This document shows, in pieces, positions 1 to 64,000 of a stretch of DNA of 64,000 nucleotides; the stretch's first letter is position 1, and every line of letters starts with the position of its first letter. This stretch comes from Microbacterium sp. ABRD28 (lineage in GTDB: Bacteria > Actinomycetota > Actinomycetes > Actinomycetales > Microbacteriaceae). Made by a program: the position numbers and the translations under genes. The notes beneath the pieces are model-generated. The model was not told the origin of the DNA. It saw only the letters and a list, made by a program, of their open reading frames with translations, and ran no database searches. The DNA lies in the NCBI RefSeq assembly GCF_003850245.1, contig NZ_CP031015.1:3162001-3226000 (forward strand), in the 5' to 3' direction.

Positions 1-651
1 GCCGAGACCCTCGCCCGCGAGGTCGAGAACCGCGCACCCGGCCTCGCGACGGCGCGGTGGTGGAAGGAGGAGCGGGGCGAGAGCGTCTTCGTCGACTTCA
101 ATCAGAACGCCAAGGACCGCACCGTCGCCTCGGCGTACTCGGTGAGGCCCCGGCCCGACGCCCGGGTGTCGGCACCGCTGTCGTGGGACGAGGTGCGCAC
201 CGCCCTGCCCGAGACGTTCACCGTGCCGACGATGATCACCCGGTACGCCGAGATCGGCGACCCGCACGCCGGCATCGATGAGGCCGTCGGGTCGCTCGAC
301 GGACTGCTGCGGCTGGCCGATGAGCTCGGCCCTGCCGAGAAACCGCCCCGCGGTGGTGACGGATCCGGACGCCGCCAATCGACGATGCCGCTCATCGAGG
401 TCGCCCGCACCAAGACCAAACCCGAGGCGGTGGAGGCGCTGGAGACGTGGAAGGCGCATCACGCCGGCGTCGCCGCGCAGCTGCATCCGGCCGACGTCAT
501 GATCGACGGCATGCGCGGATCCTCCTCCCTCTGGTACCGGGTTCGGGTGAACCTGCAGCATGTCGCCGAGGGCGAGCGGCCCCCGCAGGAGGACCTCATC
601 GCCGACTACGACCCGTGGGCCGGGAAGGTCTGGCCGAAGGCCGAGCGGTAG
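1..651 (+). CDS. LigD-type DNA polymerase/primase domain protein, 3' part only
   Basis: The reading frame is open from the first base, so the true start lies left of the window. The visible 216 residues match the C-terminal part of the LigD polymerase (archaeo-eukaryotic primase-like) family. The stretch FVDFNQNAKDRTVASAYSV, followed by a PDARVSAPLSWDEV-type segment, is the family hallmark. After about residue 115 there is a charged linker, then a tail ending in DPWAGKVWPKAER. Family members add nucleotides during non-homologous end joining, fused to or acting beside ATP-dependent ligase and Ku. Neither ligase nor Ku is visible here, so whether this is a stand-alone polymerase or the end of a larger protein cannot be told. 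Confidence 0.85.
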   Translation, partial: AETLAREVENRAPGLATARWWKEERGESVFVDFNQNAKDRTVASAYSVRPRPDARVSAPLSWDEVRTALPETFTVPTMITRYAEIGDPHAGIDEAVGSLDGLLRLADELGPAEKPPRGGDGSGRRQSTMPLIEVARTKTKPEAVEALETWKAHHAGVAAQLHPADVMIDGMRGSSSLWYRVRVNLQHVAEGERPPQEDLIADYDPWAGKVWPKAER

Positions 652-652
652 A

Positions 653-1162
653 TCACGTCGGTCGCTGGAGCCCCGCGACGATGGTGTCGAGCCCGTACAC
701 GTAGGCCTCGTCGAGATCACCGCCCAGGCGGAAGGCTCCGGCCAGCTCCATGGTGAGGAAACCCGTCGCCCACGCCGTGACCACGCGCGCGGCATCGAGA
801 CTCTTCGTCGCCTCGAGGATGGGGTCGGCGACGTCGCGGAACGCTCCCGCCGCCGACTCCGAGTCGAGCAGCAGGCGGAAGCTCGCCGGATTCGCTCGCG
901 CGAACGCCCGGTACGCATGGGCGAGCTCGGCGACGCTTTCGTCGGTCGCGGCGAAGCGGCGGGAGAGGTCGGATGCCGCATCCTCGGCTACGAGGCGCAG
1001 AAGCTCGTCGCGGCCCTCCACCCGCTTGTAGAGAGAGGGCGCGCGGACCCCCACACGCTCGGCCACAGCCTGCATGGTGACGCCCGCGAGCCCGTTCTTC
1101 TCGAGCAGATCACGGGCGGTGGCGACGATCGCCGGGAGGGTGGTGCGCTCAGGGGTGGGCAT
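653..1162 (-). CDS. TetR/AcrR-family transcriptional regulator
   Basis: A 169-residue protein beginning MPTPERTTLPAI. An N-terminal helix-turn-helix lies at about residues 25-50 (AVAERVGVRAPSLYKRVEG), typical of TetR proteins, followed by a helical ligand-binding domain of the TetR_C/WHG type. The frame stays open 96 codons further upstream, but the ATG at 1162 places the HTH at the usual position. Only one base separates its stop from the LigD-like stop. It is divergent from the MBL-fold hydrolase at 1272, and the gap carries inverted repeats that suit a TetR operator, so it probably represses that hydrolase and itself. The ligand is unknown. Confidence 0.85.
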   Translation of the reverse strand: MPTPERTTLPAIVATARDLLEKNGLAGVTMQAVAERVGVRAPSLYKRVEGRDELLRLVAEDAASDLSRRFAATDESVAELAHAYRAFARANPASFRLLLDSESAAGAFRDVADPILEATKSLDAARVVTAWATGFLTMELAGAFRLGGDLDEAYVYGLDTIVAGLQRPT

Positions 1163-1208
1163 CGCGTGTCTCCATCGAAGGCGAGGGGCGTGGAATAACG
1201 AAGAGCTA

Positions 1209-1242
1209 TTGACGTTAGCCATGAAGGCTATGTATCGTAGCC
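1209..1242 (+). promoter_or_regulatory. Promoter with overlapping TetR-type operator between the regulator and MBL hydrolase
   Basis: A TTGACG (1209-1214) with TATCGT 18 bp downstream (1233-1238) fits a sigma-70-like promoter for the hydrolase. TAGCC (1216-1220) and GGCTA (1226-1230) form a palindrome with a 5-bp spacer, and GGCTA (1226-1230) with TAGCC (1238-1242) forms a second one. Both overlap the promoter core, as expected for a repressor site. Assignment to the neighbouring TetR protein is inference from position. Confidence 0.5.
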
Positions 1243-1271
1243 ATCGTAACCCACGCAGAGAGAAGACGGCA

Positions 1272-2009
1272 ATGCGACTCGCACCCCAGCTCCACCGCAT
1301 CGGCAACGACATCGTCGCGGCGTATTTCGTCGAGACCGCCGACGGCATCACCCTCATCGACGCCGGACTCCCCGGGCACTGGCGAGACCTCCTCCGCGAG
1401 CTGCGTGCGATGGGACGCGAGCTCAGCGACATCCGAGGGGTCATCCTCACGCACGGCGACAGCGACCACCTCGGCTTCGCCGAGCGGCTGCGCAGCGAGC
1501 ACGGTGTGCCCGTCTACATCCACGCCGCCGACGCCGAGCGGGCGAAGGGCGGCTCCAAGCCGCCGACGCCGATGGGACGCAAGCGGCTCGGCGCGCTGGT
1601 CGGCTTCTTCGCCTATGCGGCGCGCAAGGGCGGGGCACGTACCCGACACCTCACCGAGGTCATCGCGATCGAAGACGGGCAGGTGCTGCCCCTCCCCGGC
1701 GATCCGCAGATCGTCGCACTCCCCGGCCACTCGCCCGGAAGCATCGCGGTGCACGTCCCCGCGGTGCGGGCGGCGTTCGTCGGAGACGCCCTCACCACCC
1801 GCTCGGTGCTCACCGGCGAGGTCGGGCCGCAGCCGGCGCCCTTCACCGACGAGCCGGCCGAGGCGCTCGCCTCGCTCGACCGGCTCTCCGGGCTCGACGT
1901 CGAGTGGATCCTCCCCGGCCACGGCGCGCCCTGGCGCGGCCGGCCAGCCGACGCCGTGGCCGCGGTGCGGGCGGCGGCGTCGGCCTCACTCCCCGGATTC
2001 GCGGGGTGA
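1272..2009 (+). CDS. MBL-fold metallo-hydrolase
   Basis: A 245-residue metallo-beta-lactamase-fold protein. The metal motif appears as THGDSDHLG near residue 63, an HxDxDH variant of the usual HxHxDH. A downstream LPGHSPGS histidine, a GDALTT aspartate and a final PGHGAPW histidine complete the dinuclear site. There is no signal peptide. The ATG at 1272 is preceded by AGAGAAG, while an in-frame ATG at 1218 lies inside the operator and is less likely. Substrate is unknown; family members hydrolyse thioesters, lactones or phosphodiesters. It is divergent from a TetR gene that probably controls it and convergent with the ClpP pair, with a palindromic repeat in the gap. Confidence 0.85.
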   Translation: MRLAPQLHRIGNDIVAAYFVETADGITLIDAGLPGHWRDLLRELRAMGRELSDIRGVILTHGDSDHLGFAERLRSEHGVPVYIHAADAERAKGGSKPPTPMGRKRLGALVGFFAYAARKGGARTRHLTEVIAIEDGQVLPLPGDPQIVALPGHSPGSIAVHVPAVRAAFVGDALTTRSVLTGEVGPQPAPFTDEPAEALASLDRLSGLDVEWILPGHGAPWRGRPADAVAAVRAAASASLPGFAG

Positions 2010-2017
2010 GGCCGGTC

Positions 2018-2097
2018 CCTAACTCCTGCACTTCGGCGCCCGGGGCAGCTCAGCGACCCGAAACCGGCGCCCAGCGGCCCGAAATGCAGGAGTTAGG
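2018..2097. repeat. Palindromic repeat family P1, copy 1
   Basis: CCTAACTCCTGCA (2018-2030) pairs perfectly with TGCAGGAGTTAGG (2085-2097). After one mismatch the stem continues with TTCGG (2032-2036) and CCGAA (2079-2083). It sits between the convergent MBL hydrolase and ClpP-like gene, and its right arm overlaps the ClpP-like stop codon at 2093-2095. It could act as a bidirectional terminator. The core is shared with three other copies in the window. Confidence 0.85.
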
Positions 2098-2698
2098 TCC
2101 GACCCGATTCCGGCTCCCTCTGCAAGACCGTGTCGGCGAGGCCGTACTCGACGGCCGCGGCGGCCGTGAACACCCGGTCGCGCTCAGTGTCGACGCGCAG
2201 CTTCGCCGTATCGACGCCGGTGTGCCGGGCGAGGATCTCCTCCACCTCCCCGCGCACGCGCACCAATTCATCCGCCTGCAGGATGAGGTCGGGGATCGCT
2301 CCTCGGCCCTGTCCCGCCGGCTGGTGCAGCACGACGCGCGCGTGCGGCAGCACGGCCCGCTTGCCTGCGGCGCCGGTCGCGAGCAGCACCGCCCCGACGC
2401 CGATCGCCTGACCGACGACGGTCGTCGCGACATCAGGCCGCACGTGCTGCATCGTGTCGTAGATGGCGAGCATCGCCGCGGGGTCGCCGCCCTCGCAGTT
2501 GATGTAGAGCTGGATGTCGCGTTCGGGGCTGTCGGCATCCAGGTGCAGCAGCTGAGCGATGAGGGCGTTCGCGACGCCCGCGTCGATGCCGGTGCCGAGG
2601 TAGACCACGCGTTCTGCGAGAAGGTGCGAGTAGACATCCATGATGCGATCACCCCGGGGATGCTGCGCCACCACGTTCGGGATCGTGTACCCGCTCAC
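2093..2698 (-). CDS. ClpP-like subunit lacking the catalytic serine
   Basis: A 201-residue ClpP-fold protein (VSGYTIPNVV...) with GTG start. Its start overlaps the upstream clpP stop as GTGA, so the two are translationally coupled. In place of the canonical GQAAS motif it reads GQAIG at residues 96-100, so the nucleophile position is Gly. The triad His (LHQP, about 125) and Asp (DTERD, about 170) remain. YINCEGGDPAAM replaces the usual YINSPGG loop. By analogy with ClpR subunits it would build a mixed ring with its neighbour while being proteolytically inert. No frameshift or other sign of decay is visible, so this looks like a functional non-catalytic subunit rather than a pseudogene. Confidence 0.85.
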   Translation of the reverse strand: MSGYTIPNVVAQHPRGDRIMDVYSHLLAERVVYLGTGIDAGVANALIAQLLHLDADSPERDIQLYINCEGGDPAAMLAIYDTMQHVRPDVATTVVGQAIGVGAVLLATGAAGKRAVLPHARVVLHQPAGQGRGAIPDLILQADELVRVRGEVEEILARHTGVDTAKLRVDTERDRVFTAAAAVEYGLADTVLQREPESGRT

Positions 2699-3324
2699 GC
2701 CGCCACCTCCGATGCGCCGATGCCGAGGCCGGCCGGCCGCCGGCGTCGCGGCACCACCTGGTCGAAGCCGTCGACGATCCCATCGATGAAGCCGTACTCC
2801 TTCGCCTCGATCGCGGTGTACCAGCGGTCGTGGAGCGAGTCGTCGAAGACGCGGTCCACGGGCTGACCGGTGTCGTCGGCGATGAGGGCGAGGACGGTGT
2901 CGCGGGTGTGGCGGAGGTCGTCGGCCTGCATCTCCACCTCGACCGCCGACCCGCCGATGCCGGCTGAACCCTGGTGCATGAGCACCCGCGCGTGCGGGAG
3001 TGCGCGGCGCTTGCCCCTCGTCCCCGCCGACAGCAGGAACTGGCCGGCACTGGCGGCCATGCCGAGGGCGAGGGTGGCGACGTCGTTCGGGATCAGGCGC
3101 ATCACGTCGCGGATGGCGAGCATCGCCGGCACCGATCCGCCGGGCGAGTGGATCCACAGGGCGATGTCGGCGGCCTCGTCCTCGGCGGCCAGCGTCAGCA
3201 GCTGGGTGGTGAGGAGGGTGCCGTTGTCGTCGTCGAGTGCGCCGTCGAGCACGAGCACGCGGTGGTGGAACAGTTCGCGTCGGGTCTCGGGCCCGAACGC
3301 CGGAGGGCGGGGTGTGTCTGACAT
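2695..3324 (-). CDS. ClpP-family serine protease subunit
   Basis: A 209-residue ClpP protein. The triad is intact: Ser92 in LGMAASAGQFLL, His117 in ARVLMHQ, and Asp162 in the DSLHDRW segment that replaces the usual DTDRD. The IHSPGG oxyanion loop is present. The C-terminal tail (RRRRPAGLGIG) is longer and more basic than in housekeeping ClpP. ATG 3324 (MSDTP) is preferred over ATG 3333 because GATGAGA lies just before it. It is coupled to a catalytically dead paralogue downstream. No Clp ATPase or trigger factor is adjacent, so this is probably an accessory pair rather than the main clpP1P2 operon. Confidence 0.88.
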   Translation of the reverse strand: MSDTPRPPAFGPETRRELFHHRVLVLDGALDDDNGTLLTTQLLTLAAEDEAADIALWIHSPGGSVPAMLAIRDVMRLIPNDVATLALGMAASAGQFLLSAGTRGKRRALPHARVLMHQGSAGIGGSAVEVEMQADDLRHTRDTVLALIADDTGQPVDRVFDDSLHDRWYTAIEAKEYGFIDGIVDGFDQVVPRRRRPAGLGIGASEVAA

Positions 3325-3381
3325 GCATCTCATCGTGCGACGGATGCAGAAGTCGCGGCCGCGCGCGCGGCCCTCGGCGGA

Positions 3382-4779
3382 TCAGCTCACGGCAGAGCGC
3401 CGCGAGGGCTTGGCCAGCACGTCGCGCACCGCACCGGCGAGCGCCGACATCACGTGCTCGGGCTCGATGCGACGCGCCGCCTCCACCGCCTCGACGGAGA
3501 GCCGGTGCCGCAGGTCGAGGTCGGTGAGCACCCGCACGAGTGCCTGCGTCATCGCCTCGATGTCACCGTTGGGCACGAGCAGTCCCCCACCGCCGGCGAG
3601 CGCTTCGGCGGGCCCGAAGGGCGCGTCGTAGGCCACGACCGGGCATCCGCGCACCAGGGCCTCCGCCAGGGAGAGCCCCTGCCCCTCGTGCCGGGAGGTG
3701 GAGAGGAAGACGGCGGCCTGGTCGAGCACGCGTCCCGGGTCATCCGTCGGTCCACGCAGCACCACGTGGGATCCGACGCCCAGCTCGTCGATGAGCGCCT
3801 GCACTTCTGCGCGCAGCGGCCCGTCGCCGAAGATGTCGAGCCGCGCCTCGGGAAGCAGGCTGATGACGCCGGCGAACGCCCGTACGGCGTGGTCGACCCG
3901 CTTCTGGAACGCCAGCCGGTTGAGCATCACGACCTGGTGCGGGTCGCGGCCGGCGAGCGGCGCGACGGCGGAGGCAGCGGGCACCCCGTTCGGCACGACG
4001 ATGTGGACGTCCGACGCACCGAAGCGCTCCTGGATGGCGTCACGCTGCGCCGCGGTCGGCCAGAGCACCGCATCGAACCGCTCGGCGACGCTGAACCACC
4101 TCTCCCACAGGGCGTTCGTCTCGGCGTCGAGGGTGTAGGGCGGCTCCATGTGCACCGTGTGGATCGAGTGCAGTAGCCGCACATCGGGGTCGTCCCACCC
4201 GGCGAGAAGCTCGCCGAGCTGCCGCGACTCGCACACGACGATCACCGGCCGTGTCGGGTCATCCGCTCGGAGCTCCGCCGTCACGTGTTCGAGCCATGCG
4301 CGGTAGAGCGCGCCGAACCCGGAGAGGATGCCGCGCACCCGCCCGTCGGTCCCGTGCACGGCGATCGGGGCCGAGGTAATGTGCCAGTCGGGGTCGTCGG
4401 GGATGACGGGCAGCGACAGCGCCGGGTGCCCCGCGGGCACCGGGCGGTATTCCAGCGCCGGGTCGGGGTCTCCGGGGTGCACCGCATCGAGCAGCCACGC
4501 GGCGGCACCGCCATCCGCTCCGCTCGCCTCGTCGAAGAGGTTCCGCATGCGTTCGACGCCGACGATGAGGTCGCGCCCGTCGAAGACGGCGCGGTGGTGG
4601 GCGTGCTCTTCGGGCGTGCCGGGGTCGACGGTGAGGAGGAGGGGCCCGCGCCCGCCATGCACGCCGGCGGCGGCCATCTGGCGCGCCCGCGCGAGGGTGG
4701 CCAGGGTGTATCCGCCGTCCCGGTCGGGGATCAGACGGCTGGAGAGGATGACGTACTCGGCGTCGGGGAAGACGGTCAT
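3382..4779 (-). CDS. Family 4 glycosyltransferase
   Basis: A 465-residue cytosolic GT-B enzyme with no signal peptide or membrane segment. The C-terminal half carries the family 4 nucleotide-sugar signature: MLNRLAFQKRVD, IFGDGPL, and the EX7E-type segment HEGQGLSLAEALVRG. The long N-terminal half with HTVHMEPPY resembles TagE/TarM-like alpha-glucosyltransferases acting on polyol-phosphate polymers, but that is only a resemblance. It starts 9 bp after guaA and lies 57 bp before the ClpP pair, so it may be co-transcribed with both. Acceptor and donor are unknown. Confidence 0.8.
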   Translation of the reverse strand: MTVFPDAEYVILSSRLIPDRDGGYTLATLARARQMAAAGVHGGRGPLLLTVDPGTPEEHAHHRAVFDGRDLIVGVERMRNLFDEASGADGGAAAWLLDAVHPGDPDPALEYRPVPAGHPALSLPVIPDDPDWHITSAPIAVHGTDGRVRGILSGFGALYRAWLEHVTAELRADDPTRPVIVVCESRQLGELLAGWDDPDVRLLHSIHTVHMEPPYTLDAETNALWERWFSVAERFDAVLWPTAAQRDAIQERFGASDVHIVVPNGVPAASAVAPLAGRDPHQVVMLNRLAFQKRVDHAVRAFAGVISLLPEARLDIFGDGPLRAEVQALIDELGVGSHVVLRGPTDDPGRVLDQAAVFLSTSRHEGQGLSLAEALVRGCPVVAYDAPFGPAEALAGGGGLLVPNGDIEAMTQALVRVLTDLDLRHRLSVEAVEAARRIEPEHVMSALAGAVRDVLAKPSRRSAVS

Positions 4780-4788
4780 CCGCTCAGC

Positions 4789-6369
4789 TCACTCCCACTC
4801 GATGGTGCCCGGGGGCTTGGACGTGACATCGAGCACCACCCGGTTCACCTCGCGGACCTCGTTGGTGATGCGGTTGGAGATCTTCGACAGCACGTCGTAC
4901 GGCAGCCGCGTCCAGTCCGCCGTCATGGCGTCTTCCGAGGAGACGGGGCGGAGGACGATCGGGTGACCATAGGTGCGGCCATCTCCCTGCACCCCGACCG
5001 AGCGCACATCGGCCAAGAGCACGACGGGGCACTGCCAGATCTCGCCGTCGAGGCCGGCCTTCGTCAGCTCGGCCCGCGCGATGGCGTCGGCATCACGCAG
5101 AATCTCGAGACGGTCAGCGGTGACCTCACCCACGATCCGGATGCCGAGGCCGGGGCCCGGAAAGGGCTGGCGCGCGACGATCGCCTCGGGGAGGCCGAGC
5201 TCGCGACCGATGGCGCGGACCTCGTCTTTGAAAAGGGTGCGCAGCGGCTCGACGAGCTCGAACTGGAGGTCTTCGGGAAGACCCCCGACGTTGTGGTGCG
5301 ACTTGATGTTCGCCGCCCCCGTCCCGCCGCCGGATTCCACGACGTCGGGGTACAGCGTCCCCTGGACGAGGAACCGGATCGGCTCGCCGTCGGCTGCGGC
5401 CTCGGCGACGAGGTCGCGCTCGGCGGCTTCGAACGCGCGGATGAACTCACGCCCGATGATCTTGCGCTTCTGCTCCGGGTCGGAGACGCCCTCGAGCGCA
5501 GCGAGGAACTGCTCGCGCGCGTCGACGGTGATCAGGCGCACGCCGGTGGAGGCGACGTAGTCGTTCTCGACCTGCTCGCGCTCGCCCTTCCGCAACAGCC
5601 CGTGGTCGACGAAGATCGCCGTGAGCTGGTCGCCGACCGCGCGGTGGACGAGCGCGGTCGAGACCGCGGAGTCCACACCGCCCGAGAGCGCCGAGATGAC
5701 GCGGGCGTCGCCGACCTGGGCGCGGATCTTCTCGACCTGCTCGGCGATCACGTTCCCGCTGTTCCAGTCGGCCGGGAGCCCCGCGGCCTTGTGCAGGAAG
5801 TTCTTGAGCACCGCCTGACCGTGATCGGTGTGCTTGACCTCGGGATGCCACTGCACGCCGTACAGGCGACGGGCATCGTTCGCGAACGCGGCCACCGGGG
5901 TCGCGGCGGTGCGGGCGAGCACGTCGAAACCCTCGGGGGCCTTCGCGACCTGGTCGCCATGGCTCATCCAGACGTTCTGCTCGGCAGGCTGACCCTCCAG
6001 GAGCGTTCCCTCGGTCACGATCGTGGCGTCGGTGGCGCCGTACTCGCGCAGGCCGGTGTGCGCGACCTCCCCGCCGAGGGCCTTCGCCATCGCCTGGAAG
6101 CCGTAGCAGATGCCGAGCGTCGGCACCCCGAGCTCGAGCACGCCCGGGTCGAGGGCCGGCGCGCCGTCTTCGTAGACCGACGACGGTCCGCCCGAGAGGA
6201 TGATGCCGACGGGCTGGCGCGCGGCGATCTCGTCGGGGGTGGCGGTGTGCGGGACGATCTCGCTGTACACCCCGGCCTCGCGCACCCGTCGGGCGATCAG
6301 CTGGGCGTACTGCGCGCCGAAGTCGACGACGAGGACGGGACGCTGGGACGTCTCGGTCTGTTCGGTCAC
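4789..6369 (-). CDS. guaA: GMP synthase (glutamine-hydrolysing)
   Basis: A 526-residue enzyme converting XMP, glutamine and ATP to GMP. The N-terminal class I amidotransferase has nucleophile Cys88 (GICYGFQ) and partners His175/Glu177 (QWHPEV). The ATP-pyrophosphatase loop SGGVDS is at residues 229-234, and the dimerisation domain ends in the invariant GTIEWE. Length is normal. It starts with GTG and overlaps the DUF3817 stop as GTGA, a neighbourhood common in actinobacteria. guaB3 and guaB lie about 4 and 9 kb away. Confidence 0.98.
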
Positions 6370-6896
6370 CGGGTGCCTTCCGAAGCGGGGACGGTGGATG
6401 AGGCGGACGCCGCAGCAGCGGCCTCGCGCTCGGCGAGGTAGCGGCGGACCTCACGGGCCACCCGCGCCTCCATGAAGAACGACAGCAGCGGCACGACGCC
6501 GCCGAGGGCGAGGGTGATGAAGCGCAGGAAGGGCCAGCGCATGAGGCTCCAGATGCGAAAGCACGCGAAGAGGTACACGACGTAGAACCAGCCGTGCGCG
6601 ACGAGGATGAACAGCGAGATGTTGAACCCATCGCCCGTGGAGATCATCTCGCAGGTGTTCGTCGCCGGCAGGAACAGCGACCACCACTGGCAGTCGGCGC
6701 CGGCGATGACGGGAGCGAACCAGAGGAATCCCCCGGAGCCTCCCGCGAACAGCTCGATGTGCAGCGGGGTGTACTTCAGGATCATCTCCGCCACGAGGAG
6801 GAGCAGGCCCACACCGGTGATGATCGAGCAGATCTGGTAGAAGGTCAGCGCTCCGCGGATCGCCGGAAATGAGGCGAGTTTCGGGGCACGCGGCAT
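6366..6896 (-). CDS. DUF3817 integral membrane protein
   Basis: A 176-residue protein with hydrophobic segments at about residues 20-42, 93-112 and 120-140, and an Ala/Ser-rich cytosolic tail. The [17 protein letters not shown] and [10 protein letters not shown] segments match the DUF3817 family, which is regularly found directly before guaA. Between the first two segments lies a short extracytoplasmic loop with two cysteines (GADCQWW, NTCEM) that could form a disulfide. Function is unknown. The GTGA overlap with guaA implies coupled translation. Confidence 0.85.
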
Positions 6897-6968
6897 GCCC
6901 CGAGTCTACCGGCAGGGCCGCAGCGGCGATTCAGGATGTCTCGGCGCTGAACCAGGCGCGGGGCCGAG

Positions 6969-7760
6969 TCAGATGCGGGCGGACACGATGCCCCCGTCGA
7001 CGTCGATCGTCGCGCCGTGCAGGTACGCCGCCTCGTCCGACGCGAGGTAGCGGACGGCGAAGGCGATGTCGATCGGTCGGCCGGGCTTACCCGCCGGGGA
7101 TCCGGCGGTCATGGCCTCGAGGATCTCGGCGGCGTCGGCGTTGCCGGGAGTCAGGGTCGCGCCGGGCGCGACCGCGTTCACACGCACTCCGCGCGGACCG
7201 TACTCCGCCGCCCATGCCTTCGTCAGGTGGTCGAGGGCGGCCTTCGTCGCGGGGTACAGGCCCACCGCCGGAGTTCCGACGTTCGCCATCCACGAGGTGA
7301 TGTTCACCACCGCGCCCGCACCGCGCTCGGCCATAGCCGGAGCGAGGGCCCCGACGAGATCGTGCGGGACGCGGATGTTGGTGGCGAGGAGTGCGGCGAC
7401 ATCCTCATCGGGAAGATCTGCGGTCGGGCCGACGGGGAAGATCCCCGCATTGTTGACCAGGATGTCCACGCGGCCGCCCAGCGCTTCGACGGCGCGCGCG
7501 GCGAAATCCCGCGCGGCGTCAGGGCTCTCGGCGAGGTCGCCGGTGACGACGCTCGCTCGCCCCCCGCGCTCGGTGATGGCGACGGCGACGGCGTCGGCGC
7601 GCTCGGCGCTCCGGCCGTGGACGACGACGTGCGCTCCGGAGGCGGCCAGGACGTGGGCGATCGCCTCACCGATCCCGCTCGAGGATCCGGTCACGATCGC
7701 CGTTCGGTCGGCGAGCCGCTCATCGCGCGGGAGGGTGGGAAGGGAGGAGGAAGTGGTCAT
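6969..7760 (-). CDS. SDR-family oxidoreductase
   Basis: A 263-residue classical short-chain dehydrogenase. The cofactor loop is TGSSSGIGEA near residue 25, the NNAG motif is present, the catalytic Ser lies in NITSWMA, and Tyr/Lys in YPATK. HGRS after the second beta strand suggests NADP preference. The C-terminal YLHGATIDVDGG segment is typical of the FabG-like group. It is divergent from an AraC regulator 86 bp away, which probably controls it. Substrate cannot be named. Confidence 0.88.
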   Translation of the reverse strand: MTTSSSLPTLPRDERLADRTAIVTGSSSGIGEAIAHVLAASGAHVVVHGRSAERADAVAVAITERGGRASVVTGDLAESPDAARDFAARAVEALGGRVDILVNNAGIFPVGPTADLPDEDVAALLATNIRVPHDLVGALAPAMAERGAGAVVNITSWMANVGTPAVGLYPATKAALDHLTKAWAAEYGPRGVRVNAVAPGATLTPGNADAAEILEAMTAGSPAGKPGRPIDIAFAVRYLASDEAAYLHGATIDVDGGIVSARI

Positions 7761-7814
7761 GTCCTCAGACTCCCGCTCGACGACGTGGACGGCTTGATTC
7801 TCACCGTCGTGACC

Positions 7815-7829
7815 TTGACGGAAACCGTC
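7815..7829 (+). promoter_or_regulatory. Palindrome in the SDR/AraC divergent promoter region
   Basis: GACGG (7817-7821), AAA, CCGTC (7825-7829) is a perfect inverted repeat and also supplies a TTGACG -35-like box (7815-7820) facing the AraC gene. It lies in the 86-bp gap between two divergent starts, so it is a candidate operator. No binding evidence is available. Confidence 0.35.
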
Positions 7830-7846
7830 TGGGATTGAATGGTCGA

Positions 7847-8725
7847 ATGGATACCCGCACGTCCGCGACCCTCGAGCGAGCGGCCGAGAAGGCTCGCCGT
7901 CACGGCCGCGACACCGCTCGCGCGGAGGCGTTGGGGGTCACGCTCGGGCGCACCACCGCGCCGACGCCGATGCTGTTCGTTCGCTACCCGCCATGCCTGG
8001 CGATGGTGCTTCACGGCCGCAAGCAGTCGCTCGACGCCGATGGTGCAGGAGCGGAGTGGGGACCGGAGCACTTCCTCATCACGCCGGTGAATCTGCCGGT
8101 GATCGCCCGGGTGATCGAGATCGGCCCCGCCGGCGACTTCCTCTCGCTGAACTGGCGGCTCGACCCGACCATCGTCAGCGAGGTCGCCGCGCACCTGCCG
8201 GGAGCCGCGACGAGTGCACCGTCGCCGCGCCTGGGTACGGTGACCGCCGGCATCGCCGACGCCGTCGATCGTCTCCTCGGGATCCTCGACACCCCGGAGG
8301 ACGCGCCGGTCCTGCTTCCCCTGATCAGCCGCGAGCTCACCCTCCGCCTGTTGCAGAGCGATCAAGCGCCGCGTCTGCACGCCGCCGCGGAGCACGCGCA
8401 CGCCGATGCGGTCAGCACCGCGATCGACCACTTCGCCGCCGATCTCGCGCGCCCGTGGACGGTCGACGACGCCGCAGCCCTCTGCCATGTCAGCCCCGCG
8501 ACGTTGACGCGGCGGTTCCGCGAGATCACGGGTCTCACACCGATGCGCTACCTGAAGCGGCTGCGCCTCGGCGAGGCCCGCCGTGTCATGCTGACCGAGG
8601 GGCGATCGGCGTCGCAGGCGGCCTTCGCCGTCGGCTACCTCAGCGCCGCCCACTTCTCGCGCGACTACCGCGCGGCGTATCGGCTGCCGCCGACCAGAGA
8701 CATGCAGCGCGCGTCAGGCGGATGA
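7847..8725 (+). CDS. AraC-family transcriptional regulator
   Basis: A 292-residue protein. The N-terminal ~180 residues match the AraC_N-type cupin ligand domain (VRYPPCLAMVLHGRKQ). The C-terminal double HTH runs from about residue 195: WTVDDAAALCHVSPATLTRRFREITGLTP as the first motif, SASQAAFAVGYLSAAHFSRDY as the second. The frame opens at TTG 7835, but ATG 7847 (MDTRTSATLERA) is the natural start. Divergence from the SDR gene suggests it activates that gene. Its end overlaps the end of the SURF1 gene on the other strand by 12 bp. Confidence 0.85.
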   Translation: MDTRTSATLERAAEKARRHGRDTARAEALGVTLGRTTAPTPMLFVRYPPCLAMVLHGRKQSLDADGAGAEWGPEHFLITPVNLPVIARVIEIGPAGDFLSLNWRLDPTIVSEVAAHLPGAATSAPSPRLGTVTAGIADAVDRLLGILDTPEDAPVLLPLISRELTLRLLQSDQAPRLHAAAEHAHADAVSTAIDHFAADLARPWTVDDAAALCHVSPATLTRRFREITGLTPMRYLKRLRLGEARRVMLTEGRSASQAAFAVGYLSAAHFSRDYRAAYRLPPTRDMQRASGG

Positions 8726-9562
8726 CTCGGCGCGGGCGTCTTCGAGGTCTTCGACCTCTTTCTCCCAGGCGTCCTTGGCCAGGCGGTACCAGAGGTAGAA
8801 CGCGAAGCCGGCGAAGATGACCCACTCGGCGGCGTAGAAGACGTTCAGCCAGTTCACCGCCGACCCCGCCTCCGGCGGTGCCGAGACGATCTCGTCAAGA
8901 CCCGCCTGGGGCGCCTCGGCGACGATGTACGAGCGGTAGACCTCCAGCCCCGCGGTGTCGCTCCACCGCGACAGCAGGGCGGCCGGCGACATCCGGATCA
9001 GGGTCTGCGGATCCGCGCCCGACGGCGGCGGCACCGCGCCCTCGTCGGAGATGAGCCGCCCCTCGATCGCGATCGGGGCACCCGCCGCCGCGGCGTCGGC
9101 GTTCAATCGCTCGGCCGCCGCCTCCGCGGCATCCTGTGTCGGCGCCCAGCCCACGGCAACAGCGATCGAGGTGGGGACGGCGGTGTCGGCTACGCGCAGC
9201 TGGCCGGTGACCCAGAAGCCCTCGACCCCGTCGTTGAACCGGGAGGAGACGACGATGAAGTCACCCGGCACCCATGCGCCGCTCACCGTCACGCGCTGCC
9301 CGACGAAGGGCTCGGGGAGATACTCGCCGGGCTCGCTCACCTCGGCGAGCGGTCGGACCTGCTCGGTCGCTCCCGGCGGAAGCGGCGCGGTGTCGATCGC
9401 CCGGCCGAGCTGCCACTGGCCGAGCCACGCGAACAGGCCCGCGACCACCAGGGAGAGGGCGAGGAGGGCGATCCACTGCGGCCGGATCAGCACCTCGCGC
9501 AACGTCGGCGGGAACTCCTGCGTGGGAGCCGGCGGGGGCAGTGGGGCAGGCTGGGTCATCAC
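8714..9562 (-). CDS. SURF1-family protein
   Basis: A 282-residue protein with the SURF1 layout: a proline-rich N-terminus, one membrane segment at about residues 30-47 (WIALLALSLVVAGLFAWLG), an extracytoplasmic domain of ~190 residues, and a second membrane segment near residue 250 (VIFAGFAFYLWYRL). QWQLGR just after the first helix is diagnostic. SURF1 proteins assist haem insertion and assembly of cytochrome aa3 oxidase. GTG at 9562 or ATG at 9559 can start it, and both overlap the guaB3 stop, so it is translationally coupled to guaB3. Confidence 0.9.
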   Translation of the reverse strand: MMTQPAPLPPPAPTQEFPPTLREVLIRPQWIALLALSLVVAGLFAWLGQWQLGRAIDTAPLPPGATEQVRPLAEVSEPGEYLPEPFVGQRVTVSGAWVPGDFIVVSSRFNDGVEGFWVTGQLRVADTAVPTSIAVAVGWAPTQDAAEAAAERLNADAAAAGAPIAIEGRLISDEGAVPPPSGADPQTLIRMSPAALLSRWSDTAGLEVYRSYIVAEAPQAGLDEIVSAPPEAGSAVNWLNVFYAAEWVIFAGFAFYLWYRLAKDAWEKEVEDLEDARAESSA

Positions 9563-10680
9563 TGCGGGTACGGCGCGACGACGACCTCCACGCGCTGGAA
9601 CTCCTTGAGGTCGGAGTAGCCGGTCGTCGCCATGGATTTCTTCAGCGCCCCGATGAGGTTCGCGGTGCCGTCGGCGACGGGCGCCGGGCCGTAGAGGATC
9701 GACTCGAGTGTGGTGACCTGGTCGACCTTCACGCGGCGGCCGCGCGGGAGCTTGGCGTGGTGGGCCTCGGGACCCCAGTGGAACCCTCCGCCGGGAGCAT
9801 CGGTCGCGCGGGCGAGCGCGACGCCGAGCATGACCGCGTCGGCGCCCATCGCGAGGGCCTTGACGATGTCACCGGAGGTGCCGACACCCCCGTCGGCGAT
9901 GACGTGCACGTAGCGTCCACCCGACTCGTCGAGGTAGTCGCGCCGCGCGCCCGCCACGTCGGCGACCGCCGTCGCCATCGGTGCGTGGATGCCGAGGGTC
10001 GCCCGCGTGGTCGAGGCCGCTCCCCCGCCGAAGCCGACGAGCACACCCGCGGCGCCGGTGCGCATGAGGTGGAGGGCCGCGGTGTAGGTCGCCGCCCCGC
10101 CGACGATGACGGGGACGTCGAGGTCGTAGATGAACTTCTTGAGGTTCAGCGGCTCGGCGACGCTCGACACGTGCTCGGCCGAGACGGTCGTGCCCCGGAT
10201 CACGAAAAGATCGACCCCCGCCGCGACCACGGTCTCGTAGAGGTCTGCCGTGCGTTGCGGGGTGAGGGCGCCGGCGACGGTGACGCCGCCCGCACGGATC
10301 TCGGCGAGCCGGTCGCGCACGAGCTCGGGCTTGATCGGCTCGGAGTACAGCTCCTGCATGCGCCGGGTGGCGGCGGCATCGGGGAGGCTCGCGATCTCGG
10401 CGAGGAGCGGCTCGGGGTCGTCGTATCGGGTCCACAGGCCCTCGAGATCGAGCACGCCGAGACCGCCGAGCTGACCGAGCATGATCGCCGTGCGGGGACT
10501 CACGACGGAATCCATCGGGGCGCCCAGTACCGGGATGTCGAACTGGTAGGCGTCGATCGACCACGCCGTCGAGACATCCTCGGGGTTCCTCGTGCGCCGG
10601 GAGGGCACGACGGCGATGTCGTCGAACGTGTAGGCGCGGCGAGCGCGCTTGGCGCGGCCGATCTCCATCTCCATGGTCAC
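9559..10680 (-). CDS. guaB3: GuaB3-family IMP dehydrogenase-related protein
   Basis: A 373-residue IMPDH/GMP reductase TIM barrel without CBS domains, ending in the GuaB3-typical GYSDLKEFQRVEVVVAPY segment. IADGGVGTSGDIVKALAMGADAVM is the phosphate-binding region. In the active-site loop, where GuaB at 14921-16420 has GPGSICTTR with Cys311, this protein has GGGAASTTR, so position 223 is Ser instead of Cys. I recall the same loop in other actinobacterial GuaB3 proteins, so this may be family-wide rather than a local defect. Whether it works as an IMP dehydrogenase, a GMP reductase or a regulator is not settled by sequence. Confidence 0.9.
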   Translation of the reverse strand: MTMEMEIGRAKRARRAYTFDDIAVVPSRRTRNPEDVSTAWSIDAYQFDIPVLGAPMDSVVSPRTAIMLGQLGGLGVLDLEGLWTRYDDPEPLLAEIASLPDAAATRRMQELYSEPIKPELVRDRLAEIRAGGVTVAGALTPQRTADLYETVVAAGVDLFVIRGTTVSAEHVSSVAEPLNLKKFIYDLDVPVIVGGAATYTAALHLMRTGAAGVLVGFGGGAASTTRATLGIHAPMATAVADVAGARRDYLDESGGRYVHVIADGGVGTSGDIVKALAMGADAVMLGVALARATDAPGGGFHWGPEAHHAKLPRGRRVKVDQVTTLESILYGPAPVADGTANLIGALKKSMATTGYSDLKEFQRVEVVVAPYPQ

Positions 10681-10729
10681 CGTCCCAGCCTACCCGCCGG
10701 GTCTGACGCGGCCGCGGGGGTGGTCTTTC

Positions 10730-11008
10730 TCAGGCGACCTGGTAGCGTCCCGACGCCACCGCGCGGGCGCGGGCCTTGGCCGCCTCCTCCTCGCGATTCT
10801 TCGGGGGCGCGGTGGACACGAGGTCGTCCAGCAGATGCTGCGTGGCGTGGGCGATCTCGGCGACGGCGCGATCGAAGGCCTCCTGGTTGGCCTTCGAGGG
10901 CTTGGTGGTCCCGGCGATCTTCCGCACGTACTGCAGGGCGGCGGCGTGCACCTCGTCCGACGAGGCGGCGGGGGCGAAGTTGTGGAGGGTGTGGATGTTC
11001 CGACACAT
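10730..11008 (-). CDS. DUF2277 protein
   Basis: A 92-residue soluble protein opening MCRNIHTLHNFAPAAS, the signature of the DUF2277 family, with the conserved ALQYVRKIAG helix. The single CRNI cysteine near the N-terminus is invariant in members I recall. Function is unknown. It lies between guaB3 and a TetR gene, all on the minus strand but with gaps of 49 and 30 bp, so operon membership is unclear. Confidence 0.85.
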   Translation of the reverse strand: MCRNIHTLHNFAPAASSDEVHAAALQYVRKIAGTTKPSKANQEAFDRAVAEIAHATQHLLDDLVSTAPPKNREEEAAKARARAVASGRYQVA

Positions 11009-11038
11009 GCGAGCGACGATACGCCGGGCTCGCGATGC

Positions 11039-11671
11039 TCACCAGGGTTCGTCGGCGCGGGGGGCGACGTCGAGGATCTGCGGGAGCTTGGAGGGGAAGC
11101 ACGTCTGCAGCAGCTCTGCGATGCGCGCGTCGGTGTCATAGCTGTCGACCAGCCGCATCCCGATCATGACGTTGATGAGCATCCCCTGGGCGAGGAACGT
11201 GCTCGCCTCATCGGCCGAGAAGCCGACCTCCTCGCGGAAGAACTGCCACACGTCGGCGAAGATCGTGCGCGCGGCCGGCCCGATGACCGGATGACTGCCG
11301 AGCAGCCACGCATGCGAGAGGGTCTGGTGCAGCCCCCGCACGCTCACGAGCTGCACGTACGCGTCGCCGATCCGCTGCGGGAGGTCGCGATCGGATGCCT
11401 CATCGGCGAGCGCCTGACGAAACGCCGACATGAGGGCATCGGATGACGCGGCGAGCGCGGCGAGGAACAGGCTCTCCTTCGACCCGAACAGCCGCACCAC
11501 GTAGGGCTGGCTGACACCGGCCGCGCGCGCGACGTCGTCGGTGGTCGTGCCTTCGTAGCCGCGCGCTCCGAAGATGGCGATGGCGGCGGCGACGATCTGC
11601 TCGCGGCGCTCGTCCGAACTCATCCGACGGGCGGGGCCGGGCGACGTCGTCGTCGACGAAGAAGAAGCCAT
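11039..11671 (-). CDS. TetR/AcrR-family repressor of the adjacent exporter
   Basis: A 210-residue protein. The HTH lies at about residues 42-62 (TTDDVARAAGVSQPYVVRLFG), preceded by the family helix REQIVAAAIAIFGARGYEG. The C-terminal ligand domain (HAWLLGSHPVIGPAARTIFADVW) resembles regulators of drug exporters. It is divergent from the DHA2 transporter at 11745, and the 73-bp gap holds a near-consensus promoter plus a clean palindrome, so repression of the exporter is the obvious role. Inducer unknown. Confidence 0.88.
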   Translation of the reverse strand: MASSSSTTTSPGPARRMSSDERREQIVAAAIAIFGARGYEGTTTDDVARAAGVSQPYVVRLFGSKESLFLAALAASSDALMSAFRQALADEASDRDLPQRIGDAYVQLVSVRGLHQTLSHAWLLGSHPVIGPAARTIFADVWQFFREEVGFSADEASTFLAQGMLINVMIGMRLVDSYDTDARIAELLQTCFPSKLPQILDVAPRADEPW

Positions 11672-11672
11672 G

Positions 11673-11729
11673 TTGACATGTTATCAGTCGATTACTACAT
11701 TAGCCTCCAGCAAGTAATCATCCGATTAC
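11673..11729 (+). promoter_or_regulatory. Near-consensus promoter and GTAATC operator for the DHA2 exporter
   Basis: TTGACA (11673-11678), a 17-bp spacer and TACATT (11696-11701) form a strong promoter. Just downstream GTAATC-ATCC-GATTAC (11714-11729) is a perfect palindrome, and a further GATTAC half-site (11690-11695) overlaps the -10. This is the expected layout for repression by the divergent TetR protein. Confidence 0.6.
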
Positions 11730-11744
11730 AACCAAGGAGTCCCG

Positions 11745-13184
11745 ATGTCCCGTCGACCATTCGCGCTCGTCCTCGCCGCGGCATCCCTGCCGATGTTCAT
11801 GGCGACCCTCGACAACCTCGTCATGACCAATGCCCTGCCCGTGCTGAGCCGCGAGATGGGGGCGAGCGTGGAGGAGCTGCAGTGGTTCGTGAACGCCTAC
11901 ACGCTCGTGTTCGCCGGGGCGATCCTCGTCGCCGCGGCCCTCGGCGACCGCTTCGGCCGGCGCACCGTCTTCGCCATCGGCATCGGCGTCTTCGGGCTGG
12001 GCTCCGTGCTGGCCGCTCTCAGCACCGACCCGGGCCAGCTCATCGTCGCCCGGGCGATTCAGGGCCTCGGCGGGGCCGCCGTGCTGCCGCTCTCCCTCGC
12101 TCTCCTCAGCGGAGCGGTCACGCCCGCCCGCCGACCGCTCGCCATCGGCATCTGGGGCGGGGTGTCAGGGCTCGGCGTCGCCGTCGGCCCGCTCGTGGGC
12201 GGGGCGATCATGGAGGGTTGGTCGTGGCAGGCGATCTTCTGGATCAACGTGCCCGTCGCCCTCGTCGCCATCCCCCTCGCCCTCCTCGTTCTCCCGAACG
12301 ACCGTGGGGTGCGCGCGCGCATCGACCTCCCTGGCGCGCTCCTCGCCGCGGGCGGCGTGCTCGCCCTCGTGCACGCGATCGTGCGGGCCAACGACGACGG
12401 GTGGGACACGATCGGCGTCATCGGCGAACTCGCGCTCGGTGGCATCCTTCTCCTCGCGTTCGTCCTCTGGCAGGCGCGCACGGCGGCGCCCCTCATTCCG
12501 CTCCGCCTCTTTCGGGACCGGTCGTTCTCGGTGACGAACCTCGTCGGATTCGCGTTCAGCTTCGGCACGTTCGGCGCGGTGTTCCTCCTCATCCAGTTCC
12601 TCCAGGTCGAACAGGGTTCGACACCCCTTGAAGCGGCGCTGCAGACGACGCCCTGGACGCTCGCACCGATGATCGTCGCGCCGATCGCGGGGTTCATCGC
12701 GCCCCGCGTCGGCACGCGCGCCCTGCTCGTCACCGGGCTCGCCCTGCAGGGCGCCGCGCTGGCATGGATCGCCGCGGTGATGTCATCCGATGTGGCGTAC
12801 GCGACGCTTGTGGCGCCCTTCATCACGGCGGGCGTCGGGATGGGACTCGTCTTCGCCCCGTCGGCGACGGCGCTGCTGGCGACCCTCGGCCTCGTCGACC
12901 ACGCGAAGGCGTCGGGGGTGAACTCCACGGTGCGCGAGCTGGGCGTCGCCCTCGGCACGGCGGTCATGACCGCGGTGTTCGTCGGGGCCGGCGGCGCCCT
13001 CGTACCCGGCGAGTACGTGGCCGCGGCGCGCCCGGCGATCTTCCTCGGCGCAGCGGTGCTGGCGATCGCGATGGTGGCGGCGCTGTTCCTCCCCGCCGGG
13101 CGGAGCGCGACCGAGGAGGCCCCGGCCGAGATGGACGTCGCCGAGGCCGGCGACGACGTCAGCGTCCCCGCAGCAGTCGGGTGA
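11745..13184 (+). CDS. MFS exporter of the DHA2 (14-helix) family
   Basis: A 479-residue membrane protein with about 14 hydrophobic segments. Motif A is GDRFGRRTVF near residue 67, and motif C-like glycine/proline repeats (GGVSGLGVAVGPLVGG) lie in helix 5. LDNLVMTNALPVLSREM in helix 1 is the DHA2 D1 motif. These proteins export drugs or dyes by proton antiport. ATG follows AAGGAGT. The divergent TetR gene and operator suggest induction by a substrate. The last 26 bp overlap the end of the TMEM175 gene. Confidence 0.9.
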   Translation: MSRRPFALVLAAASLPMFMATLDNLVMTNALPVLSREMGASVEELQWFVNAYTLVFAGAILVAAALGDRFGRRTVFAIGIGVFGLGSVLAALSTDPGQLIVARAIQGLGGAAVLPLSLALLSGAVTPARRPLAIGIWGGVSGLGVAVGPLVGGAIMEGWSWQAIFWINVPVALVAIPLALLVLPNDRGVRARIDLPGALLAAGGVLALVHAIVRANDDGWDTIGVIGELALGGILLLAFVLWQARTAAPLIPLRLFRDRSFSVTNLVGFAFSFGTFGAVFLLIQFLQVEQGSTPLEAALQTTPWTLAPMIVAPIAGFIAPRVGTRALLVTGLALQGAALAWIAAVMSSDVAYATLVAPFITAGVGMGLVFAPSATALLATLGLVDHAKASGVNSTVRELGVALGTAVMTAVFVGAGGALVPGEYVAAARPAIFLGAAVLAIAMVAALFLPAGRSATEEAPAEMDVAEAGDDVSVPAAVG

Positions 13185-13776
13185 GCAGCCCGTCGAAGAC
13201 GAACAGCAGGAAGGCCGCCGAGCCGATCCACGGCGAGATGATCACCACCAGCAGGGAGATGATCACCGCGCTCAGTGCGCCGCGGCCATAGGCGCGGGCG
13301 TCGGCCTCGGAAAGATCTGGCATGAGGTCGGCGCGCCGGCGCACCGCCCACGACCACTGCAACCAGCTGGTGAGGATCGCCAGGAAGAAGGTGATCGGCA
13401 TGAGCACGCGTCCGGCCGTGTACGTCGAGTACTCGGTTGTCAGGCCGGTGGCGAAGGGGACGACGACGATGAAGAGCAGCCGGATGTTGTTCAGCCAGAT
13501 CACCACGCCGTCGACCCGGACGATCCACTCGAACTGCTCGACGTGGGTCATCCACAGCAGGCACAGCAGCAGGAAGCTGAGGGCGAAGTTGAAGAACTGC
13601 GGCACCATCGCGGCCAGCGCCCCCCAGAGCTCGGCGTTGGACTGGACCGCGCCGAACGTGTGGGTGGTGAGATCGAGCACGAGCAGGGTCGCCGCGATCG
13701 CGAAGACCCCGTCGGTGAAGGCGGCCAGGCGCGTCGCGCCGACCGTGGCCTCCGGGTGGACCTTCCCCCTGATCAC
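13159..13776 (-). CDS. TMEM175-family potassium channel (DUF1211)
   Basis: A 205-residue protein with six hydrophobic helices. Helix 1 carries RLAAFTDGVFAIAATLLVLDL, the FSDG-type motif (here FTDG) that lines the pore in TMEM175 proteins. Bacterial members are tetrameric K+-permeable channels of about this size. The C-terminus overlaps the exporter gene by 26 bp in convergent orientation. Regulation and physiological role are not evident. Confidence 0.88.
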   Translation of the reverse strand: MIRGKVHPEATVGATRLAAFTDGVFAIAATLLVLDLTTHTFGAVQSNAELWGALAAMVPQFFNFALSFLLLCLLWMTHVEQFEWIVRVDGVVIWLNNIRLLFIVVVPFATGLTTEYSTYTAGRVLMPITFFLAILTSWLQWSWAVRRRADLMPDLSEADARAYGRGALSAVIISLLVVIISPWIGSAAFLLFVFDGLLTRLLRGR

Positions 13777-13804
13777 CTCGCCAGGCTAGCGGTGGGCGGT
13801 TGGA

Positions 13805-13873
13805 CTTCGGAGAAGCGCATGAGGATCGGAGCCGAGTGCGTCCAGGCTCCGAAGGTGCTGGCCCTCTCCGAAG
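13805..13873. repeat. Nested hairpin repeat family P2, copy A
   Basis: Outer arms CTTCGGAGA (13805-13813) and TCTCCGAAG (13865-13873) enclose a second hairpin, TCGGAGCC (13826-13833) with GGCTCCGA (13845-13852). It fills the gap between TMEM175 and the DUF559 gene. A related structure with the same outer arms lies upstream of the DUF559 gene. Confidence 0.7.
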
Positions 13874-13882
13874 AAGGTTCAT

Positions 13883-14725
13883 TCACGCGGCGAGGTGAAG
13901 GCGGGCGGCGATGGCCCGACGGATGACACGGAGCACCGTCTCCCGGTCGTGCACGACCTGTGCGTAGCCGAAGCGCAGCACCGTGTATCCCCGCAGACGC
14001 AGCTCAGCGTCGTGAGCGATGTCCTTCGCGCGCTGCGCGGCCGAAGAATGGAACTGCCACCCGTCGAGCTGGATGACGAGCTTCTCGCCCACCACGATGT
14101 CGACGGGCCGCCCCGCGAGCCACACCTGCTGTCGAACATTGACGCCCCAGCGCCGCAGCGGCACGACGAGCAGGGTCTCGAGCCCGGAGTCGGACAGCCC
14201 CGTGACAGCCTCGGCCAGTTCGCGCGCCGCCTTCGAGGTCCAGGGCAGCGAGCGCAGGTACTCCGGCGCGAGCTTCTCCACGCGCACGGCCGACTCCCAG
14301 AGCACCAGAGCGTCGTCGTTCGGAAGGCAGCCGGCGATGTGCTGCAGCGCATCTTCGACCTCGGCGCACAACGATCGCGGTGCGGGAAGCAGGGGTTTCG
14401 TCCAGTGCAACGTCGCGTCGATCGGGCCGGTGAGGTGGGCCGACGCGGCATGCGGGGGGAGGTGCAGGTGCACCCTGGAAGGAGGGGAGGGCAGCCACCA
14501 TTGGCGACGGTTCGCCAGCGAGACGCATGACACCCGCCCGCCGGCGCGGGCCGCAAGAACGAGAGCGGGGTCGGCATCGGATGTCGCCACCCATGCCCGG
14601 CGGATGAGAGTGCCGAAGCCGCTGTGGACGAACGACTGCAGCGACGGGAGGGCGAAACCCGCGGCGAGGATGTCAGCGCGATGAGCGATGCCGTCACGGG
14701 AGGCGAGCCACTGCAGGAGGTTCAC
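13883..14725 (-). CDS. DUF559 (Vsr-like nuclease fold) protein with AbiEi-like N-terminus
   Basis: About 280 residues from the GTG at 14725 (VNLLQWLASRDGIAHRADI). The N-terminal ~90 residues look like the winged-helix/AbiEi type IV antitoxin module. The C-terminal ~110 residues (GRPVDIVVGEKLVIQLDGWQFH, then RLRGYTVLRFGYAQVVHD) match DUF559, a very-short-patch-repair/PD-(D/E)XK-like fold with the expected D-x-x-E/Q-LDG pattern. The frame is open 40 more codons to 14845, but that extension is cysteine-rich and unlike the family. Such genes are frequent in Microbacteriaceae and of unproven function. It is bracketed by two P2 hairpins. Confidence 0.7.
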   Translation of the reverse strand: MNLLQWLASRDGIAHRADILAAGFALPSLQSFVHSGFGTLIRRAWVATSDADPALVLAARAGGRVSCVSLANRRQWWLPSPPSRVHLHLPPHAASAHLTGPIDATLHWTKPLLPAPRSLCAEVEDALQHIAGCLPNDDALVLWESAVRVEKLAPEYLRSLPWTSKAARELAEAVTGLSDSGLETLLVVPLRRWGVNVRQQVWLAGRPVDIVVGEKLVIQLDGWQFHSSAAQRAKDIAHDAELRLRGYTVLRFGYAQVVHDRETVLRVIRRAIAARLHLAA

Positions 14726-14829
14726 ATCGGCAGTGTGGCCACGTTCGCGGCATCCATCCGCCGGTTCGTTGCATTCCGTGGACAGCTCGACGCACGCCCG
14801 GCGTGTGCAGAAGAGGACGGGCGCGCGCG

Positions 14830-14880
14830 TGCTTCGGAGATCCACGCGCGGTTCGGACCCGAACGCCCGAAGCGCTCCGA
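14830..14880. repeat. Nested hairpin repeat family P2, copy B
   Basis: Outer arms CTTCGGAG (14830-14837) and CTCCGAAG (14873-14880) enclose GTTCGG-AC-CCGAAC (14849-14862). It lies in the gap between guaB and the DUF559 gene, 104 bp upstream of the latter's GTG start. The outer arms match copy A at 13805-13873. Confidence 0.65.
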
Positions 14881-14920
14881 AGAAGCGCGAATTCTCCGCA
14901 GCTCGGCGCGCCTCGGCGAC

Positions 14921-16494
<1,574 letters not shown>

Positions 16495-16579
16495 ACTTAT
16501 GCTCGACCGACACTGTTTTCAAATGCCAAGTCGGTTCGTAGGTGAAACACGCCCGACACATTACGCTCATACCGTTCAT

Positions 16580-16609
16580 CAATGCCGATGCACCCCGATG
16601 TCGGCATTG
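16580..16609 (+). promoter_or_regulatory. Inverted repeat in the livH leader
   Basis: CAATGCCGA (16580-16588) and TCGGCATTG (16601-16609) are perfect 9-bp arms with a 12-bp spacer, ending 19 bp before the livH GTG and just upstream of its GGAGGAT ribosome site. It could be an operator or an RNA hairpin affecting translation of the transporter operon. Confidence 0.35.
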
Positions 16610-16628
16610 GCGCCGGACTGGAGGATCT

Positions 16629-17951
16629 GTGAGTCCCACCATCGCTGCGGCTCAGCGGACGAGACGCAGGGCGATCCCCGCGATCATCGCCCTGTTCCTG
16701 ATGCTCATGGGCATCTTCGTGTCATCCGTTCCCGCCTTCGCCACGGATTCCGAGAACCCGTATCGCATCAGCGGAAACGTCCAGCTCGACGGCGAACCCC
16801 TCGAAGGGGTGCGCCTGGTCATCGACGGGCCCGGCGGCGAGCAGGAGGTCGAGACCGACGAGAACGGCCAGTGGCGTGTCGGGGTGCCCGAGCGGGGTGA
16901 GACCTACACCGTCACCCTCGACGAAGAGACGCTGCCCGAGGGCATCGCCGTGGTCGACCCCGAAGACGACTCCCCCAACATCAAGGAAGTGGAGATGGGG
17001 CAGGGTGGCCGCGCGACGGTCAACTTCTTCATCGGCGAGGGTGAGCGAAACGTCACCGGCTTCTTCGACCAGTTCGTCCAGCGCATCATCCAGGGTCTGA
17101 GCTTCGGCCTCATGCTGGCCCTCGCGGCCATCGGGCTCTCCCTCGTCTACGGCACCACCGGCATCTCCAACTTCGCCCACGGCGAGATGGTGACCTTCGG
17201 GGCGGTGATGGCCGCGGTCCTCGTGGGGCCGGCGAGCCTGGCGCTGCCGTGGTGGCTCGGGTTCCCGGTCGCGGTGGTGCTGAGCGCCCTCCTCGGCCTC
17301 GTGATGGACATGGCGCTCTGGCGACCGCTGCGGCGCAGGCGCGTGGGCATCGTGCAGCTCATGATCGTCTCGATCGGTCTGTCGCTGGCGATGCGCTACA
17401 CCTTCCAGTTCTTCATCGGCGGTGGCACCATCCAGCTCCCGGGCTCCAACGCCCCGCGCATTCCGCTCTTCGGCACGGTGGAACTCAGCGTCATCGACAT
17501 CGCGTCGCTGGCGATCTCGATCATCGTCATCGTCGCCTTCGCGCTGTGGCTGACCCGCTCCCGGATCGGCAAGGCGACACGGGCGATCTCGGACAATCCG
17601 TCACTGGCGGCGGCATCCGGAATCGATGTGGACTTCGTGGTCCGCATCGTCTGGATCCTCGCCGGCGCCCTGGCCGGCCTCGCCGGCATCCTGTACGCGT
17701 ATTACCGTCCGGGCATCCGCTGGGACATGGGAGCGCAGATCCTGCTGCTGATGTTCGCCGCCGTCATCCTCGGTGGCCTCGGCACCGCCTACGGCGCGCT
17801 CGTCGGCGCGATCATCGTGGGCATCGTGGTCGAGGTCTCGAGCCTGTGGATCCCGTCGGACCTCAAGTACGCCAGTGCGCTGTTCATCCTCATCGTGATC
17901 CTGCTGTTCCGACCACAGGGAATCCTGGGCCGGCGAGAGAGAATAGGTTAG
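16629..17951 (+). CDS. livH: Branched-chain amino acid ABC permease LivH with secreted Ig-like N-terminal domain
   Basis: A 440-residue protein from GTG 16629 after GGAGGAT. Residues 15-40 are a signal-like hydrophobic helix ending VSSVPAFA. Residues 45-120 (ISGNVQLDGEPLEGVRL, GENGQWRVGVPE-type strand) look like a carboxypeptidase-regulatory/Ig-like fold. From about residue 145 follows a normal LivH permease with ~8 helices (GLSFGLMLALAAIGLSLVYGTTG, GTAYGALVGAIIVG). Standard LivH is about 290 residues, so the extracytoplasmic domain is an addition. It opens the livHMGF operon. Confidence 0.85.
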   Translation: MSPTIAAAQRTRRRAIPAIIALFLMLMGIFVSSVPAFATDSENPYRISGNVQLDGEPLEGVRLVIDGPGGEQEVETDENGQWRVGVPERGETYTVTLDEETLPEGIAVVDPEDDSPNIKEVEMGQGGRATVNFFIGEGERNVTGFFDQFVQRIIQGLSFGLMLALAAIGLSLVYGTTGISNFAHGEMVTFGAVMAAVLVGPASLALPWWLGFPVAVVLSALLGLVMDMALWRPLRRRRVGIVQLMIVSIGLSLAMRYTFQFFIGGGTIQLPGSNAPRIPLFGTVELSVIDIASLAISIIVIVAFALWLTRSRIGKATRAISDNPSLAAASGIDVDFVVRIVWILAGALAGLAGILYAYYRPGIRWDMGAQILLLMFAAVILGGLGTAYGALVGAIIVGIVVEVSSLWIPSDLKYASALFILIVILLFRPQGILGRRERIG

Positions 17952-17960
17952 GGCCCGGCA

Positions 17961-18941
17961 ATGGACTGGCTGCAGATCCTCTCCAACACCGCCTCCTCGA
18001 TTCTGAGTCCGGCGACCATCGGCTACGCCCTGGCGGCGCTCGGTCTCGCGGTGCACTTCGGCTACACCGGCCTGATCAACATGGGCATCGCCGGGTTCAT
18101 GGCGATCGGGGCATACGGCTACGCGATCGGCGTTCTCACCTTCGGACTGGAGTGGTGGCTCGCCGCACTCCTGGGCCTCGTGGCGTCGGCCGTCTTCGCC
18201 GTCATCCTCGGCATCCCGACCCTGCGACTGCGCGGCGACTATCTCGCGATCGTCACGATCGCGGCGGCCGAGGTGGTGCGTCTGCTCTTCCTCACCACCG
18301 CATTCGACGACGTCACCGGCTCGGCCGACGGGCTCAGCGGGTATCACGCGAGTTTCCGCGGGGCGAACCCGATCCCCGACGGCACCTACGGCTTCGGACC
18401 CTTCACCTACAACGAGACCCAGTGGTGGGTGCGGATCATGGGGCTTCTGACCCTCGCGTTCGCGGTGCTCGTGGTGTGGATGCTGACCCGCAGCCCCTGG
18501 GGCCGGACGATCAAGGGCATCCGCGAGGACGAAGACGCCGTGCGCGCGCTCGGCAAGAACGTCTACGCGTACAAGATGCAGTCCCTCATTCTGGGTGGTG
18601 TGCTCGCCGCGGCGGGCGGCATCGTGTACGCCCTTCCCTCGGCGGTCAGCCCCGGTGTGTACGTGACCTCGCTGACGTTCTTCGTGTGGACGGCGCTTCT
18701 GTTGGGCGGTGCGGCGACGGTGTTCGGCCCGCTCCTCGGATCGCTGATCTTCTGGGTGCTCCAGACCTTCCTCTCCAACGTCCTCCCGGCGTTGGTGGCG
18801 GCGGGCATCCTTCCCTTCATGACCCAGATCCAGGCGGGAACGCTGCGCTTCATCATCGTGGGCGTCGCGCTCATGCTCCTCGTGATCTTCATGCCGCAGG
18901 GCATCCTCGGCAACAAGAAGGAGCTGACCTTTGTCCGATAA
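17961..18941 (+). CDS. livM: Branched-chain amino acid ABC permease LivM
   Basis: A 326-residue permease with 8-9 hydrophobic segments. YALAALGLAVHFGYTGLINMG near the N-terminus and GRTIKGIREDEDAVRALGKN, the cytoplasmic EAA-like coupling loop, are family hallmarks. It pairs with LivH as the membrane channel. Its start lies 9 bp after livH and its end overlaps livG by 11 bp. Confidence 0.93.
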   Translation: MDWLQILSNTASSILSPATIGYALAALGLAVHFGYTGLINMGIAGFMAIGAYGYAIGVLTFGLEWWLAALLGLVASAVFAVILGIPTLRLRGDYLAIVTIAAAEVVRLLFLTTAFDDVTGSADGLSGYHASFRGANPIPDGTYGFGPFTYNETQWWVRIMGLLTLAFAVLVVWMLTRSPWGRTIKGIREDEDAVRALGKNVYAYKMQSLILGGVLAAAGGIVYALPSAVSPGVYVTSLTFFVWTALLLGGAATVFGPLLGSLIFWVLQTFLSNVLPALVAAGILPFMTQIQAGTLRFIIVGVALMLLVIFMPQGILGNKKELTFVR

Positions 18942-19953
18942 CCAGCCCTCCAACGAGCCCGTCGACGATGTCGATCCGATGGCCGCCCCCACGCCGCGCG
19001 CGAAGACCACCGGTCTCCACGTGGGCGAGGTGCGGCCCGGAGTGCCGAAGGTCGACCCGATCCTCGTCGCCGACGGCGTGCAGCGCTCCTTCGGCGGTGT
19101 CAACGCCGTCGACGTCGAGCATCTCGAGATCCCGCGGGGCGCCATCACGGCGCTCATCGGACCCAACGGTGCCGGCAAGACCACCCTGTTCAACCTGCTG
19201 ACCGGCTTCGACAAGCCCAACACGGGCACGTGGAGCTTCGAGGGGAAGAACCTCTCCGGCATCCCGGCCTATCGCGTGTCGCGCATGGGACTGGTCCGCA
19301 CCTTCCAGCTGACCAAGGCCCTCGGCCTCCTCACCGTCATGGAGAACATGAAGCTCGGCGCGACCGGGCAGCGCGGGGAGAAGTTCTGGGCCTCGCTCTT
19401 CCCGCCGCTGTGGCGCAAGCAGGACGCCGAGATCGAGCAGCGCGCCGAGGGTCTGCTGAAGAAGTTCAAGCTCGACGCCAAGTCGGCCGACTTCGCCGCG
19501 AGCCTCTCGGGCGGTCAGCGCAAGCTCCTCGAGATGGCCCGGGCCCTCATGACCCAGCCGACGCTGGTCATGCTCGATGAGCCGATGGCCGGGGTGAACC
19601 CGGCGCTGACCCAGTCGCTCCTCGATCACATCCTCGACCTCAAGGACGAGGGGATGACGGTGCTCTTCGTCGAGCACGACATGCACATGGTCCGGCACAT
19701 CGCCGACTGGGTGGTCGTCATGGCCGAAGGACGTATCGTCGCCGAAGGCGACCCGGCATCCGTCATGAAGAATCCCGCGGTCATCGATGCCTATCTCGGC
19801 GCGCACCAGGAGCTCGATCTCGGTGTCGTCACCGGCCGGATCCCGGTCGTCGACGCCGATGCCGGAACGGATGCCGCGGCCTCGGCGTCGTACAGCGCCC
19901 AGACGCTCGTCGAAGAAGGCCTGGCCGAGGAAGAGCAGGAGGAGCAGAAGTGA
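18931..19953 (+). CDS. livG: Branched-chain amino acid ABC ATPase LivG
   Basis: A 340-residue ATPase with TTG start. An acidic ~45-residue leader precedes the ABC core, which has Walker A GPNGAGKT, signature LSGGQRKLLEMARAL, Walker B LVMLDEPMAGVNP and switch His in VEHDMHM. The core matches LivG, while the family usually begins near the VQRSFGG segment. A Glu/Ala-rich tail (GLAEEEQEEQK) is also extra. Both extensions look disordered. Its 3' end overlaps livF as GTGA. Confidence 0.92.
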   Translation: MSDNQPSNEPVDDVDPMAAPTPRAKTTGLHVGEVRPGVPKVDPILVADGVQRSFGGVNAVDVEHLEIPRGAITALIGPNGAGKTTLFNLLTGFDKPNTGTWSFEGKNLSGIPAYRVSRMGLVRTFQLTKALGLLTVMENMKLGATGQRGEKFWASLFPPLWRKQDAEIEQRAEGLLKKFKLDAKSADFAASLSGGQRKLLEMARALMTQPTLVMLDEPMAGVNPALTQSLLDHILDLKDEGMTVLFVEHDMHMVRHIADWVVVMAEGRIVAEGDPASVMKNPAVIDAYLGAHQELDLGVVTGRIPVVDADAGTDAAASASYSAQTLVEEGLAEEEQEEQK

Positions 19954-20708
19954 GCACTCCCACCGAGGCCGGCGCGGCCACCACCACCGGCACCCCCGTC
20001 GTCTTCGTCGATGACGTTCACGCCGGATACCTTCCCGGGGTGAACATCCTGAACGGATGCTCACTGGTCGCCCATCAGGGCGAGCTGATCGGCATCATCG
20101 GGCCGAACGGTGCAGGCAAGTCCACGCTCCTGAAGGCGATCTTCGGGCAGGTGAACATCCGGAAGGGCACCGTCACGCTCGAGGGCGACGACATCACGGG
20201 ACTCAAGGCCAACAAGCTCGTCGCACGCGGGGTCGGCTTTATCCCCCAGACGAACAACGTCTTCCCCAGCCTCACCATCGAGGAGAATCTCCAGATGGGG
20301 CTGTATCAGCGCCCGAGTGCCTACAAGGAGCGCCTGGAGTTCGTCACCGGCATCTTCTCCGAGCTCGGCAAGCGGCTGAAGCAGCGCGCCGGGTCGCTCT
20401 CGGGTGGTGAACGTCAGATGGTGGCGATGAGCCGTGCGCTGATGATGAACCCCAAGGTGCTGCTCCTCGACGAGCCGTCGGCGGGTCTCTCCCCCGTGCG
20501 GCAGGACGAGGCGTTCATCCGGGTCTCGGAGATCAACAAGGCCGGGGTCACCTGCATCATGGTGGAGCAGAACGCCCGCCGCTGCCTGCAGATCTGCGAC
20601 CGCGGGTACGTCCTCGACCAGGGACGCGACGCGTACACCGGCACCGGCCGCGAACTGCTGAACGACCCCAAGGTCACCGAGCTGTACCTCGGCACGCTGG
20701 GCGCCTGA
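19950..20708 (+). CDS. livF: Branched-chain amino acid ABC ATPase LivF
   Basis: A 252-residue ATPase with Walker A GPNGAGKS, signature LSGGERQMVAMSRAL, Walker B LLLDEPSAGLSP and VEQNARR as the switch region, all typical of LivF. GTG start overlaps the livG stop by 4 bp. It is last in the operon and converges on the livK gene across a strong terminator. Confidence 0.93.
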   Translation: MSTPTEAGAATTTGTPVVFVDDVHAGYLPGVNILNGCSLVAHQGELIGIIGPNGAGKSTLLKAIFGQVNIRKGTVTLEGDDITGLKANKLVARGVGFIPQTNNVFPSLTIEENLQMGLYQRPSAYKERLEFVTGIFSELGKRLKQRAGSLSGGERQMVAMSRALMMNPKVLLLDEPSAGLSPVRQDEAFIRVSEINKAGVTCIMVEQNARRCLQICDRGYVLDQGRDAYTGTGRELLNDPKVTELYLGTLGA

Positions 20709-20709
20709 C

Positions 20710-20751
20710 GCGCGCAGCGCGTGCACCCTCGCGCGCAGCGCGTGCACCCTC
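20710..20751. repeat. 21-bp perfect tandem duplication
   Basis: Two adjacent copies of a 21-bp unit starting GCGCGCAGCGCG occupy 20710-20730 and 20731-20751, immediately after the livF stop and before the terminator. It looks like a recent slippage product and nothing suggests a function. Confidence 0.8.
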
Positions 20752-20764
20752 GCGCCGCATGGAG

Positions 20765-20799
20765 AACGGGCCCCGGAGTCGATGACTCCGGGGCCCGTT
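20765..20799. terminator. Bidirectional terminator between livF and livK
   Basis: A perfect 16-bp stem (20765-20780 with 20784-20799, arms beginning AACGGGCCCCGG) with a 3-nt GAT loop lies between the convergent livF and livK ends. No T-tract follows, as is common in high-GC actinobacteria. Confidence 0.85.
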
Positions 20800-20815
20800 G
20801 CCGTATCAGGCTGAA

Positions 20816-22102
20816 TCAGCCCTCGTACGCCGAGTAGGTGTTGTCCTCGCCGTACTGGTAGATGCCGATCGACGCCTCGGTCGGGTCGCCGACCTCGTCG
20901 AAGGTGATCGGACCCGAGATGCCGTCGTAGTCGGCCGTCCCGCCACCGAGGATGATGTCGGCGCACTCCGCGTAGCTGGTGCACTTCTCGCCTTCGCCCT
21001 CGCCACCGGACACGGTGATGAGGTTCTCAGCGATGTCGGCGGGGTCGGTCGAACCCGCCGCGAGCGACGCGAGAGCCAGCAGCACGACCGCGTCGAACGA
21101 CTCGGCGGCGTAGCTGTACTCGGTGAGCTCGGGCAGGCCCTCGGCCGAGACCCACTCGTCGAGCGACGCGGTGAAGTCACCGATCGAATCGATCGAGAGA
21201 CCGGGCAGCGTTCCCTTGGCACCGGTGAGGGCACCGGGCTCGAGCTCCTCGCTGAAGTCGGACAGGTTGCCGTCGACGAAGTACAGCTTGTCGGCGGGGA
21301 ACGAGCCGAGCAGACCCGGGAGGATCGTCGTGACCTCTTCGAACGTGATCAGGGCGATCGCGTCGGGGTCGGCGGCGAGCACCTCAGAGATCTGCGCGTC
21401 GAAGTTCGTGTCACCGGTGTTGTACGTCGGCTGGGCCACGACCTCGCCGCCGGCCGCCTCGAACGCCTCGGTGACGTAGCCGGCGAGGCCGGTGCCGTAC
21501 GAGTCGTTCAGGACGATCATGCCGAGGGTCTGGTTGCCGTCCTCGGCGATGAGGTTGCCGAGCACCTCACCCTGCAGGACGTCGGACGGTGCGGTACGGA
21601 AGTACAGCCCGTTGTCGTCGTAGGTGGTGAACGCGTCGGAGGTGTTGGCCGGCGAGAACTGGATGACGCCCGCGCCCACGACCTGGTCGATGAACTGCAG
21701 CGAGGTGCCCGACGAGGCGGCGCCGATGATGGCCGAGACGTCCTCGCCGAGGAGGCGGGGGATCTCGGTCTCATAGGCCTTGTTGTCGGTGTCGCCCGAG
21801 TCGCCGTAGACGACGTCGATCGTGAGACCGGTCTCTTCGGAGACTTCGTTGATCTGCGAGGCGGCGTAGCCGACACCGGCTTCTTCCGGCGGGCCGAGGA
21901 AGGCGAGGTTACCGGTCTGCGGCAGGGCCGTACCGATCTTGAGGGCGAGTTCTTCGCCGGGTGCCGCGGCTGACGGCTCAGCGCTGTCGCCGCCGGTGTC
22001 GCCACCGCCGCCGGAACATCCGGCGAGGACGAGGGCGCTGGCGCCTGCGAGCGCGACGGCACCGAGGACGGTGCGCTTGCGCGAGCGAGTGAAGACGCTC
22101 AT
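20816..22102 (-). CDS. livK: Branched-chain amino acid ABC substrate-binding lipoprotein
   Basis: A 428-residue lipoprotein. The signal ends in the lipobox LAGC with Cys29, followed by a Gly/Asp/Ser linker and a type I periplasmic-binding fold (KIGTALPQTGNLAFLGPPE, AAGGEVVAQPTYNTGDTNFD). It should capture leucine/isoleucine/valine or a related ligand and deliver it to LivHM. ATG 22102 follows GGAGCAAC; upstream open frame to 22366 is not used. It has its own promoter and faces the livHMGF operon, sharing its terminator. Confidence 0.92.
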   Translation of the reverse strand: MSVFTRSRKRTVLGAVALAGASALVLAGCSGGGGDTGGDSAEPSAAAPGEELALKIGTALPQTGNLAFLGPPEEAGVGYAASQINEVSEETGLTIDVVYGDSGDTDNKAYETEIPRLLGEDVSAIIGAASSGTSLQFIDQVVGAGVIQFSPANTSDAFTTYDDNGLYFRTAPSDVLQGEVLGNLIAEDGNQTLGMIVLNDSYGTGLAGYVTEAFEAAGGEVVAQPTYNTGDTNFDAQISEVLAADPDAIALITFEEVTTILPGLLGSFPADKLYFVDGNLSDFSEELEPGALTGAKGTLPGLSIDSIGDFTASLDEWVSAEGLPELTEYSYAAESFDAVVLLALASLAAGSTDPADIAENLITVSGGEGEGEKCTSYAECADIILGGGTADYDGISGPITFDEVGDPTEASIGIYQYGEDNTYSAYEG

Positions 22103-22288
22103 GTTGCTCCTTGCTGTGTAAGGGTGCGAAACGGCTCGGGAAAGCCGCTTCCAGTGGGACAAACCTAATCGCGATCCCGTCTCGCCAATGTTGCCGTTCG
22201 TTAACGATCTGTAACGCTTGCGCAGGCTCCCGGCGGCACTGTGCGAAAAGAGGTCGCGAATCGCACAACAGGGTGGAGGATGACACCC

Positions 22289-23038
22289 GTGGCACGCATC
22301 ACGGTCGTCGGCGGCACCGGTCTCATCGGACGCAAGCTGATGGCGCGGCTGCGAGCCGACGGGCACGAGGCGCGTGCGGCCTCCCCCTCCACCGGAGTCG
22401 ACCTCGTCACGGGGACGGGCGTGGACGACGCCCTCGCCGGATCATCCGTCGTCATCGATGTGTCCAAACCCCGCACCTACGACCCCGATGCGGTGTGGCG
22501 GCATTTCGACCTCGCCACGCGCACTCTCGTCGCAGCGGAGTCGCGCGCGGGCGTCATCCATCACGTCGCCCTGTCGGCGGTGGGAACCGAACGGATCCCG
22601 CAGCCGATCCCCTTCTACCGGGCCAAGGCGCACGGCGAGGCGATTGTGCGCGACTCGGGGGTGCCGTTCTCGATCGTGAGGGCGACGCAGTTCTTCGAGT
22701 TCGGTGCGCAGATCGGCGCGCAGGCGCGCGCCGGAGGGACGGATGACGCGCGCGTCGCCGACGTGGAGGTCGAGCCGATCGCGGGCGACGACGTCGCCGC
22801 TGTGCTCGCAGGTCTCGTGGACGAGTCGCCGTCGGGCGGCGCCGCCGAGATCGCCGGGCCGGAGGTGATGCCCCTCGCCGATTTCGTCGCGCGCTGCCTT
22901 GCGGCGACCGGTGACGACCGACCCGTCGTCGCCGACCCGCGTGCGCTCTACTTCGGCGCCGTCATCGACCGGGGCGAACTGCTCCCCGGGCGGGACGCGT
23001 GGATCGCGCCGACCCGGCTGAGCGACTGGCTCGCGTGA
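22289..23038 (+). CDS. NmrA-like NAD(P)-binding (atypical SDR) protein
   Basis: A 249-residue Rossmann protein. The cofactor loop is GGTGLIG at its N-terminus. The ESRAGVIHHVALSAVG and PFYRAKAHGEAIVRDSGVPFSIVRATQFFEF segments match the atypical SDR5/NmrA-like group, which often lacks the full catalytic triad. GTG 22289 is chosen because GGAGGA lies 8 nt upstream; an ATG at 22280 overlaps that ribosome site. Substrate unknown. Confidence 0.82.
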   Translation: MARITVVGGTGLIGRKLMARLRADGHEARAASPSTGVDLVTGTGVDDALAGSSVVIDVSKPRTYDPDAVWRHFDLATRTLVAAESRAGVIHHVALSAVGTERIPQPIPFYRAKAHGEAIVRDSGVPFSIVRATQFFEFGAQIGAQARAGGTDDARVADVEVEPIAGDDVAAVLAGLVDESPSGGAAEIAGPEVMPLADFVARCLAATGDDRPVVADPRALYFGAVIDRGELLPGRDAWIAPTRLSDWLA

Positions 23039-23041
23039 CCC

Positions 23042-24004
23042 TCAGGTCACCGCGCCGACATCCGACACTCCGCGGCGGGCATGACGGATCGAGTCGACGG
23101 TCAGCACGATGAGAGCGATCCAGACGAGGCTGAAGCCGATCCAGCGCTCGAGCGGCATCGGCTCGCCGAGGAGGAACGCACCGGTGAGGAACTGCAGGAT
23201 CGGCGCGACGAACTGCAGCAGACCGATCAGGCTGAGGGGGACGCGCCGCGCGCCGGCGGCGAAGAAGAGGAGGGGTGTGGCGGTCACGACGCCCGCCAGC
23301 GACAGCAGCACGGCGTGCCAGACGCCCGCCGTGCCCATCGTGATGCCCGAGGTGAGCCCGACGCTCACCAGCACGACGAGGGCGACGGGCGTCAGCCAGA
23401 GGGTTTCGAGGGTGAGTCCGCTCACGGCGTCGACGGCGGGGCCGATCTGCTTCTTCACCAGGCCGTACAGGCCGAACGAGAACGCCAGAGAGAGCGCGAT
23501 CCACGGGAAGGCGCCGTAGCCGACCGCGATGACGATGCAGGCGACGGCGGCGATCGCGAGCGCGATCCACTGCGTGGTCCGCAGGCGCTCGCGCAGCACC
23601 ACGACACCGAGCAGCACGGTGACGATCGGATTGATGAAGTACCCCAGGCTCGTCTCGATCACGTGCCCGGTGAGGGCCGCGATCAGGAACACCTGCCAGT
23701 TGATGTAGATGAGGATGCCGGCGACCGCCGTCCACAGCAGCAGTCGCCGGGCGCGCAGGATGACGAGGAACTTCCCCCAGCCACGCGTGACCGCGAGCAG
23801 CAGCGCGCAGAAGAGCAGCGACAGCAGGATGCGCCACGCGACGACCTCGAACGCGCCGGTCGGTTCGAGCAGGAGGAAGTAGAGCGGCAGAAAACCCCAG
23901 ATGAGGTAGGCCGCGAGCGCGTACACGGCGCCGAGAGTGCGTTCCCGCGTCGGGTCCGCGGGTGGGGCGACACCCCCGGTCGTCTCGGTCGTCTCACGCG
24001 TCAC
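23042..24004 (-). CDS. rarD: EamA-family transporter RarD
   Basis: A 320-residue protein with ten hydrophobic segments and two EamA repeats. YLIWGFLPLYFLLLEPTGAFEVVAWRILLSL is the RarD signature of the chloramphenicol-sensitive-protein subgroup. The C-terminal ALIVLTVDS helix is typical. Transport substrate is not established. It converges on the NmrA-like gene with a 3-bp gap. Confidence 0.88.
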   Translation of the reverse strand: MTRETTETTGGVAPPADPTRERTLGAVYALAAYLIWGFLPLYFLLLEPTGAFEVVAWRILLSLLFCALLLAVTRGWGKFLVILRARRLLLWTAVAGILIYINWQVFLIAALTGHVIETSLGYFINPIVTVLLGVVVLRERLRTTQWIALAIAAVACIVIAVGYGAFPWIALSLAFSFGLYGLVKKQIGPAVDAVSGLTLETLWLTPVALVVLVSVGLTSGITMGTAGVWHAVLLSLAGVVTATPLLFFAAGARRVPLSLIGLLQFVAPILQFLTGAFLLGEPMPLERWIGFSLVWIALIVLTVDSIRHARRGVSDVGAVT

Positions 24005-24089
24005 CGGCTCAGCCTACGCGCGGGTGGTGGCGCGGATGTCGGGCCGATCGGTCATCCGTGGCCTGTTCGATGTCGTGCGTACACACGAA

Positions 24090-24123
24090 ACGGGGGCCGG
24101 ATGCCGAAGCATCCGACCCCCGT
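24090..24123 (-). terminator. groES terminator
   Basis: A stem of about 15 bp (arms 24090-24104 and 24109-24123, ACGGGGG...CCCCCGT, one G-T wobble) closed by a CGAA loop lies 22 bp past the groES stop. Confidence 0.8.
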
Positions 24124-24145
24124 GGAGTGTGTCGCCGAGATGGAC

Positions 24146-24454
24146 TCAGCGGACGACGACCGCCAGCACGTCGCGAGCGGAGAGGACGAGGAACTCGTCC
24201 GCGCCGAACTTGACCTCGGTGCCGCCGTACTTGGAGTAGATCACGCGGTCGCCGACGGCGACGTCGAGCGGGATCCGGTTGCCGTTGTCGTCGATGCGGC
24301 CGGGGCCCACGGCCACGACCTCGCCCTCCTGGGGCTTCTCCTTGGCGGTGTCGGGGATGACCAGACCGCTCGAGGTGGTCTGCTCGGCCTCGACCTGCTT
24401 GATGACGATGCGGTCCTCGAGCGGCTTGATGGAAACCTGAGTGGAAACCGTCAC
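24146..24454 (-). CDS. groES: Co-chaperonin GroES
   Basis: A 102-residue GroES of normal length: [16 protein letters not shown], the mobile loop [34 protein letters not shown] and DVLAVV. It caps GroEL during protein folding. GTG start lies behind AGAGGTAG. No groEL is present in the window; a terminator follows immediately, so groES is monocistronic here. The upstream region has a clear promoter and two HrcA-type operators. Confidence 0.97.
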
Positions 24455-24487
24455 GGTCTACCTCTTCTTTCTTGAGATGAAGACTGG

Positions 24488-24514
24488 TTAGCACCCACAC
24501 CTTGAGAGTGCTAA
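24488..24514 (-). promoter_or_regulatory. CIRCE operator 1 (HrcA) at groES
   Basis: TTAGCACCC-N9-GAGTGCTAA (24488-24496, 24506-24514) matches the CIRCE consensus at 17 of 18 arm positions. It lies just downstream of the -10 box TACACT (minus strand, 24518-24523), covering the expected transcription start, so HrcA repression of groES is strongly indicated. Confidence 0.9.
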
Positions 24515-24533
24515 TCCAGTGTAGGCAAACCGT

Positions 24534-24558
24534 TGGCACTCCCGCAACGTGAGTGCCA
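24534..24558 (-). promoter_or_regulatory. CIRCE-like operator 2 at groES
   Basis: TGGCACTC-N9-GAGTGCCA has perfect 8-bp arms and the CIRCE 9-bp spacing, and differs from consensus at the two outer positions. It overlaps the -35 box TTGCGG (minus strand, 24542-24547), which stands 18 bp from the -10. Together with operator 1 it would block the whole promoter. Confidence 0.75.
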
Positions 24559-24701
24559 GATTCGGGGCGCGCACAGTAGCAGATCGCGACGCACGGGGAA
24601 ACGGTCGCCCGCCACCTACCGGAGGTCCGAGGAGGTGTGTATCATCCGAGGTGGGACGCCGCTCTCACAGCTGAGACCACTCAGTGACGAACAACGCGGC
24701 A

Positions 24702-24753
24702 AAGAGAGTCGAATTGGGGCGGAACCTGGGGAGGTTCCGGAATCGACTCTCTT
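24702..24753 (+). promoter_or_regulatory. Long hairpin in the 5' leader of the Hsp70-like gene
   Basis: AAGAGAGTCGA (24702-24712) pairs with TCGACTCTCTT (24743-24753), and inside it GGAACC (24721-24726) pairs with GGTTCC (24733-24738). The structure ends one base before the ribosome site GGGGGAG (24754-24760) of the TTG start at 24769. It could be a translational control element or an operator for the locus regulator. The rest of 24559-24701 shows nothing clear. Confidence 0.5.
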
Positions 24754-24768
24754 GGGGGAGATGAGATC

Positions 24769-26760
24769 TTGGCTACTGGGGCTACGTATTTTTTGGGGAT
24801 CGACGTCGGAACGACGCGGATCGCTGCGGCAACCGCGCGGACCGCGCCCGACGGCAGTATCGTCGCGGCACCGTTCCCGTTGGGACGACGCAATGACAGC
24901 GCCGCGACGGTGGTGTTCGTCGCCGACGACGGCGAACTGCTGATCGGAGACGCCGCCGAGCGTCGTGGCATCACACAGCCCGAGCGGCTCGTGCGCGAGT
25001 TCAAGCGCAGCATCGGCGACGATGTTCCGGTGGTCGCCGGTGGACGGTCGATCCCGGCAGAGAAGCTGTGGGCGCACACCGTCGCGGCCGTCGTCGACGC
25101 GGTCGTCGAGCGCGAAGGCTCCCGCCCCGCCGCCGTGATGCTCACCCACCCCACGGCGTGGGGTCCCCACCGCATCGGCCTCATCCTGTCGGCGCTCGAC
25201 AAGCTGGGCGTCAAAGACGTGCACCTGATCACCGAGCCCGAAGCGGCGGCCCGTCACTACGAGTCCGGTCGGGTGATGGCGGCCGGGCAGGCTCTCGCCG
25301 TCTACGACCTGGGCGGCGGCACCTTCGACTCCGTCATCCTGCGCAAGAGCGCCGACGGCTCCTTCGCTCCCGTGGGCATCCCGGTCGGGATCGACAACCT
25401 CGGCGGCGCGGACTTCGACGACGCCGTGTTCCGTCATGTCCTGCGCTCCTCGGGTGTCGCTGAAGCCGACCTCAACGACGTCGACCCCGACATCCGTCTC
25501 GCGTTGGCGCAGCTGCGCCGCGAGTGCGTCGAGGCCAAGGAAGCCCTCTCGTTCGACTCCGACGTCACCGTGCCGGTGCTGCTCCCCTCCGGGGCGACGA
25601 GCGTGCGCCTCACGCGCCAGGAGTTCGAGGAGATGATCGACGGCTCGATCGAGCGCACGATCGACACCCTCGAAGACGGGCTCGACTCGGCCGGTCTCGA
25701 GCCCGAGGCCCTGGAGAGCATCCTCCTCATCGGCGGTTCCTCCCGGATCCCGCTCGTGGCCGAGCGGCTGTCCGAGCGTCTCGACCGACCGATCGCGATC
25801 GACGCCGACCCGAAGTCCTCCATCGCCCTGGGCGCCGCCCGCGCCCTCGTTCCTGTCGCGGCGGAGGAGTCGGCCACGACGCTCGCGCTCGTTCCCGCAG
25901 GGGCTGCGGTGGGCGCTGCGGGTGCGTTGGCGACGACGGATGCCGCGGCTGCCGCCACGACCGACCTCGCCGTGTTCGACCCCAAGGGTCCGGCCGAGCA
26001 GAAGGCGGCGCGTCGCTGGTACCAGCGCGTGCCCGCCGTCGCCGCGGCCGGAGCGGGCGCCCTCGTCATCGCCACGGGCCTGGTCTTCGCCAGCGCCGGG
26101 GGGCTGGGTGCGGGCACCTTCGACACCACCGCGTCGACCGAGAATCTGCGCGAGTGGGTCGACGTGGAGCTCACGCCGTCGCCGGCGGCTGTCGCTGATC
26201 TTCCGACATCCGACCCGGTCGCCGTAGGCCCAGTACCGCAGGCACCGCAGGCCAAGCAGGACCGCGGCTCGAGCCCGTCGAAGCCGAAGGCCACCAACCA
26301 GCGCAAGCAGGCGGCCGAGCGCAACGCCGCGGTGCGGCCGCCCGACCCGAAGCCGGCCGCGACCCAGTCGCCGACCTCGGGTAAGCCGTCGTCGCCGAAG
26401 CCCTCGCAGTCGAGCGGCGGCGGGAGCACGAGCTCGCCGGCTCCCGGGACGAGCACGCCTGCGCCGGGAACGAGCACCCCGGCACCGGGAACGTCGACAC
26501 CTGCCCCCGATCCGAGCACGTCTTCACCGAACCCGACGCCGACCGAAACCACACCGGACCCGACGCCGACCGAGACGACGCCGGACCCGACGCCGACCGA
26601 AACCACACCGGACCCGACGCCGACGGAAACGACACCGGACCCGACGCCGACCGAGACGACGCCGGCTCCTGAGGTCACGCAGACACAGGAGCCCACACCC
26701 GACCCGCCAGCGGACACACCGCCGGCCGATTCCACCCCGAGCCCCGACAACCCGGCTTGA
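24769..26760 (+). CDS. Membrane-anchored Hsp70-like ATPase with Pro/Thr-rich outer tail
   Basis: A 663-residue protein with TTG start. Residues 1-370 form an Hsp70/actin-like ATPase: phosphate-1 GIDVGTTR, phosphate-2 YDLGGGTFD, adenosine motif LIGGSSRIPLV. There is no DnaK substrate-binding domain. A single membrane helix at about 423-447 (VAAAGAGALVIATGLVFASAGG) is followed by ~210 residues rich in Pro, Thr and Ser, with APGTST and nine-residue PTPTETTPD repeats, probably crossing the cell wall. It heads a four-gene operon and lies 4 bp before the LuxR regulator. A role in sensing or folding at the envelope is inference from topology and neighbours. Confidence 0.85.
   Translation: MATGATYFLGIDVGTTRIAAATARTAPDGSIVAAPFPLGRRNDSAATVVFVADDGELLIGDAAERRGITQPERLVREFKRSIGDDVPVVAGGRSIPAEKLWAHTVAAVVDAVVEREGSRPAAVMLTHPTAWGPHRIGLILSALDKLGVKDVHLITEPEAAARHYESGRVMAAGQALAVYDLGGGTFDSVILRKSADGSFAPVGIPVGIDNLGGADFDDAVFRHVLRSSGVAEADLNDVDPDIRLALAQLRRECVEAKEALSFDSDVTVPVLLPSGATSVRLTRQEFEEMIDGSIERTIDTLEDGLDSAGLEPEALESILLIGGSSRIPLVAERLSERLDRPIAIDADPKSSIALGAARALVPVAAEESATTLALVPAGAAVGAAGALATTDAAAAATTDLAVFDPKGPAEQKAARRWYQRVPAVAAAGAGALVIATGLVFASAGGLGAGTFDTTASTENLREWVDVELTPSPAAVADLPTSDPVAVGPVPQAPQAKQDRGSSPSKPKATNQRKQAAERNAAVRPPDPKPAATQSPTSGKPSSPKPSQSSGGGSTSSPAPGTSTPAPGTSTPAPGTSTPAPDPSTSSPNPTPTETTPDPTPTETTPDPTPTETTPDPTPTETTPDPTPTETTPAPEVTQTQEPTPDPPADTPPADSTPSPDNPA
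26530..26670 (+). repeat. 27-bp tandem repeats coding PTPTETTPD
   Basis: About five near-identical 27-bp units, differing by silent changes, encode the repeated nine residues in the extracellular tail of the Hsp70-like protein. Copy number may vary between strains. Confidence 0.8.
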
Positions 26761-26764
26761 CCCG

Positions 26765-29305
26765 GTGAGCACTCCGATGACGACTCTGCTCAACAGTTCG
26801 TCGGACACCCGGACCGCCTCGATGATGCCCCGTGCACTTCACGCGCTGAGCGCGCTTCACGCCATCGTCGCGACGGATCGGCCCGTCCGCGCCGCCATTG
26901 TGGGGGGCTCCGGCTCCGGAAAGACCGACGCCCTCCGCTTCCTCCACTCTCAGCTCGAAGCCGATGACCGGCCGGTCAGGCTGCTGTCCGCACGCGATCG
27001 CATCTCGACGATCCCCGACGACGTCGCGCTCCTGGTCGATGACGCCCACACGCTCGACCCGGCACGTCTGTCTCAGCTGATCGATCGCGCCCACCGTCCC
27101 GACGCGGCCGTGGTGATCGCGTACCGCTCCTGGCCGGCCTCGTCGGAACTGGTCGAGCTGACCCGCGCGGTGGAACGCAACGCGCCGGCGGTCCTCCTCG
27201 GTGAGGTGACTCACGCCGAGCTGCGGGAGCTCCTCCCCGACGCCTCGGTGGAGTGCGAGGAGCGCATCCTCGGTGCCACCGGCGGTATCGCCTGGCTCGT
27301 GTTCGAGTGCGCGCAGGCGCACGCCGCCCTCGCCTACGACGGGCGCGACTGCGGTGACGACGACGCACACGCCGACGTGACGCGCGCCCTGATGCGCCGG
27401 ATCAGCCACCGCCTCGAGACCGTCTCACCGCGCCTCCGGCGCCGGATCGAATCGCTCAGCCTGGGCCTGAGCGACAGTGAGGGCGATGACCGCGAGGCTC
27501 AGGCCGAGCTCTCTGCCGAAGGCCAGGCGGAGGGTCTGCTCCTGCACAACGGACGTCCCGCTCCCGTGGTGGCGTTGACCGCCCGCGCCAGCGTGCCGGT
27601 CGACCGGCTGGTCGATCTCGTCGAGGTCGGGACGGTCGACCTCGTTCCCGGCTCCGACATCGCGGCGAGCCTCGACGGGATCATCGATCCGCTTCTCGGC
27701 GACCGGCTCGCTGCCCGCGCGCGACGCGAGGTAGGTCGCGATCCGCGCCTGGCCGTGACGCTCTTCGAATACGCGGTCCGGTGCGGCTCCGACCCGCGCG
27801 TCCTGGCCGCGTCGCACGCCCACGCGCTGTGGGCCGCAGGCGACGTCGACGCGGCAGGGTCCCTCCTCGACGAGGTCGCCGCCGATGGCGGCGGTTCCGA
27901 CCTGTCACCGTCCGACCGTGATCTTCTTGCCGACGCGGTCGCCGCCACCTGGGCTGACCGCGGCCTGATGTCGCTCGCGCACCGCAGTTACCTCGCCGTC
28001 CCTCCGCTCTCCCCCGCGGCCAAGACGAGAGCTCTGGTCACGGCGGCAGGCGCCGGGTCGGCCGGCCACGACGAGGATCCGGCGCCGGATGCCTCGGGCG
28101 CGGCCGGCTCGGCACCATCGGCGAACGGTGTGGCGATGCAGCTGTGGGCACGGGGCCTGTGCGCGTCACTTCAGTCGACGCACTCCCGCAGCGCCCTCGA
28201 TGATCTCCGCCGTGCGTCGGAGCTGGCCAACGCTGGCCATGATGCGTCACCCACGACGGAGCTGCCCGCCGTCGTTGCCGCGATCGTCGCAATCGGCCTG
28301 GGCGATGTCGCCGCTGCGCACACCATTCTCGACGAGGCGCAGAGCGCTCGACAGGGTGGTGCCCGCTGGCTCCCGCATCTCCAGCTGTGGAATGCGTGGG
28401 TCGCCCTGCAACGCGAGCAGCCGGTCGAGGCGCGCACCCTTCTCGCAGCCGCGACGCAGGGCACCCGCCTGTCGCCGCGCGATGACCTGATCGCCGCTGC
28501 GGTGACAGTGGGCCTCGCCCGCCGTTACGACGACACACCGACGCTCGAGGCCACATGGGAAGCGGTCAAGTCACGCGCGACGCGCCCCGAAATCGACCTG
28601 TACCTGCTGCTGCCCCTCGGTGAACTGGTGATCGTGGCGGCTCGCCTCGGCGACATGCACTGGACGCAGACGGCCTTCGAACGTGGTCTGGCGCTCGTGG
28701 CCGAATTGGGCGAGCCGGCGCTGTGGTCGGCTCCCCTGCACTGGGCGGGGATCCAGCGGGGCATCATGTTGAACCACCCCGACGACCTCGCGCCTCACGC
28801 CCGAGCGCTGGTCGCCGCGTCCGCCCGCAATCCTCTGGCGGCGAAGATGTCACAGGCGGGCCGAGTATGGACCTCGGTCCTCGCCGGACAGGTTGACCCG
28901 GACGCCGTGGAAGAGGCGGCGCGCGGGCTCGCGTCCGTGGGCCTCGCGTGGGACGGAGCCCGGCTCGCGGGCCATGGTTCGCGCCGATCGGACGACCGAA
29001 AGATCAGCTCGCGCCTCCTCGCCTGTGCGCGGGAGCTGCACCCGCGCGAAGCACCGCGCTCGACGGATGCGGAGTCGCACACGGCAGCCATCCGAACGGC
29101 GACGCCGAGCGTCCTCAGCGAACGAGAGCGCGAAGTCGCCGAGCTCGTCCTGCAGGGGAAGACCTACGCCGAAATCGGCAAGGAGATCTTCATCTCGCCG
29201 CGAACTGCGGAGCACCATATGGCGCAAATCAAGCGGCGCCTGGGCGCCTCTTCGCGGTCGGACCTCATCGCGAAGTTGCGCGTCACGTTGGGGGCGGCCG
29301 GATGA
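26765..29305 (+). CDS. P-loop ATPase / LuxR-type regulator (IniR-like)
   Basis: An 846-residue STAND-type regulator. Walker A GGSGSGKT is at residues 47-54, Walker B VALLVDDAH at 87-95, and helical TPR-like repeats fill about 350-740. A C-terminal LuxR HTH starts near 784 (LSEREREVAELVLQGKTYAEIG ... SPRTAEHHMAQIKRRLG). The layout equals that of MalT/LAL regulators and of IniR, the regulator of mycobacterial iniBAC. GTG start lies 4 bp after the Hsp70-like stop. Its position inside a locus with IniB-, IniA- and IniC-like genes supports an IniR-like role. The signal it senses is unknown. Confidence 0.85.
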   Translation: MSTPMTTLLNSSSDTRTASMMPRALHALSALHAIVATDRPVRAAIVGGSGSGKTDALRFLHSQLEADDRPVRLLSARDRISTIPDDVALLVDDAHTLDPARLSQLIDRAHRPDAAVVIAYRSWPASSELVELTRAVERNAPAVLLGEVTHAELRELLPDASVECEERILGATGGIAWLVFECAQAHAALAYDGRDCGDDDAHADVTRALMRRISHRLETVSPRLRRRIESLSLGLSDSEGDDREAQAELSAEGQAEGLLLHNGRPAPVVALTARASVPVDRLVDLVEVGTVDLVPGSDIAASLDGIIDPLLGDRLAARARREVGRDPRLAVTLFEYAVRCGSDPRVLAASHAHALWAAGDVDAAGSLLDEVAADGGGSDLSPSDRDLLADAVAATWADRGLMSLAHRSYLAVPPLSPAAKTRALVTAAGAGSAGHDEDPAPDASGAAGSAPSANGVAMQLWARGLCASLQSTHSRSALDDLRRASELANAGHDASPTTELPAVVAAIVAIGLGDVAAAHTILDEAQSARQGGARWLPHLQLWNAWVALQREQPVEARTLLAAATQGTRLSPRDDLIAAAVTVGLARRYDDTPTLEATWEAVKSRATRPEIDLYLLLPLGELVIVAARLGDMHWTQTAFERGLALVAELGEPALWSAPLHWAGIQRGIMLNHPDDLAPHARALVAASARNPLAAKMSQAGRVWTSVLAGQVDPDAVEEAARGLASVGLAWDGARLAGHGSRRSDDRKISSRLLACARELHPREAPRSTDAESHTAAIRTATPSVLSEREREVAELVLQGKTYAEIGKEIFISPRTAEHHMAQIKRRLGASSRSDLIAKLRVTLGAAG

Positions 29306-29401
29306 GCGGTGACCCATCGGGGCAACCCCGTAGTACCCCCACGACTTTTCGGGCTAACCCCCGATTCCAGACCGAAGACCAACGCATAGCCTCTGAAAAG
29401 A

Positions 29402-29414
29402 GTCTCGCAGAGAC
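29402..29414 (+). promoter_or_regulatory. Small palindrome upstream of the IniB-domain gene
   Basis: GTCTC-GCA-GAGAC sits directly before the ribosome site CAGGAG of the gene at 29427. The preceding AAAAGAGTC resembles AAAGAGAGTC in the Hsp70-like leader hairpin (24701-24710), so a shared regulator site is conceivable. A second palindrome, GGGG-CAA-CCCC, lies at 29318-29328. Confidence 0.3.
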
Positions 29415-29426
29415 AGGAGCCGACTT

Positions 29427-30140
29427 ATGACTACCCCGCTGGCGACCATCGCCGATGCACTGATCGAGTTCATTTTGAGCCTGCTGAACGATCCTGACGC
29501 AGCAGCTGAATATGACGCCAACCCTGAGGCCGCTCTCGCCAGCGCCGGCCTCGCCGAGTGCACAGCGGAGGATGTCCGCGCTGTCGCGCCGATCATCGTC
29601 GACCGCCCCGACGTGCACCCGACCCCGCACCCGAACCCTCCCGGCCCCGGCCCCAAGCCGCCGGTCGAGAAGGAGATCTGGAACATCGCGAACAACTTCC
29701 ACATCGACAACCGGGCGACCATTGTCGACCAGTCAGTGAACCAGAACATCTGGGCCGAAGGCGACGTCAACCAGATCTTCGACCAGGAAGCCAACGTCGC
29801 CTCCGGCGATGAGTCGATCGCGGCGGGCAACGACGCCAACGTCGACAACTCCGACACCGATGTGACCGTCGGCGACGTGAACATCGGCAACGAAGAGACC
29901 AACGTCGACATCACCGACTCGTTCGACGACGAGTCGACGAACACGGAGACCGACACCACGGTGGTGGCCGACGGTTCGTTCAACGACGGCTCGACGAACG
30001 TCGACGCGGACGTGTCCGCCGACAACTCGTTCAACGAGTCCAGCGAGGTCGTCGTCGAGGAGTCGTACGACTACGACAACAGCGGCAACATCGCTTCTGA
30101 CGACGCGATCGTCTACACCGAGGAGACCGACCAGCCGTAA
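29427..30140 (+). CDS. IniB N-terminal-domain protein
   Basis: A 237-residue acidic protein without signal peptide. Residues 1-60 (ADALIEFILSLLNDPDAAAEYDANPEAALASAGL ...) match the IniB N-terminal domain of mycobacteria. A Pro-rich linker follows, then a low-complexity region rich in Asp, Asn, Val and Thr with a periodic pattern (NQNIWAEGDVNQIF, VASGDESIAAGND, TVGDVNIGNEE) that could form a beta-solenoid. The middle block is closely similar to the core of the protein at 34935-35849. Ribosome site CAGGAG precedes the ATG. IniB's biochemical role is unknown even in mycobacteria. Confidence 0.85.
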   Translation: MTTPLATIADALIEFILSLLNDPDAAAEYDANPEAALASAGLAECTAEDVRAVAPIIVDRPDVHPTPHPNPPGPGPKPPVEKEIWNIANNFHIDNRATIVDQSVNQNIWAEGDVNQIFDQEANVASGDESIAAGNDANVDNSDTDVTVGDVNIGNEETNVDITDSFDDESTNTETDTTVVADGSFNDGSTNVDADVSADNSFNESSEVVVEESYDYDNSGNIASDDAIVYTEETDQP

Positions 30141-30164
30141 CGGTCTCCCCCGTAAGGTTCTTCT

Positions 30165-31412
30165 GTGACCGACGATCAGAAGCCCCCTCAGCCGCGCGCC
30201 GATGCCCCAAGCCGGCGCGCGGCTGAGGATTCTTTCGTGGACGATGTCCTCGCGCAGCACGCGGCGACGGAAAAGAAACGCCGCGACCGCCAGCGTCCGG
30301 CGAACACGGTGCCGACACAGGCGCCGACGCCGGAGGGTCAGATGCAGGGACAGGTGCCCCCACAGGGCAGCGGTACGCCGCAGCAGGCCGGACAGGTCGT
30401 TCCTCCTGGGGATCAGCGACGGCCGCACCCCCAGGGTCAACCGCGGCCGAACCAAGGACAGCAGCGCCCGCAGGGGCAGCAGGCGCCCAGCCAGACCCAG
30501 CAGCGCCCGCAGGGGCAGCAGGCGCCCGGCCGCGCTCAGCAGGGGCCGCAGCGCCCGCAGGGGCAGCAGGCGCCCAGCCAGGGGCAGCAGCGCCCGCAGG
30601 GGCAGCAGGCGCCGCAGCGCCAGCAGGGGCAACCCCCTCAGCGACCGCCGCAGGGCGCGCAGCCGTATCCTGGTCAGCCTCCGACTCGGTCCGGGGCGAC
30701 ACTCGGCCGCATCCAACCGGTGCAGGTTCCGGTGAGCCAGGCGAAGTTCGCGCCCGGCTCCGGGCCGCAGCAGCCGGTTCCGCTGTACACCGATCCCGAA
30801 CCGCAGCAGCCGCAGGGTCCGGTCGTCTCCACTCCGAGACGAGGTTTCCAGCCGAAGCGGGACGCCCCCGAGCGTCCCGCACTGGTCAATCCCTCCGCAG
30901 CGCCCGTCATGGCGAAAGCTCCGCCGCCCTTCACGGTACGGATGTCGCAGTTCCTCTGGGTGCTGAGCTTCGCCGTCGGCGCAGTGGCCGTGGTCTTCTA
31001 CTTCGTCATCCGCGAAGACCAGCTGCCGTTGATCCAAGACGTCATCCGCGGGGTCAACGAGGGCCGCGACGACGCGACCTACGAGTCGGCAGCCGACATT
31101 CTCTTCTGGTCGGTGTTCGGCATCATGGTGACGCTGCTGCTCCTCCAGATCGCACAGTTGGTGTCGTTCTCCGGACGCAAACCCAACATCCGCTGGTGGC
31201 AGCTGGGGACGACCCTGGTCATGGGCGTCGTCTATCTGATCGCTCTAGAGTTTGTCGGGACCGGAGAGTACGGAGCCATGCTCGAGCAGCTCTTCATCGC
31301 GCAAGCCGGACTCGCTGTCCTCGCCCTGCTCTTCAGCACGTTCCCCAACGCTCTGCGCTGGACCGCTCGCCGCGTCGACGTCCGCCCCGCGGGCGGCGCG
31401 GAGGACTTCTGA
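30165..31412 (+). CDS. Pro/Gln-rich membrane protein of the ini-like locus
   Basis: A 415-residue protein with GTG start. Residues 50-185 are dominated by repeats such as QQRPQGQQAP and are probably disordered and cytoplasmic. The C-terminal ~155 residues carry four hydrophobic segments (about 262-283, 310-333, 345-363, 372-392). No known domain was recognised. It ends the rightward operon and overlaps the IniC-like gene by 168 bp on the opposite strand. Position suggests it docks or organises the dynamins at the membrane, which is inference. Confidence 0.75.
   Translation: MTDDQKPPQPRADAPSRRAAEDSFVDDVLAQHAATEKKRRDRQRPANTVPTQAPTPEGQMQGQVPPQGSGTPQQAGQVVPPGDQRRPHPQGQPRPNQGQQRPQGQQAPSQTQQRPQGQQAPGRAQQGPQRPQGQQAPSQGQQRPQGQQAPQRQQGQPPQRPPQGAQPYPGQPPTRSGATLGRIQPVQVPVSQAKFAPGSGPQQPVPLYTDPEPQQPQGPVVSTPRRGFQPKRDAPERPALVNPSAAPVMAKAPPPFTVRMSQFLWVLSFAVGAVAVVFYFVIREDQLPLIQDVIRGVNEGRDDATYESAADILFWSVFGIMVTLLLLQIAQLVSFSGRKPNIRWWQLGTTLVMGVVYLIALEFVGTGEYGAMLEQLFIAQAGLAVLALLFSTFPNALRWTARRVDVRPAGGAEDF
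30450..30640 (+). repeat. Repeat array coding QQRPQGQQAP units
   Basis: Units of 24-30 bp containing CGCCCGCAGGGGCAGCAG recur at least four times with little change within the gene at 30165. Near identity at DNA level suggests recent expansion or homogenisation. Confidence 0.8.
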
Positions 31413-32864
31413 GGCGATCTCTTCGAGGCTCCGGATGACCACGCGGCAGACCTCGACGGCCGCCCGCTCGGTGAGCGGGGACTGACTCAGCGAACGCCAG
31501 TAGGCGAGCTGCGCGTCGACCTCTTCGCGAATTGCCGCGTCGGTCGCCTCGTCGTCGAGTCCGAGTCGGGCGGTGGGCGTCACTCCCTGACCGCCGATGA
31601 TGCGCTCGGCCGTCGTTGAATCCGTCGGACGCAGGGGAAGACCCGAGGCTTTGGCCTGCGACAGGAGCGACAACTCCCGCAGGGTGTGGGCCGTCGCGCG
31701 GATTCGCTCGATCCCGGCGAGGATGGACTGCGTCCCCTCGCGAGGGTCGTCCCGAATCGTCTGCTCCAGACCGTCGAGCACGCCGCGCACCTTCAGGTCT
31801 GCCCCACGCGTGCGGAACTGCTCGCGTACGAAGCCCTGAAGTTCATTCAGGCCGCTGTGCTGCACCAGCTGCTCTGCCAGATCGGTGGAGGTAGACGCGC
31901 CGCCGCGGATCAATGCCACCGCGAGCCGGACACCGAAGATGCCGAAACGGGCGAGGAGGTCCTTCCGCACCTTCTCGCTCAGCGTCGTCACCTCAGACGG
32001 GCGGGCGAAGCGATCGGCCGACACCATCAGGCGTTCGCGATCGTCACGCGGCAGGGCGGCGAGTTCTTTGAACGCCGCGTACTCGCCCTCACGGAGCGTT
32101 TTGGCACTCTCGGCGAGAAGGCCGGCCACGGGAACCACCCCGAGCGACAGCGAGGCCAGGTCGCCGTCCTTCTCGTACCGGCGGGCGACCTTCTGCGCCG
32201 AGAGCATCGAGTCGATGCGTCCGGAGCCGATCTCGTCGGCGCGCGAGAGCACCGCCACCGCATTCACAGTCTCGGACGACCCCGCCGCGGTGTCGCGGAA
32301 AGACTCGAGAAATTTCAGGTCGGAGGCGTGAAGGTGCCGCATGAGGTAGATGATCGCGTCAGCCGACGACGGACGCGCTTCGGGCACGAGGAAGGCCGTC
32401 GACCGGGCGGAGACGTCCGTCGACAATGAGGCGATGCCGGGGGTGTCGATGAGGATGACGGAGCGCAGACCGGTAGACGGCCATCCGACGTCGATCCAGG
32501 CGACCTCCTCGGCCGCGACGCCGTCGAGCTCGAGCACGAGGCGCCCCGCCTCACGCTTGATGGGCATCCGTCGCGGCTCTCCCTCGTGCGGGTGCAGCGT
32601 GATGCTCGGGGTTGTGGAGTAGCGGTACCAGGTCACCACCCGGGTGCACTCCGCCGCATCCGTGGGAGCGAGTTTCTCGCCGAGGATGGCATTCAGGAGC
32701 GTGGACTTGCCCGCCTTGACCATGCCGGCCAGGGCCAGCCTGAGCGGTTCGTGCAGGCGGCGGTGCAGGTCATCCAGAGCCGTCCGAGTGGCGGACGTCT
32801 CATCGTAGAGCTCCAGAGCCGATGCGAGCAGCTTCGCCGCATCGTCGCGTACCGAACTTGTCAC
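31245..32864 (-). CDS. Dynamin-like GTPase, IniC-like
   Basis: A 539-residue GTPase from GTG 32864. G1 is GMVKAGKS (residues 47-54), G3 is DTPG (IDTPGIASLS), and G4 is SRADE in place of NKxD. The G domain of ~260 residues is followed by helical stalk-like segments (ASTSTDLAEQLVQHSGLNEL). There is no transmembrane segment. Mycobacterial IniC is similar in size and also follows IniA. It overlaps the IniA-like stop as GTGA, so the pair is translationally coupled and probably forms a heteromeric membrane-remodelling machine. The last ~55 codons overlap the membrane-protein gene on the other strand. Confidence 0.85.
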   Translation of the reverse strand: MTSSVRDDAAKLLASALELYDETSATRTALDDLHRRLHEPLRLALAGMVKAGKSTLLNAILGEKLAPTDAAECTRVVTWYRYSTTPSITLHPHEGEPRRMPIKREAGRLVLELDGVAAEEVAWIDVGWPSTGLRSVILIDTPGIASLSTDVSARSTAFLVPEARPSSADAIIYLMRHLHASDLKFLESFRDTAAGSSETVNAVAVLSRADEIGSGRIDSMLSAQKVARRYEKDGDLASLSLGVVPVAGLLAESAKTLREGEYAAFKELAALPRDDRERLMVSADRFARPSEVTTLSEKVRKDLLARFGIFGVRLAVALIRGGASTSTDLAEQLVQHSGLNELQGFVREQFRTRGADLKVRGVLDGLEQTIRDDPREGTQSILAGIERIRATAHTLRELSLLSQAKASGLPLRPTDSTTAERIIGGQGVTPTARLGLDDEATDAAIREEVDAQLAYWRSLSQSPLTERAAVEVCRVVIRSLEEIASEVLRAARGADVDAASGPAQSVGERAEEQGEDSESGLRDEELLEHGSVLSGPDKL

Positions 32865-34783
32865 CGCCGCACGGTCTCCAGCTGTTTGATGGCCGGCACA
32901 TTCGGGATCTTGGAACGCACCGTTTCGATCTGGGCGATCTGCGCCTGCAGCTGCTTGACCCGCTGGTCTTGGTTCGCCGAGAACGAGCCCGCAGCCTGCT
33001 TGGCCGCGAGCACGGCCTCGGACAGCGAGCGATGGAGCTCGTCGGCGATGCTGCCGAAGTGGTCGCGCGCCGCGCGCTGCACCATACGAAGGCGGTCCTT
33101 CAGCTGCTTGGAGACCTGGAAGATCACCTCGTCGATGTGTCTGCGGACGATGTTCTTCGCCTCGAAACGGCGGCGCGACAGGCGGTTGCCCATGTCTTCG
33201 CGATACGCGCGACGTCCCACCAGCACACCGGCGAGGAGGGAGAGCGGGTTGATCAACGAGAGGCCGATGAGGCTGGTCGCAAGCCCGACCATGAGCACCC
33301 CGCCATAGGATCCGCGGACGCCGATGAAGATCTTCTCGCCCGCCCCGAGCGTACCCGCATCCAGATGAGAGATCTGGTCGATCGGATCGAGCACACCCGA
33401 CGTGTCGGCCACGTAGACGAGAGGAATCTCGGTCTCGCCCTCTTGGAACAGATCCGCGACCTCCTCGCACAGCCAGCGTGAGCGCTCGTCGGTCCAGACG
33501 AAGGTCTCGGACACCGCGGCCGAGACGCGCTGGTCAAGCCAGTCCGTCATCTGCTCCCAGATGGGGCCGGGGTCACCCTCGTCGATGGCGTTCTCAGCCT
33601 CGCGCTGCACCCGGCGGAGGCGGTCGCGCAGGTCGTGCTCCATGTCGGAGATGAGGTCGGCGACGCCGTCGTTGAGCGCCGTCTGCCATTTCGACGAGCG
33701 CCCACGGAACTCTTCTGCGCGCGACTTGGCGTCTTCGAGCTGCGCGATCATGCGAGGGGTGTCTTCAGGATGCAGGATGGCGCTCAGTTCGGTGTTGAGC
33801 GACATCTGGAGCTGGTCGACGACGGAGACGAGATCGTGCACCGCTGAGCGAGCCTGGATGTCCTCCGCGCGACCGAGCACATCACGGCGCAGGTGCGAGA
33901 CCAGGGCGGGGAAGCCCGACTCGTCGTTGAGTTCCCGATCCTGCATCTGCGCGGCCATCAGCCGCAGGTCACTCGAGACGGAGAAGACGGGAACCTCACC
34001 GACATCGCCGAGGTGGCCCCGATCGATCTGCTCGATCTCACGCCAGTGCGGGTAGAGGTCCGTCTTGGCGATGACCGCAGCCACGTTGGGTGACACCCGC
34101 ATCGCGTGACGGAGGAACTGCACCTCGGGCTCGGTGTACTCCTGGGACGCGTCCGACACCAGGAGCACCGCGTGCGCGCTGGAGAGCGCCGCGAGGGTCG
34201 TCAGGGCGTTCGTCGAGTCCAGACCGCCGACACCCGGAGAGTCGACGAGGCGCAACCCACCCTTGAGCAGCTCGCGCGGCAGCGCGACCTCGGCACCGAC
34301 GATGTGCTGTTCGTTCTGCGGGTTGCCTTTTTCCGACACGAAGTCGGCCAGCTTCTCGAGCGGAACCTCGAGCCGTTCGACGACACCGGGCTCACCATCC
34401 TTCTGCGTGACGACCCAGGCGCCGGGTGTTTCGGCATAGCCCACCGCCGTCGGCACACTCGTCGCGACGTCGTCGTCCACGGGGCACACCGGGGCGTTGA
34501 CGAGGGCATTGATGAGTTTGCTCTTGCCCTTCTTGAACTCCCCCACCACGATGACGCGGACGTTCGGGTCCTTCAGGCGATCGCGGGTGTGGTGGAGCCG
34601 GTCCGCGAGGTCGCCTCGCCCGGCGGATTCCGCAAGCGTGCCAATGCTGTCGACCAGGGTGACGAGCGTCCTCCCGGTCTCACTCTGTGCCAGCGCCGGC
34701 AGTGCGACATCCTGACCCTGCTGCTCCTGTCCCTGCAAGCCCTGACCCGCCGCCACACGGCCGCCGTTCGTCTTCTCCGCCAC
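32861..34783 (-). CDS. Dynamin-like GTPase, IniA-like
   Basis: A 640-residue GTPase. G1 is GEFKKGKS (residues 81-88), G3 is DSPG (LVDSPGVGGLD), and G4 is AKTDLYPHW. A long helical region follows, then a hydrophobic paddle near residues 480-520 (GGVLMVGLATSLIGLSLINPLSLLAGVL), as in IniA, which binds and splits membranes. GTG 34783 is chosen because AAGGGGGA stands just before it; ATGs at 34804 and 34810 lack a ribosome site. The C-terminal helices (ASFSANQDQRVKQLQAQIAQI) are coiled-coil-like. Confidence 0.88.
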   Translation of the reverse strand: MAEKTNGGRVAAGQGLQGQEQQGQDVALPALAQSETGRTLVTLVDSIGTLAESAGRGDLADRLHHTRDRLKDPNVRVIVVGEFKKGKSKLINALVNAPVCPVDDDVATSVPTAVGYAETPGAWVVTQKDGEPGVVERLEVPLEKLADFVSEKGNPQNEQHIVGAEVALPRELLKGGLRLVDSPGVGGLDSTNALTTLAALSSAHAVLLVSDASQEYTEPEVQFLRHAMRVSPNVAAVIAKTDLYPHWREIEQIDRGHLGDVGEVPVFSVSSDLRLMAAQMQDRELNDESGFPALVSHLRRDVLGRAEDIQARSAVHDLVSVVDQLQMSLNTELSAILHPEDTPRMIAQLEDAKSRAEEFRGRSSKWQTALNDGVADLISDMEHDLRDRLRRVQREAENAIDEGDPGPIWEQMTDWLDQRVSAAVSETFVWTDERSRWLCEEVADLFQEGETEIPLVYVADTSGVLDPIDQISHLDAGTLGAGEKIFIGVRGSYGGVLMVGLATSLIGLSLINPLSLLAGVLVGRRAYREDMGNRLSRRRFEAKNIVRRHIDEVIFQVSKQLKDRLRMVQRAARDHFGSIADELHRSLSEAVLAAKQAAGSFSANQDQRVKQLQAQIAQIETVRSKIPNVPAIKQLETVRR

Positions 34784-34870
34784 GCATCCCCCTTGGTCGT
34801 GCATCCCCACTCACACGGTACGCCAATCTCCCCCGTGCGAGAACTGCCGCCCAGCCGGGCGGTAAACGCG

Positions 34871-34908
34871 CCTTGCCCGGCCACTCCCCAAGGGGTGGCC
34901 GGGCAAGG
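34871..34908 (-). terminator. Terminator between the NSD-repeat gene and the dynamin genes
   Basis: CCTTGCCCGGCCAC (34871-34884) pairs with the matching right arm ending at 34908 to give a stem of about 16 bp. It lies 26 bp past the stop of the gene at 34935, so the abundant upstream message and the dynamin operon may be differentially expressed. Confidence 0.85.
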
Positions 34909-34934
34909 TGTGTTCGTTACAGAACCGCGTCAGA

Positions 34935-35849
34935 TCAGAGGTTGACCTCGTCGATGACGGCGCTGCCGTCGCTGAAGAAGTTGCCGCTGTTCTCCCAGTC
35001 GAGATCGTTGTTGGTCTCGGTGTACTCGTACTCGTTGAACGCGTTGTCGAGCGCAACATCGATGTCGGTGTTGGTCGACGAGTCGTTGAACGAGTCGTCG
35101 ATGTCCAGCTCGTACTCGTTGACCTCGGTCGAGGACTGGTCGTTGAACGAGTCGCTGATCGAGAGCGAGTTCCACTCGTTGCCGATGTAGACGTCGCCCA
35201 CGGTGGTCTCGGTGACCGAGTTGTCGACGTCGACGTCGCCGCCGGCCGCGATGGACATGTCACCCGAGGCCACAGCGGCACCCTGGGCGAAGCCCTGGGT
35301 GACGTCGCCACCGGCTGCGATGTTCTGGTTGACCGACTGGTCGACGACCGTGGTGCGGTTGTCGATGGCGAAGGTGCCACCGGCAGCAGCAGCAGCGGCC
35401 GCGCCACCGGCGCCAGCGCCGTGGAACGCGTAGTCGTTGCCGACGTTGGTGTTGTACTGACGCATGCCGACGTTGATGGACTCGTCGGTCAGGTTGTAGT
35501 CGTTGTACGAGTCGGTGTTGCCGGAGTCTTCCCAGCTGTTCTCCGAGTTGTCGTTGTACGAGTCGTTGACCGAGTTGTCCGAGTTGTCGGAGTTGTCCGA
35601 GTTGTCCGAGTTGTCGGTCAGCTCGACGTCGAGGTCGACATCGATCGAGTTGTCCGAGTTGTCGGAGTTGTCGGAGTTGTCGGAGTTGTCGTTGAACGAG
35701 TCGTCCGCGTCGTTGTCGACCGAGTTGTCAGAGTTGTCGGAGTTGTCCGAGTTGTCGGTGTTACCCGAGTTCTCGTTGCCCACGATGCCGATGTTGTTGT
35801 CGTCGTTGTCAACGATGTTGTCGTTGAAGTTGTCTTCGATGTCAGGCAT
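34935..35849 (-). CDS. Acidic Asn-Asp-Ser repeat protein, paralogue of the IniB-domain protein core
   Basis: A 304-residue protein with no lysine and no cysteine, very rich in Asp, Asn and Ser. Three runs of DNSDNS-type repeats occur at about residues 32-44, 55-68 and 79-92. A glycine/alanine patch (GAGAGGAAAAAAAGG) near 165 is followed by a core (NRTTVVDQSVNQNIAAGGDV, VASGDMSIAAGGDVDVDNS, TTVGDVYIGNEW) nearly identical in pattern to the protein at 29427-30140. It has no IniB N-terminal domain and no signal peptide. ATG 35849 follows GAAAGGGA. Function unknown; composition suggests an ion-binding or phase-separating structural protein. Confidence 0.8.
   Translation of the reverse strand: MPDIEDNFNDNIVDNDDNNIGIVGNENSGNTDNSDNSDNSDNSVDNDADDSFNDNSDNSDNSDNSDNSIDVDLDVELTDNSDNSDNSDNSDNSVNDSYNDNSENSWEDSGNTDSYNDYNLTDESINVGMRQYNTNVGNDYAFHGAGAGGAAAAAAAGGTFAIDNRTTVVDQSVNQNIAAGGDVTQGFAQGAAVASGDMSIAAGGDVDVDNSVTETTVGDVYIGNEWNSLSISDSFNDQSSTEVNEYELDIDDSFNDSSTNTDIDVALDNAFNEYEYTETNNDLDWENSGNFFSDGSAVIDEVNL
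35565..35760 (-). repeat. 9-bp tandem repeats coding Asn-Ser-Asp
   Basis: Blocks of the 9-bp unit TTGTCSGAG (plus strand) occur around 35570-35620, 35648-35692 and 35728-35760 inside the gene at 34935. In-frame gain or loss of units would only change repeat length. Confidence 0.85.
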
Positions 35850-35950
35850 TCGCCCATCCCTTTCGCTGGAAGCCTTTGGCCTTGCTCCATCAGTGTCAGC
35901 CTCAGGTGCCACCGCTGGCATCCGGGATGACCCCGGAGCCTTCCGCGTTT

Positions 35951-36003
35951 CCCCTAGGGGTCCGGTGCGGGGTTTCGGGGTTCGGAGTCTCAGGGGTTTC
36001 GGG
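35951..36003 (-). promoter_or_regulatory. Candidate regulator sites upstream of the NSD-repeat gene
   Basis: The 186-bp gap to the divergent methyltransferase holds the perfect palindrome CCCCTAGGGG (35951-35960) and two direct copies of GGGGTTTCGGG (35969-35979 and 35993-36003) spaced 24 bp, about two helical turns. LuxR-type regulators often bind such paired sites. Link to the IniR-like regulator is unproven. Confidence 0.4.
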
Positions 36004-36023
36004 CCGGCGCACCCCGCCGCACC

Positions 36024-36038
36024 TAGGCTTACCGGGTG
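36024..36038 (+). promoter_or_regulatory. Leaderless -10 box of the THUMP-like methyltransferase
   Basis: TAGGCT (36024-36029) ends 6 bp before the GTG at 36036, the spacing of leaderless actinobacterial transcripts. No ribosome site is present, which supports this start. Confidence 0.5.
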
Positions 36039-37247
36039 GACAAGGCCGAACTCGCCGCCCTCCTGACCCCCGAGGGACTGCGGCTCCTCGACGATCTGCC
36101 GCCGGTGAAGTCAGCGGCAGATGTCGCCGCCACCGTCTCGCGCCTGCGCATGGCCGGCCACTCCCCCGACCTCGTGTCCGCCGTGGTCGGGCAGGCCCGC
36201 CTTCGCGTACGCGCGACGACGAAGTTCGACGCCTTCGCTTCGGGCATGCTCTTCACCCGCGCAGGGCTCGAGCAGGCGACACGTCTGTCGGTTGCCGCGC
36301 ACCACGCGCACCGCTTCCGCGCCGCGGGGATGGCGTCGGTCGCCGACCTCGGCTGCGGGATCGGCGGCGACGCAATGGGGTTCGCCGCTCTGGGCCTGCG
36401 GGTCACCGCGGTGGACGCGGACGAGGTCACCGCGGCGATCGCGGCCTACAACCTGGCTCCCTTCGGCGACCTCGCGACGGTGCGTCATGCGACGGCGGAG
36501 GACGCGGCATCCGATCTCCCGGCCCTCGGAAACCCGGATGCCTTCTGGCTCGACCCCGCCCGCCGCACCGCCGGCCACGGTGACACGACCCGCACCGCCT
36601 CCTCCGAGTGGTCGCCGCCGCTGGACTGGGTGTTCGACCTCGCCTCGCGCCACCCCACCGGCGTGAAGCTCGGACCGGGGATGGACCGCGACCTCATCCC
36701 CGACGATGTCGAGGCGCAGTGGGTGAGCGCCGACGGGTCGACGATCGAGCTGGTGCTGTGGTCGGGCGCACTCGCGCGCGAGGGCGTGCGCCGGGCGGCG
36801 CTGGTGCTCCGCGGCACCTCGGCGGTCGAACTCACCGCGCCGGCCGACACCCCGGACGAGCCGGTGCGGGCGCTCGGCGCGTTCATCCACGAACCCGACG
36901 GCGCCGTCATCCGCGCCCGCCTCATCGGCGAGGTCGCCCGCGCGCTCGGAGCGGGGATGCTGGCCGATCGCGTCGCCTACCTCACCTCCGACGCAGAGCT
37001 CACGAGCCCGTTCGTCTCGACGTTCCGGGTGCGTGAGACCCTGCCCACCGACATCCGGAAGCTCGGTGCGGCCCTCCGCGAGCGCGGAATCGGGCGCCTG
37101 GAGATCAAGAAGCGGGGCGTGGATGTCGACCCGGCGGCGCTTCGCACGAAGCTGAAGCTCCGGGGTGACGGTGAGGCGACCCTCATCGTCACCCGCGTGG
37201 CGGGTGCCCGCGTCGCGATCCTCGCCGATCGCGTGCCCGCCGCCTGA
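36036..37247 (+). CDS. Class I SAM-dependent methyltransferase with THUMP-like domain
   Basis: A 403-residue protein. The SAM motif is VADLGCGIGGDAMGFAALG near residue 107, with the acidic VDAD at the end of strand 2 and a FWLDPARR catalytic-region motif. The C-terminal ~80 residues (TFRVRETLPTDIRKLGAALRERGIGRLEIKKRG) form the THUMP-like domain seen with this family. RNA is the likely substrate class. It starts leaderlessly with GTG. Confidence 0.85.
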   Translation: MDKAELAALLTPEGLRLLDDLPPVKSAADVAATVSRLRMAGHSPDLVSAVVGQARLRVRATTKFDAFASGMLFTRAGLEQATRLSVAAHHAHRFRAAGMASVADLGCGIGGDAMGFAALGLRVTAVDADEVTAAIAAYNLAPFGDLATVRHATAEDAASDLPALGNPDAFWLDPARRTAGHGDTTRTASSEWSPPLDWVFDLASRHPTGVKLGPGMDRDLIPDDVEAQWVSADGSTIELVLWSGALAREGVRRAALVLRGTSAVELTAPADTPDEPVRALGAFIHEPDGAVIRARLIGEVARALGAGMLADRVAYLTSDAELTSPFVSTFRVRETLPTDIRKLGAALRERGIGRLEIKKRGVDVDPAALRTKLKLRGDGEATLIVTRVAGARVAILADRVPAA

Positions 37248-37248
37248 G

Positions 37249-37698
37249 TCAGGCGAACAGCTCGGCCTGCGTCGCGGCGAACCACAGCCAGCCCGCGCTG
37301 TAGACGAGGGACAGGATGCCGAGGGCGATCGCCCATCCGGCCATGCGGCGGCTTTCGAGCGGACGGAAGAGGGCCACGATCGCGGTCACCACGCCGACGA
37401 GTCCGAGCAGGAACCCCCACCCGACGAAGAGCGACACGACCAGTCCGACCACGGAGAAGAACAGAGCCCACGCGGCGAGCGCCGCGCGCGGCGGGGGGTC
37501 TTCCTGGGGCGCCCACATCACGAGCGGCTCGGGATCGGGGCTCGGCCCTGTCGCGGTCACCGCGACATCGACCGGCGCGGTCGGCGCGCGGTGGAAGCCG
37601 CCCCGGTGGTGACCGGGGAGCACCGACTCCTCACCGACGGGCGCGACGTCGTCGGTCGGAGGCTCGATGCGGGGGCTGCTGCCCTCGGGCGTCGTCAC
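37249..37698 (-). CDS. DUF4190-like small membrane protein
   Basis: A 149-residue protein: ~70 residues of Pro-rich cytoplasmic N-terminus, then three hydrophobic segments ([58 protein letters not shown]). Hydrophobic pattern and size resemble DUF4190 proteins. GTG start overlaps the tsaD stop as GTGA, placing it last in the tsaB-rimI-tsaD operon. Function unknown. Confidence 0.7.
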
Positions 37699-38780
37699 GG
37701 CCGCGCCCCTCCGGGCCTTGCCGCCACCTGGATCTCGATGACCGGCAACGTCGAATCCGCCCCGAACGCCAGGGTCGAGGGCTCGGCTCCGGAGGCGATC
37801 AGCTCAGCGGCGAGCGCGGCGATCATCGCGCCGTTGTCGGTGCAGAGCGAGAACGGCGGGATGCGCACCGCCACCCCGGCGGCCGCGGCGCGTTCGAGCG
37901 CGACCTCGCGCAGGCGCCGGTTGGCGATCACCCCGCCGCCGAGGAGAAGACGGGGCACCCCGTGATCGCGGCAGGCGTTGAGCGCCTTCGTCACGAGCAC
38001 ATCGACCACCGCCTCGCGGAACGATGCGGCGATGTCGGCGCGCCCGGCGTCATCCGCCAGCATTTCAGGGTTCGCCTCGGCGAAGCGGGCGACCGCGGTC
38101 TTCAGCCCCGAGAAGGAGAAGTCGTAGCGGTGCGCCGCCATGTCGGACGCCCGCGACAGCCCGCGCGGGAACGCGATGGCCGTGGGGTCTCCGGATGCCG
38201 CGGCCCGGTCGATCTCCGGACCACCGGGGTAGGGAAGCCCCAGCACCCGTGCCACCTTGTCGAAGGCCTCGCCGGCGGCGTCGTCGACGGTCTCGCCCAG
38301 CAGTGCGACGTCGCTGGTGAGGTCGCGCACCAGCAGAAGGGACGTGTGACCTCCGCTGACGAGCAGCGCGACGGTCGGGTACTCGAGGGGACCGGCGTCG
38401 TGATCGAGGATGTCGGCGGCGATGTGCCCCACGAGGTGGTTGACGGCGTACAGGGGTTTGCCGAGCGAGACAGCGAGGCCTTTCGCCGCCCCGATCCCGA
38501 CCATGAGCGCCCCGGCGAGTCCCGGTCCCGACGTCACGGCGACCGCGTCGAGGTCGTCGAGGCCCACCTCAGCCTCGGCGAGCGCCGCTTCGATCGCGGG
38601 CTGCAGCGCCTCGAGGTGCGCGCGGGCGGCGACCTCGGGGACGACCCCGCCGTAGCGGGCGTGCTCGTCCATGCTGCTCGCGATCGTGTTCGACAGCAGG
38701 GTTCGCCCGCGGACGATCCCGATCCCGGTCTCGTCGCAGCTCGTCTCGATGCCGAGGACGAGGGGTTCGCGCCGGTTCAT
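37695..38780 (-). CDS. tsaD: tRNA N6-adenosine threonylcarbamoyltransferase TsaD
   Basis: A 361-residue ASKHA-fold enzyme. It begins [15 protein letters not shown] and has the metal-binding motif [10 protein letters not shown] (HxxxH) and the [15 protein letters not shown] nucleotide loop. It transfers threonylcarbamoyl to A37 of ANN-reading tRNAs together with TsaB and TsaE, both encoded nearby. Start overlaps the rimI stop by 4 bp. Confidence 0.97.
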
Positions 38781-39244
38781 GCGGCACCCCCTTCCCGCGC
38801 CGCCAGCCGCAGCCGCATCACGATCGCGTCGACCCCCTCGCCCGGGTAGTAGTTGGGGCGGCGTCCGATCGCCTCGAACCCCTCCGAGGCGTAGAGGCTC
38901 TGGGCGGGGGCGTTGTCGGCGCGGACGTCGAGGAACACCTCGCTCACTCCGCGGCGAGCGGCCTCGTCGAGCAGCGCCTGGAAGATCGCGCGCCCGAGCC
39001 CGCGCCCGCGCACGCCCTCGTCGAGCGCGATGGTCTGCACGTCGGCATCCTTCGATCCCGCCGGTGCGCGCAGCCCCGCGTATCCGACCAGGCGTCCGTC
39101 CTCTTCAGCGACCACGTACCAGGTGTGGGGCGAGGCGAGGTCGGCGCGCATGACGTCGTCCGACCACGCGTCGCCGCCGAAGGCGGCGCGCTCGAGCACC
39201 ATGATCGCGCCGAGATCGTCGACGCTCGCCGGGCGGAGGCTCAC
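38777..39244 (-). CDS. rimI: Ribosomal-protein-alanine N-acetyltransferase RimI
   Basis: A 155-residue GNAT enzyme with the acetyl-CoA loop [12 protein letters not shown] and the C-terminal [25 protein letters not shown] motif of RimI. The tsaB-rimI-tsaD order is conserved in actinobacteria. Both ends overlap neighbours by 4 bp. Confidence 0.93.
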
Positions 39245-39879
39245 GCGGTCACCTTCTTCGGGGCGCCGGGGAGGGTCACATCCGGCGAGCGGAGATAGAG
39301 CGGCTCGGATGTCGCGAGCGTGCGCCCCGCCACCAGGGCCCGGGATGCCGCAAGCGCGACCATCGCGGCAGGAACAGCGGCCACATCCCGGCGCGCCGCG
39401 CCGAGCGCGGCCAGCCGGTCGTCGAGCTCGTCGCGCGGAGCGAGCAGGGGTCCGGTGGTGCGGACGGCCAAGCCGTCGTCATCCATCCCCTCGAACACCG
39501 AGTACGCGAACTCGCGCCGGCGCGCGTCGGTGACCACGGCGAAGGGCGCGGTGTCGTCGGAACCGGCGACGGCATCGGCGAGCAGCAACCCCAGCGCGGC
39601 GGCGTCGTGGCTGGGCACCGGGACGAGCGGGATGCCGCGCCCCAGCGCGAAAGCGCGCGCCGTGGCGATGCCCACGCGGAGCCCGGTGAAGGGGCCGGGG
39701 CCCATGCCGACGGCGACATGCGTGAGCGCTCCCGCGGAGGCGAGCACGTGCTCGAGAAGACCGCCGATCGCCTCGGCGTGTCCGAGCGGGTTCGGGCTGT
39801 CGGCCACGGCGAGCACGACGCCGTCGGGTTCGATCACCGCGGCCGCGGTGCCGAGAGACGTGTCGATGCCGAGAATCAC
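39241..39879 (-). CDS. tsaB: t6A biosynthesis protein TsaB
   Basis: A 212-residue TsaB beginning ILGIDTSLGTAAAVI, with GMGPGPFTGLRVGIATARAFALG as the dimerisation/nucleotide region. TsaB scaffolds TsaD and TsaE in t6A synthesis. It is first in the tsaB-rimI-tsaD operon and diverges from a small membrane protein gene. Confidence 0.94.
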   Translation of the reverse strand: MILGIDTSLGTAAAVIEPDGVVLAVADSPNPLGHAEAIGGLLEHVLASAGALTHVAVGMGPGPFTGLRVGIATARAFALGRGIPLVPVPSHDAAALGLLLADAVAGSDDTAPFAVVTDARRREFAYSVFEGMDDDGLAVRTTGPLLAPRDELDDRLAALGAARRDVAAVPAAMVALAASRALVAGRTLATSEPLYLRSPDVTLPGAPKKVTA

Positions 39880-39974
39880 CTCTCCAGGGTAGTCGGGCGA
39901 GCCGTGGCGCCCGCGGGAGCGGGGGCGCTACGGTGTGGGCAACAACGGTGTCAGCAGCAACACAGGAGAGTGTC

Positions 39975-40355
39975 ATGGCCGCGTCTCGTCCCGTCGGAGT
40001 CACGATCGTCGCCGTCCTCGCGTGGATCTCGGGGTTCTTCAACATCCTCGGCGGCGCGCTGATCCTCATCGGCGGGGCCCTGGGGCAGGGGCCGCTGCTG
40101 CACCTCGTGCTGATCGCCATCCTCACGATCATCCTCGGGGTGATCATCATCGCGGTGAGCGTCGGGCTGCTGCGCGGCAGCCCCGGGGCGCGCCTGGTCG
40201 TCACGATCGTGTTCGTGCTGAACATCGTCAGCGCCGTGCTGCTCATCATCGGCGGCGCCGAGACGTTCTGGACGGGCTTCTTCTCCGCCCTCCCGGCGAT
40301 CATCGGCCTCATCCTGCTCTACACCCGCCGCGCGAACGCGTTCTTCGGCGGCTGA
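39975..40355 (+). CDS. Small four-helix membrane protein
   Basis: A 126-residue protein almost entirely hydrophobic: four predicted helices (GVTIVAVLAWISGFFNILGGALILIGG, LVLIAILTIILGVIIIAVSVGLL, LVVTIVFVLNIVSAVLLIIGG, FFSALPAIIGLILLY). ATG 39975 follows ACAGGAGAG. No named family recognised with confidence. It is inserted on the opposite strand between tsaB and tsaE. Confidence 0.75.
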   Translation: MAASRPVGVTIVAVLAWISGFFNILGGALILIGGALGQGPLLHLVLIAILTIILGVIIIAVSVGLLRGSPGARLVVTIVFVLNIVSAVLLIIGGAETFWTGFFSALPAIIGLILLYTRRANAFFGG

Positions 40356-40370
40356 GGCGCCCGCCGCGCG

Positions 40371-40874
40371 TCAGGGACGCCGGCTGATCGTCACGAACCG
40401 CGGCGCCTCCGCGTCGAGCTCCTCATCGGCGCGCGAGGGGCCGCCGCACATCGTGTCGGCGCCTCGTCCGCCGAGCTCGCGGTCGAGCTCGACCTCCCAC
40501 CAGGTGTCGCGCAGGCCCTCGACCATTCCCCGACCCCACTCCACGACCACGACCGAGCGCTCGACATCGAGGTCGAGGTCGTCGAGCTCCAGCGCCGAGC
40601 CGAGCCGGTAGGCGTCGACGTGCACGAGCGGGGCGCCGCCGACGAGCGACGGGTGCGTCCGGGCCAGCACGAACGTCGGACTCTGCACCGGCCCGCGCAC
40701 CCCGAGACCCCGGCCGATCCCCCGGGTGAGCGTGGTCTTGCCCGCTCCCAGTGCGCCGGTGAGGACGATCAGGTCGCCGGGGCGCAGCATCCGTCCCATC
40801 TCCTCGCCGAGCGCTTCCATCTCGGCCGACGAGGCGATCTCGCGTCGCCCGACGAGGGCGTCGAGTCCCGTCAT
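40371..40874 (-). CDS. tsaE: t6A biosynthesis ATPase TsaE
   Basis: A 167-residue P-loop protein with LTGALGAGKTTLTRGIGRGLG, VQSPTFVL and HVDAYRL motifs of TsaE, plus VVVVEWGRGM as Walker B region. It overlaps the alr stop as ATGA. TsaE energises the TsaBD complex. The open frame upstream to 40955 is inside alr and not used. Confidence 0.94.
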   Translation of the reverse strand: MTGLDALVGRREIASSAEMEALGEEMGRMLRPGDLIVLTGALGAGKTTLTRGIGRGLGVRGPVQSPTFVLARTHPSLVGGAPLVHVDAYRLGSALELDDLDLDVERSVVVVEWGRGMVEGLRDTWWEVELDRELGGRGADTMCGGPSRADEELDAEAPRFVTISRRP

Positions 40875-41995
40875 CCGTCCACCTGCCGGCGGGGCACGCG
40901 CGCACCGATGCGTGTGACGATCTCGTAGTTGATGGTGCCGGCGGCGACGGCCCACTCATCGGCGGCGGGAGACCCGAGCGTCGGGTCGCCGAAGAGCACG
41001 ACCTCGTCGCCGATCGCGACAGGGGCATCTCCGACGTCGACGACGAACTGGTCCATGGCGATACGCCCGGCGACATCGAACCGGCGGCCGCCGATCGTGA
41101 CCGGTCCCGCTCCCGACGCCTGCCGGGGCACGCCGTCGGCGTACCCGAGGGGCACGAGCGCGAGGGTCGTCTCGCGGCGCGTGCGGTAGTCGTAGCCGTA
41201 GGAGACCCCCGTGCCGGCCGGCACGCGGCGCACGTTCGCAACCGCGGCGCGCAGCGTCATGGCGGGGCGGAGGCCGAGGTCAGCCGACCCGCGGTCGGCG
41301 AAGGGCGACAGACCATAGATGCCGATGCCGATGCGCACGCAGTTCAGGCGGGTCTCGGGGAGCGCGATGGCCGCGTGGGTGGCTGCGAGATGGCGGAGGG
41401 GCGGGGCAAGACCCACGGATGCCGCGGCACCGAGCGCCTCCTCGAACCGCGCGAGGGCGGCGCGGTCGTCGTCGGCGGAGGCGTTGGAGAGGTGGCTGAA
41501 GATGCCGATGACCCGCAGCTTGCCGATGCGCTCGAGGCGGGCGGCCTCGGCGAAGGCGACGCGGGCGTCGGAGGGGGTGAGGCCGTTTCGGGAGAGCCCG
41601 GTCTCGACCTTCAGATGCACCGCGACCGAACGCTCGCCCGAGGCGGCGGCCGCCGCGGCCTGCAGCTGATCGAGGGTGGAGATGCCGAGCTCGATGCCGT
41701 GCGCCGCCGCTTCGGCGAACGACGCGCCGGGCGCGTGCAGCCACGCCAGGATCGGGGCGCGGATCCCCGCGCGACGAAGAGCCAGCGCCTCGGTGACGTC
41801 GGCGACGCCGAGCCGGGTCGCCCCGCCCTCGAGCGCCGCGGTCGCGGCGCGGACCGCACCGTGACCGTAGCCGTCGGCCTTGACCACCGCGATGACCTCG
41901 GCGCCGGTGAGGTGGCGGAAGTGGCGGACGTTGTCGGCGATCGCTCCGACGTCGATGACGGCCTCGCGCATGGTGCCGGCGGCGCGCCTGGTCAT
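40871..41995 (-). CDS. alr: Alanine racemase
   Basis: A 374-residue PLP enzyme with the cofactor lysine in VVKADGYGHGA and the catalytic tyrosine region GVSYGYDYRT. It makes D-alanine for peptidoglycan. ATG 41995 overlaps the acpS stop (ATGA). Order acpS-alr-tsaE is a tight operon. The in-frame extension to 42154 belongs to acpS on another frame and is discarded. Confidence 0.95.
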   Translation of the reverse strand: MTRRAAGTMREAVIDVGAIADNVRHFRHLTGAEVIAVVKADGYGHGAVRAATAALEGGATRLGVADVTEALALRRAGIRAPILAWLHAPGASFAEAAAHGIELGISTLDQLQAAAAAASGERSVAVHLKVETGLSRNGLTPSDARVAFAEAARLERIGKLRVIGIFSHLSNASADDDRAALARFEEALGAAASVGLAPPLRHLAATHAAIALPETRLNCVRIGIGIYGLSPFADRGSADLGLRPAMTLRAAVANVRRVPAGTGVSYGYDYRTRRETTLALVPLGYADGVPRQASGAGPVTIGGRRFDVAGRIAMDQFVVDVGDAPVAIGDEVVLFGDPTLGSPAADEWAVAAGTINYEIVTRIGARVPRRQVDG

Positions 41996-42360
41996 CCGAT
42001 CATTCCTTCGTTCTTCTCGACGATCACGTACGCCACGGCGAAGCCGGCGTCGTGCGACATCGACAGGTGCACCGACGAGATCCCGCGGTCGACGATCACG
42101 TCGGCGGTGCTTCCCGACAGGGTGAACTGGGGGCGGCCCGACGACTCGTTCCACACTTCGATGTCGGTCCAGTACACGCCGTCCGAGCCGCCGAGCGCTT
42201 TGATGAGCGCTTCCTTCGCGGCGTAGCGGGCGGCGAGCGACCGGGGCTTCAACGCCCGCTCGGCGGGAGAGAAGAGGCGCTCGAGAAGGCGCGGGGTGCG
42301 GTCGAGGGTGGCTTCGAAGCGGGAGATGTCGACCAGGTCGACGCCGATGCCGGCGATCAT
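41992..42360 (-). CDS. acpS: Holo-[acyl-carrier-protein] synthase
   Basis: A 122-residue phosphopantetheinyl transferase with GVDLVDISRFE and ARYAAKEALIKALGG, the Mg2+- and CoA-binding motifs of AcpS. It activates acyl carrier protein for fatty acid synthesis. It is first in the acpS-alr-tsaE operon; a palindromic P1 element lies upstream. Confidence 0.95.
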   Translation of the reverse strand: MIAGIGVDLVDISRFEATLDRTPRLLERLFSPAERALKPRSLAARYAAKEALIKALGGSDGVYWTDIEVWNESSGRPQFTLSGSTADVIVDRGISSVHLSMSHDAGFAVAYVIVEKNEGMIG

Positions 42361-42427
42361 CCGCTCTCCTCTCCCGCGGCTGTCACCCTATCAACGGCGG
42401 CGTGGTGTCGAGCGCGGGGCCGCGGCA

Positions 42428-42522
42428 GCCGGCGGGTGTCCCCAACTCCTGCAGAATGGCGCCCGGGCGGCTCCAGGGCCCGGAATCAGACCCGTGCGGC
42501 CGATTCTGCAGGAGTTGGGGAC
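42428..42522. repeat. Palindromic repeat family P1, copy 2
   Basis: A perfect 20-bp inverted repeat: 42438-42457 (GTCCCCAACTCCTGCAGAAT) with 42503-42522, separated by 45 bp. With the leading GCCGGCGGGTGTCC context (from 42428) it is highly similar over 95 bp, same orientation, to copy 3. It ends 15 bp past the stop of the giant LPXTG gene. Confidence 0.9.
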
Positions 42523-42537
42523 GATCAGCGTCGGCGA

Positions 42538-45500
42538 TCAGGCCTTGCGCTGACGCCGGAGGACAAGCATCACGCCCGCGACGAGGAGCAGGAGAGCGGT
42601 CGTTCCCGCGGCGAGGAGCGGCGCGGCCTCTCCCCCGGTGGCGGGGAGCGGACCCGACGAGCCGGATGACGCGGTCGAGCCCTCATCCCCCGCTCCCGAG
42701 CCGGGGCCATCGCCTCCACCGGTTCCCGGCAGCGGATCGACCGGCGCTTCGCCGGGCGCCGCGGCGACCTGCAGCGTCGTCCAGCCCACGGCGCCGTCGA
42801 CGTCCTGAGCCACGAGCACGTGGTCGCCGAGCGTGGTGCCGGTGGGGACCACCACGCGAACGGTGCCGTCTGCGCCCACCTGGGTCCAGGTCCCGAGCGC
42901 GGTGGGTGCGGAGTGCAGCCAGAACTGCACCCACGTGCCCGGCGCCGCGCCGCCGACCTCAACGGTGAACGGGTCGCCGATGCGCACGCTCGCCGGTGCG
43001 GTGATCGCACCCTGCAGTGCGGGGTCGAGCTGGTCGGGCATCACCGGCACCGACGGCTCGGTGGGTCGCCCGTCACCCGGCTCCTCGCCGTCACCCGGCT
43101 CCTCGCCGCCCCCCGTCCGCACGACGACCGTGCGCACCTCGGAGTCGGTGGTGGCGCCGTAGGGGTCCATCGAGGTCACGAACCAGCCGTGGGTGCCCTC
43201 CCCCGGCTCCCACGCCGCGGTCAGGTCGGTGCCGCTCTCGACATCGTCGAAGTCGGCGATCGGGCTGGTGGTGAGGATGTCGGCGCGGAACGCATCGGTG
43301 GCGAGCACCTTCTGCGCCGGCGCGATGCCGAGGGCGGTGTAGGGGATCGCGAACTCCTGGTGCTGCACCTCGAGCGTCGGATCGTCGGCGTTGTAGTCGG
43401 CGAGCGAGGGGCTGTAGGTGCGGGAGAGGATCTGCCCCGTCTGATTGTCGAAGTGCATCAGGCGGAGGTAGCCGAGGCCTCCCTCGGCGAGGCCCTGGTA
43501 GTCGAAGAGCACCTGGTAGACCTGGCGCTCGGCGACTCCGTCACCGTCGTCGTCGAACCCGTCGACCCGGGTGAACGCGTCGTGGTAGTGGCCGGAGAAG
43601 ACCGTCCGCACGTTCGGGTTCGGGGCCACGACCTCGTCGTAGATGCGCTGCGGAATGGGCCCGAGGCCGCCCGTCGTCAGCATGTACTCGTGCAGGTTGA
43701 GCATGACGGTGCGCTCGGGATAGCGGGAGATGACGTCGTTCATCCACGCGATCTCCGCATCGCCCGGGCCCCATCCCATGTAGAGCATCAGGAAGTCGAT
43801 GCCACCGGCGGTGACGAGATCGTAGTGTCCGCGGTTGTCGAGGTAGTCGCCGCCCCACCACGGGTTGTCGGCGAACCGCCACGCGCCGAAGAACGCGCTG
43901 AAGTTCGTGTAGTTCGCGTCGAAGGCTCCCACGTCGTGGTTGCCGGCGAGCACCCCGTAGGGCAGACCCGCCTCATCGAGTGCGGCATACGCGGGGTCGG
44001 CCCGCTCCCACTGCGCCAGGTCCTCGGCGATGTTGACCACGTCGCCGGTGTGGAAGAGGTACTGCAGGTTCAGGTCGCTCCGCTCCGCCAGCAGGTAGTC
44101 GTGGATCGCCACCTGGTGGTTGTAGAACGTCTCGTTGTAGTACTGGGTGTCCGACTCCCACGCGAAGGTGAAGTCGTACGCCGATCGAGGCGTGTCCTCA
44201 GGGTGGGCGGGCTCCACGACGGTGTCGCGGGTGGAGAGGTTCGAGCCGGCGAAGCCCTCCGAGTGCTGCACGAGCACGGTCACCGTCCCCTCGGCCGCGA
44301 AGCCGTCGACGGGCACCATCGCCTCGAGCGTGAAGGACGTCGGCGCGCCGTCGGTCGTCACTGCGCGGTCGAATTCCTGCCAGGCGCCGTCGGTCCCGAG
44401 GGCGTAGAGGAGCACCTTCGCGTCGGCGTTGGCCGACCCGTCCCACCTCACCCTCACGCGGGCGTCGTCACCGGCGTCACCGGGGACCGCCACCTCGAAC
44501 AGCTGGTACGGGAAGGCGGTGTCGGATGTCTGCGTGAGCGCGCTCTCGTCGAGCCGGCCGATGGCGCTCACCTCCTCCGCGGTGAGCCCGCGCGCGCCGG
44601 TGCGGTCGGTCGACAGCGCCGTGCCGATCTCACCGGTCGTCGCCTCGATGCCGGCACCGGGCACCGTGCGGACCGCTTCCCGGAACGACACGTCCAGGCG
44701 GTCGCCGGTCGGATCGGTCGCGCGGGCGGTGAGGTCGATCGGGTCGCCGGTGTCGAACTCGGCGCCGTCCTCGGGCGAGAGGAGCTCGTTGCCGGGCTCT
44801 TCGACCGGGGTTTGGAACGTCACCGTCCGCTCGGCACGGTTGCCCGCGGCATCCACCGCAGTGAAGACCACGGTGTGCGCGCCGTCGGCGAGGAGGAGCG
44901 AACCGGTGGTGTAGGGAAGCTCGATGGCTCGGCCGTCCAGCGTGGCCGTGAGCGCGGACACCCCGGCTCCCGCATCGCTCGCGGCGGCGTCGATGGTGAA
45001 CTCGCCCTGGTAGAGGCGCCCCTCCTCGAGGTCGGTCGTGACCGCGGGCGCGGTGTTGTCCACGTTCACGGCGACCTCGACGGCGTCGTCACCGGCGCTC
45101 GCCCGGACGCGGTGGGCGCCGTCGGCGGCGGCCGTGGTCTCCCACAGGTGGCCCACGGCCGTGCGCGCGTCGCCGGGGAGAGCGAAGCCGGCCTCGAAGA
45201 CGTCCAGACGCCCCTGGCTGTCGCCCATCGGCACGATCGCGGTCGGGTCGGTGTATCCCTCGGGGGCGAGGGTGCGCCCGTCGGGGAGGATCAGGCGGAT
45301 TCCGCGGATCGTGAAGTCGTCGTTGTTCTCGTTCGGGTCACGGTCGGTCTTGGCCTTGGTCCCCGCCCAGACGCCGAGGTCGACGCGCTCTCCGGTGAGG
45401 TACGACACCGGGACGGGCACCGTGATGGTGGCCCAGTCGGCGTAGGTACCGCGGTCGAAGACGTGCAGCACCTCATCGCCGATACGCACGCCATTGCGGA

Positions 45501-47862
45501 ACAGGGCGTCGGTGCCGCTCGCCTCGAAGGCGAAGACCGCCGGGTTCTCCAGGCGCGGGGTCGTTTCGACCTCGACGCCGTCGATCGACAGACGGATGTC
45601 GGAGGGGAAGGTGTTGCCGCCCGCGACGATCTCGGTCGCACCCGACACCCACTGGCCCTCCTGCAGCTGCAGCCGCACCGGCGAGGAGTCGACACCGGCC
45701 ACTGCGACGCGCCGGACGTCGGTGACGGTCTCGTTCGCGCCGTCCCTGGCGATCACGCGGTACTCGAACCACGTCTTGCCGGTGAGGTCGACGGCGGGGA
45801 TCACATGGCGGTAGGTCACGCCGTCGGCGCCCGCGAGCAGCGTGTGGCGCAGCGGCGCGGCGTCGAGGTTGCTCGCGACCTCGATCTCCACCGTCCGCAC
45901 CTGCCGATCGTCGGTCACCGTCATCTGCAGCGGGAAGTCCGCGCCAGGGGTGATCTCAGGCGCGGTGGCGTCGGTGACGGCCGGGGCCGCGGCATCCATC
46001 GGGGTGACCATCAGCCCACCGGGCACCTGCTCCCGGTAGATCGCACCGGGGGTTGCGGGCGCCGTGCCGAGCTTCTTCTGCACCAGGAGGTCGTCGGGGT
46101 TCACCGCGTACTGCACCGGCTGGTCGGCGGTGACATCGTCGACGCCACCGAGGTTGTAGTAGGCGCGGTTCATCGCGAAGCCGGTGTTCGTGACGATCTC
46201 GAGACCTCGCGGCGAACCGTTCGCCATGCCGCCGCTGGCGATCTCGAACAGGTCCTGCCCGGCGACGAGGGCGCTGCCGAAGTGCCTGTTGAAGTCGTCG
46301 GCGGTGAGGGCGTCGTTGGCGCCGTTCTTGATCCAGAACACCAGGGTGGCGCCGGGGGCGACGACGGAGTCGCGCACGGTGGCGGGCCACAGCACGGTGT
46401 TGGAGTTGGTGAGGTCCTCGAGCGGGTAGAGGTATTTCAGCGTGAAGTCTCGGAACGCGATGGGTTCGGTGGTGGCGTTGTAGATCTCGATGAACTCGTA
46501 CCCGTCGGCACCTGCGACGTTGGCGGTGTCGGGGGCGATCTCGGTGATCTGCAGCGGTGCGGTCACCAGCTGCGGGTCGGCGACCGGAACGAACGGCGCG
46601 GGCACGAAGGCCGCCGGATCCACGACGCCCGGGGTCGGTGCGGCGAGAGCGCGGAGCACGGTCATCTGGGTGGCGGTCGACGCCTCGGGGAGCCGGTAGT
46701 CCACGCCGAGTCCGGCGCCGACCTCGTCGGCCCGGTAGCGGGCGGCGGAGATCTCGACCGGGTCGGCGCCGTCCGAGGCCGGGGCGAGAAGACGGATGCC
46801 GCGCTCGGCGCTGTTGGCGAAGCCGGCCTGTCCCGCGAGGGGGACGACGACGACATCATCACCGGCGCCGTAGAACGCCCGGAAATCCCCGGCGGTCAGC
46901 CCGTCGGTGTTGGGCGCGTACTGGAGCCACAGCACTGCGACACCGTTCGCGGGGATGATCGAGCCGGCCGGTACCGTGAGGTCCTTCTGGCCGGAGAGGA
47001 AGTCGTAGCTGATGCGGACGTCCGTACCGAGATCCACCGCGCGGTCGGTGGTGTTGGCGATCTCGATGTACTCGAACCGGTCGGTGCCGGTGGTGTCGGG
47101 CGCGAACTCGGTGATCAGCAGATCGCGGGCTGTCAGCGGTGCAGCGGGTGCGGTCTCGGTGGGGCCGGGGGTCGGTTCGCTCGTCGGCTCCGGCGTCGGC
47201 TCGCTCGTCGGCCCCGGCGTCGGTTCCACTTCCGCGAGCCGGCCGGGGGTCGCGGGCGCGAGGGTGGCGAGGGGCAGGGCGCTCGTCCCCGACTGCGGCG
47301 GCCCGAACGTTGCGGCGAGGTCGGCGCCGAAGGCGCCCGCCGCGGCGAAGGAGTGGCTCATCTCCGTGCCCGCCGCGGTGACACGGATGCCGCGCGAGCC
47401 GCCGTTGGCGATGCCGGGCTGTCCTTCGACCCGGACGACGTCGTAGTCGGTCTCGGGCTGCGTCGCGGCGAAATGCGCCCGGAAGTCGTCGACCGATCGG
47501 GCGAAGCTGTCGACGCTCCCCGAGGTGTAGCTGAGCCACAGGGCCACCGTCGCGCCCGGGGCGATGACGGTGCCCGCCGGGGTGGTGAGCACGACATCCC
47601 GCGCGGTGTCCGACGCGTCGGCATAGGTGTAGGCGAAGTCGATGCTCTCAGCGTCGAGGTCGATCGCCCGATCGGTGGTGTTGTGCACTTCGAAGAACTC
47701 GAAGTGATCGGCGCCGACGTTGTCGGCGACGATCTCGGTCACCACGAGAGCGGGTGACGGCAGAGATTCCGCGGCGGCGACAGGCGCCGCGAGAGCTACG
47801 GAAGCAGCGGCGAGGACGGGGACGAGGACAAGCGCGGGCAAGGAACGGCGTCGGCGAGGCAT
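42538..47862 (-). CDS. Giant LPXTG-anchored lamin-tail / metallophosphoesterase surface protein
   Basis: A 1774-residue secreted protein. The signal peptide (residues 1-31, ending AAPVAAAES) is followed by three lamin-tail-type domains (about 35-205, 245-415, 425-610), recognisable by repeats such as FEYIEIANTTDRAVDL, and Ig/bacterial repeat domains (about 620-1200). A calcineurin-like phosphoesterase follows (about 1225-1500) with ESDTQ, HTGDVVN, GNHDVG and SGHYHD metal motifs, then one more Ig-like domain. The sorting signal LPATG near 1740 precedes a membrane helix and RRQRKA. A sortase should link it to the wall. Likely role: surface phosphatase or nuclease for nutrient scavenging, by family only. 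Confidence 0.88.
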   Translation of the reverse strand: MPRRRRSLPALVLVPVLAAASVALAAPVAAAESLPSPALVVTEIVADNVGADHFEFFEVHNTTDRAIDLDAESIDFAYTYADASDTARDVVLTTPAGTVIAPGATVALWLSYTSGSVDSFARSVDDFRAHFAATQPETDYDVVRVEGQPGIANGGSRGIRVTAAGTEMSHSFAAAGAFGADLAATFGPPQSGTSALPLATLAPATPGRLAEVEPTPGPTSEPTPEPTSEPTPGPTETAPAAPLTARDLLITEFAPDTTGTDRFEYIEIANTTDRAVDLGTDVRISYDFLSGQKDLTVPAGSIIPANGVAVLWLQYAPNTDGLTAGDFRAFYGAGDDVVVVPLAGQAGFANSAERGIRLLAPASDGADPVEISAARYRADEVGAGLGVDYRLPEASTATQMTVLRALAAPTPGVVDPAAFVPAPFVPVADPQLVTAPLQITEIAPDTANVAGADGYEFIEIYNATTEPIAFRDFTLKYLYPLEDLTNSNTVLWPATVRDSVVAPGATLVFWIKNGANDALTADDFNRHFGSALVAGQDLFEIASGGMANGSPRGLEIVTNTGFAMNRAYYNLGGVDDVTADQPVQYAVNPDDLLVQKKLGTAPATPGAIYREQVPGGLMVTPMDAAAPAVTDATAPEITPGADFPLQMTVTDDRQVRTVEIEVASNLDAAPLRHTLLAGADGVTYRHVIPAVDLTGKTWFEYRVIARDGANETVTDVRRVAVAGVDSSPVRLQLQEGQWVSGATEIVAGGNTFPSDIRLSIDGVEVETTPRLENPAVFAFEASGTDALFRNGVRIGDEVLHVFDRGTYADWATITVPVPVSYLTGERVDLGVWAGTKAKTDRDPNENNDDFTIRGIRLILPDGRTLAPEGYTDPTAIVPMGDSQGRLDVFEAGFALPGDARTAVGHLWETTAAADGAHRVRASAGDDAVEVAVNVDNTAPAVTTDLEEGRLYQGEFTIDAAASDAGAGVSALTATLDGRAIELPYTTGSLLLADGAHTVVFTAVDAAGNRAERTVTFQTPVEEPGNELLSPEDGAEFDTGDPIDLTARATDPTGDRLDVSFREAVRTVPGAGIEATTGEIGTALSTDRTGARGLTAEEVSAIGRLDESALTQTSDTAFPYQLFEVAVPGDAGDDARVRVRWDGSANADAKVLLYALGTDGAWQEFDRAVTTDGAPTSFTLEAMVPVDGFAAEGTVTVLVQHSEGFAGSNLSTRDTVVEPAHPEDTPRSAYDFTFAWESDTQYYNETFYNHQVAIHDYLLAERSDLNLQYLFHTGDVVNIAEDLAQWERADPAYAALDEAGLPYGVLAGNHDVGAFDANYTNFSAFFGAWRFADNPWWGGDYLDNRGHYDLVTAGGIDFLMLYMGWGPGDAEIAWMNDVISRYPERTVMLNLHEYMLTTGGLGPIPQRIYDEVVAPNPNVRTVFSGHYHDAFTRVDGFDDDGDGVAERQVYQVLFDYQGLAEGGLGYLRLMHFDNQTGQILSRTYSPSLADYNADDPTLEVQHQEFAIPYTALGIAPAQKVLATDAFRADILTTSPIADFDDVESGTDLTAAWEPGEGTHGWFVTSMDPYGATTDSEVRTVVVRTGGGEEPGDGEEPGDGRPTEPSVPVMPDQLDPALQGAITAPASVRIGDPFTVEVGGAAPGTWVQFWLHSAPTALGTWTQVGADGTVRVVVPTGTTLGDHVLVAQDVDGAVGWTTLQVAAAPGEAPVDPLPGTGGGDGPGSGAGDEGSTASSGSSGPLPATGGEAAPLLAAGTTALLLLVAGVMLVLRRQRKA

Positions 47863-48021
47863 GGATCACTTTCGAGTTGAGGCCCCCGTCGTCAGAGGGC
47901 CTCGGCCACGCTAGGGATGCCGCACAGCGCCACGGGTCGCACCGGTGAACGGCTGCTGAACGGGGCGGAAAAGCTTTGCCCGTCAGCCCGCGGCGTACGC
48001 CGACCGCAGGAGGCGTTGACC

Positions 48022-48116
48022 GCCGGCGGGTGTCCGCAACTCCTGCAGAAGTGCGCCCGGGCGGCTCCAGGCCCCGAGATCACACCCGCGCGGCCGATTC
48101 TGCAGGAGTTGCGGAC
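48022..48116. repeat. Palindromic repeat family P1, copy 3
   Basis: A perfect 19-bp inverted repeat: GTCCGCAACTCCTGCAGAA (48032-48050) with 48098-48116. Relative to copy 2 a C has become G in the left arm and the matching G has become C in the right arm, so pairing is preserved. It lies 160 bp upstream of the giant LPXTG gene start and 31 bp past the glmS stop. Confidence 0.9.
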
Positions 48117-48146
48117 GACGGGACGCCGCGAGCCGGCCGCCCGCCG

Positions 48147-50000
<1,854 letters not shown>

Positions 50001-50448
50001 GGGCTCCATCGTACGAGCCGGGGTATGTGAGGCCTCTGAACGAATCCGTGTGGAAGAAGCGGGAAAACAGGGGGCCCGACAGGGGGTTTATCCCCCTTGC
50101 CATTCATGGAACCGCGGACGTATGCTTCCCGCACCCCCGCTCGGAACCCGATCCGACGAGGGAATACCGAACAGCTCTGGGAAGCCTCCATCACTGGGGT
50201 TTCGCTGACTCGCGCACGGTGGCTCATGCCGCCGCATGCGTGGCTTCGCGGGCATGGTGAAGCCTTCCCCGAGGGAGGTGATGCCGCGCCATCGTGCGCT
50301 CAACGGGGTGTGCGCGTGCGCACGCCATGCGACTGGGGAGAAGCAGTCCGTCCTCGCTTTTGTGTGTCGCCGTGCCCGACGGTGACGCCCTCGCCATACA
50401 GCCCTGCTCGCCGACCTTCCGTTTGCCGAACCGGAGAGAGCAGGACCC
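50001..50448. promoter_or_regulatory. Long intergenic region with promoter and ~315-nt leader of the glycan operon
   Basis: No credible gene was found in these 448 bp. AGGGGG-TTTAT-CCCCCT (50081-50097) is a palindrome. TTGCCA (50097-50102), an 18-bp gap and TATGCT (50121-50126) form a plausible rightward promoter, implying a leader of about 315 nt before the GTG at 50449. The leader contains pairs such as TGCGC-GT-GCGCA near 50310 and an unused GGGAGGTGATG at 50273-50283. No known riboswitch class was recognised. Confidence 0.4.
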
Positions 50449-51237
50449 GTGAGTATTCACACCCTGAGCGTCGTCATCCCGACGCTCAACGAAGCCAGAA
50501 ACATCGAACACGTCTTGGGGCTCCTTCCCGACACCGTCGACGAAGTCATCCTTGTCGACGGCGGATCGACGGACGCCACGGTCGACATCGCCCGTGAGGT
50601 ACGACCCGGCATTCGCGTCCTCGGTCAGACCCGGCCGGGAAAGGGCAGCGCGCTGGTCACCGGCATCCTCGCCGCCACCGGCGCCGAGATCGTCACCATC
50701 GACGCCGACGGCTCGATGGACCCGCGCGAGATCGATCGTTTCGTCGCCCCCCTGCATGCCGGCGCCGACTACGTCCGGGGCAGCCGTTTCTCCCCCGGTG
50801 GCGGAAGCGCGGACATCACGGCCGTGCGGTTCATCGGCAACAAGATGCTCAACGCTCTGGCGAACCTGTTGTTCGGAACCAGCCACAGCGACCTCTGCTA
50901 CGGCTTCAATGCGATGACCCGCGAGGCCGCGTGGGCGCTGCACCTCCCCGATCCGGCCGACGGCACACGTCTGCGGCACTGGGGAGACGGGTTCGAGATC
51001 GAAACGCTCATGCACGTCCGTGCGGCGAAAGCGAACCTTCGCGTGGTGGAGGTGCCGAGTTTCGAGGCATCCCGCCGCTTCGGCGAAAGCAACCTCTCCG
51101 CTGTCCGCGACGGACTGAGGTGTCTCCGCACGCTGCTGTTCGAGCGCTTCGTCGGCGCCTCGATCGCCTCGGTCGTGGGCACCGAGAGGCGCACCCGCGC
51201 GAAGGTGACCGCCGAACTCGCAGGTGAAGGCGAATGA
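50449..51237 (+). CDS. Family 2 glycosyltransferase (DPM1/GtrB-like)
   Basis: A 262-residue GT-A enzyme. VVIPTLNEARNIEHVLG, DGGSTDAT, and IVTIDADGSMDP (DxD) match polyprenyl-phosphate sugar transferases, though the membrane anchor of GtrB is absent. The FGESNLSAVRDGLRCLRTLL segment is amphipathic and may touch the membrane. GTG start. It opens the nine-gene glycan operon. Confidence 0.85.
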   Translation: MSIHTLSVVIPTLNEARNIEHVLGLLPDTVDEVILVDGGSTDATVDIAREVRPGIRVLGQTRPGKGSALVTGILAATGAEIVTIDADGSMDPREIDRFVAPLHAGADYVRGSRFSPGGGSADITAVRFIGNKMLNALANLLFGTSHSDLCYGFNAMTREAAWALHLPDPADGTRLRHWGDGFEIETLMHVRAAKANLRVVEVPSFEASRRFGESNLSAVRDGLRCLRTLLFERFVGASIASVVGTERRTRAKVTAELAGEGE

Positions 51238-51246
51238 GGCACTCCC

Positions 51247-52257
51247 ATGCCCCCGCCGACCCGCACCGCGGTGGTCATCTGCTGCTTCACACCACAGCGC
51301 CTCGATGACCTCCGCGCCGCTCGCGCCTCCCTTTCCCACCAGACCATGCGGCCGGCGCTCGTCATCGTCGTGGTCGATCACCACGACGACCTCTTCGCCC
51401 TGCTCAGCGCTGAGCTCGAGGCCGACACCGTCGTCGTACGCAACTCGGGGCGCCAGGGGTTGTCCGATGCACGGAACACCGGCCTGCGAGCCGCCGCCGA
51501 CGCCGACGCCGACATCGTGATGTTCCTCGACGACGACGCCGTCGCGGAGACCACGTGGGTGGAACGGATGACCGCGCCGTTCGCCGCCCCGGATGTCGTC
51601 GGCGTGAGCGGGTTCGCTGTCCCGGTGTGGGATGCTCCGGGGCGCCCCGGGTGGTTTCCCGACGAGTTTCTCTGGGTGGTCGGCTGCAGCCACCGGGGGC
51701 TCCCGGACGACGGCGGAGCAGTTCGCAACCCCGTCGGCTGCGCGATGGCCTTCCGCGCGGAGGCCCTCTCCCTCGCGGGGGGATTCGTCACCGAGCTGGG
51801 TCGGGTCGGGTCGTCGACGGCCGGTTGCGAGGAGACGGAGGTCTCGCTGCGGCTGACCGCGCAGGCATCCGGCTCCGTCATCGTGCTCGCCCGCAGCGCC
51901 CGGGTACACCACCGCGTCACCTCCCACCGTCAGCGCCTGGACTACTTCCTGCGGCGTTGCCGCGGCGAGGGGCGCAGCAAAGCGGCCGTGTCGCGCCGGC
52001 ACCCGGGCGCGGCGACGCTGCGCACCGAACGGCGATTCGTCGTCGTGACCCTTCTCGACGCGACGATCCGCGCCCTCGGCGAGGGGCTGACGCATCTCCG
52101 GCCCGCCGCCTTCGCCCGCGCCGGCGTCGTCGTCATCGGGCTCGCCGCAACCGTCGTCGGGTATGTCGGCGCTCGCATCCGGCCGGAACGCCGGCCTCTC
52201 ACGACGCCGACCGCGATGTCGCATGCCCACGGGTACCGGGCGGGAGCGGCCGGATGA
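51247..52257 (+). CDS. Family 2 glycosyltransferase
   Basis: A 336-residue enzyme with the GT-A core: VVICCFTPQRLDDL, SGRQGLSDARNTGLRAA and MFLDDDAV as DxD motif, then CEETEVSLRL as acceptor base region. A C-terminal hydrophobic helix (AGVVVIGLAATVVGYVGA) probably anchors it to the membrane. Its stop overlaps the flippase start (ATGA). Confidence 0.85.
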   Translation: MPPPTRTAVVICCFTPQRLDDLRAARASLSHQTMRPALVIVVVDHHDDLFALLSAELEADTVVVRNSGRQGLSDARNTGLRAAADADADIVMFLDDDAVAETTWVERMTAPFAAPDVVGVSGFAVPVWDAPGRPGWFPDEFLWVVGCSHRGLPDDGGAVRNPVGCAMAFRAEALSLAGGFVTELGRVGSSTAGCEETEVSLRLTAQASGSVIVLARSARVHHRVTSHRQRLDYFLRRCRGEGRSKAAVSRRHPGAATLRTERRFVVVTLLDATIRALGEGLTHLRPAAFARAGVVVIGLAATVVGYVGARIRPERRPLTTPTAMSHAHGYRAGAAG

Positions 52258-53603
52258 TGGCCACCCACCGCACGACCAGCGAGCGCCGCGGGCTCTCGGC
52301 GCTGCTCGCCCGCGAGTGGGCCGATCCTGCGCTGCGCGGGAGCCACCTGATGCTCGTCAACACCGTGGTCACCGCGGCGCTGGGCTTCGCCTTCTGGGTC
52401 GTCGCCGCGCGCCTCCTGCCGGTGGAGGCGGTGGGGACGGGAACGGCCACGGTCGCGATCGTTTTGACGATCGCCGGCCTCGGCCAGATGAATCTCTACC
52501 AGTCGGCCGGCGTTCTCCTCGCCCGCGCGTCGGGAGACGGCCGCACCGCGGCGTTCGGCCTGTGGGCTCTCGCCGCGGGCGCGACGCTCGCCGTCGGAAC
52601 GGTGGTGAGTGCGGTCGTCGTGACGGTGGACGCCCTCGCGGCTCGCACGGCGATCGTTCCCGCGACGCTCCCCCTCCTCGTGACCTGCGCGGTGGCGTGG
52701 ACGACGTTCGCGGTCAAGGACGCCCTCCTCATCGCCCGTCGGCGCACGGCACTCGTCCCCGTGCTCAACGGCGGATACGCCGTGCTGAAGATCGCTGTGC
52801 TCGGCGGCGCGGTCGCTCTGCTGCCCGCCACGGCACGACCCGGCGCCGTCCCGAGCGGCGACGCCATCGTTCTCGCGACCTTCGTGCCCATCGTCCTCGT
52901 GGTACCCGTGGCGGCCCTCGTGATCGCCCTCCCCCGCATCGCCGCGCCCCGGGCGCCGGACATCGCTGTCGGCACTCGCCGTGGCCAGGATGCGCGCTTC
53001 CTCGCGACGGACTACATCGGGGTCGTCGCGCTGCAGTCATGCACGACGCTTCTGCCTTTCATCGTCTTCGCCTGGTCGGGGGCCGAGATGGCCGGCGTCT
53101 TCGCGGCGGCGTGGGCGATCGTGCTGGTGCTGGACACCCTCGCCCACAATGCCGCCGTTCCACTCGCGACCGAGCTGGCCCGCACCCCGGAGCGCGCAGA
53201 CGAGCTGTCGCGCCGGGTGACCCTCCGCACCCTCGTCGTCGTCGCCGTCGGCGCCACCGCCCTGGCGGTGTTCGCGCAACCGATCCTCGCCCTCCTCGGT
53301 CCGACCTACGCCGTGCAGGGCACACCGGTGCTGCAGGTCTTCGCCGCGGCATCCCTCCTTCGCGCGATCCTCATCCTGCGCCTGGCGAGGCTTCGCGCCG
53401 CACGGCGCACCGGGCGCATCGCCCTGGTCGAGGTCATCCACGCAGCGGCGGTCCTCGGGATCGCCGCCTGGACCGTGCCGGGCGCCGGCGCGCTGGGCAT
53501 GGCCTTCGCGTGGGCGGCGGGACAGCTGGTCGCCCTCGCCGCGGTGCTCCTTCTCTCCGGAAGTCGCCGCACAACGACCCGGGCGGTGACCCATGGTCCT
53601 TGA
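52254..53603 (+). CDS. Polysaccharide flippase (Wzx/MATE-like)
   Basis: A 449-residue protein with about 12 hydrophobic segments. The N-terminal LVNTVVTAALGFAFWVVAARLLPVEAVGTGTA is the hallmark of polysaccharide-biosynthesis flippases of the MOP superfamily. It should move lipid-linked oligosaccharides outward. The frame is open far upstream, but ATG 52254 overlaps the preceding stop. Its 3' end overlaps the next gene by 11 bp. Confidence 0.85.
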   Translation: MMATHRTTSERRGLSALLAREWADPALRGSHLMLVNTVVTAALGFAFWVVAARLLPVEAVGTGTATVAIVLTIAGLGQMNLYQSAGVLLARASGDGRTAAFGLWALAAGATLAVGTVVSAVVVTVDALAARTAIVPATLPLLVTCAVAWTTFAVKDALLIARRRTALVPVLNGGYAVLKIAVLGGAVALLPATARPGAVPSGDAIVLATFVPIVLVVPVAALVIALPRIAAPRAPDIAVGTRRGQDARFLATDYIGVVALQSCTTLLPFIVFAWSGAEMAGVFAAAWAIVLVLDTLAHNAAVPLATELARTPERADELSRRVTLRTLVVVAVGATALAVFAQPILALLGPTYAVQGTPVLQVFAAASLLRAILILRLARLRAARRTGRIALVEVIHAAAVLGIAAWTVPGAGALGMAFAWAAGQLVALAAVLLLSGSRRTTTRAVTHGP

Positions 53604-55422
53604 GTCTTCGCGCGACACCTCGCCTTCCCGCGCCCGGACGACGTCTGCGGGGTCTCCACCGTCCGCGCCGGAAGAACGCCCCCGCGGGCCCCGCGGTGCG
53701 ATCATGCGGCGACCGCTGCTGTTCACCACCGCGGCCCTCACGGTGACGGCGCTCCATTTCGCCGTGGTGACGGTGTGGCCCGCTTCGCTCCTGGTCACCG
53801 TCCTGTGCCTCGTCGGCGCTTTCGTCTTCGTGCTCCGCCTGCCCGAGGAGCATCCGTGGACGCTCGGGCTCCTGGCGGGCGCCTTCGCCGTCGTCGTGCA
53901 CGGCACGATGATCGTGCTCGAGCAGCTCGCCCGCTTTCCCACCGCGTGGTTGCACGCCGGGTACACCGCACACGTCATGGAGCATCACGACGTGCTCCCG
54001 AGCCTGGGCGCACGCTTCAGCTGGCCGGCGTTCTTCGTCGTCACCGCGTCGGCATTCTCGCCCGCCGGCGATTCCGTGCCCGAGCCGGTGCTGCGGTTCG
54101 CGCCGCTGTTCTTCGTGCTGGCGATGCTTCCTGCGATCCTCGTCATCGCCCGGCGCTGCGTGGTCGTATGGCGCGGATCTTGGCGGGCTCCCTGGCTCGC
54201 GGTGTGGTTCTTCCCCCTCATCGACTGGTTCGGACAGGACTACTTCGCGCCGCAGTCGCTGGCGCTCCTCCTGGGGCTGTCGATCATCGCGATCGTGCTG
54301 ACCCTGTCTGATCGACCACCGACGCTGTGGACGACGCGCGACGGGGTGCTTCGGCGCGGCGGGCTGCTGTGGCCCCGCCGACCCGGAATCCGGGACGCCG
54401 CTCTCGTGCGCGCGCGCATCCCGGATGCACTGCTGCTGGTCGGATCGGTCGTGGTGCTCTGCGCCGCAGTGGCGATGACCCATCAGCTGACACCGTTCGT
54501 GATCGCTGTCCAGCTGGCCGTGCTGTGGTACGCGGGACGCCTCCCGTGGATGCTGCCGGCCTGGATCGTGGGGGTCACCGCCCTCGTCTGGGTCTCGTGG
54601 GGGGCGTCGGATTTCTGGATCCCGTTCATCGCCGACGTCTTCGGCGGAGTCGGCGACCCCGTGGGCAATCTGTCGGCAGGGATCGTCGAGCGCACCGGCG
54701 GCTCCGCCGAGCACCAGACGGTCGTCGCGGTACGACTGGGCTTCACGCTCGCCGTCGTCCTCGCCGCCGCCGGCGGTGTCATCGCGGAATACGTCCGCGA
54801 TCGACGCATCGAGCTGTCGCTGCCGCTCCTGGCCGCCGCCCCGGGCTTCCTCCTGTTCGCCCAGAGTTACGGCGGCGAGGGGGTGCTGCGCGTGATGGTC
54901 TTCGCGACGCCGTTCCTCGCCATGCTCGTCACCAAGCTCTTCATCACCCGGCGCGGACTCGGTCGCGCCGCGGCGGCGGCCGTCGTCATCGTCAGCGTCG
55001 CCTGCGTGCCGCCGTTCCTCGTCGCCCGCTACGGCAACGAGCCGTTCGAGCGCGTGAGGGCCGACGAGATCGCGCTGGCCGGATGCCTGTACGACCGCGC
55101 CCCGGCAGGGTCGACGATCCTGTCGGTGAGCCCTCACCTCGCATGGCAGTTCCGCGACATCGCCGACCACCTGCATCTCTCGGCCAACGAGCGTGTCTTC
55201 GACGCCGAGACCGCCGACGATCTGAGAGCCCGGCTCGAGCAGACCCCCCGACCGAGGTATCTCATCTTCACAGAGCCTCAGCTGCAGTTCGTCGTGCGCT
55301 CTCTGGGCGCCCCGGCCACCTGGCCTACGGCTCTGCAGCGCGAGCTGGCCGCGGATCCCGCAATGACCGTGGTGTGCGAGAACTCCGGCGGAGTCGTGTA
55401 CCGCGTGGGGGGTGCCGGATGA
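53593..55422 (+). CDS. Large polytopic membrane protein, candidate polymerase or GT-C enzyme
   Basis: A 609-residue protein with about 12 hydrophobic segments after a ~35-residue Pro/Ser-rich leader. A loop between helices (YTAHVMEHHDVLPSLGARFSWPAFF) and a C-terminal soluble ~120 residues are present. The overall shape fits Wzy-type polymerases or GT-C glycosyltransferases, but no diagnostic motif was found. An ATG inside at 53704 (MRRPLLF) is an alternative start. Neighbours argue for glycan polymerisation or transfer. Confidence 0.7.
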   Translation: MVLESSRDTSPSRARTTSAGSPPSAPEERPRGPRGAIMRRPLLFTTAALTVTALHFAVVTVWPASLLVTVLCLVGAFVFVLRLPEEHPWTLGLLAGAFAVVVHGTMIVLEQLARFPTAWLHAGYTAHVMEHHDVLPSLGARFSWPAFFVVTASAFSPAGDSVPEPVLRFAPLFFVLAMLPAILVIARRCVVVWRGSWRAPWLAVWFFPLIDWFGQDYFAPQSLALLLGLSIIAIVLTLSDRPPTLWTTRDGVLRRGGLLWPRRPGIRDAALVRARIPDALLLVGSVVVLCAAVAMTHQLTPFVIAVQLAVLWYAGRLPWMLPAWIVGVTALVWVSWGASDFWIPFIADVFGGVGDPVGNLSAGIVERTGGSAEHQTVVAVRLGFTLAVVLAAAGGVIAEYVRDRRIELSLPLLAAAPGFLLFAQSYGGEGVLRVMVFATPFLAMLVTKLFITRRGLGRAAAAAVVIVSVACVPPFLVARYGNEPFERVRADEIALAGCLYDRAPAGSTILSVSPHLAWQFRDIADHLHLSANERVFDAETADDLRARLEQTPRPRYLIFTEPQLQFVVRSLGAPATWPTALQRELAADPAMTVVCENSGGVVYRVGGAG

Positions 55423-55745
55423 TCCGCGAACTGTCCACCGTTTTCCTGCTCGCCTGGGCCCTCGGCGCCGTCGTCCTCTCCGCGAGCGGAGCCGAGGGAG
55501 TCGGCCCCATGCTCGTGGTCGCGCCGTTCACCCTCTTCGGTGCAGGGATGGCCGTCGCCCTCGCGCTGCCCGGCGATCGCCCCGCGGCGCAGACGCTCGT
55601 GCTCGTGGTGGCGCTGGGCCTCGGGACGGCGACTGTCATCGCGCAGGCGCTCCTTCTGGTGGGCCTGTTCCACCCGGCGCTCGTCGTCGGAGTCGTCGCC
55701 GTCGTCGCGTCGGCCGCGCTGGCAGTGCGGGAGGTGTCGCGATGA
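55419..55745 (+). CDS. Small three-helix membrane protein of the glycan operon
   Basis: A 108-residue protein with three or four hydrophobic segments (STVFLLAWALGAVVLSASG, GPMLVVAPFTLFGAGMAVALAL, TLVLVVALGLGTATVIAQALLL, ALVVGVVAVVASAALAV). It overlaps both neighbours by 4 bp, so translation is coupled. No family recognised. Confidence 0.7.
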   Translation: MIRELSTVFLLAWALGAVVLSASGAEGVGPMLVVAPFTLFGAGMAVALALPGDRPAAQTLVLVVALGLGTATVIAQALLLVGLFHPALVVGVVAVVASAALAVREVSR

Positions 55746-55939
55746 GCGAATTCCTCCTCTCCCCCGCCCTCCTCGCCGCGAGCATCTCGGCGGTGGTGCT
55801 CGCGATAATCAGCTGGACGGTCAGCGTCGTCGGGCTCTTCTCCGCACGCACGCGCGTGGCGCTACGCATCGTCGCCGGGGCGGCGATCCTCCTGGCCCTC
55901 GTCGTCATCGCGGCCCGCTTCGTGGTGCTGGGAGGCTGA
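55742..55939 (+). CDS. Small two-helix membrane protein of the glycan operon
   Basis: A 65-residue protein (MSEFLLSPALLAAS...) with two hydrophobic segments, ATGA overlap upstream and a 1-bp gap to the GT4 gene downstream. The tight coupling is the main evidence that it is real. Function unknown. Confidence 0.65.
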   Translation: MSEFLLSPALLAASISAVVLAIISWTVSVVGLFSARTRVALRIVAGAAILLALVVIAARFVVLGG

Positions 55940-55940
55940 C

Positions 55941-57026
55941 ATGCGCATCGTCCACGTGGATCTGGCCACCTCCCCCTCACCGCTCGACGGCATCGGCGCG
56001 GTGGTGACGACCCTCGCCCACGCACAGCGGAAGGCCGGTCATTCGGTCGCGGTGCTCGACGCCGCCTGGCGAGGTGGCGCACCTCTCCCGATCGCGGCGG
56101 TCCGCGTCATCCGCGTGCTGGCACGTCTCCGGCCCGACATCGCGCACTTCCACTCGGTGTATCGTCCGCTGAACGCCGTCGGCGCGATGACGTGCCGACT
56201 GACCCGCACGCCGTTCGTTCTGTCGCCCCACTCGGGGCTCGCACCCGCCGGGCGAGCACGCGACCGGTGGCGCAAGGCGGTGTGGATCCGGCTGTTCGAA
56301 CGCCCGGCGCTGCGGGCGGCGGCACGGGTGGTGTGCCTGTCGGCGGTCGAGGAGCAGGACGTCCGGGCGATCGCGCCGCGCGCGCGGACGACGATCGTGC
56401 GCAACCCGCTGCCGGATGCCCCCGACCATGCGCCCCGGCACACCGGTAGCCGCGCCCTGACTCCGATTGCCGTGACGCTCGCGCGGTTCGACGTGTACCA
56501 GAAGGGCCTGGACCGCGTCGCCGCACTCGCACACGCCCTTCCCGAGTTGCGCTTCGAGGTGCACGGCGAGCTCGACCACAACGACCCCGACCAGGCGCGA
56601 CGGCTGATCGCCGACGCCCCGCGGAACCTCCGCTTCCTCCCGCCGGTGTTCGGCGACGACAAACGACGTCTCCTCGCCCGTGCCGACCTCTACGTGCAGC
56701 TCTCCCGGTGGGAGGGGCAGTCCATCGCGCTGCTCGAGGCGATGACGGCCGGCGTCCCCTGCGTCGTGTCGGAGCCGGTCGCCCGGACGCTGGGACCGGT
56801 CGGTCACGACCTGGTCGTCGCCGTCCCCGACGATCCCGCCGCCCAGGCGCGCGCGGTGCGCGGGCTCATGGCCGCGCGTGAGCGCCGCATCCGGCTGTCG
56901 CGCCAGAGCGCCGCATGGGCGCGGGAGGCGACCGACCCCGCGGCGATCCGCGAACGACTGGACGCCGTCTATACCGCCGCTCGTCGAGCACGCGGTGCAC
57001 GGCCCGCAACCGAGGAGGCGACATGA
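55941..57026 (+). CDS. Family 4 glycosyltransferase
   Basis: A 361-residue GT-B enzyme. The N-terminal domain has GIGAVVTTLAHAQRKAGHSV, HFHSVYRPLN and SPHSGLAP; the C-terminal domain has LARFDVYQKGLDRVAAL and RWEGQSIALLEAMTAGVP (EX7E-type). Donor and acceptor unknown. It overlaps the secreted giant gene as ATGA. Confidence 0.87.
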   Translation: MRIVHVDLATSPSPLDGIGAVVTTLAHAQRKAGHSVAVLDAAWRGGAPLPIAAVRVIRVLARLRPDIAHFHSVYRPLNAVGAMTCRLTRTPFVLSPHSGLAPAGRARDRWRKAVWIRLFERPALRAAARVVCLSAVEEQDVRAIAPRARTTIVRNPLPDAPDHAPRHTGSRALTPIAVTLARFDVYQKGLDRVAALAHALPELRFEVHGELDHNDPDQARRLIADAPRNLRFLPPVFGDDKRRLLARADLYVQLSRWEGQSIALLEAMTAGVPCVVSEPVARTLGPVGHDLVVAVPDDPAAQARAVRGLMAARERRIRLSRQSAAWAREATDPAAIRERLDAVYTAARRARGARPATEEAT

Positions 57027-60000
57027 CCTCGACCACGCCACGCGCAGATCTGCGCGCAGACCTGCACCCGAAGCGGCGGCGCGTCCGCCGTGCCGTGACG
57101 ACCGTGGCGATCACCGCCGTCACCCTCGCCGGTCTCGCCCTGACCGCCACCCTCCCCTCCGCCACCGCCGCGCTCGGAGACCTCCCCCCGGGCTTCGTCG
57201 ACGAGTCGGTGGTGACGGGGCTGCCGTATCCGTCCGCGATCGCCTTCACACCGCAGGACGACATGTTCATCGCCCTGAAGGGCGGCGTCGTGAGGGTGAA
57301 GGGGCCGGACGGCCTCGCCCCTGAGCCGTTCGTCGACATCTCCGAGAGGGTGCATGACAACGACGACCGGGGCCTGCTCGGATTGGCGGTCCATCCCGAT
57401 TTCCCGGCTGAGCCGTACGTCTACCTCCTCTACACCTACGACCCGCCGGGGGTTCTGCTCGATCAGGGGTGGCCGATCCCGGGGCGGGTGAGCCGTCTGG
57501 AGCGGTTCACCGCCGACCCAGCGTTCGACTACCGCCGCGCACTTCCCGATTCGGGCGTCGTGCTGCTCGGCACCGCCAGCACCCGGGAGAACATCGGCAA
57601 TGAGGATGACGGTCGCGACACGTCACGGGTGTCGTGCATGATCGGCGGCACCCTCGAGGGCGAGCCAATCCGCGACTGCCTGGGGTCGGATGAGAACTCC
57701 CACACGATCGGCACGGTCGGCTTCGCGCCCGACGGGTCGCTGTTCGTCACCAACGGCGACGGAGCGAACTACAACGGCCCCGATCCGCGCGCGATCCTCG
57801 CGCAGGACCTCGACTCGCTCTCCGGCAAGGTTCTGCGCATCGATCCCGTCACCGGCGAGGGGCTCCCCGACAATCCCTACTTCCGCGCCGACGACCCCGG
57901 GGCGAATCGCTCGAAGGTGTGGTCGTCGGGACTTCGGAACCCGTTCCGCATGGCGATCCACCCTCAGACCGGTGCCGCCTGGGTCGGGGATGTCGGCTGG
58001 GGCACGTGGGAGGAGATCAACACCGGAAAGGGGGCGAACTTCGGCTGGCCCTGCTACGAGGGTGGACTGGCCGCCGGGTCGGAGGGCATGTCGACGGTGA
58101 GCCGCCGACAGGACACCTATGCCGCCAACACCGGCACCGCGTCGGCCTGCGCGGCCCTCTACGACCGGGGGCTCGAGGCGGTGACCGCGCCGGTGTACAC
58201 CTACGACCACTCCGCGGGCGGCGCCGCGGCCAACGCCGGAGCGTTCTACGAGGGTGAGGCGTATCCGGAGGCGTATCACGGCGCGCTGTTCATCGCCGAT
58301 TACAACCGCCGGTGGATCCGTGCGGTGCACTTCGACGCGCAGGGCGCCGCGAACAACGTCTCCCAGTTCGGCGTCGACACCGGAGCCGGCTCGGGCCCGG
58401 TGCAGGTCGTCGCAGGGCCGGACACGAATATCTACTGGGTGAAGTACGCCAGTGCGGGGGGCGAGATCCGTCGCATCCGTTATCTCGACGCGGATGCCCC
58501 GCCGGTGGCGATCGCGACCGCTTCCGCCACATCGGGGGTCGCACCGCTGGAGGTGGCCTTCTCGTCGCGGTCGTCGTACGACGCCGGCGGCGCGCCGCTG
58601 CGGGTCGCGTGGGATTTCGGAGACGGCTCCCCCGTGTCCGCCGACGTCGAGCCGACGCACGTCTTCACCGAGCCCGGCGCCTACGACGTGCGGTTGACCG
58701 TCACGCAGGACCGGCCGGGAGGGCTGTCGTCGACCACGACCACGCGCGTGACCGCCGGGAACGATCCGCCGCTGGCGGAGGTGGACCCGCTCCTTCCGTC
58801 GCCGTACGCGATCGGCGACGAGCTGGTGTTCCGGGGGCGCGCGTCCACACCTGACGGTCCGATGCCCACCACCGGGCACCGGTGGGAGGTGCGGCAGTGG
58901 CACAACCAGCACAGCCACTTCGGAACCCCCTCGTGGACCGTCGACCCCGCCGATTCCACGGCGACCACCGGTGTCGTCACGGTCGATGAGCACGGTGACG
59001 ACACCTTCTACGAGGTGTGCCTCACCGCCACCTCGCCGTCGGGGCTCACCGACGTCCGCTGCGAGGCGGCGACCCCAGATCGCCTTCCGTACACCGTCGA
59101 GACCGAGCCGGCCGGGCTCGGGGTCATCTACGAGGACGAGGGTCTGCGCATCGACGGGCCCGCCATCATCCGCCCGATCCGCGGGTCGACCCAGACGCTG
59201 ACCGCTCCCCTCGTACAGGCGCGCCGCACCTTCGCGGGGTGGTCGGACGGCGTCGCCGAGGCCTCCCGCACGTTCGTCGCGGGCGAGGGCGCCTCGACCT
59301 TCCGGGCGGTGTACGAGAATCTTCCGCCGGCCGTGGCCATCGAGCTTCCCGGCGTCGCCTCGGGTCCGGCACCGGTGACCGTCGAAGCGGTCGCGCGCGG
59401 GAGCGACCCCGAGGGCGACACCCTCACCTACGAGTGGTTCTTCGACGGCGTCCCGATCGGCACCGATGCGACGCTCGTGACCACCGTCACCGAGCCGGGC
59501 TCTCACACCCTCCGCGTGGTCGCCACCGACTCGCTCGGCGCGACGGGCGACGCCGAGACGACGCTCGTCATCGACGAGCCCGCCGGCGGCGGCGACGAGG
59601 TGTGGCTGTCGCAGCTGCCGCTTCGCGATGTGTCCAACGGCTGGGGTCCGGTGGAGATCGACATGACGAACGGAGAGGATGCCGCCGGAGACGGCGCACC
59701 CATCGTGCTCGCCGGCATCGGGTACTCCTCCGGTCTCGGTGTGCACGCGGCCTCGTCGGTCACCGTCGATGTCCCGGAGGGATGCACGAGGTTCGTCAGC
59801 GCGGTCGGCGTCGACGACACCGTCGGGACGAACGGGTCGGTGACCTTCGAGGTGGGCGGCGCGCAGGGCGCGCTCGTCACCTCCGAGGTGCTCACCGGCG
59901 GCGGCGGCGCGGGAACGGTGGACGTGGATGTCTCCGCCGAGGCCTTCCTCACCCTCGTCGTCACCGACGCCGGCGACAACCCCTGGTGGGACCACGCCGT

Positions 60001-62284
60001 CTGGGCGGGGGCGCGGTTCGTCTGCGGCGACACCGCACCGACTCCGACCCCGACGGCCTCCGAGACCGGGACTCCGACACCCAACCCGACTCCTCCGCCG
60101 GATCCGGCAGAGATGTGGGTGTCGGAGCTCCCGCTCACCGACGCCGCCAACGGGTGGGGGCCGATCGAGCTCGACACCACCAATGGCGAGGACGCTGCGG
60201 GAGACGGGGCGCCGATCGTGCTCGACGGCGTCGAGCACGGACGCGGCCTCGGTGTCCACGCCGCCTCGACCGTGACGCTCGCGGTGCCCGAGGGCTGCAC
60301 CCGCTTCCGGTCCGCCATCGGTGTCGACGACACCGTCGGGCTGAACGGCTCGGTCGTGTTCGAGGTGCTCGCCGACGGAGAGGCCCTGTACTCCTCCTCG
60401 GTGCTGACCGGTCGCGGCGGAGCCGCACAGGTCGATCTCGACGTCGCCGGCGCGGCATCCCTCACTCTGCGCGCGGGCGACGCCGGTGACAACACGTGGT
60501 GGGACCACGCGGTCTGGGCGAGCGCCCGGTTCGCCTGCGGGGGGTCGGGCGGCGGCCCCACGCCGACCCCGACGCCCACGGCCACGCCGACACCCACGGC
60601 CACCCCGACACCCACGCCCACGCCGACACCCACGCCCACGCCGACACCCACGCCCACCCCGACCGGGGGCGACGTCTGGGTCTCCGAGCTGCCGCTGCGC
60701 GACGAGAGCAACGGGTGGGGTCCGATCGAACGTGACACCACCAACGGCGAGGACGGCGCCGGCGACGGCGCCCCGATCGCCCTCGGCGGAACGGCGTACG
60801 AGCGGGGGCTCGGAGTGCACGCCGCCTCGGCGGTGACGGTCGACGTGCCGGCCGGATGCACTCGGCTGGTCAGCGCGATCGGCGTCGACGACACCGTCGG
60901 CGCGAACGGTTCGGTCGTCTTCACCGTCCGAGACGGCGGAGGCACGGTGCTGTTCACCTCCGACACGCTCGTCGGCGGCGGAGCGCCGGGGGCCGTGGAC
61001 GTGGATGTCTCCGGTGCCGGCTCCCTCGTGCTGGAGGTCTCGGACGCCGGCGACAACCCGTGGTGGGACCACGCCGTCTGGGCCGGAGCGCAGCTGCGCT
61101 GCGGCGGCGGGTCGGGAACGCCGAGCCCGACGCCGACGCCCACGCCCACCCCGACGCCCACGCCCACCCCGACCGAGACGCCGACGCCCACTCCGACACC
61201 CACACCGACGCCGACCGGGCCGTTCACCACAGCGGCATCCGTCCCGACCGGACCCTTCACCCACTCGGTGAGCGCGGCTGATCTGAACGGCGACGGCATC
61301 CTCGATCTCGCCGCCGCGGTGGCCGGAGCGAACGCGGTCGCGGTCGCCTTCGGCAACGGAGACGGATCCTTCGGCGGGATGACCTCCTACCCGACGGGAG
61401 CGGGGACCTTCCCGAAGTACGTGGCCGTGTCCGATCTCGACGGCGACGGCATCGACGACCTCGTCACCGCGAATCAGGATTCGCCCGCGGGTGAGGATGT
61501 CACGGTCTTCCGCGGCACCGGAGGCGGCGGCTTCTCGGTGGTCGGCGCCTTCGAGGCGTGCGATCGCACCCACGAGGTCGAGATCGCGGATGCGACGGGC
61601 GACGGGATCCGCGACGTGGTCGCCGCCTGCTGGGGCGGCGATGTGATGGCGGTGCTTCCGGGCGATGGAACGGGCGCCCTCGGCGCTCCGGCATTCTTCC
61701 CGGCCGGCAACGCCGGGCACTCGCTCTCGGCGGCCGACTTCGACGGCGACGGTGACACGGATGTGGCGGTCGCCGCCTACGGCTCCAACCGTGTGATGGT
61801 GCTCCTCGGCGACGGGGCCGGCGGCTTCGCGCCGCCGGTGGAGTACTGGTCGGGCCTCGGGCCGCACAACCTGCAGCGGGGCGACGTCACCGGCGACGGT
61901 GTCGACGATCTCGTCGTGACCGCCGAACTCTCCGACGCGATCGGGGTGCTCCGCGGCCGCGGCGACGGCACCTTCGCCGAGACCGAGTTCCATGCCGTCG
62001 GGCCACGCCCGAAGGCCTCTGTCCTCGCCGACATGAACGGCGACGGCATCGTCGACATCGTCTCGGCCAACACCCACGGCAACTACCCGAACGGCTCGAC
62101 TCCCACGAGCGTGACGCTGTTGCGCGGAACCGGCGGCGGCGCCTTCGCCGCCGGGGAATCCATCCCCGTCTCGCTCACGCCGTTCGCGGTGGCCGCCGGC
62201 GACCTCAACGGCGACGGCCGTCGCGACCTGCTGACCGCGAACTGGCACTCCGGAGACGTGGCGGTGCTCCTCGGCGTTCCCTGA
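57023..62284 (+). CDS. Giant secreted multidomain protein (GSDH-like, PKD, 3x NPCBM-like, VCBS)
   Basis: A 1753-residue protein. A signal/anchor helix (about residues 22-48) is followed by a glucose/sorbosone dehydrogenase-like beta-propeller (about 55-490: RGLLGLAVHPDF, WSSGLRNPFRMA, GDVGWGTWEEIN). A PKD domain (about 495-585), an InlB-type repeat and another PKD-like domain come next. Three NPCBM-like carbohydrate-binding domains begin near 859, 1030 and 1216, each with NGWGP, GLGVHAAS and DAGDN-WWDHAVWA. Thr-Pro linkers and an FG-GAP/VCBS repeat region (1400-1753, DLNGDGILDLAAA) finish it. There is no LPXTG. It closes the glycan operon and probably binds or modifies the exported glycan; that is inference. 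Confidence 0.87.
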   Translation: MTSTTPRADLRADLHPKRRRVRRAVTTVAITAVTLAGLALTATLPSATAALGDLPPGFVDESVVTGLPYPSAIAFTPQDDMFIALKGGVVRVKGPDGLAPEPFVDISERVHDNDDRGLLGLAVHPDFPAEPYVYLLYTYDPPGVLLDQGWPIPGRVSRLERFTADPAFDYRRALPDSGVVLLGTASTRENIGNEDDGRDTSRVSCMIGGTLEGEPIRDCLGSDENSHTIGTVGFAPDGSLFVTNGDGANYNGPDPRAILAQDLDSLSGKVLRIDPVTGEGLPDNPYFRADDPGANRSKVWSSGLRNPFRMAIHPQTGAAWVGDVGWGTWEEINTGKGANFGWPCYEGGLAAGSEGMSTVSRRQDTYAANTGTASACAALYDRGLEAVTAPVYTYDHSAGGAAANAGAFYEGEAYPEAYHGALFIADYNRRWIRAVHFDAQGAANNVSQFGVDTGAGSGPVQVVAGPDTNIYWVKYASAGGEIRRIRYLDADAPPVAIATASATSGVAPLEVAFSSRSSYDAGGAPLRVAWDFGDGSPVSADVEPTHVFTEPGAYDVRLTVTQDRPGGLSSTTTTRVTAGNDPPLAEVDPLLPSPYAIGDELVFRGRASTPDGPMPTTGHRWEVRQWHNQHSHFGTPSWTVDPADSTATTGVVTVDEHGDDTFYEVCLTATSPSGLTDVRCEAATPDRLPYTVETEPAGLGVIYEDEGLRIDGPAIIRPIRGSTQTLTAPLVQARRTFAGWSDGVAEASRTFVAGEGASTFRAVYENLPPAVAIELPGVASGPAPVTVEAVARGSDPEGDTLTYEWFFDGVPIGTDATLVTTVTEPGSHTLRVVATDSLGATGDAETTLVIDEPAGGGDEVWLSQLPLRDVSNGWGPVEIDMTNGEDAAGDGAPIVLAGIGYSSGLGVHAASSVTVDVPEGCTRFVSAVGVDDTVGTNGSVTFEVGGAQGALVTSEVLTGGGGAGTVDVDVSAEAFLTLVVTDAGDNPWWDHAVWAGARFVCGDTAPTPTPTASETGTPTPNPTPPPDPAEMWVSELPLTDAANGWGPIELDTTNGEDAAGDGAPIVLDGVEHGRGLGVHAASTVTLAVPEGCTRFRSAIGVDDTVGLNGSVVFEVLADGEALYSSSVLTGRGGAAQVDLDVAGAASLTLRAGDAGDNTWWDHAVWASARFACGGSGGGPTPTPTPTATPTPTATPTPTPTPTPTPTPTPTPTPTGGDVWVSELPLRDESNGWGPIERDTTNGEDGAGDGAPIALGGTAYERGLGVHAASAVTVDVPAGCTRLVSAIGVDDTVGANGSVVFTVRDGGGTVLFTSDTLVGGGAPGAVDVDVSGAGSLVLEVSDAGDNPWWDHAVWAGAQLRCGGGSGTPSPTPTPTPTPTPTPTPTETPTPTPTPTPTPTGPFTTAASVPTGPFTHSVSAADLNGDGILDLAAAVAGANAVAVAFGNGDGSFGGMTSYPTGAGTFPKYVAVSDLDGDGIDDLVTANQDSPAGEDVTVFRGTGGGGFSVVGAFEACDRTHEVEIADATGDGIRDVVAACWGGDVMAVLPGDGTGALGAPAFFPAGNAGHSLSAADFDGDGDTDVAVAAYGSNRVMVLLGDGAGGFAPPVEYWSGLGPHNLQRGDVTGDGVDDLVVTAELSDAIGVLRGRGDGTFAETEFHAVGPRPKASVLADMNGDGIVDIVSANTHGNYPNGSTPTSVTLLRGTGGGAFAAGESIPVSLTPFAVAAGDLNGDGRRDLLTANWHSGDVAVLLGVP
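60555..60664 (+). repeat. Short tandem repeat coding a Thr-Pro linker
   Basis: CCGACACCCACGCCCACG-type 6/18-bp repeats encode alternating Thr-Pro between the second and third NPCBM-like domains; a similar tract at 61120-61215 precedes the VCBS region. Prone to slippage but in frame. Confidence 0.8.
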
Positions 62285-62288
62285 GTCG

Positions 62289-62308
62289 CCGCCCGGGTAC
62301 GCGGGCGG
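62289..62308 (+). terminator. Weak hairpin after the secreted giant gene
   Basis: CCGCCCG (62289-62295) pairs with CGGGCGG (62302-62308). It directly follows the stop and precedes a TATAGT -10-like box (62312-62317) for the next small gene, so operon end and new promoter are adjacent. Confidence 0.45.
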
Positions 62309-62370
62309 GGCTATAGTTGCGGCACGGTCGTGCGGCGGGTTCGGCGTCGCGGGCCGCGTCGAGGGGTCGG

Positions 62371-62649
62371 ATGAGGGAACTGAAGATCGCCATCAGACAG
62401 CTCGAGCGCGCACACCACCGCTCGCTCCGCTTCGCGCGCCGCGTCGAGGCGCGCGACCCCGAACTCGCCGCGCGCGCCCGCCGGGAGGCGGAAGACCTCG
62501 CGCGCGTGCTGTCGGAGTATCGCCTCCTCGTCACGCTCGAAGGCGCGCCGTCAGCCGAGAGGGCGTCGACCTGGTCGTCCCCCGCTTCCGCCGACCCCGC
62601 GGACGCCGTGCCGGGAGCGGCCGAGCCCGACCGCGACTCCTCGCGGTGA
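62371..62649 (+). CDS. Small helical protein of unknown function
   Basis: A 92-residue protein. Residues 1-50 (MRELKIAIRQLERAHHRSLRF, RREAEDLARVLSEYRLLV) are a charged amphipathic helical pair, then an Ala/Ser/Pro-rich tail. A TATAGT box lies 54 bp upstream. It converges on coaA with 7 bp between stops. No family recognised; coding potential rests on composition and position. Confidence 0.5.
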   Translation: MRELKIAIRQLERAHHRSLRFARRVEARDPELAARARREAEDLARVLSEYRLLVTLEGAPSAERASTWSSPASADPADAVPGAAEPDRDSSR

Positions 62650-62656
62650 CCGCAGA

Positions 62657-63616
62657 TCAGAGCTTGCGCAGCAGCACGCTCTCCACCGCGTGCGACGCCG
62701 CCTTTCGCAGCACGAGTGTCGCGCGGTGCCGGGTGGGCAGCACATTCGCCTCGAGGTTCGGCAGGTTGATGTCGTTCCAGTAGCCGAGCGCGGTGGTCAC
62801 GGCTTCCTCGTCGCTCAGCTCGGCGAAGACGCGGAAGAACGAGTTCGGATCGCTGAACGCCGCATGGCGGAGGGCGAGGAAGCGCTGCACGAACCACGAC
62901 TCGATGTCTTCGGTCTCGGCGTCGACGTAGATCGAGAAGTCGAACAGGTCGCTGACGGCGACGTCATTCGGCGCCGGCGGGGGCTGCAGCACATTCAGCC
63001 CTTCGACGATCACGACGTCGGGGCGGCGCACCGTCACGTGCGCGTCGGGGACGATGTCGTACTTCACGTGCGAGTAGAACGGCGCGCGCGCCTCGACCGC
63101 CCCGCTCTTGACGTCGGTGAGAAACTCCACGAGTGCGCGTCGGTCGTAGGACTCCGGAAAGCCTTTGCGCGCCATCAGCCCGCGGCGCTCCAGCTCGGCG
63201 TTGGGGTGGAGGAAGCCGTCCGTGGTGACGAGCTCCACGCGTGGCGTGCCGGGCCATCGGCTCACCAGTTCCCGCAGCAGGCGTGCGATCGTCGACTTGC
63301 CCACCGCGACCGACCCGGCGACGCCGATGACGAACGGGGTCGTGGTGTCGGCCTCGCCGAGGAACGCGCTCGTCTCGGCGCCGAGGCGCTTGGTGGCCTG
63401 GGCGTAGAGCGACAGCAGCCGGGACAGCGGCAGGTACACCTCGGCGACCTCGGCGATGTCGAGCCGGTCGCCGAGCCCGCGCAGCTGCACGACCTCGGTC
63501 TCGGTGAGGGGCTGCGGGATCCCCGCAGCCATCCGCGCCCAGTCGTCGCGGGCGATCTCCCGGTACAGCGAGAGTGCCAGGTCGGTGGTCGCTTCGTCGA
63601 CAGACATGGCGCTCAT
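62657..63616 (-). CDS. coaA: Type I pantothenate kinase
   Basis: A 319-residue kinase of the prokaryotic type I family. P-loop [12 protein letters not shown] is near residue 98, with [45 protein letters not shown] and [12 protein letters not shown] motifs. It phosphorylates pantothenate, the first step to CoA. ATG 63616 is preferred (GGTGG upstream); ATG 63607 is possible. Confidence 0.95.
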
Positions 63617-63687
63617 CGTAACCACCGGCCGCCCCGATCCTCGGGCGCCGCGGGGTCGGCGGCGTCACAACTTGCGCCGCGCCGCCC

Positions 63688-63773
63688 GTCCCGAACTCCT
63701 GCAGAACCGGCCCAGCACTGCCGAAAACGGCTCGGCTGGGCGCCCCGCGCCCCGGATTGCAGGAGTTCGGCAC
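63688..63773. repeat. Palindromic repeat family P1, copy 4
   Basis: CCGAACTCCTGCA (63691-63703) pairs perfectly with TGCAGGAGTTCGG (63758-63770); outer bases extend it with one mismatch. It lies in the gap between the divergent coaA and ppx genes. The base before AACTCC is G here and its partner is C, another compensated change relative to the other copies. Confidence 0.85.
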
Positions 63774-63810
63774 CGCGACCGCACCACACCGCCCGGCACC
63801 CGCCGCCCGC

Positions 63811-63825
63811 TAGCCTGAACCCGTG
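63811..63825 (+). promoter_or_regulatory. Leaderless -10 box of the ppx/gppA gene
   Basis: TAGCCT (63811-63816) stands 6 bp before the GTG at 63823 without any ribosome site, the same layout as at 36024-36038. Confidence 0.5.
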
Positions 63826-64000
63826 CGCCTCGGAGTCCTCGACATCGGCTCGAACACCGTCCACCTGCTGGTCGCCGACGTCCAGCCTGGGGGCCGGCCG
63901 CTCGGCACGACCAGCCGGCGCACTGTGCTGCGCCTCATGCGCTACCTCGCCCCCGACGGCTCCATCACCGAGGAGGGCGTGACGGCGCTCATCGACGCCG
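63823..64000 (+). CDS. Ppx/GppA-family phosphatase, 5' part only
   Basis: Only 59 codons are visible before the window ends. VRLGVLDIGSNTVHLLVADVQPGG is the first phosphate-binding motif of exopolyphosphatase/guanosine-pentaphosphatase proteins (ASKHA fold). The later motifs lie outside, so exopolyphosphatase and pppGpp phosphatase cannot be separated. Confidence 0.9.
   Translation, partial: MRLGVLDIGSNTVHLLVADVQPGGRPLGTTSRRTVLRLMRYLAPDGSITEEGVTALIDA

Follow-up and report, generated by a model that had tools for sequence, protein, structure and literature searches.

The question raised by this locus is whether a bacterium outside the mycobacteria carries an ini-type locus and what part an Hsp70-like protein encoded there may play. 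Judged from its taxonomy, mycolic acids are not expected in Microbacterium sp. ABRD28, the source of the 64-kb stretch of DNA analyzed here (“the window”). In mycobacteria, the induction of the iniBAC operon by drugs has been on record since 1998 (PMC6715688), and iniBAC is activated after wall damage by IniR, a MalT-like ATPase (PMC5760070). Sensing has been placed in the periplasm, and the available text of that report names no membrane sensor (PMC5760070). Seven intact ORFs were located between positions 24769 and 35849 of the window, at the place given in the original prediction (Table 1).

Table 1. Genes and candidate operator sites of the ini-type locus in the window
Feature	Position	Strand	Evidence
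Pseudo-Hsp70, membrane-anchored	24769..26760	+	PF00012, E 9.4e-37; TM segment and tail; catalytic-site comparison; conserved in locus
IniR-like STAND/LuxR regulator	26765..29305	+	NF038181, 331 bits, E 1.4e-98; PF00196
Three ACCCC repeats, same strand, upstream of iniB-like gene; predicted degenerate IniR operator	29325..29361	+	Motif positions
IniB-like protein: helical IniB_N plus Asp/Asn/Ser-rich region	29427..30140	+	NF038175, 71.9 bits; structure model
Pro/Gln-rich N-terminal part plus four-helix membrane core	30165..31412	+	Hydrophobic segments; model; 74/80 named loci
IniC-like dynamin	31245..32864	−	PF00350, E 2.6e-11; IniC side of 100/100 branch
IniA-like dynamin	32861..34810	−	6j72, E 1.4e-131; IniA side of 100/100 branch
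Second IniB-type protein (Asn/Asp/Ser repeats) without IniB_N	34935..35849	−	56% identity to IniB-like protein
Four ACCCC repeats, same strand, including CCCCTAGGGG, upstream of reverse operon; predicted IniR operator	35957..35997	−	Motif positions

An ini-like set of an Hsp70-like protein, an IniR-like regulator, a protein with an IniB domain, and two dynamins had been predicted, and all ORFs and their family matches agreed with this; gene content, homology, and co-occurrence also sustained the claim of an ini-type locus outside mycobacteria. An IniB_N protein, scoring above the profile cut-off of 40 bits, is encoded together with an IniA/IniC dynamin pair, and the locus is a discrete ini module. 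The IniA-like protein matched M. smegmatis IniA over residues 49 to 625 (phmmer), and the iniA-like and iniC-like genes are adjacent and share GTGA, which is the predicted 4-bp overlap. In the dynamin tree, which carries a long-branch warning for L157, L158, L156, and L148, a 100/100 branch split the IniA rows from the IniC rows, with one window dynamin inside each clade, and the window IniA-like protein grouped with IniA of mycobacterial-looking genomes.

The regulator matched the NCBIfam IniR profile over residues 26 to 842, with 331 bits compared to an equivalog cut-off of 750 bits that was reached in none of the 120 family genomes. It possesses a P-loop (GxxxxGKT) near residues 47 to 54 and a C-terminal LuxR helix-turn-helix motif at residues 782 to 836 (E 3.1e-14). 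This full-length match, together with the LuxR motif and the ini locus, confirmed a regulator built like IniR and not an unrelated LAL protein. The domain order reported for IniR is that of MalT, another STAND/LuxR activator (PMC5760070, available text); the window locus differs by having other boxes and no maltose genes.

The locus shares with mycobacterial iniBAC and IniR the IniB_N protein, an IniA followed by an IniC dynamin, and the IniR regulator. It differs by the regulator score below the equivalog cut-off, by an additional IniB-type protein without IniB_N and a four-helix membrane protein, and by its layout. Instead of a single iniB-iniA-iniC operon, which is not present in the window, the gene coordinates gave the predicted two convergent operons, one on the plus strand and the other on the minus strand. 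The iniC-like gene shares 168 bp at its 3′ end with the membrane-protein gene that runs toward it. In layout A relatives, iniB, iniA, and iniC all have the same direction.

The Hsp70-like protein possesses an actin-like/Hsp70 nucleotide-binding domain at about residues 1 to 360 (the best PF00012 stretch ends at residue 357), followed by one transmembrane (TM) segment at about residues 423 to 441 and a Pro/Thr/Ser-rich tail of 221 residues; no substrate-binding domain was found by Pfam. In DnaK, the catalytic lysine is Lys70. The corresponding position is Glu in the window protein and in 68 of 77 Micrococcales rows, and Lys in none of the 77. The prediction of a membrane-anchored Hsp70-like ATPase was correct concerning the Hsp70-like domain and the TM segment, but without the catalytic Lys the ATPase label is doubtful. 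The protein has the nucleotide-binding domain with the phosphate motifs in common with DnaK/Hsp70 chaperones, but with its replaced Lys, missing substrate-binding domain, TM anchor, and outside tail, it is, judged from its sequence, not an ordinary chaperone.

Nearly all Hsp70 copies of the related loci carry the TM segment and the Pro/Thr-rich tail, which is absent from the copy of L047, and the outside part varies among relatives, with a beta-propeller in L148 and a galactose-binding-like domain in L159. In M. tuberculosis, Rv0312 presumably sits away from ini. Rv0312/MSMEG_0692 is listed in an FhaA interactome table as Pro/Thr-rich with one TM segment and ATP binding (PMC11898655); by this description, it resembles the in-locus Hsp70 in architecture. 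The literature searched, as far as its text was available, contained no link between Hsp70 and ini or between Hsp70 and dynamins. The locus is of a known kind, and its Hsp70 part seems to have been overlooked so far.

The Hsp70-like protein had been described as an extension of the ini set. This failed, since each of the 18 class genomes with ini was found to have an Hsp70-like gene in or beside the ini locus, including 8 mycobacterial-looking genomes with a membrane-anchored Hsp70 as in the window, which makes it shared core and not a local extension. The Hsp70-like protein is a core part of the ini locus. IniB_N, the Hsp70-like protein, and both IniA and IniR at full length occurred in the identical 9 of 120 family genomes, and IniB_N, IniA, and IniR in the identical 18 of 246 class genomes, which is more than chance, as the proposed check on co-occurrence had asked, with counts from related genomes not being independent of each other. 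The Hsp70 profile, built without two of the nine genomes (G060 and G044), scored at least 434 bits in the same nine genomes, and the next best score was 282 bits. The intermediate scores belong to G118 (282 bits) and G056 (277 bits), which are ini-less and encode the matching protein beside a response regulator; neighboring weak matches to the IniC profile (49 and 38 bits) had no Pfam match. G126 of the class sample possesses IniR and IniA only. A match at L050:4566-5615 was a true DnaK and was left out of the counts.

The scan for relatives kept the best 80 of 537. The Hsp70-like gene was present in 67 of 80 named loci, and the remaining 13 reached the contig edge before the expected place. 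IniR followed within 1.5 kb on the same strand in 64 of these 67, the commonest arrangement, and IniR was immediately preceded by Hsp70 in 7 of the 8 mycobacterial-looking loci, too. The two genes are apart in L058. They are also separated in the five f18 loci, which have IniR at the far end and Hsp70 divergent from IniB. In the stretches available for L154 and L155, an IniA-like gene is accompanied by neither Hsp70 nor IniC.

Candidate operator boxes of a degenerate form were found upstream of both operons. ACCCC is located on the plus strand at 29325, 29335, and 29357, which form the densest plus-strand cluster of the window, and a fourth time at 29433 in the first codons of the iniB-like gene; the sites on the minus strand at 35957, 35969, 35977, and 35993 are the densest cluster of that strand. 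Among the relatives with layout A, CCCCTA/TAGGGG was present upstream of iniB in 42 of 45 loci, and dinucleotide shuffles reached at most 17; for layout B, it was present in 23 of 38 loci, with a shuffle maximum of 9. A first count had covered only loci with a start codon found (16/45 of layout A, 37/38 of layout B, 7/8 mycobacterial-looking, two others, and no f18 locus); it was repeated for layouts A and B with all rows, and L058 and the five f18 loci were inspected separately. Triple box repeats preceded iniB in 7 of 7 mycobacterial-looking loci (shuffle maximum, 2), and the eighth locus, L058, has a double repeat. The triple box occurred in 8/8 ini-positive genomes of the mycobacterial-looking genus, at the ini locus in seven, and in 0/5 ini-negative ones, and G168 has a second triple box just before its second Hsp70.

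The boxes may be the IniR operator, to which IniR would bind, and such a shared operator could be used for finding the regulon. MalT boxes are direct repeats, to which the direct-repeat boxes of the locus can be likened. The exact CCCCTA is absent upstream of iniB in the window and also in L059, the relative nearest to it. Of the five f18 intergenic regions, only two contain boxes, and G224 and G235 are ini-positive without a triple box. Upstream of Hsp70, CCCCTA was present in 14 of 75 regions, a count without shuffle control, and upstream of second IniB-type genes in 16 of 54, not beyond the shuffles (mean, 10.4; maximum, 18). The ACCCC triple is not a unique regulon marker because its own genome gave 25 matches, 3 of them in the two ini promoters, versus 11 in the reversed control. 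A palindrome, ATCGGG...CCCGAT, upstream of iniB in 14 of 58 stretches (mononucleotide-shuffle maximum, 1), was also rejected; the window does not contain its exact form, and it could alternatively be a hairpin.

These data are best explained, with about an even chance of being right, by an ini-type envelope-stress module in which the pseudo-Hsp70 is a sensor acting through IniR on IniB and the dynamin pair. The nucleotide-binding domain would be in the cytoplasm and the Pro/Thr-rich tail would reach into the wall. Wall damage would change the state of the pseudo-Hsp70, which may then license the adjacent STAND activator IniR. IniR would bind to the C-rich direct repeats that precede iniB, in the window also to those upstream of the second operon, and thereby activate the genes for the four-helix membrane protein, the IniB-type proteins, and the IniA/IniC pair. 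Remodeling or sealing of the cytoplasmic membrane would be the task of the dynamins, and IniB would be a flexible, very acidic scaffold. M. smegmatis IniA performs GTP-dependent membrane fission (PMC6715688, available text), and a function of the window locus in envelope stress or membrane repair may be assumed by analogy to mycobacterial IniR and IniA. Co-occurrence, the adjacency of Hsp70 and IniR, the varied outside domains, and the iniB boxes agree with this reading, as does the conclusion that mycobacteria have their sensing system in the periplasm (PMC5760070). The copy without a TM tail, the separated Hsp70 and IniR genes, the missing exact box in the window and L059, the non-unique ACCCC array, the patchy boxes in f18 loci and upstream of Hsp70, and the ini-positive genomes without a triple box count against it; so does the available table of an M. 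marinum screen, which lists IniR and no gene named Hsp70, with several entries unnamed (PMC5760070).

Alternatively, in the same module, Hsp70 may control assembly or disassembly of IniA/IniC or IniB at the membrane while IniR senses ATP, a sugar, or another ligand alone, as a MalT-like ATPase could (PMC5760070); this is possible and somewhat unlikely. Hsp70 and a dynamin pair without IniR or IniB_N, as Hsp70-IniA-IniC in L156 and dynamin-Hsp70-dynamin in L158 and L162, would fit a direct dynamin partner instead and count against the sensor, and the gene order of the f18 loci points in the same direction. On the other hand, Hsp70 directly before IniR in 64 of 67 loci, a catalytic Lys lost unlike in an uncoating ATPase, outside domains varying as sensor domains do, and IniA-IniC without Hsp70 within the 14 kb of L157 argue against this alternative.

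Mainly anti-phage defense, with dynamins acting on an attacked membrane under STAND-like control, is improbable. The patchy distribution in 9 of 120 family genomes, a tree suggesting transfer between families, and PADLOC matches of the IniA-like protein to LeoBC (E 2e-19, 68 bits) and of the IniC-like protein to LeoA (E 2.7e-08, 31 bits) would agree with it; beyond these two matches, no Leo gene set was recognized at the window locus. PADLOC had, however, no match for the Hsp70, IniB, membrane, and Asn/Asp/Ser proteins and only a helix-turn-helix match for the regulator, PHROGs had none for the four proteins scanned, and wall inhibitors elicit a response of the homologues in mycobacteria (PMC5760070, available text). 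A chance neighborhood of an ini cassette and Hsp70 and membrane genes unrelated to it, with which the lack of any link between these genes and ini in Pfam, NCBIfam, PADLOC, and PHROGs would agree, has next to no probability. It is contradicted by the conserved four-helix gene and by Hsp70, which is present in all 67 named loci with a contig long enough to include its place.

The conserved, usually membrane-anchored pseudo-Hsp70 is a candidate for the stress sensor that the IniR pathway has been missing. Since its gene lies immediately upstream of iniR in Micrococcales that are easy to grow, sensing can be tested without mycobacteria or mycolic acids. The protein also points to Hsp70 domains of inactive appearance as components of signaling. 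A wider reading, which is speculative, would be that actinobacteria possess a class of pseudo-Hsp70s that span the membrane, have lost the catalytic Lys, lack a substrate domain, carry exchangeable domains on the outside, and are envelope sensors reporting to STAND/LuxR activators and dynamin pairs, with ini, including that of mycobacteria, as best-conserved case and its Hsp70 as the missing periplasm-facing sensor.

The predicted Pro/Gln-rich four-helix membrane protein was recovered as four hydrophobic segments, one of them weak, and a modeled helical bundle (mean pLDDT, 91.3 for residues 224 to 415). It had no family above cut-off in Pfam and NCBIfam, none in PHROGs, and no usable Foldseek fold match (best E, 0.15); three of the six loci without the gene have enough flank. 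The IniB-like protein has an Asp/Asn/Ser-rich region with a DQSVNQNI / GDV.Q.FD core. A beta-solenoid for the IniB/Asn-Asp-Ser region was dropped because the IniB-like model, with a pLDDT of about 95 at residues 11 to 60, is below 60 and without strands beyond residue 100. The Asn-Asp-Ser repeat protein was present as predicted, but it had been missed that it is a second IniB-type protein: its identity to the IniB-like protein extends over 142 amino acids (E 1e-39), and it is by this alignment an IniB paralogue without IniB_N. IniB has been called glycine-rich (PMC6715688, available text); this applies to IniB of L058, but other mycobacterial-looking IniB proteins also carry Asn/Asp/Ser runs.

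All seven genes of the original prediction were found open and in place in the window, which belongs to a genome of 3.27 Mb on a single contig. Searches of Pfam and NCBIfam supported the Hsp70-like protein and the two dynamins. The IniB_N domain was matched with 71.9 bits versus a cut-off of 40, and the regulator gave a full-length match to the NCBIfam IniR model, with 331 bits versus a cut-off of 750 bits. The first dynamin was IniA, as indicated by the phmmer match to IniA of M. smegmatis (6j72; E value of 1.4e-131, residues 49-625); the closest IniA segment in the scan of relatives, with 92% identity, came from Microbacterium sp. AK009, in line with a Microbacterium-like genome. A 100/100 branch divided the dynamin tree of 70 rows into 36 IniA and 34 IniC rows, with one row of the window on either side. 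This agrees with the adjacent IniA- and IniC-like pair proposed from the sequence, and the 4-bp overlap was the GTGA common to both genes. Sites of interest in the window and in the loci of relatives are listed in the table. The inverted repeat upstream of the Hsp70-like gene had a copy with one imperfect arm in the nearest relative of the window, L059, and none of that form was present in seven other loci compared.

Positions of features in the window and in loci of relatives (L numbers)
Sequence	Position	Feature	Remarks
Window	24702-24753	Inverted repeat, 11-base arms, inner GGAACCT/AGGTTCC	Immediately 5' of the ribosome site of the Hsp70-like gene
Window	31245-31412	Coding overlap, 168 bp	Convergent IniC and four-helix membrane genes
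Window	35849	Best start, Asn/Asp/Ser gene	
L054	~1553-3450	Second Hsp70-like/IniB_N pair, divergent	Some 12 kb from ini locus; IniB_N frame ~1550-1600 codons
L055	~413-2030	As L054	As L054
L158	8808-14422	Dynamin-Hsp70-dynamin operon	Hsp70-like protein membrane-anchored
L162	6930-12557	As L158	As L158
L159	8781-11550	Stand-alone membrane-anchored Hsp70-like protein	LuxR-type response regulator adjoining
L160	8318-11611	As L159	As L159
L139, L140, L141	near 8.4-9.6 kb	Separate Gly-rich IniB_N protein	Frames 914-995 codons
L150	268-4317	Two IniR-like frames side by side	Second without middle part

The genes proposed to form one set also occurred together in other genomes, since the IniB_N, IniA and IniR sets coincided in the family (9 of 120 genomes) and in the class (18 of 246 genomes). 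Within the family, the IniA profile matched 12 genomes, with more than 680 bits in all nine IniB_N-positive genomes and at most 87 bits in the remaining three. The IniR profile matched 105 family genomes and exceeded 320 bits solely in these nine; the best score outside them was 54 bits, from the C-terminal HTH part only. The Hsp70 profile (E value of 1e-40) matched 113 family genomes, with at least 434 bits in the nine ini-positive ones, followed by 282 and 277 bits in two ini-less genomes and then by scores of up to 201 bits in the DnaK range. The IniA and Hsp70 profiles were built in part from the nine loci themselves (IniA from eight, Hsp70 from seven); G060 and G044, the genomes outside the building set of the Hsp70 profile, nonetheless reached 486 and 446 bits. 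Chance agreement of such 9-in-120 sets is negligible, though kinship makes the genomes non-independent. In the class, 21 genomes matched IniB_N at an E value of 0.001, 18 of them above the cut-off. The IniA profile matched 50 class genomes, with more than 780 bits in all 18 and 595 bits in the next one, G126; the IniR profile matched 237 and exceeded 250 bits in the 18 plus G126.

Named loci were the best 80 of 537 IniA relatives from a single scan. They contained IniC (80/80), an IniB-type core (77/80), the four-helix membrane gene (74/80), IniB_N (73/80), IniR (72/80) and Hsp70 (67/80). All 13 loci lacking Hsp70 were on contigs that ended before the expected place of this gene, and the membrane gene was missing despite enough flank in three of the six loci without it (L106, L115, L135). 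Two layouts were found. The order Hsp70, IniR, IniB, IniA, IniC plus a convergent membrane gene occurred in Arthrobacter, Agromyces, Naasia and Georgenia. The Microbacterium layout, with Hsp70, IniR, IniB and the membrane gene opposite to IniC, IniA and a second IniB, was also present in Phycicoccus and Propionibacteriaceae assemblies. Transfer between families is suggested because the dynamins of one Phycicoccus and one Propionibacteriaceae assembly nested with those of Microbacterium in the tree.

A gene for a pseudo-Hsp70, a usually membrane-anchored Hsp70-like protein, resided in or beside the ini locus in 18/18 ini-positive class genomes. Of the eight that passed the mycobacterial IniR cut-off, seven had Hsp70 immediately preceding IniR and in divergent orientation to the first IniB_N gene; in L058, the eighth, Hsp70 adjoined IniC. 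In 64 of the 67 named loci with Hsp70 (from the best 80 of 537 relatives), IniR lay downstream in the same orientation, at most 1.5 kb away. The pseudo-Hsp70 is part of the ini locus core. When these 67 proteins and that of the window were compared, a hydrophobic segment followed the nucleotide-binding domain in 66 of 68, using a lenient cut, and the two exceptions were broken frames. The tail had a median of 230 residues, about half of them Pro, Thr, Ser or Glu. The catalytic lysine of DnaK is required for hydrolysis; at its position, 68 of the 77 Micrococcales rows had Glu and not one had Lys. Glu was also found in 7/9 rows of f18, a group of five ini loci, and Lys in 0/12 mycobacterial-looking rows, which had lost further motifs as well. 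Judged by sequence, the protein is no ordinary chaperone. The tail was a beta-propeller in G126 and a galactose-binding-like domain in the ini-less genome G118, where a response-regulator gene adjoined; the copy in L047 was without a transmembrane tail. The stand-alone proteins of L159 and L160 came from ini-less genomes; the outside domain was galactose-binding-like by Pfam in L159, and the tail of L160 looked alike by eye. The two operons with Hsp70 between dynamins (L158, L162) came from members of the window's family that had neither IniR nor IniB_N.

IniR binds the iniBAC promoter and activates iniBAC in response to wall inhibitors or trehalose, with the sensing system located by the authors in the periplasm (PMC5760070). 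IniA is membrane-cutting (PMC6715688), and overexpression of iniBAC led to better growth under drugs (PMC13413693). Combined with the protein anatomy, these published results indicate that the pseudo-Hsp70 may be the transmembrane link from the wall to IniR. Alternatively, Hsp70 may act on the dynamins, which is the less probable explanation and was kept because both occur together even in loci where IniR is absent; a phage-defence role is improbable.

Boxes were searched for in the 250 bases 5' of the IniB_N region, with all rows kept and 200 rounds of dinucleotide shuffles as control. CCCCTA or TAGGGG was present in 42 of 45 loci with iniB, iniA and iniC in one direction (shuffle maximum, 17) and in 23 of 38 with the convergent layout (shuffle maximum, 9). 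In all seven mycobacterial-looking loci tested, the box formed a direct repeat of three units with nearly constant spacers, in the stretch that separates Hsp70 from iniB; the eighth (L058) had a double repeat with the same 9-base spacer. A genome-wide scan for the triple box covered 18 genomes: eight ini-positive and five ini-negative ones of the mycobacterial-looking genus and five of other genera. It was found in all eight ini-positive genomes, at the ini locus in seven and elsewhere in G201, in none of the five ini-negative ones, and in none of the five of other genera, including the ini-positive G224 and G235; a reversed control pattern gave two matches in the same scan. In G168, a second triple box was positioned immediately before a second Hsp70. 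Two of the five f18 intergenic regions had boxes, and CCCCTA before the second IniB-type gene of other loci was not beyond chance. The exact CCCCTA/TAGGGG box was absent 5' of iniB in the window and L059. In the window, 120-bp stretches with four ACCCC occurred on the + strand solely in the iniB promoter region, where one of the four was in the first codons and the other three were upstream of the gene, and on the - strand solely in the promoter region of the reverse operon; this peaking at both promoters supports the prediction of one regulon covering both operons. Three ACCCC per 120 bp were found at three other places on each strand, and such triples were not unique to the ini promoters in the window's own genome.

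As a locus type, ini is already known. New are its widespread and discrete occurrence outside mycobacteria and the pseudo-Hsp70 within its core. The second IniB and the four-helix membrane protein are also newly described, as are the conserved boxes. A literature search, with subscription papers mostly outside its reach, found no paper on an ini-Hsp70 link; the single match containing both terms, PMC8017856, was a review of exosomal miRNAs. The separate IniB_N proteins of L139, L140 and L141 came from genomes that look mycobacterial, and the 18-19 kb covered in each contained no further gene of ini type. The paired IniR-like frames of L150 were on one contig of G224.
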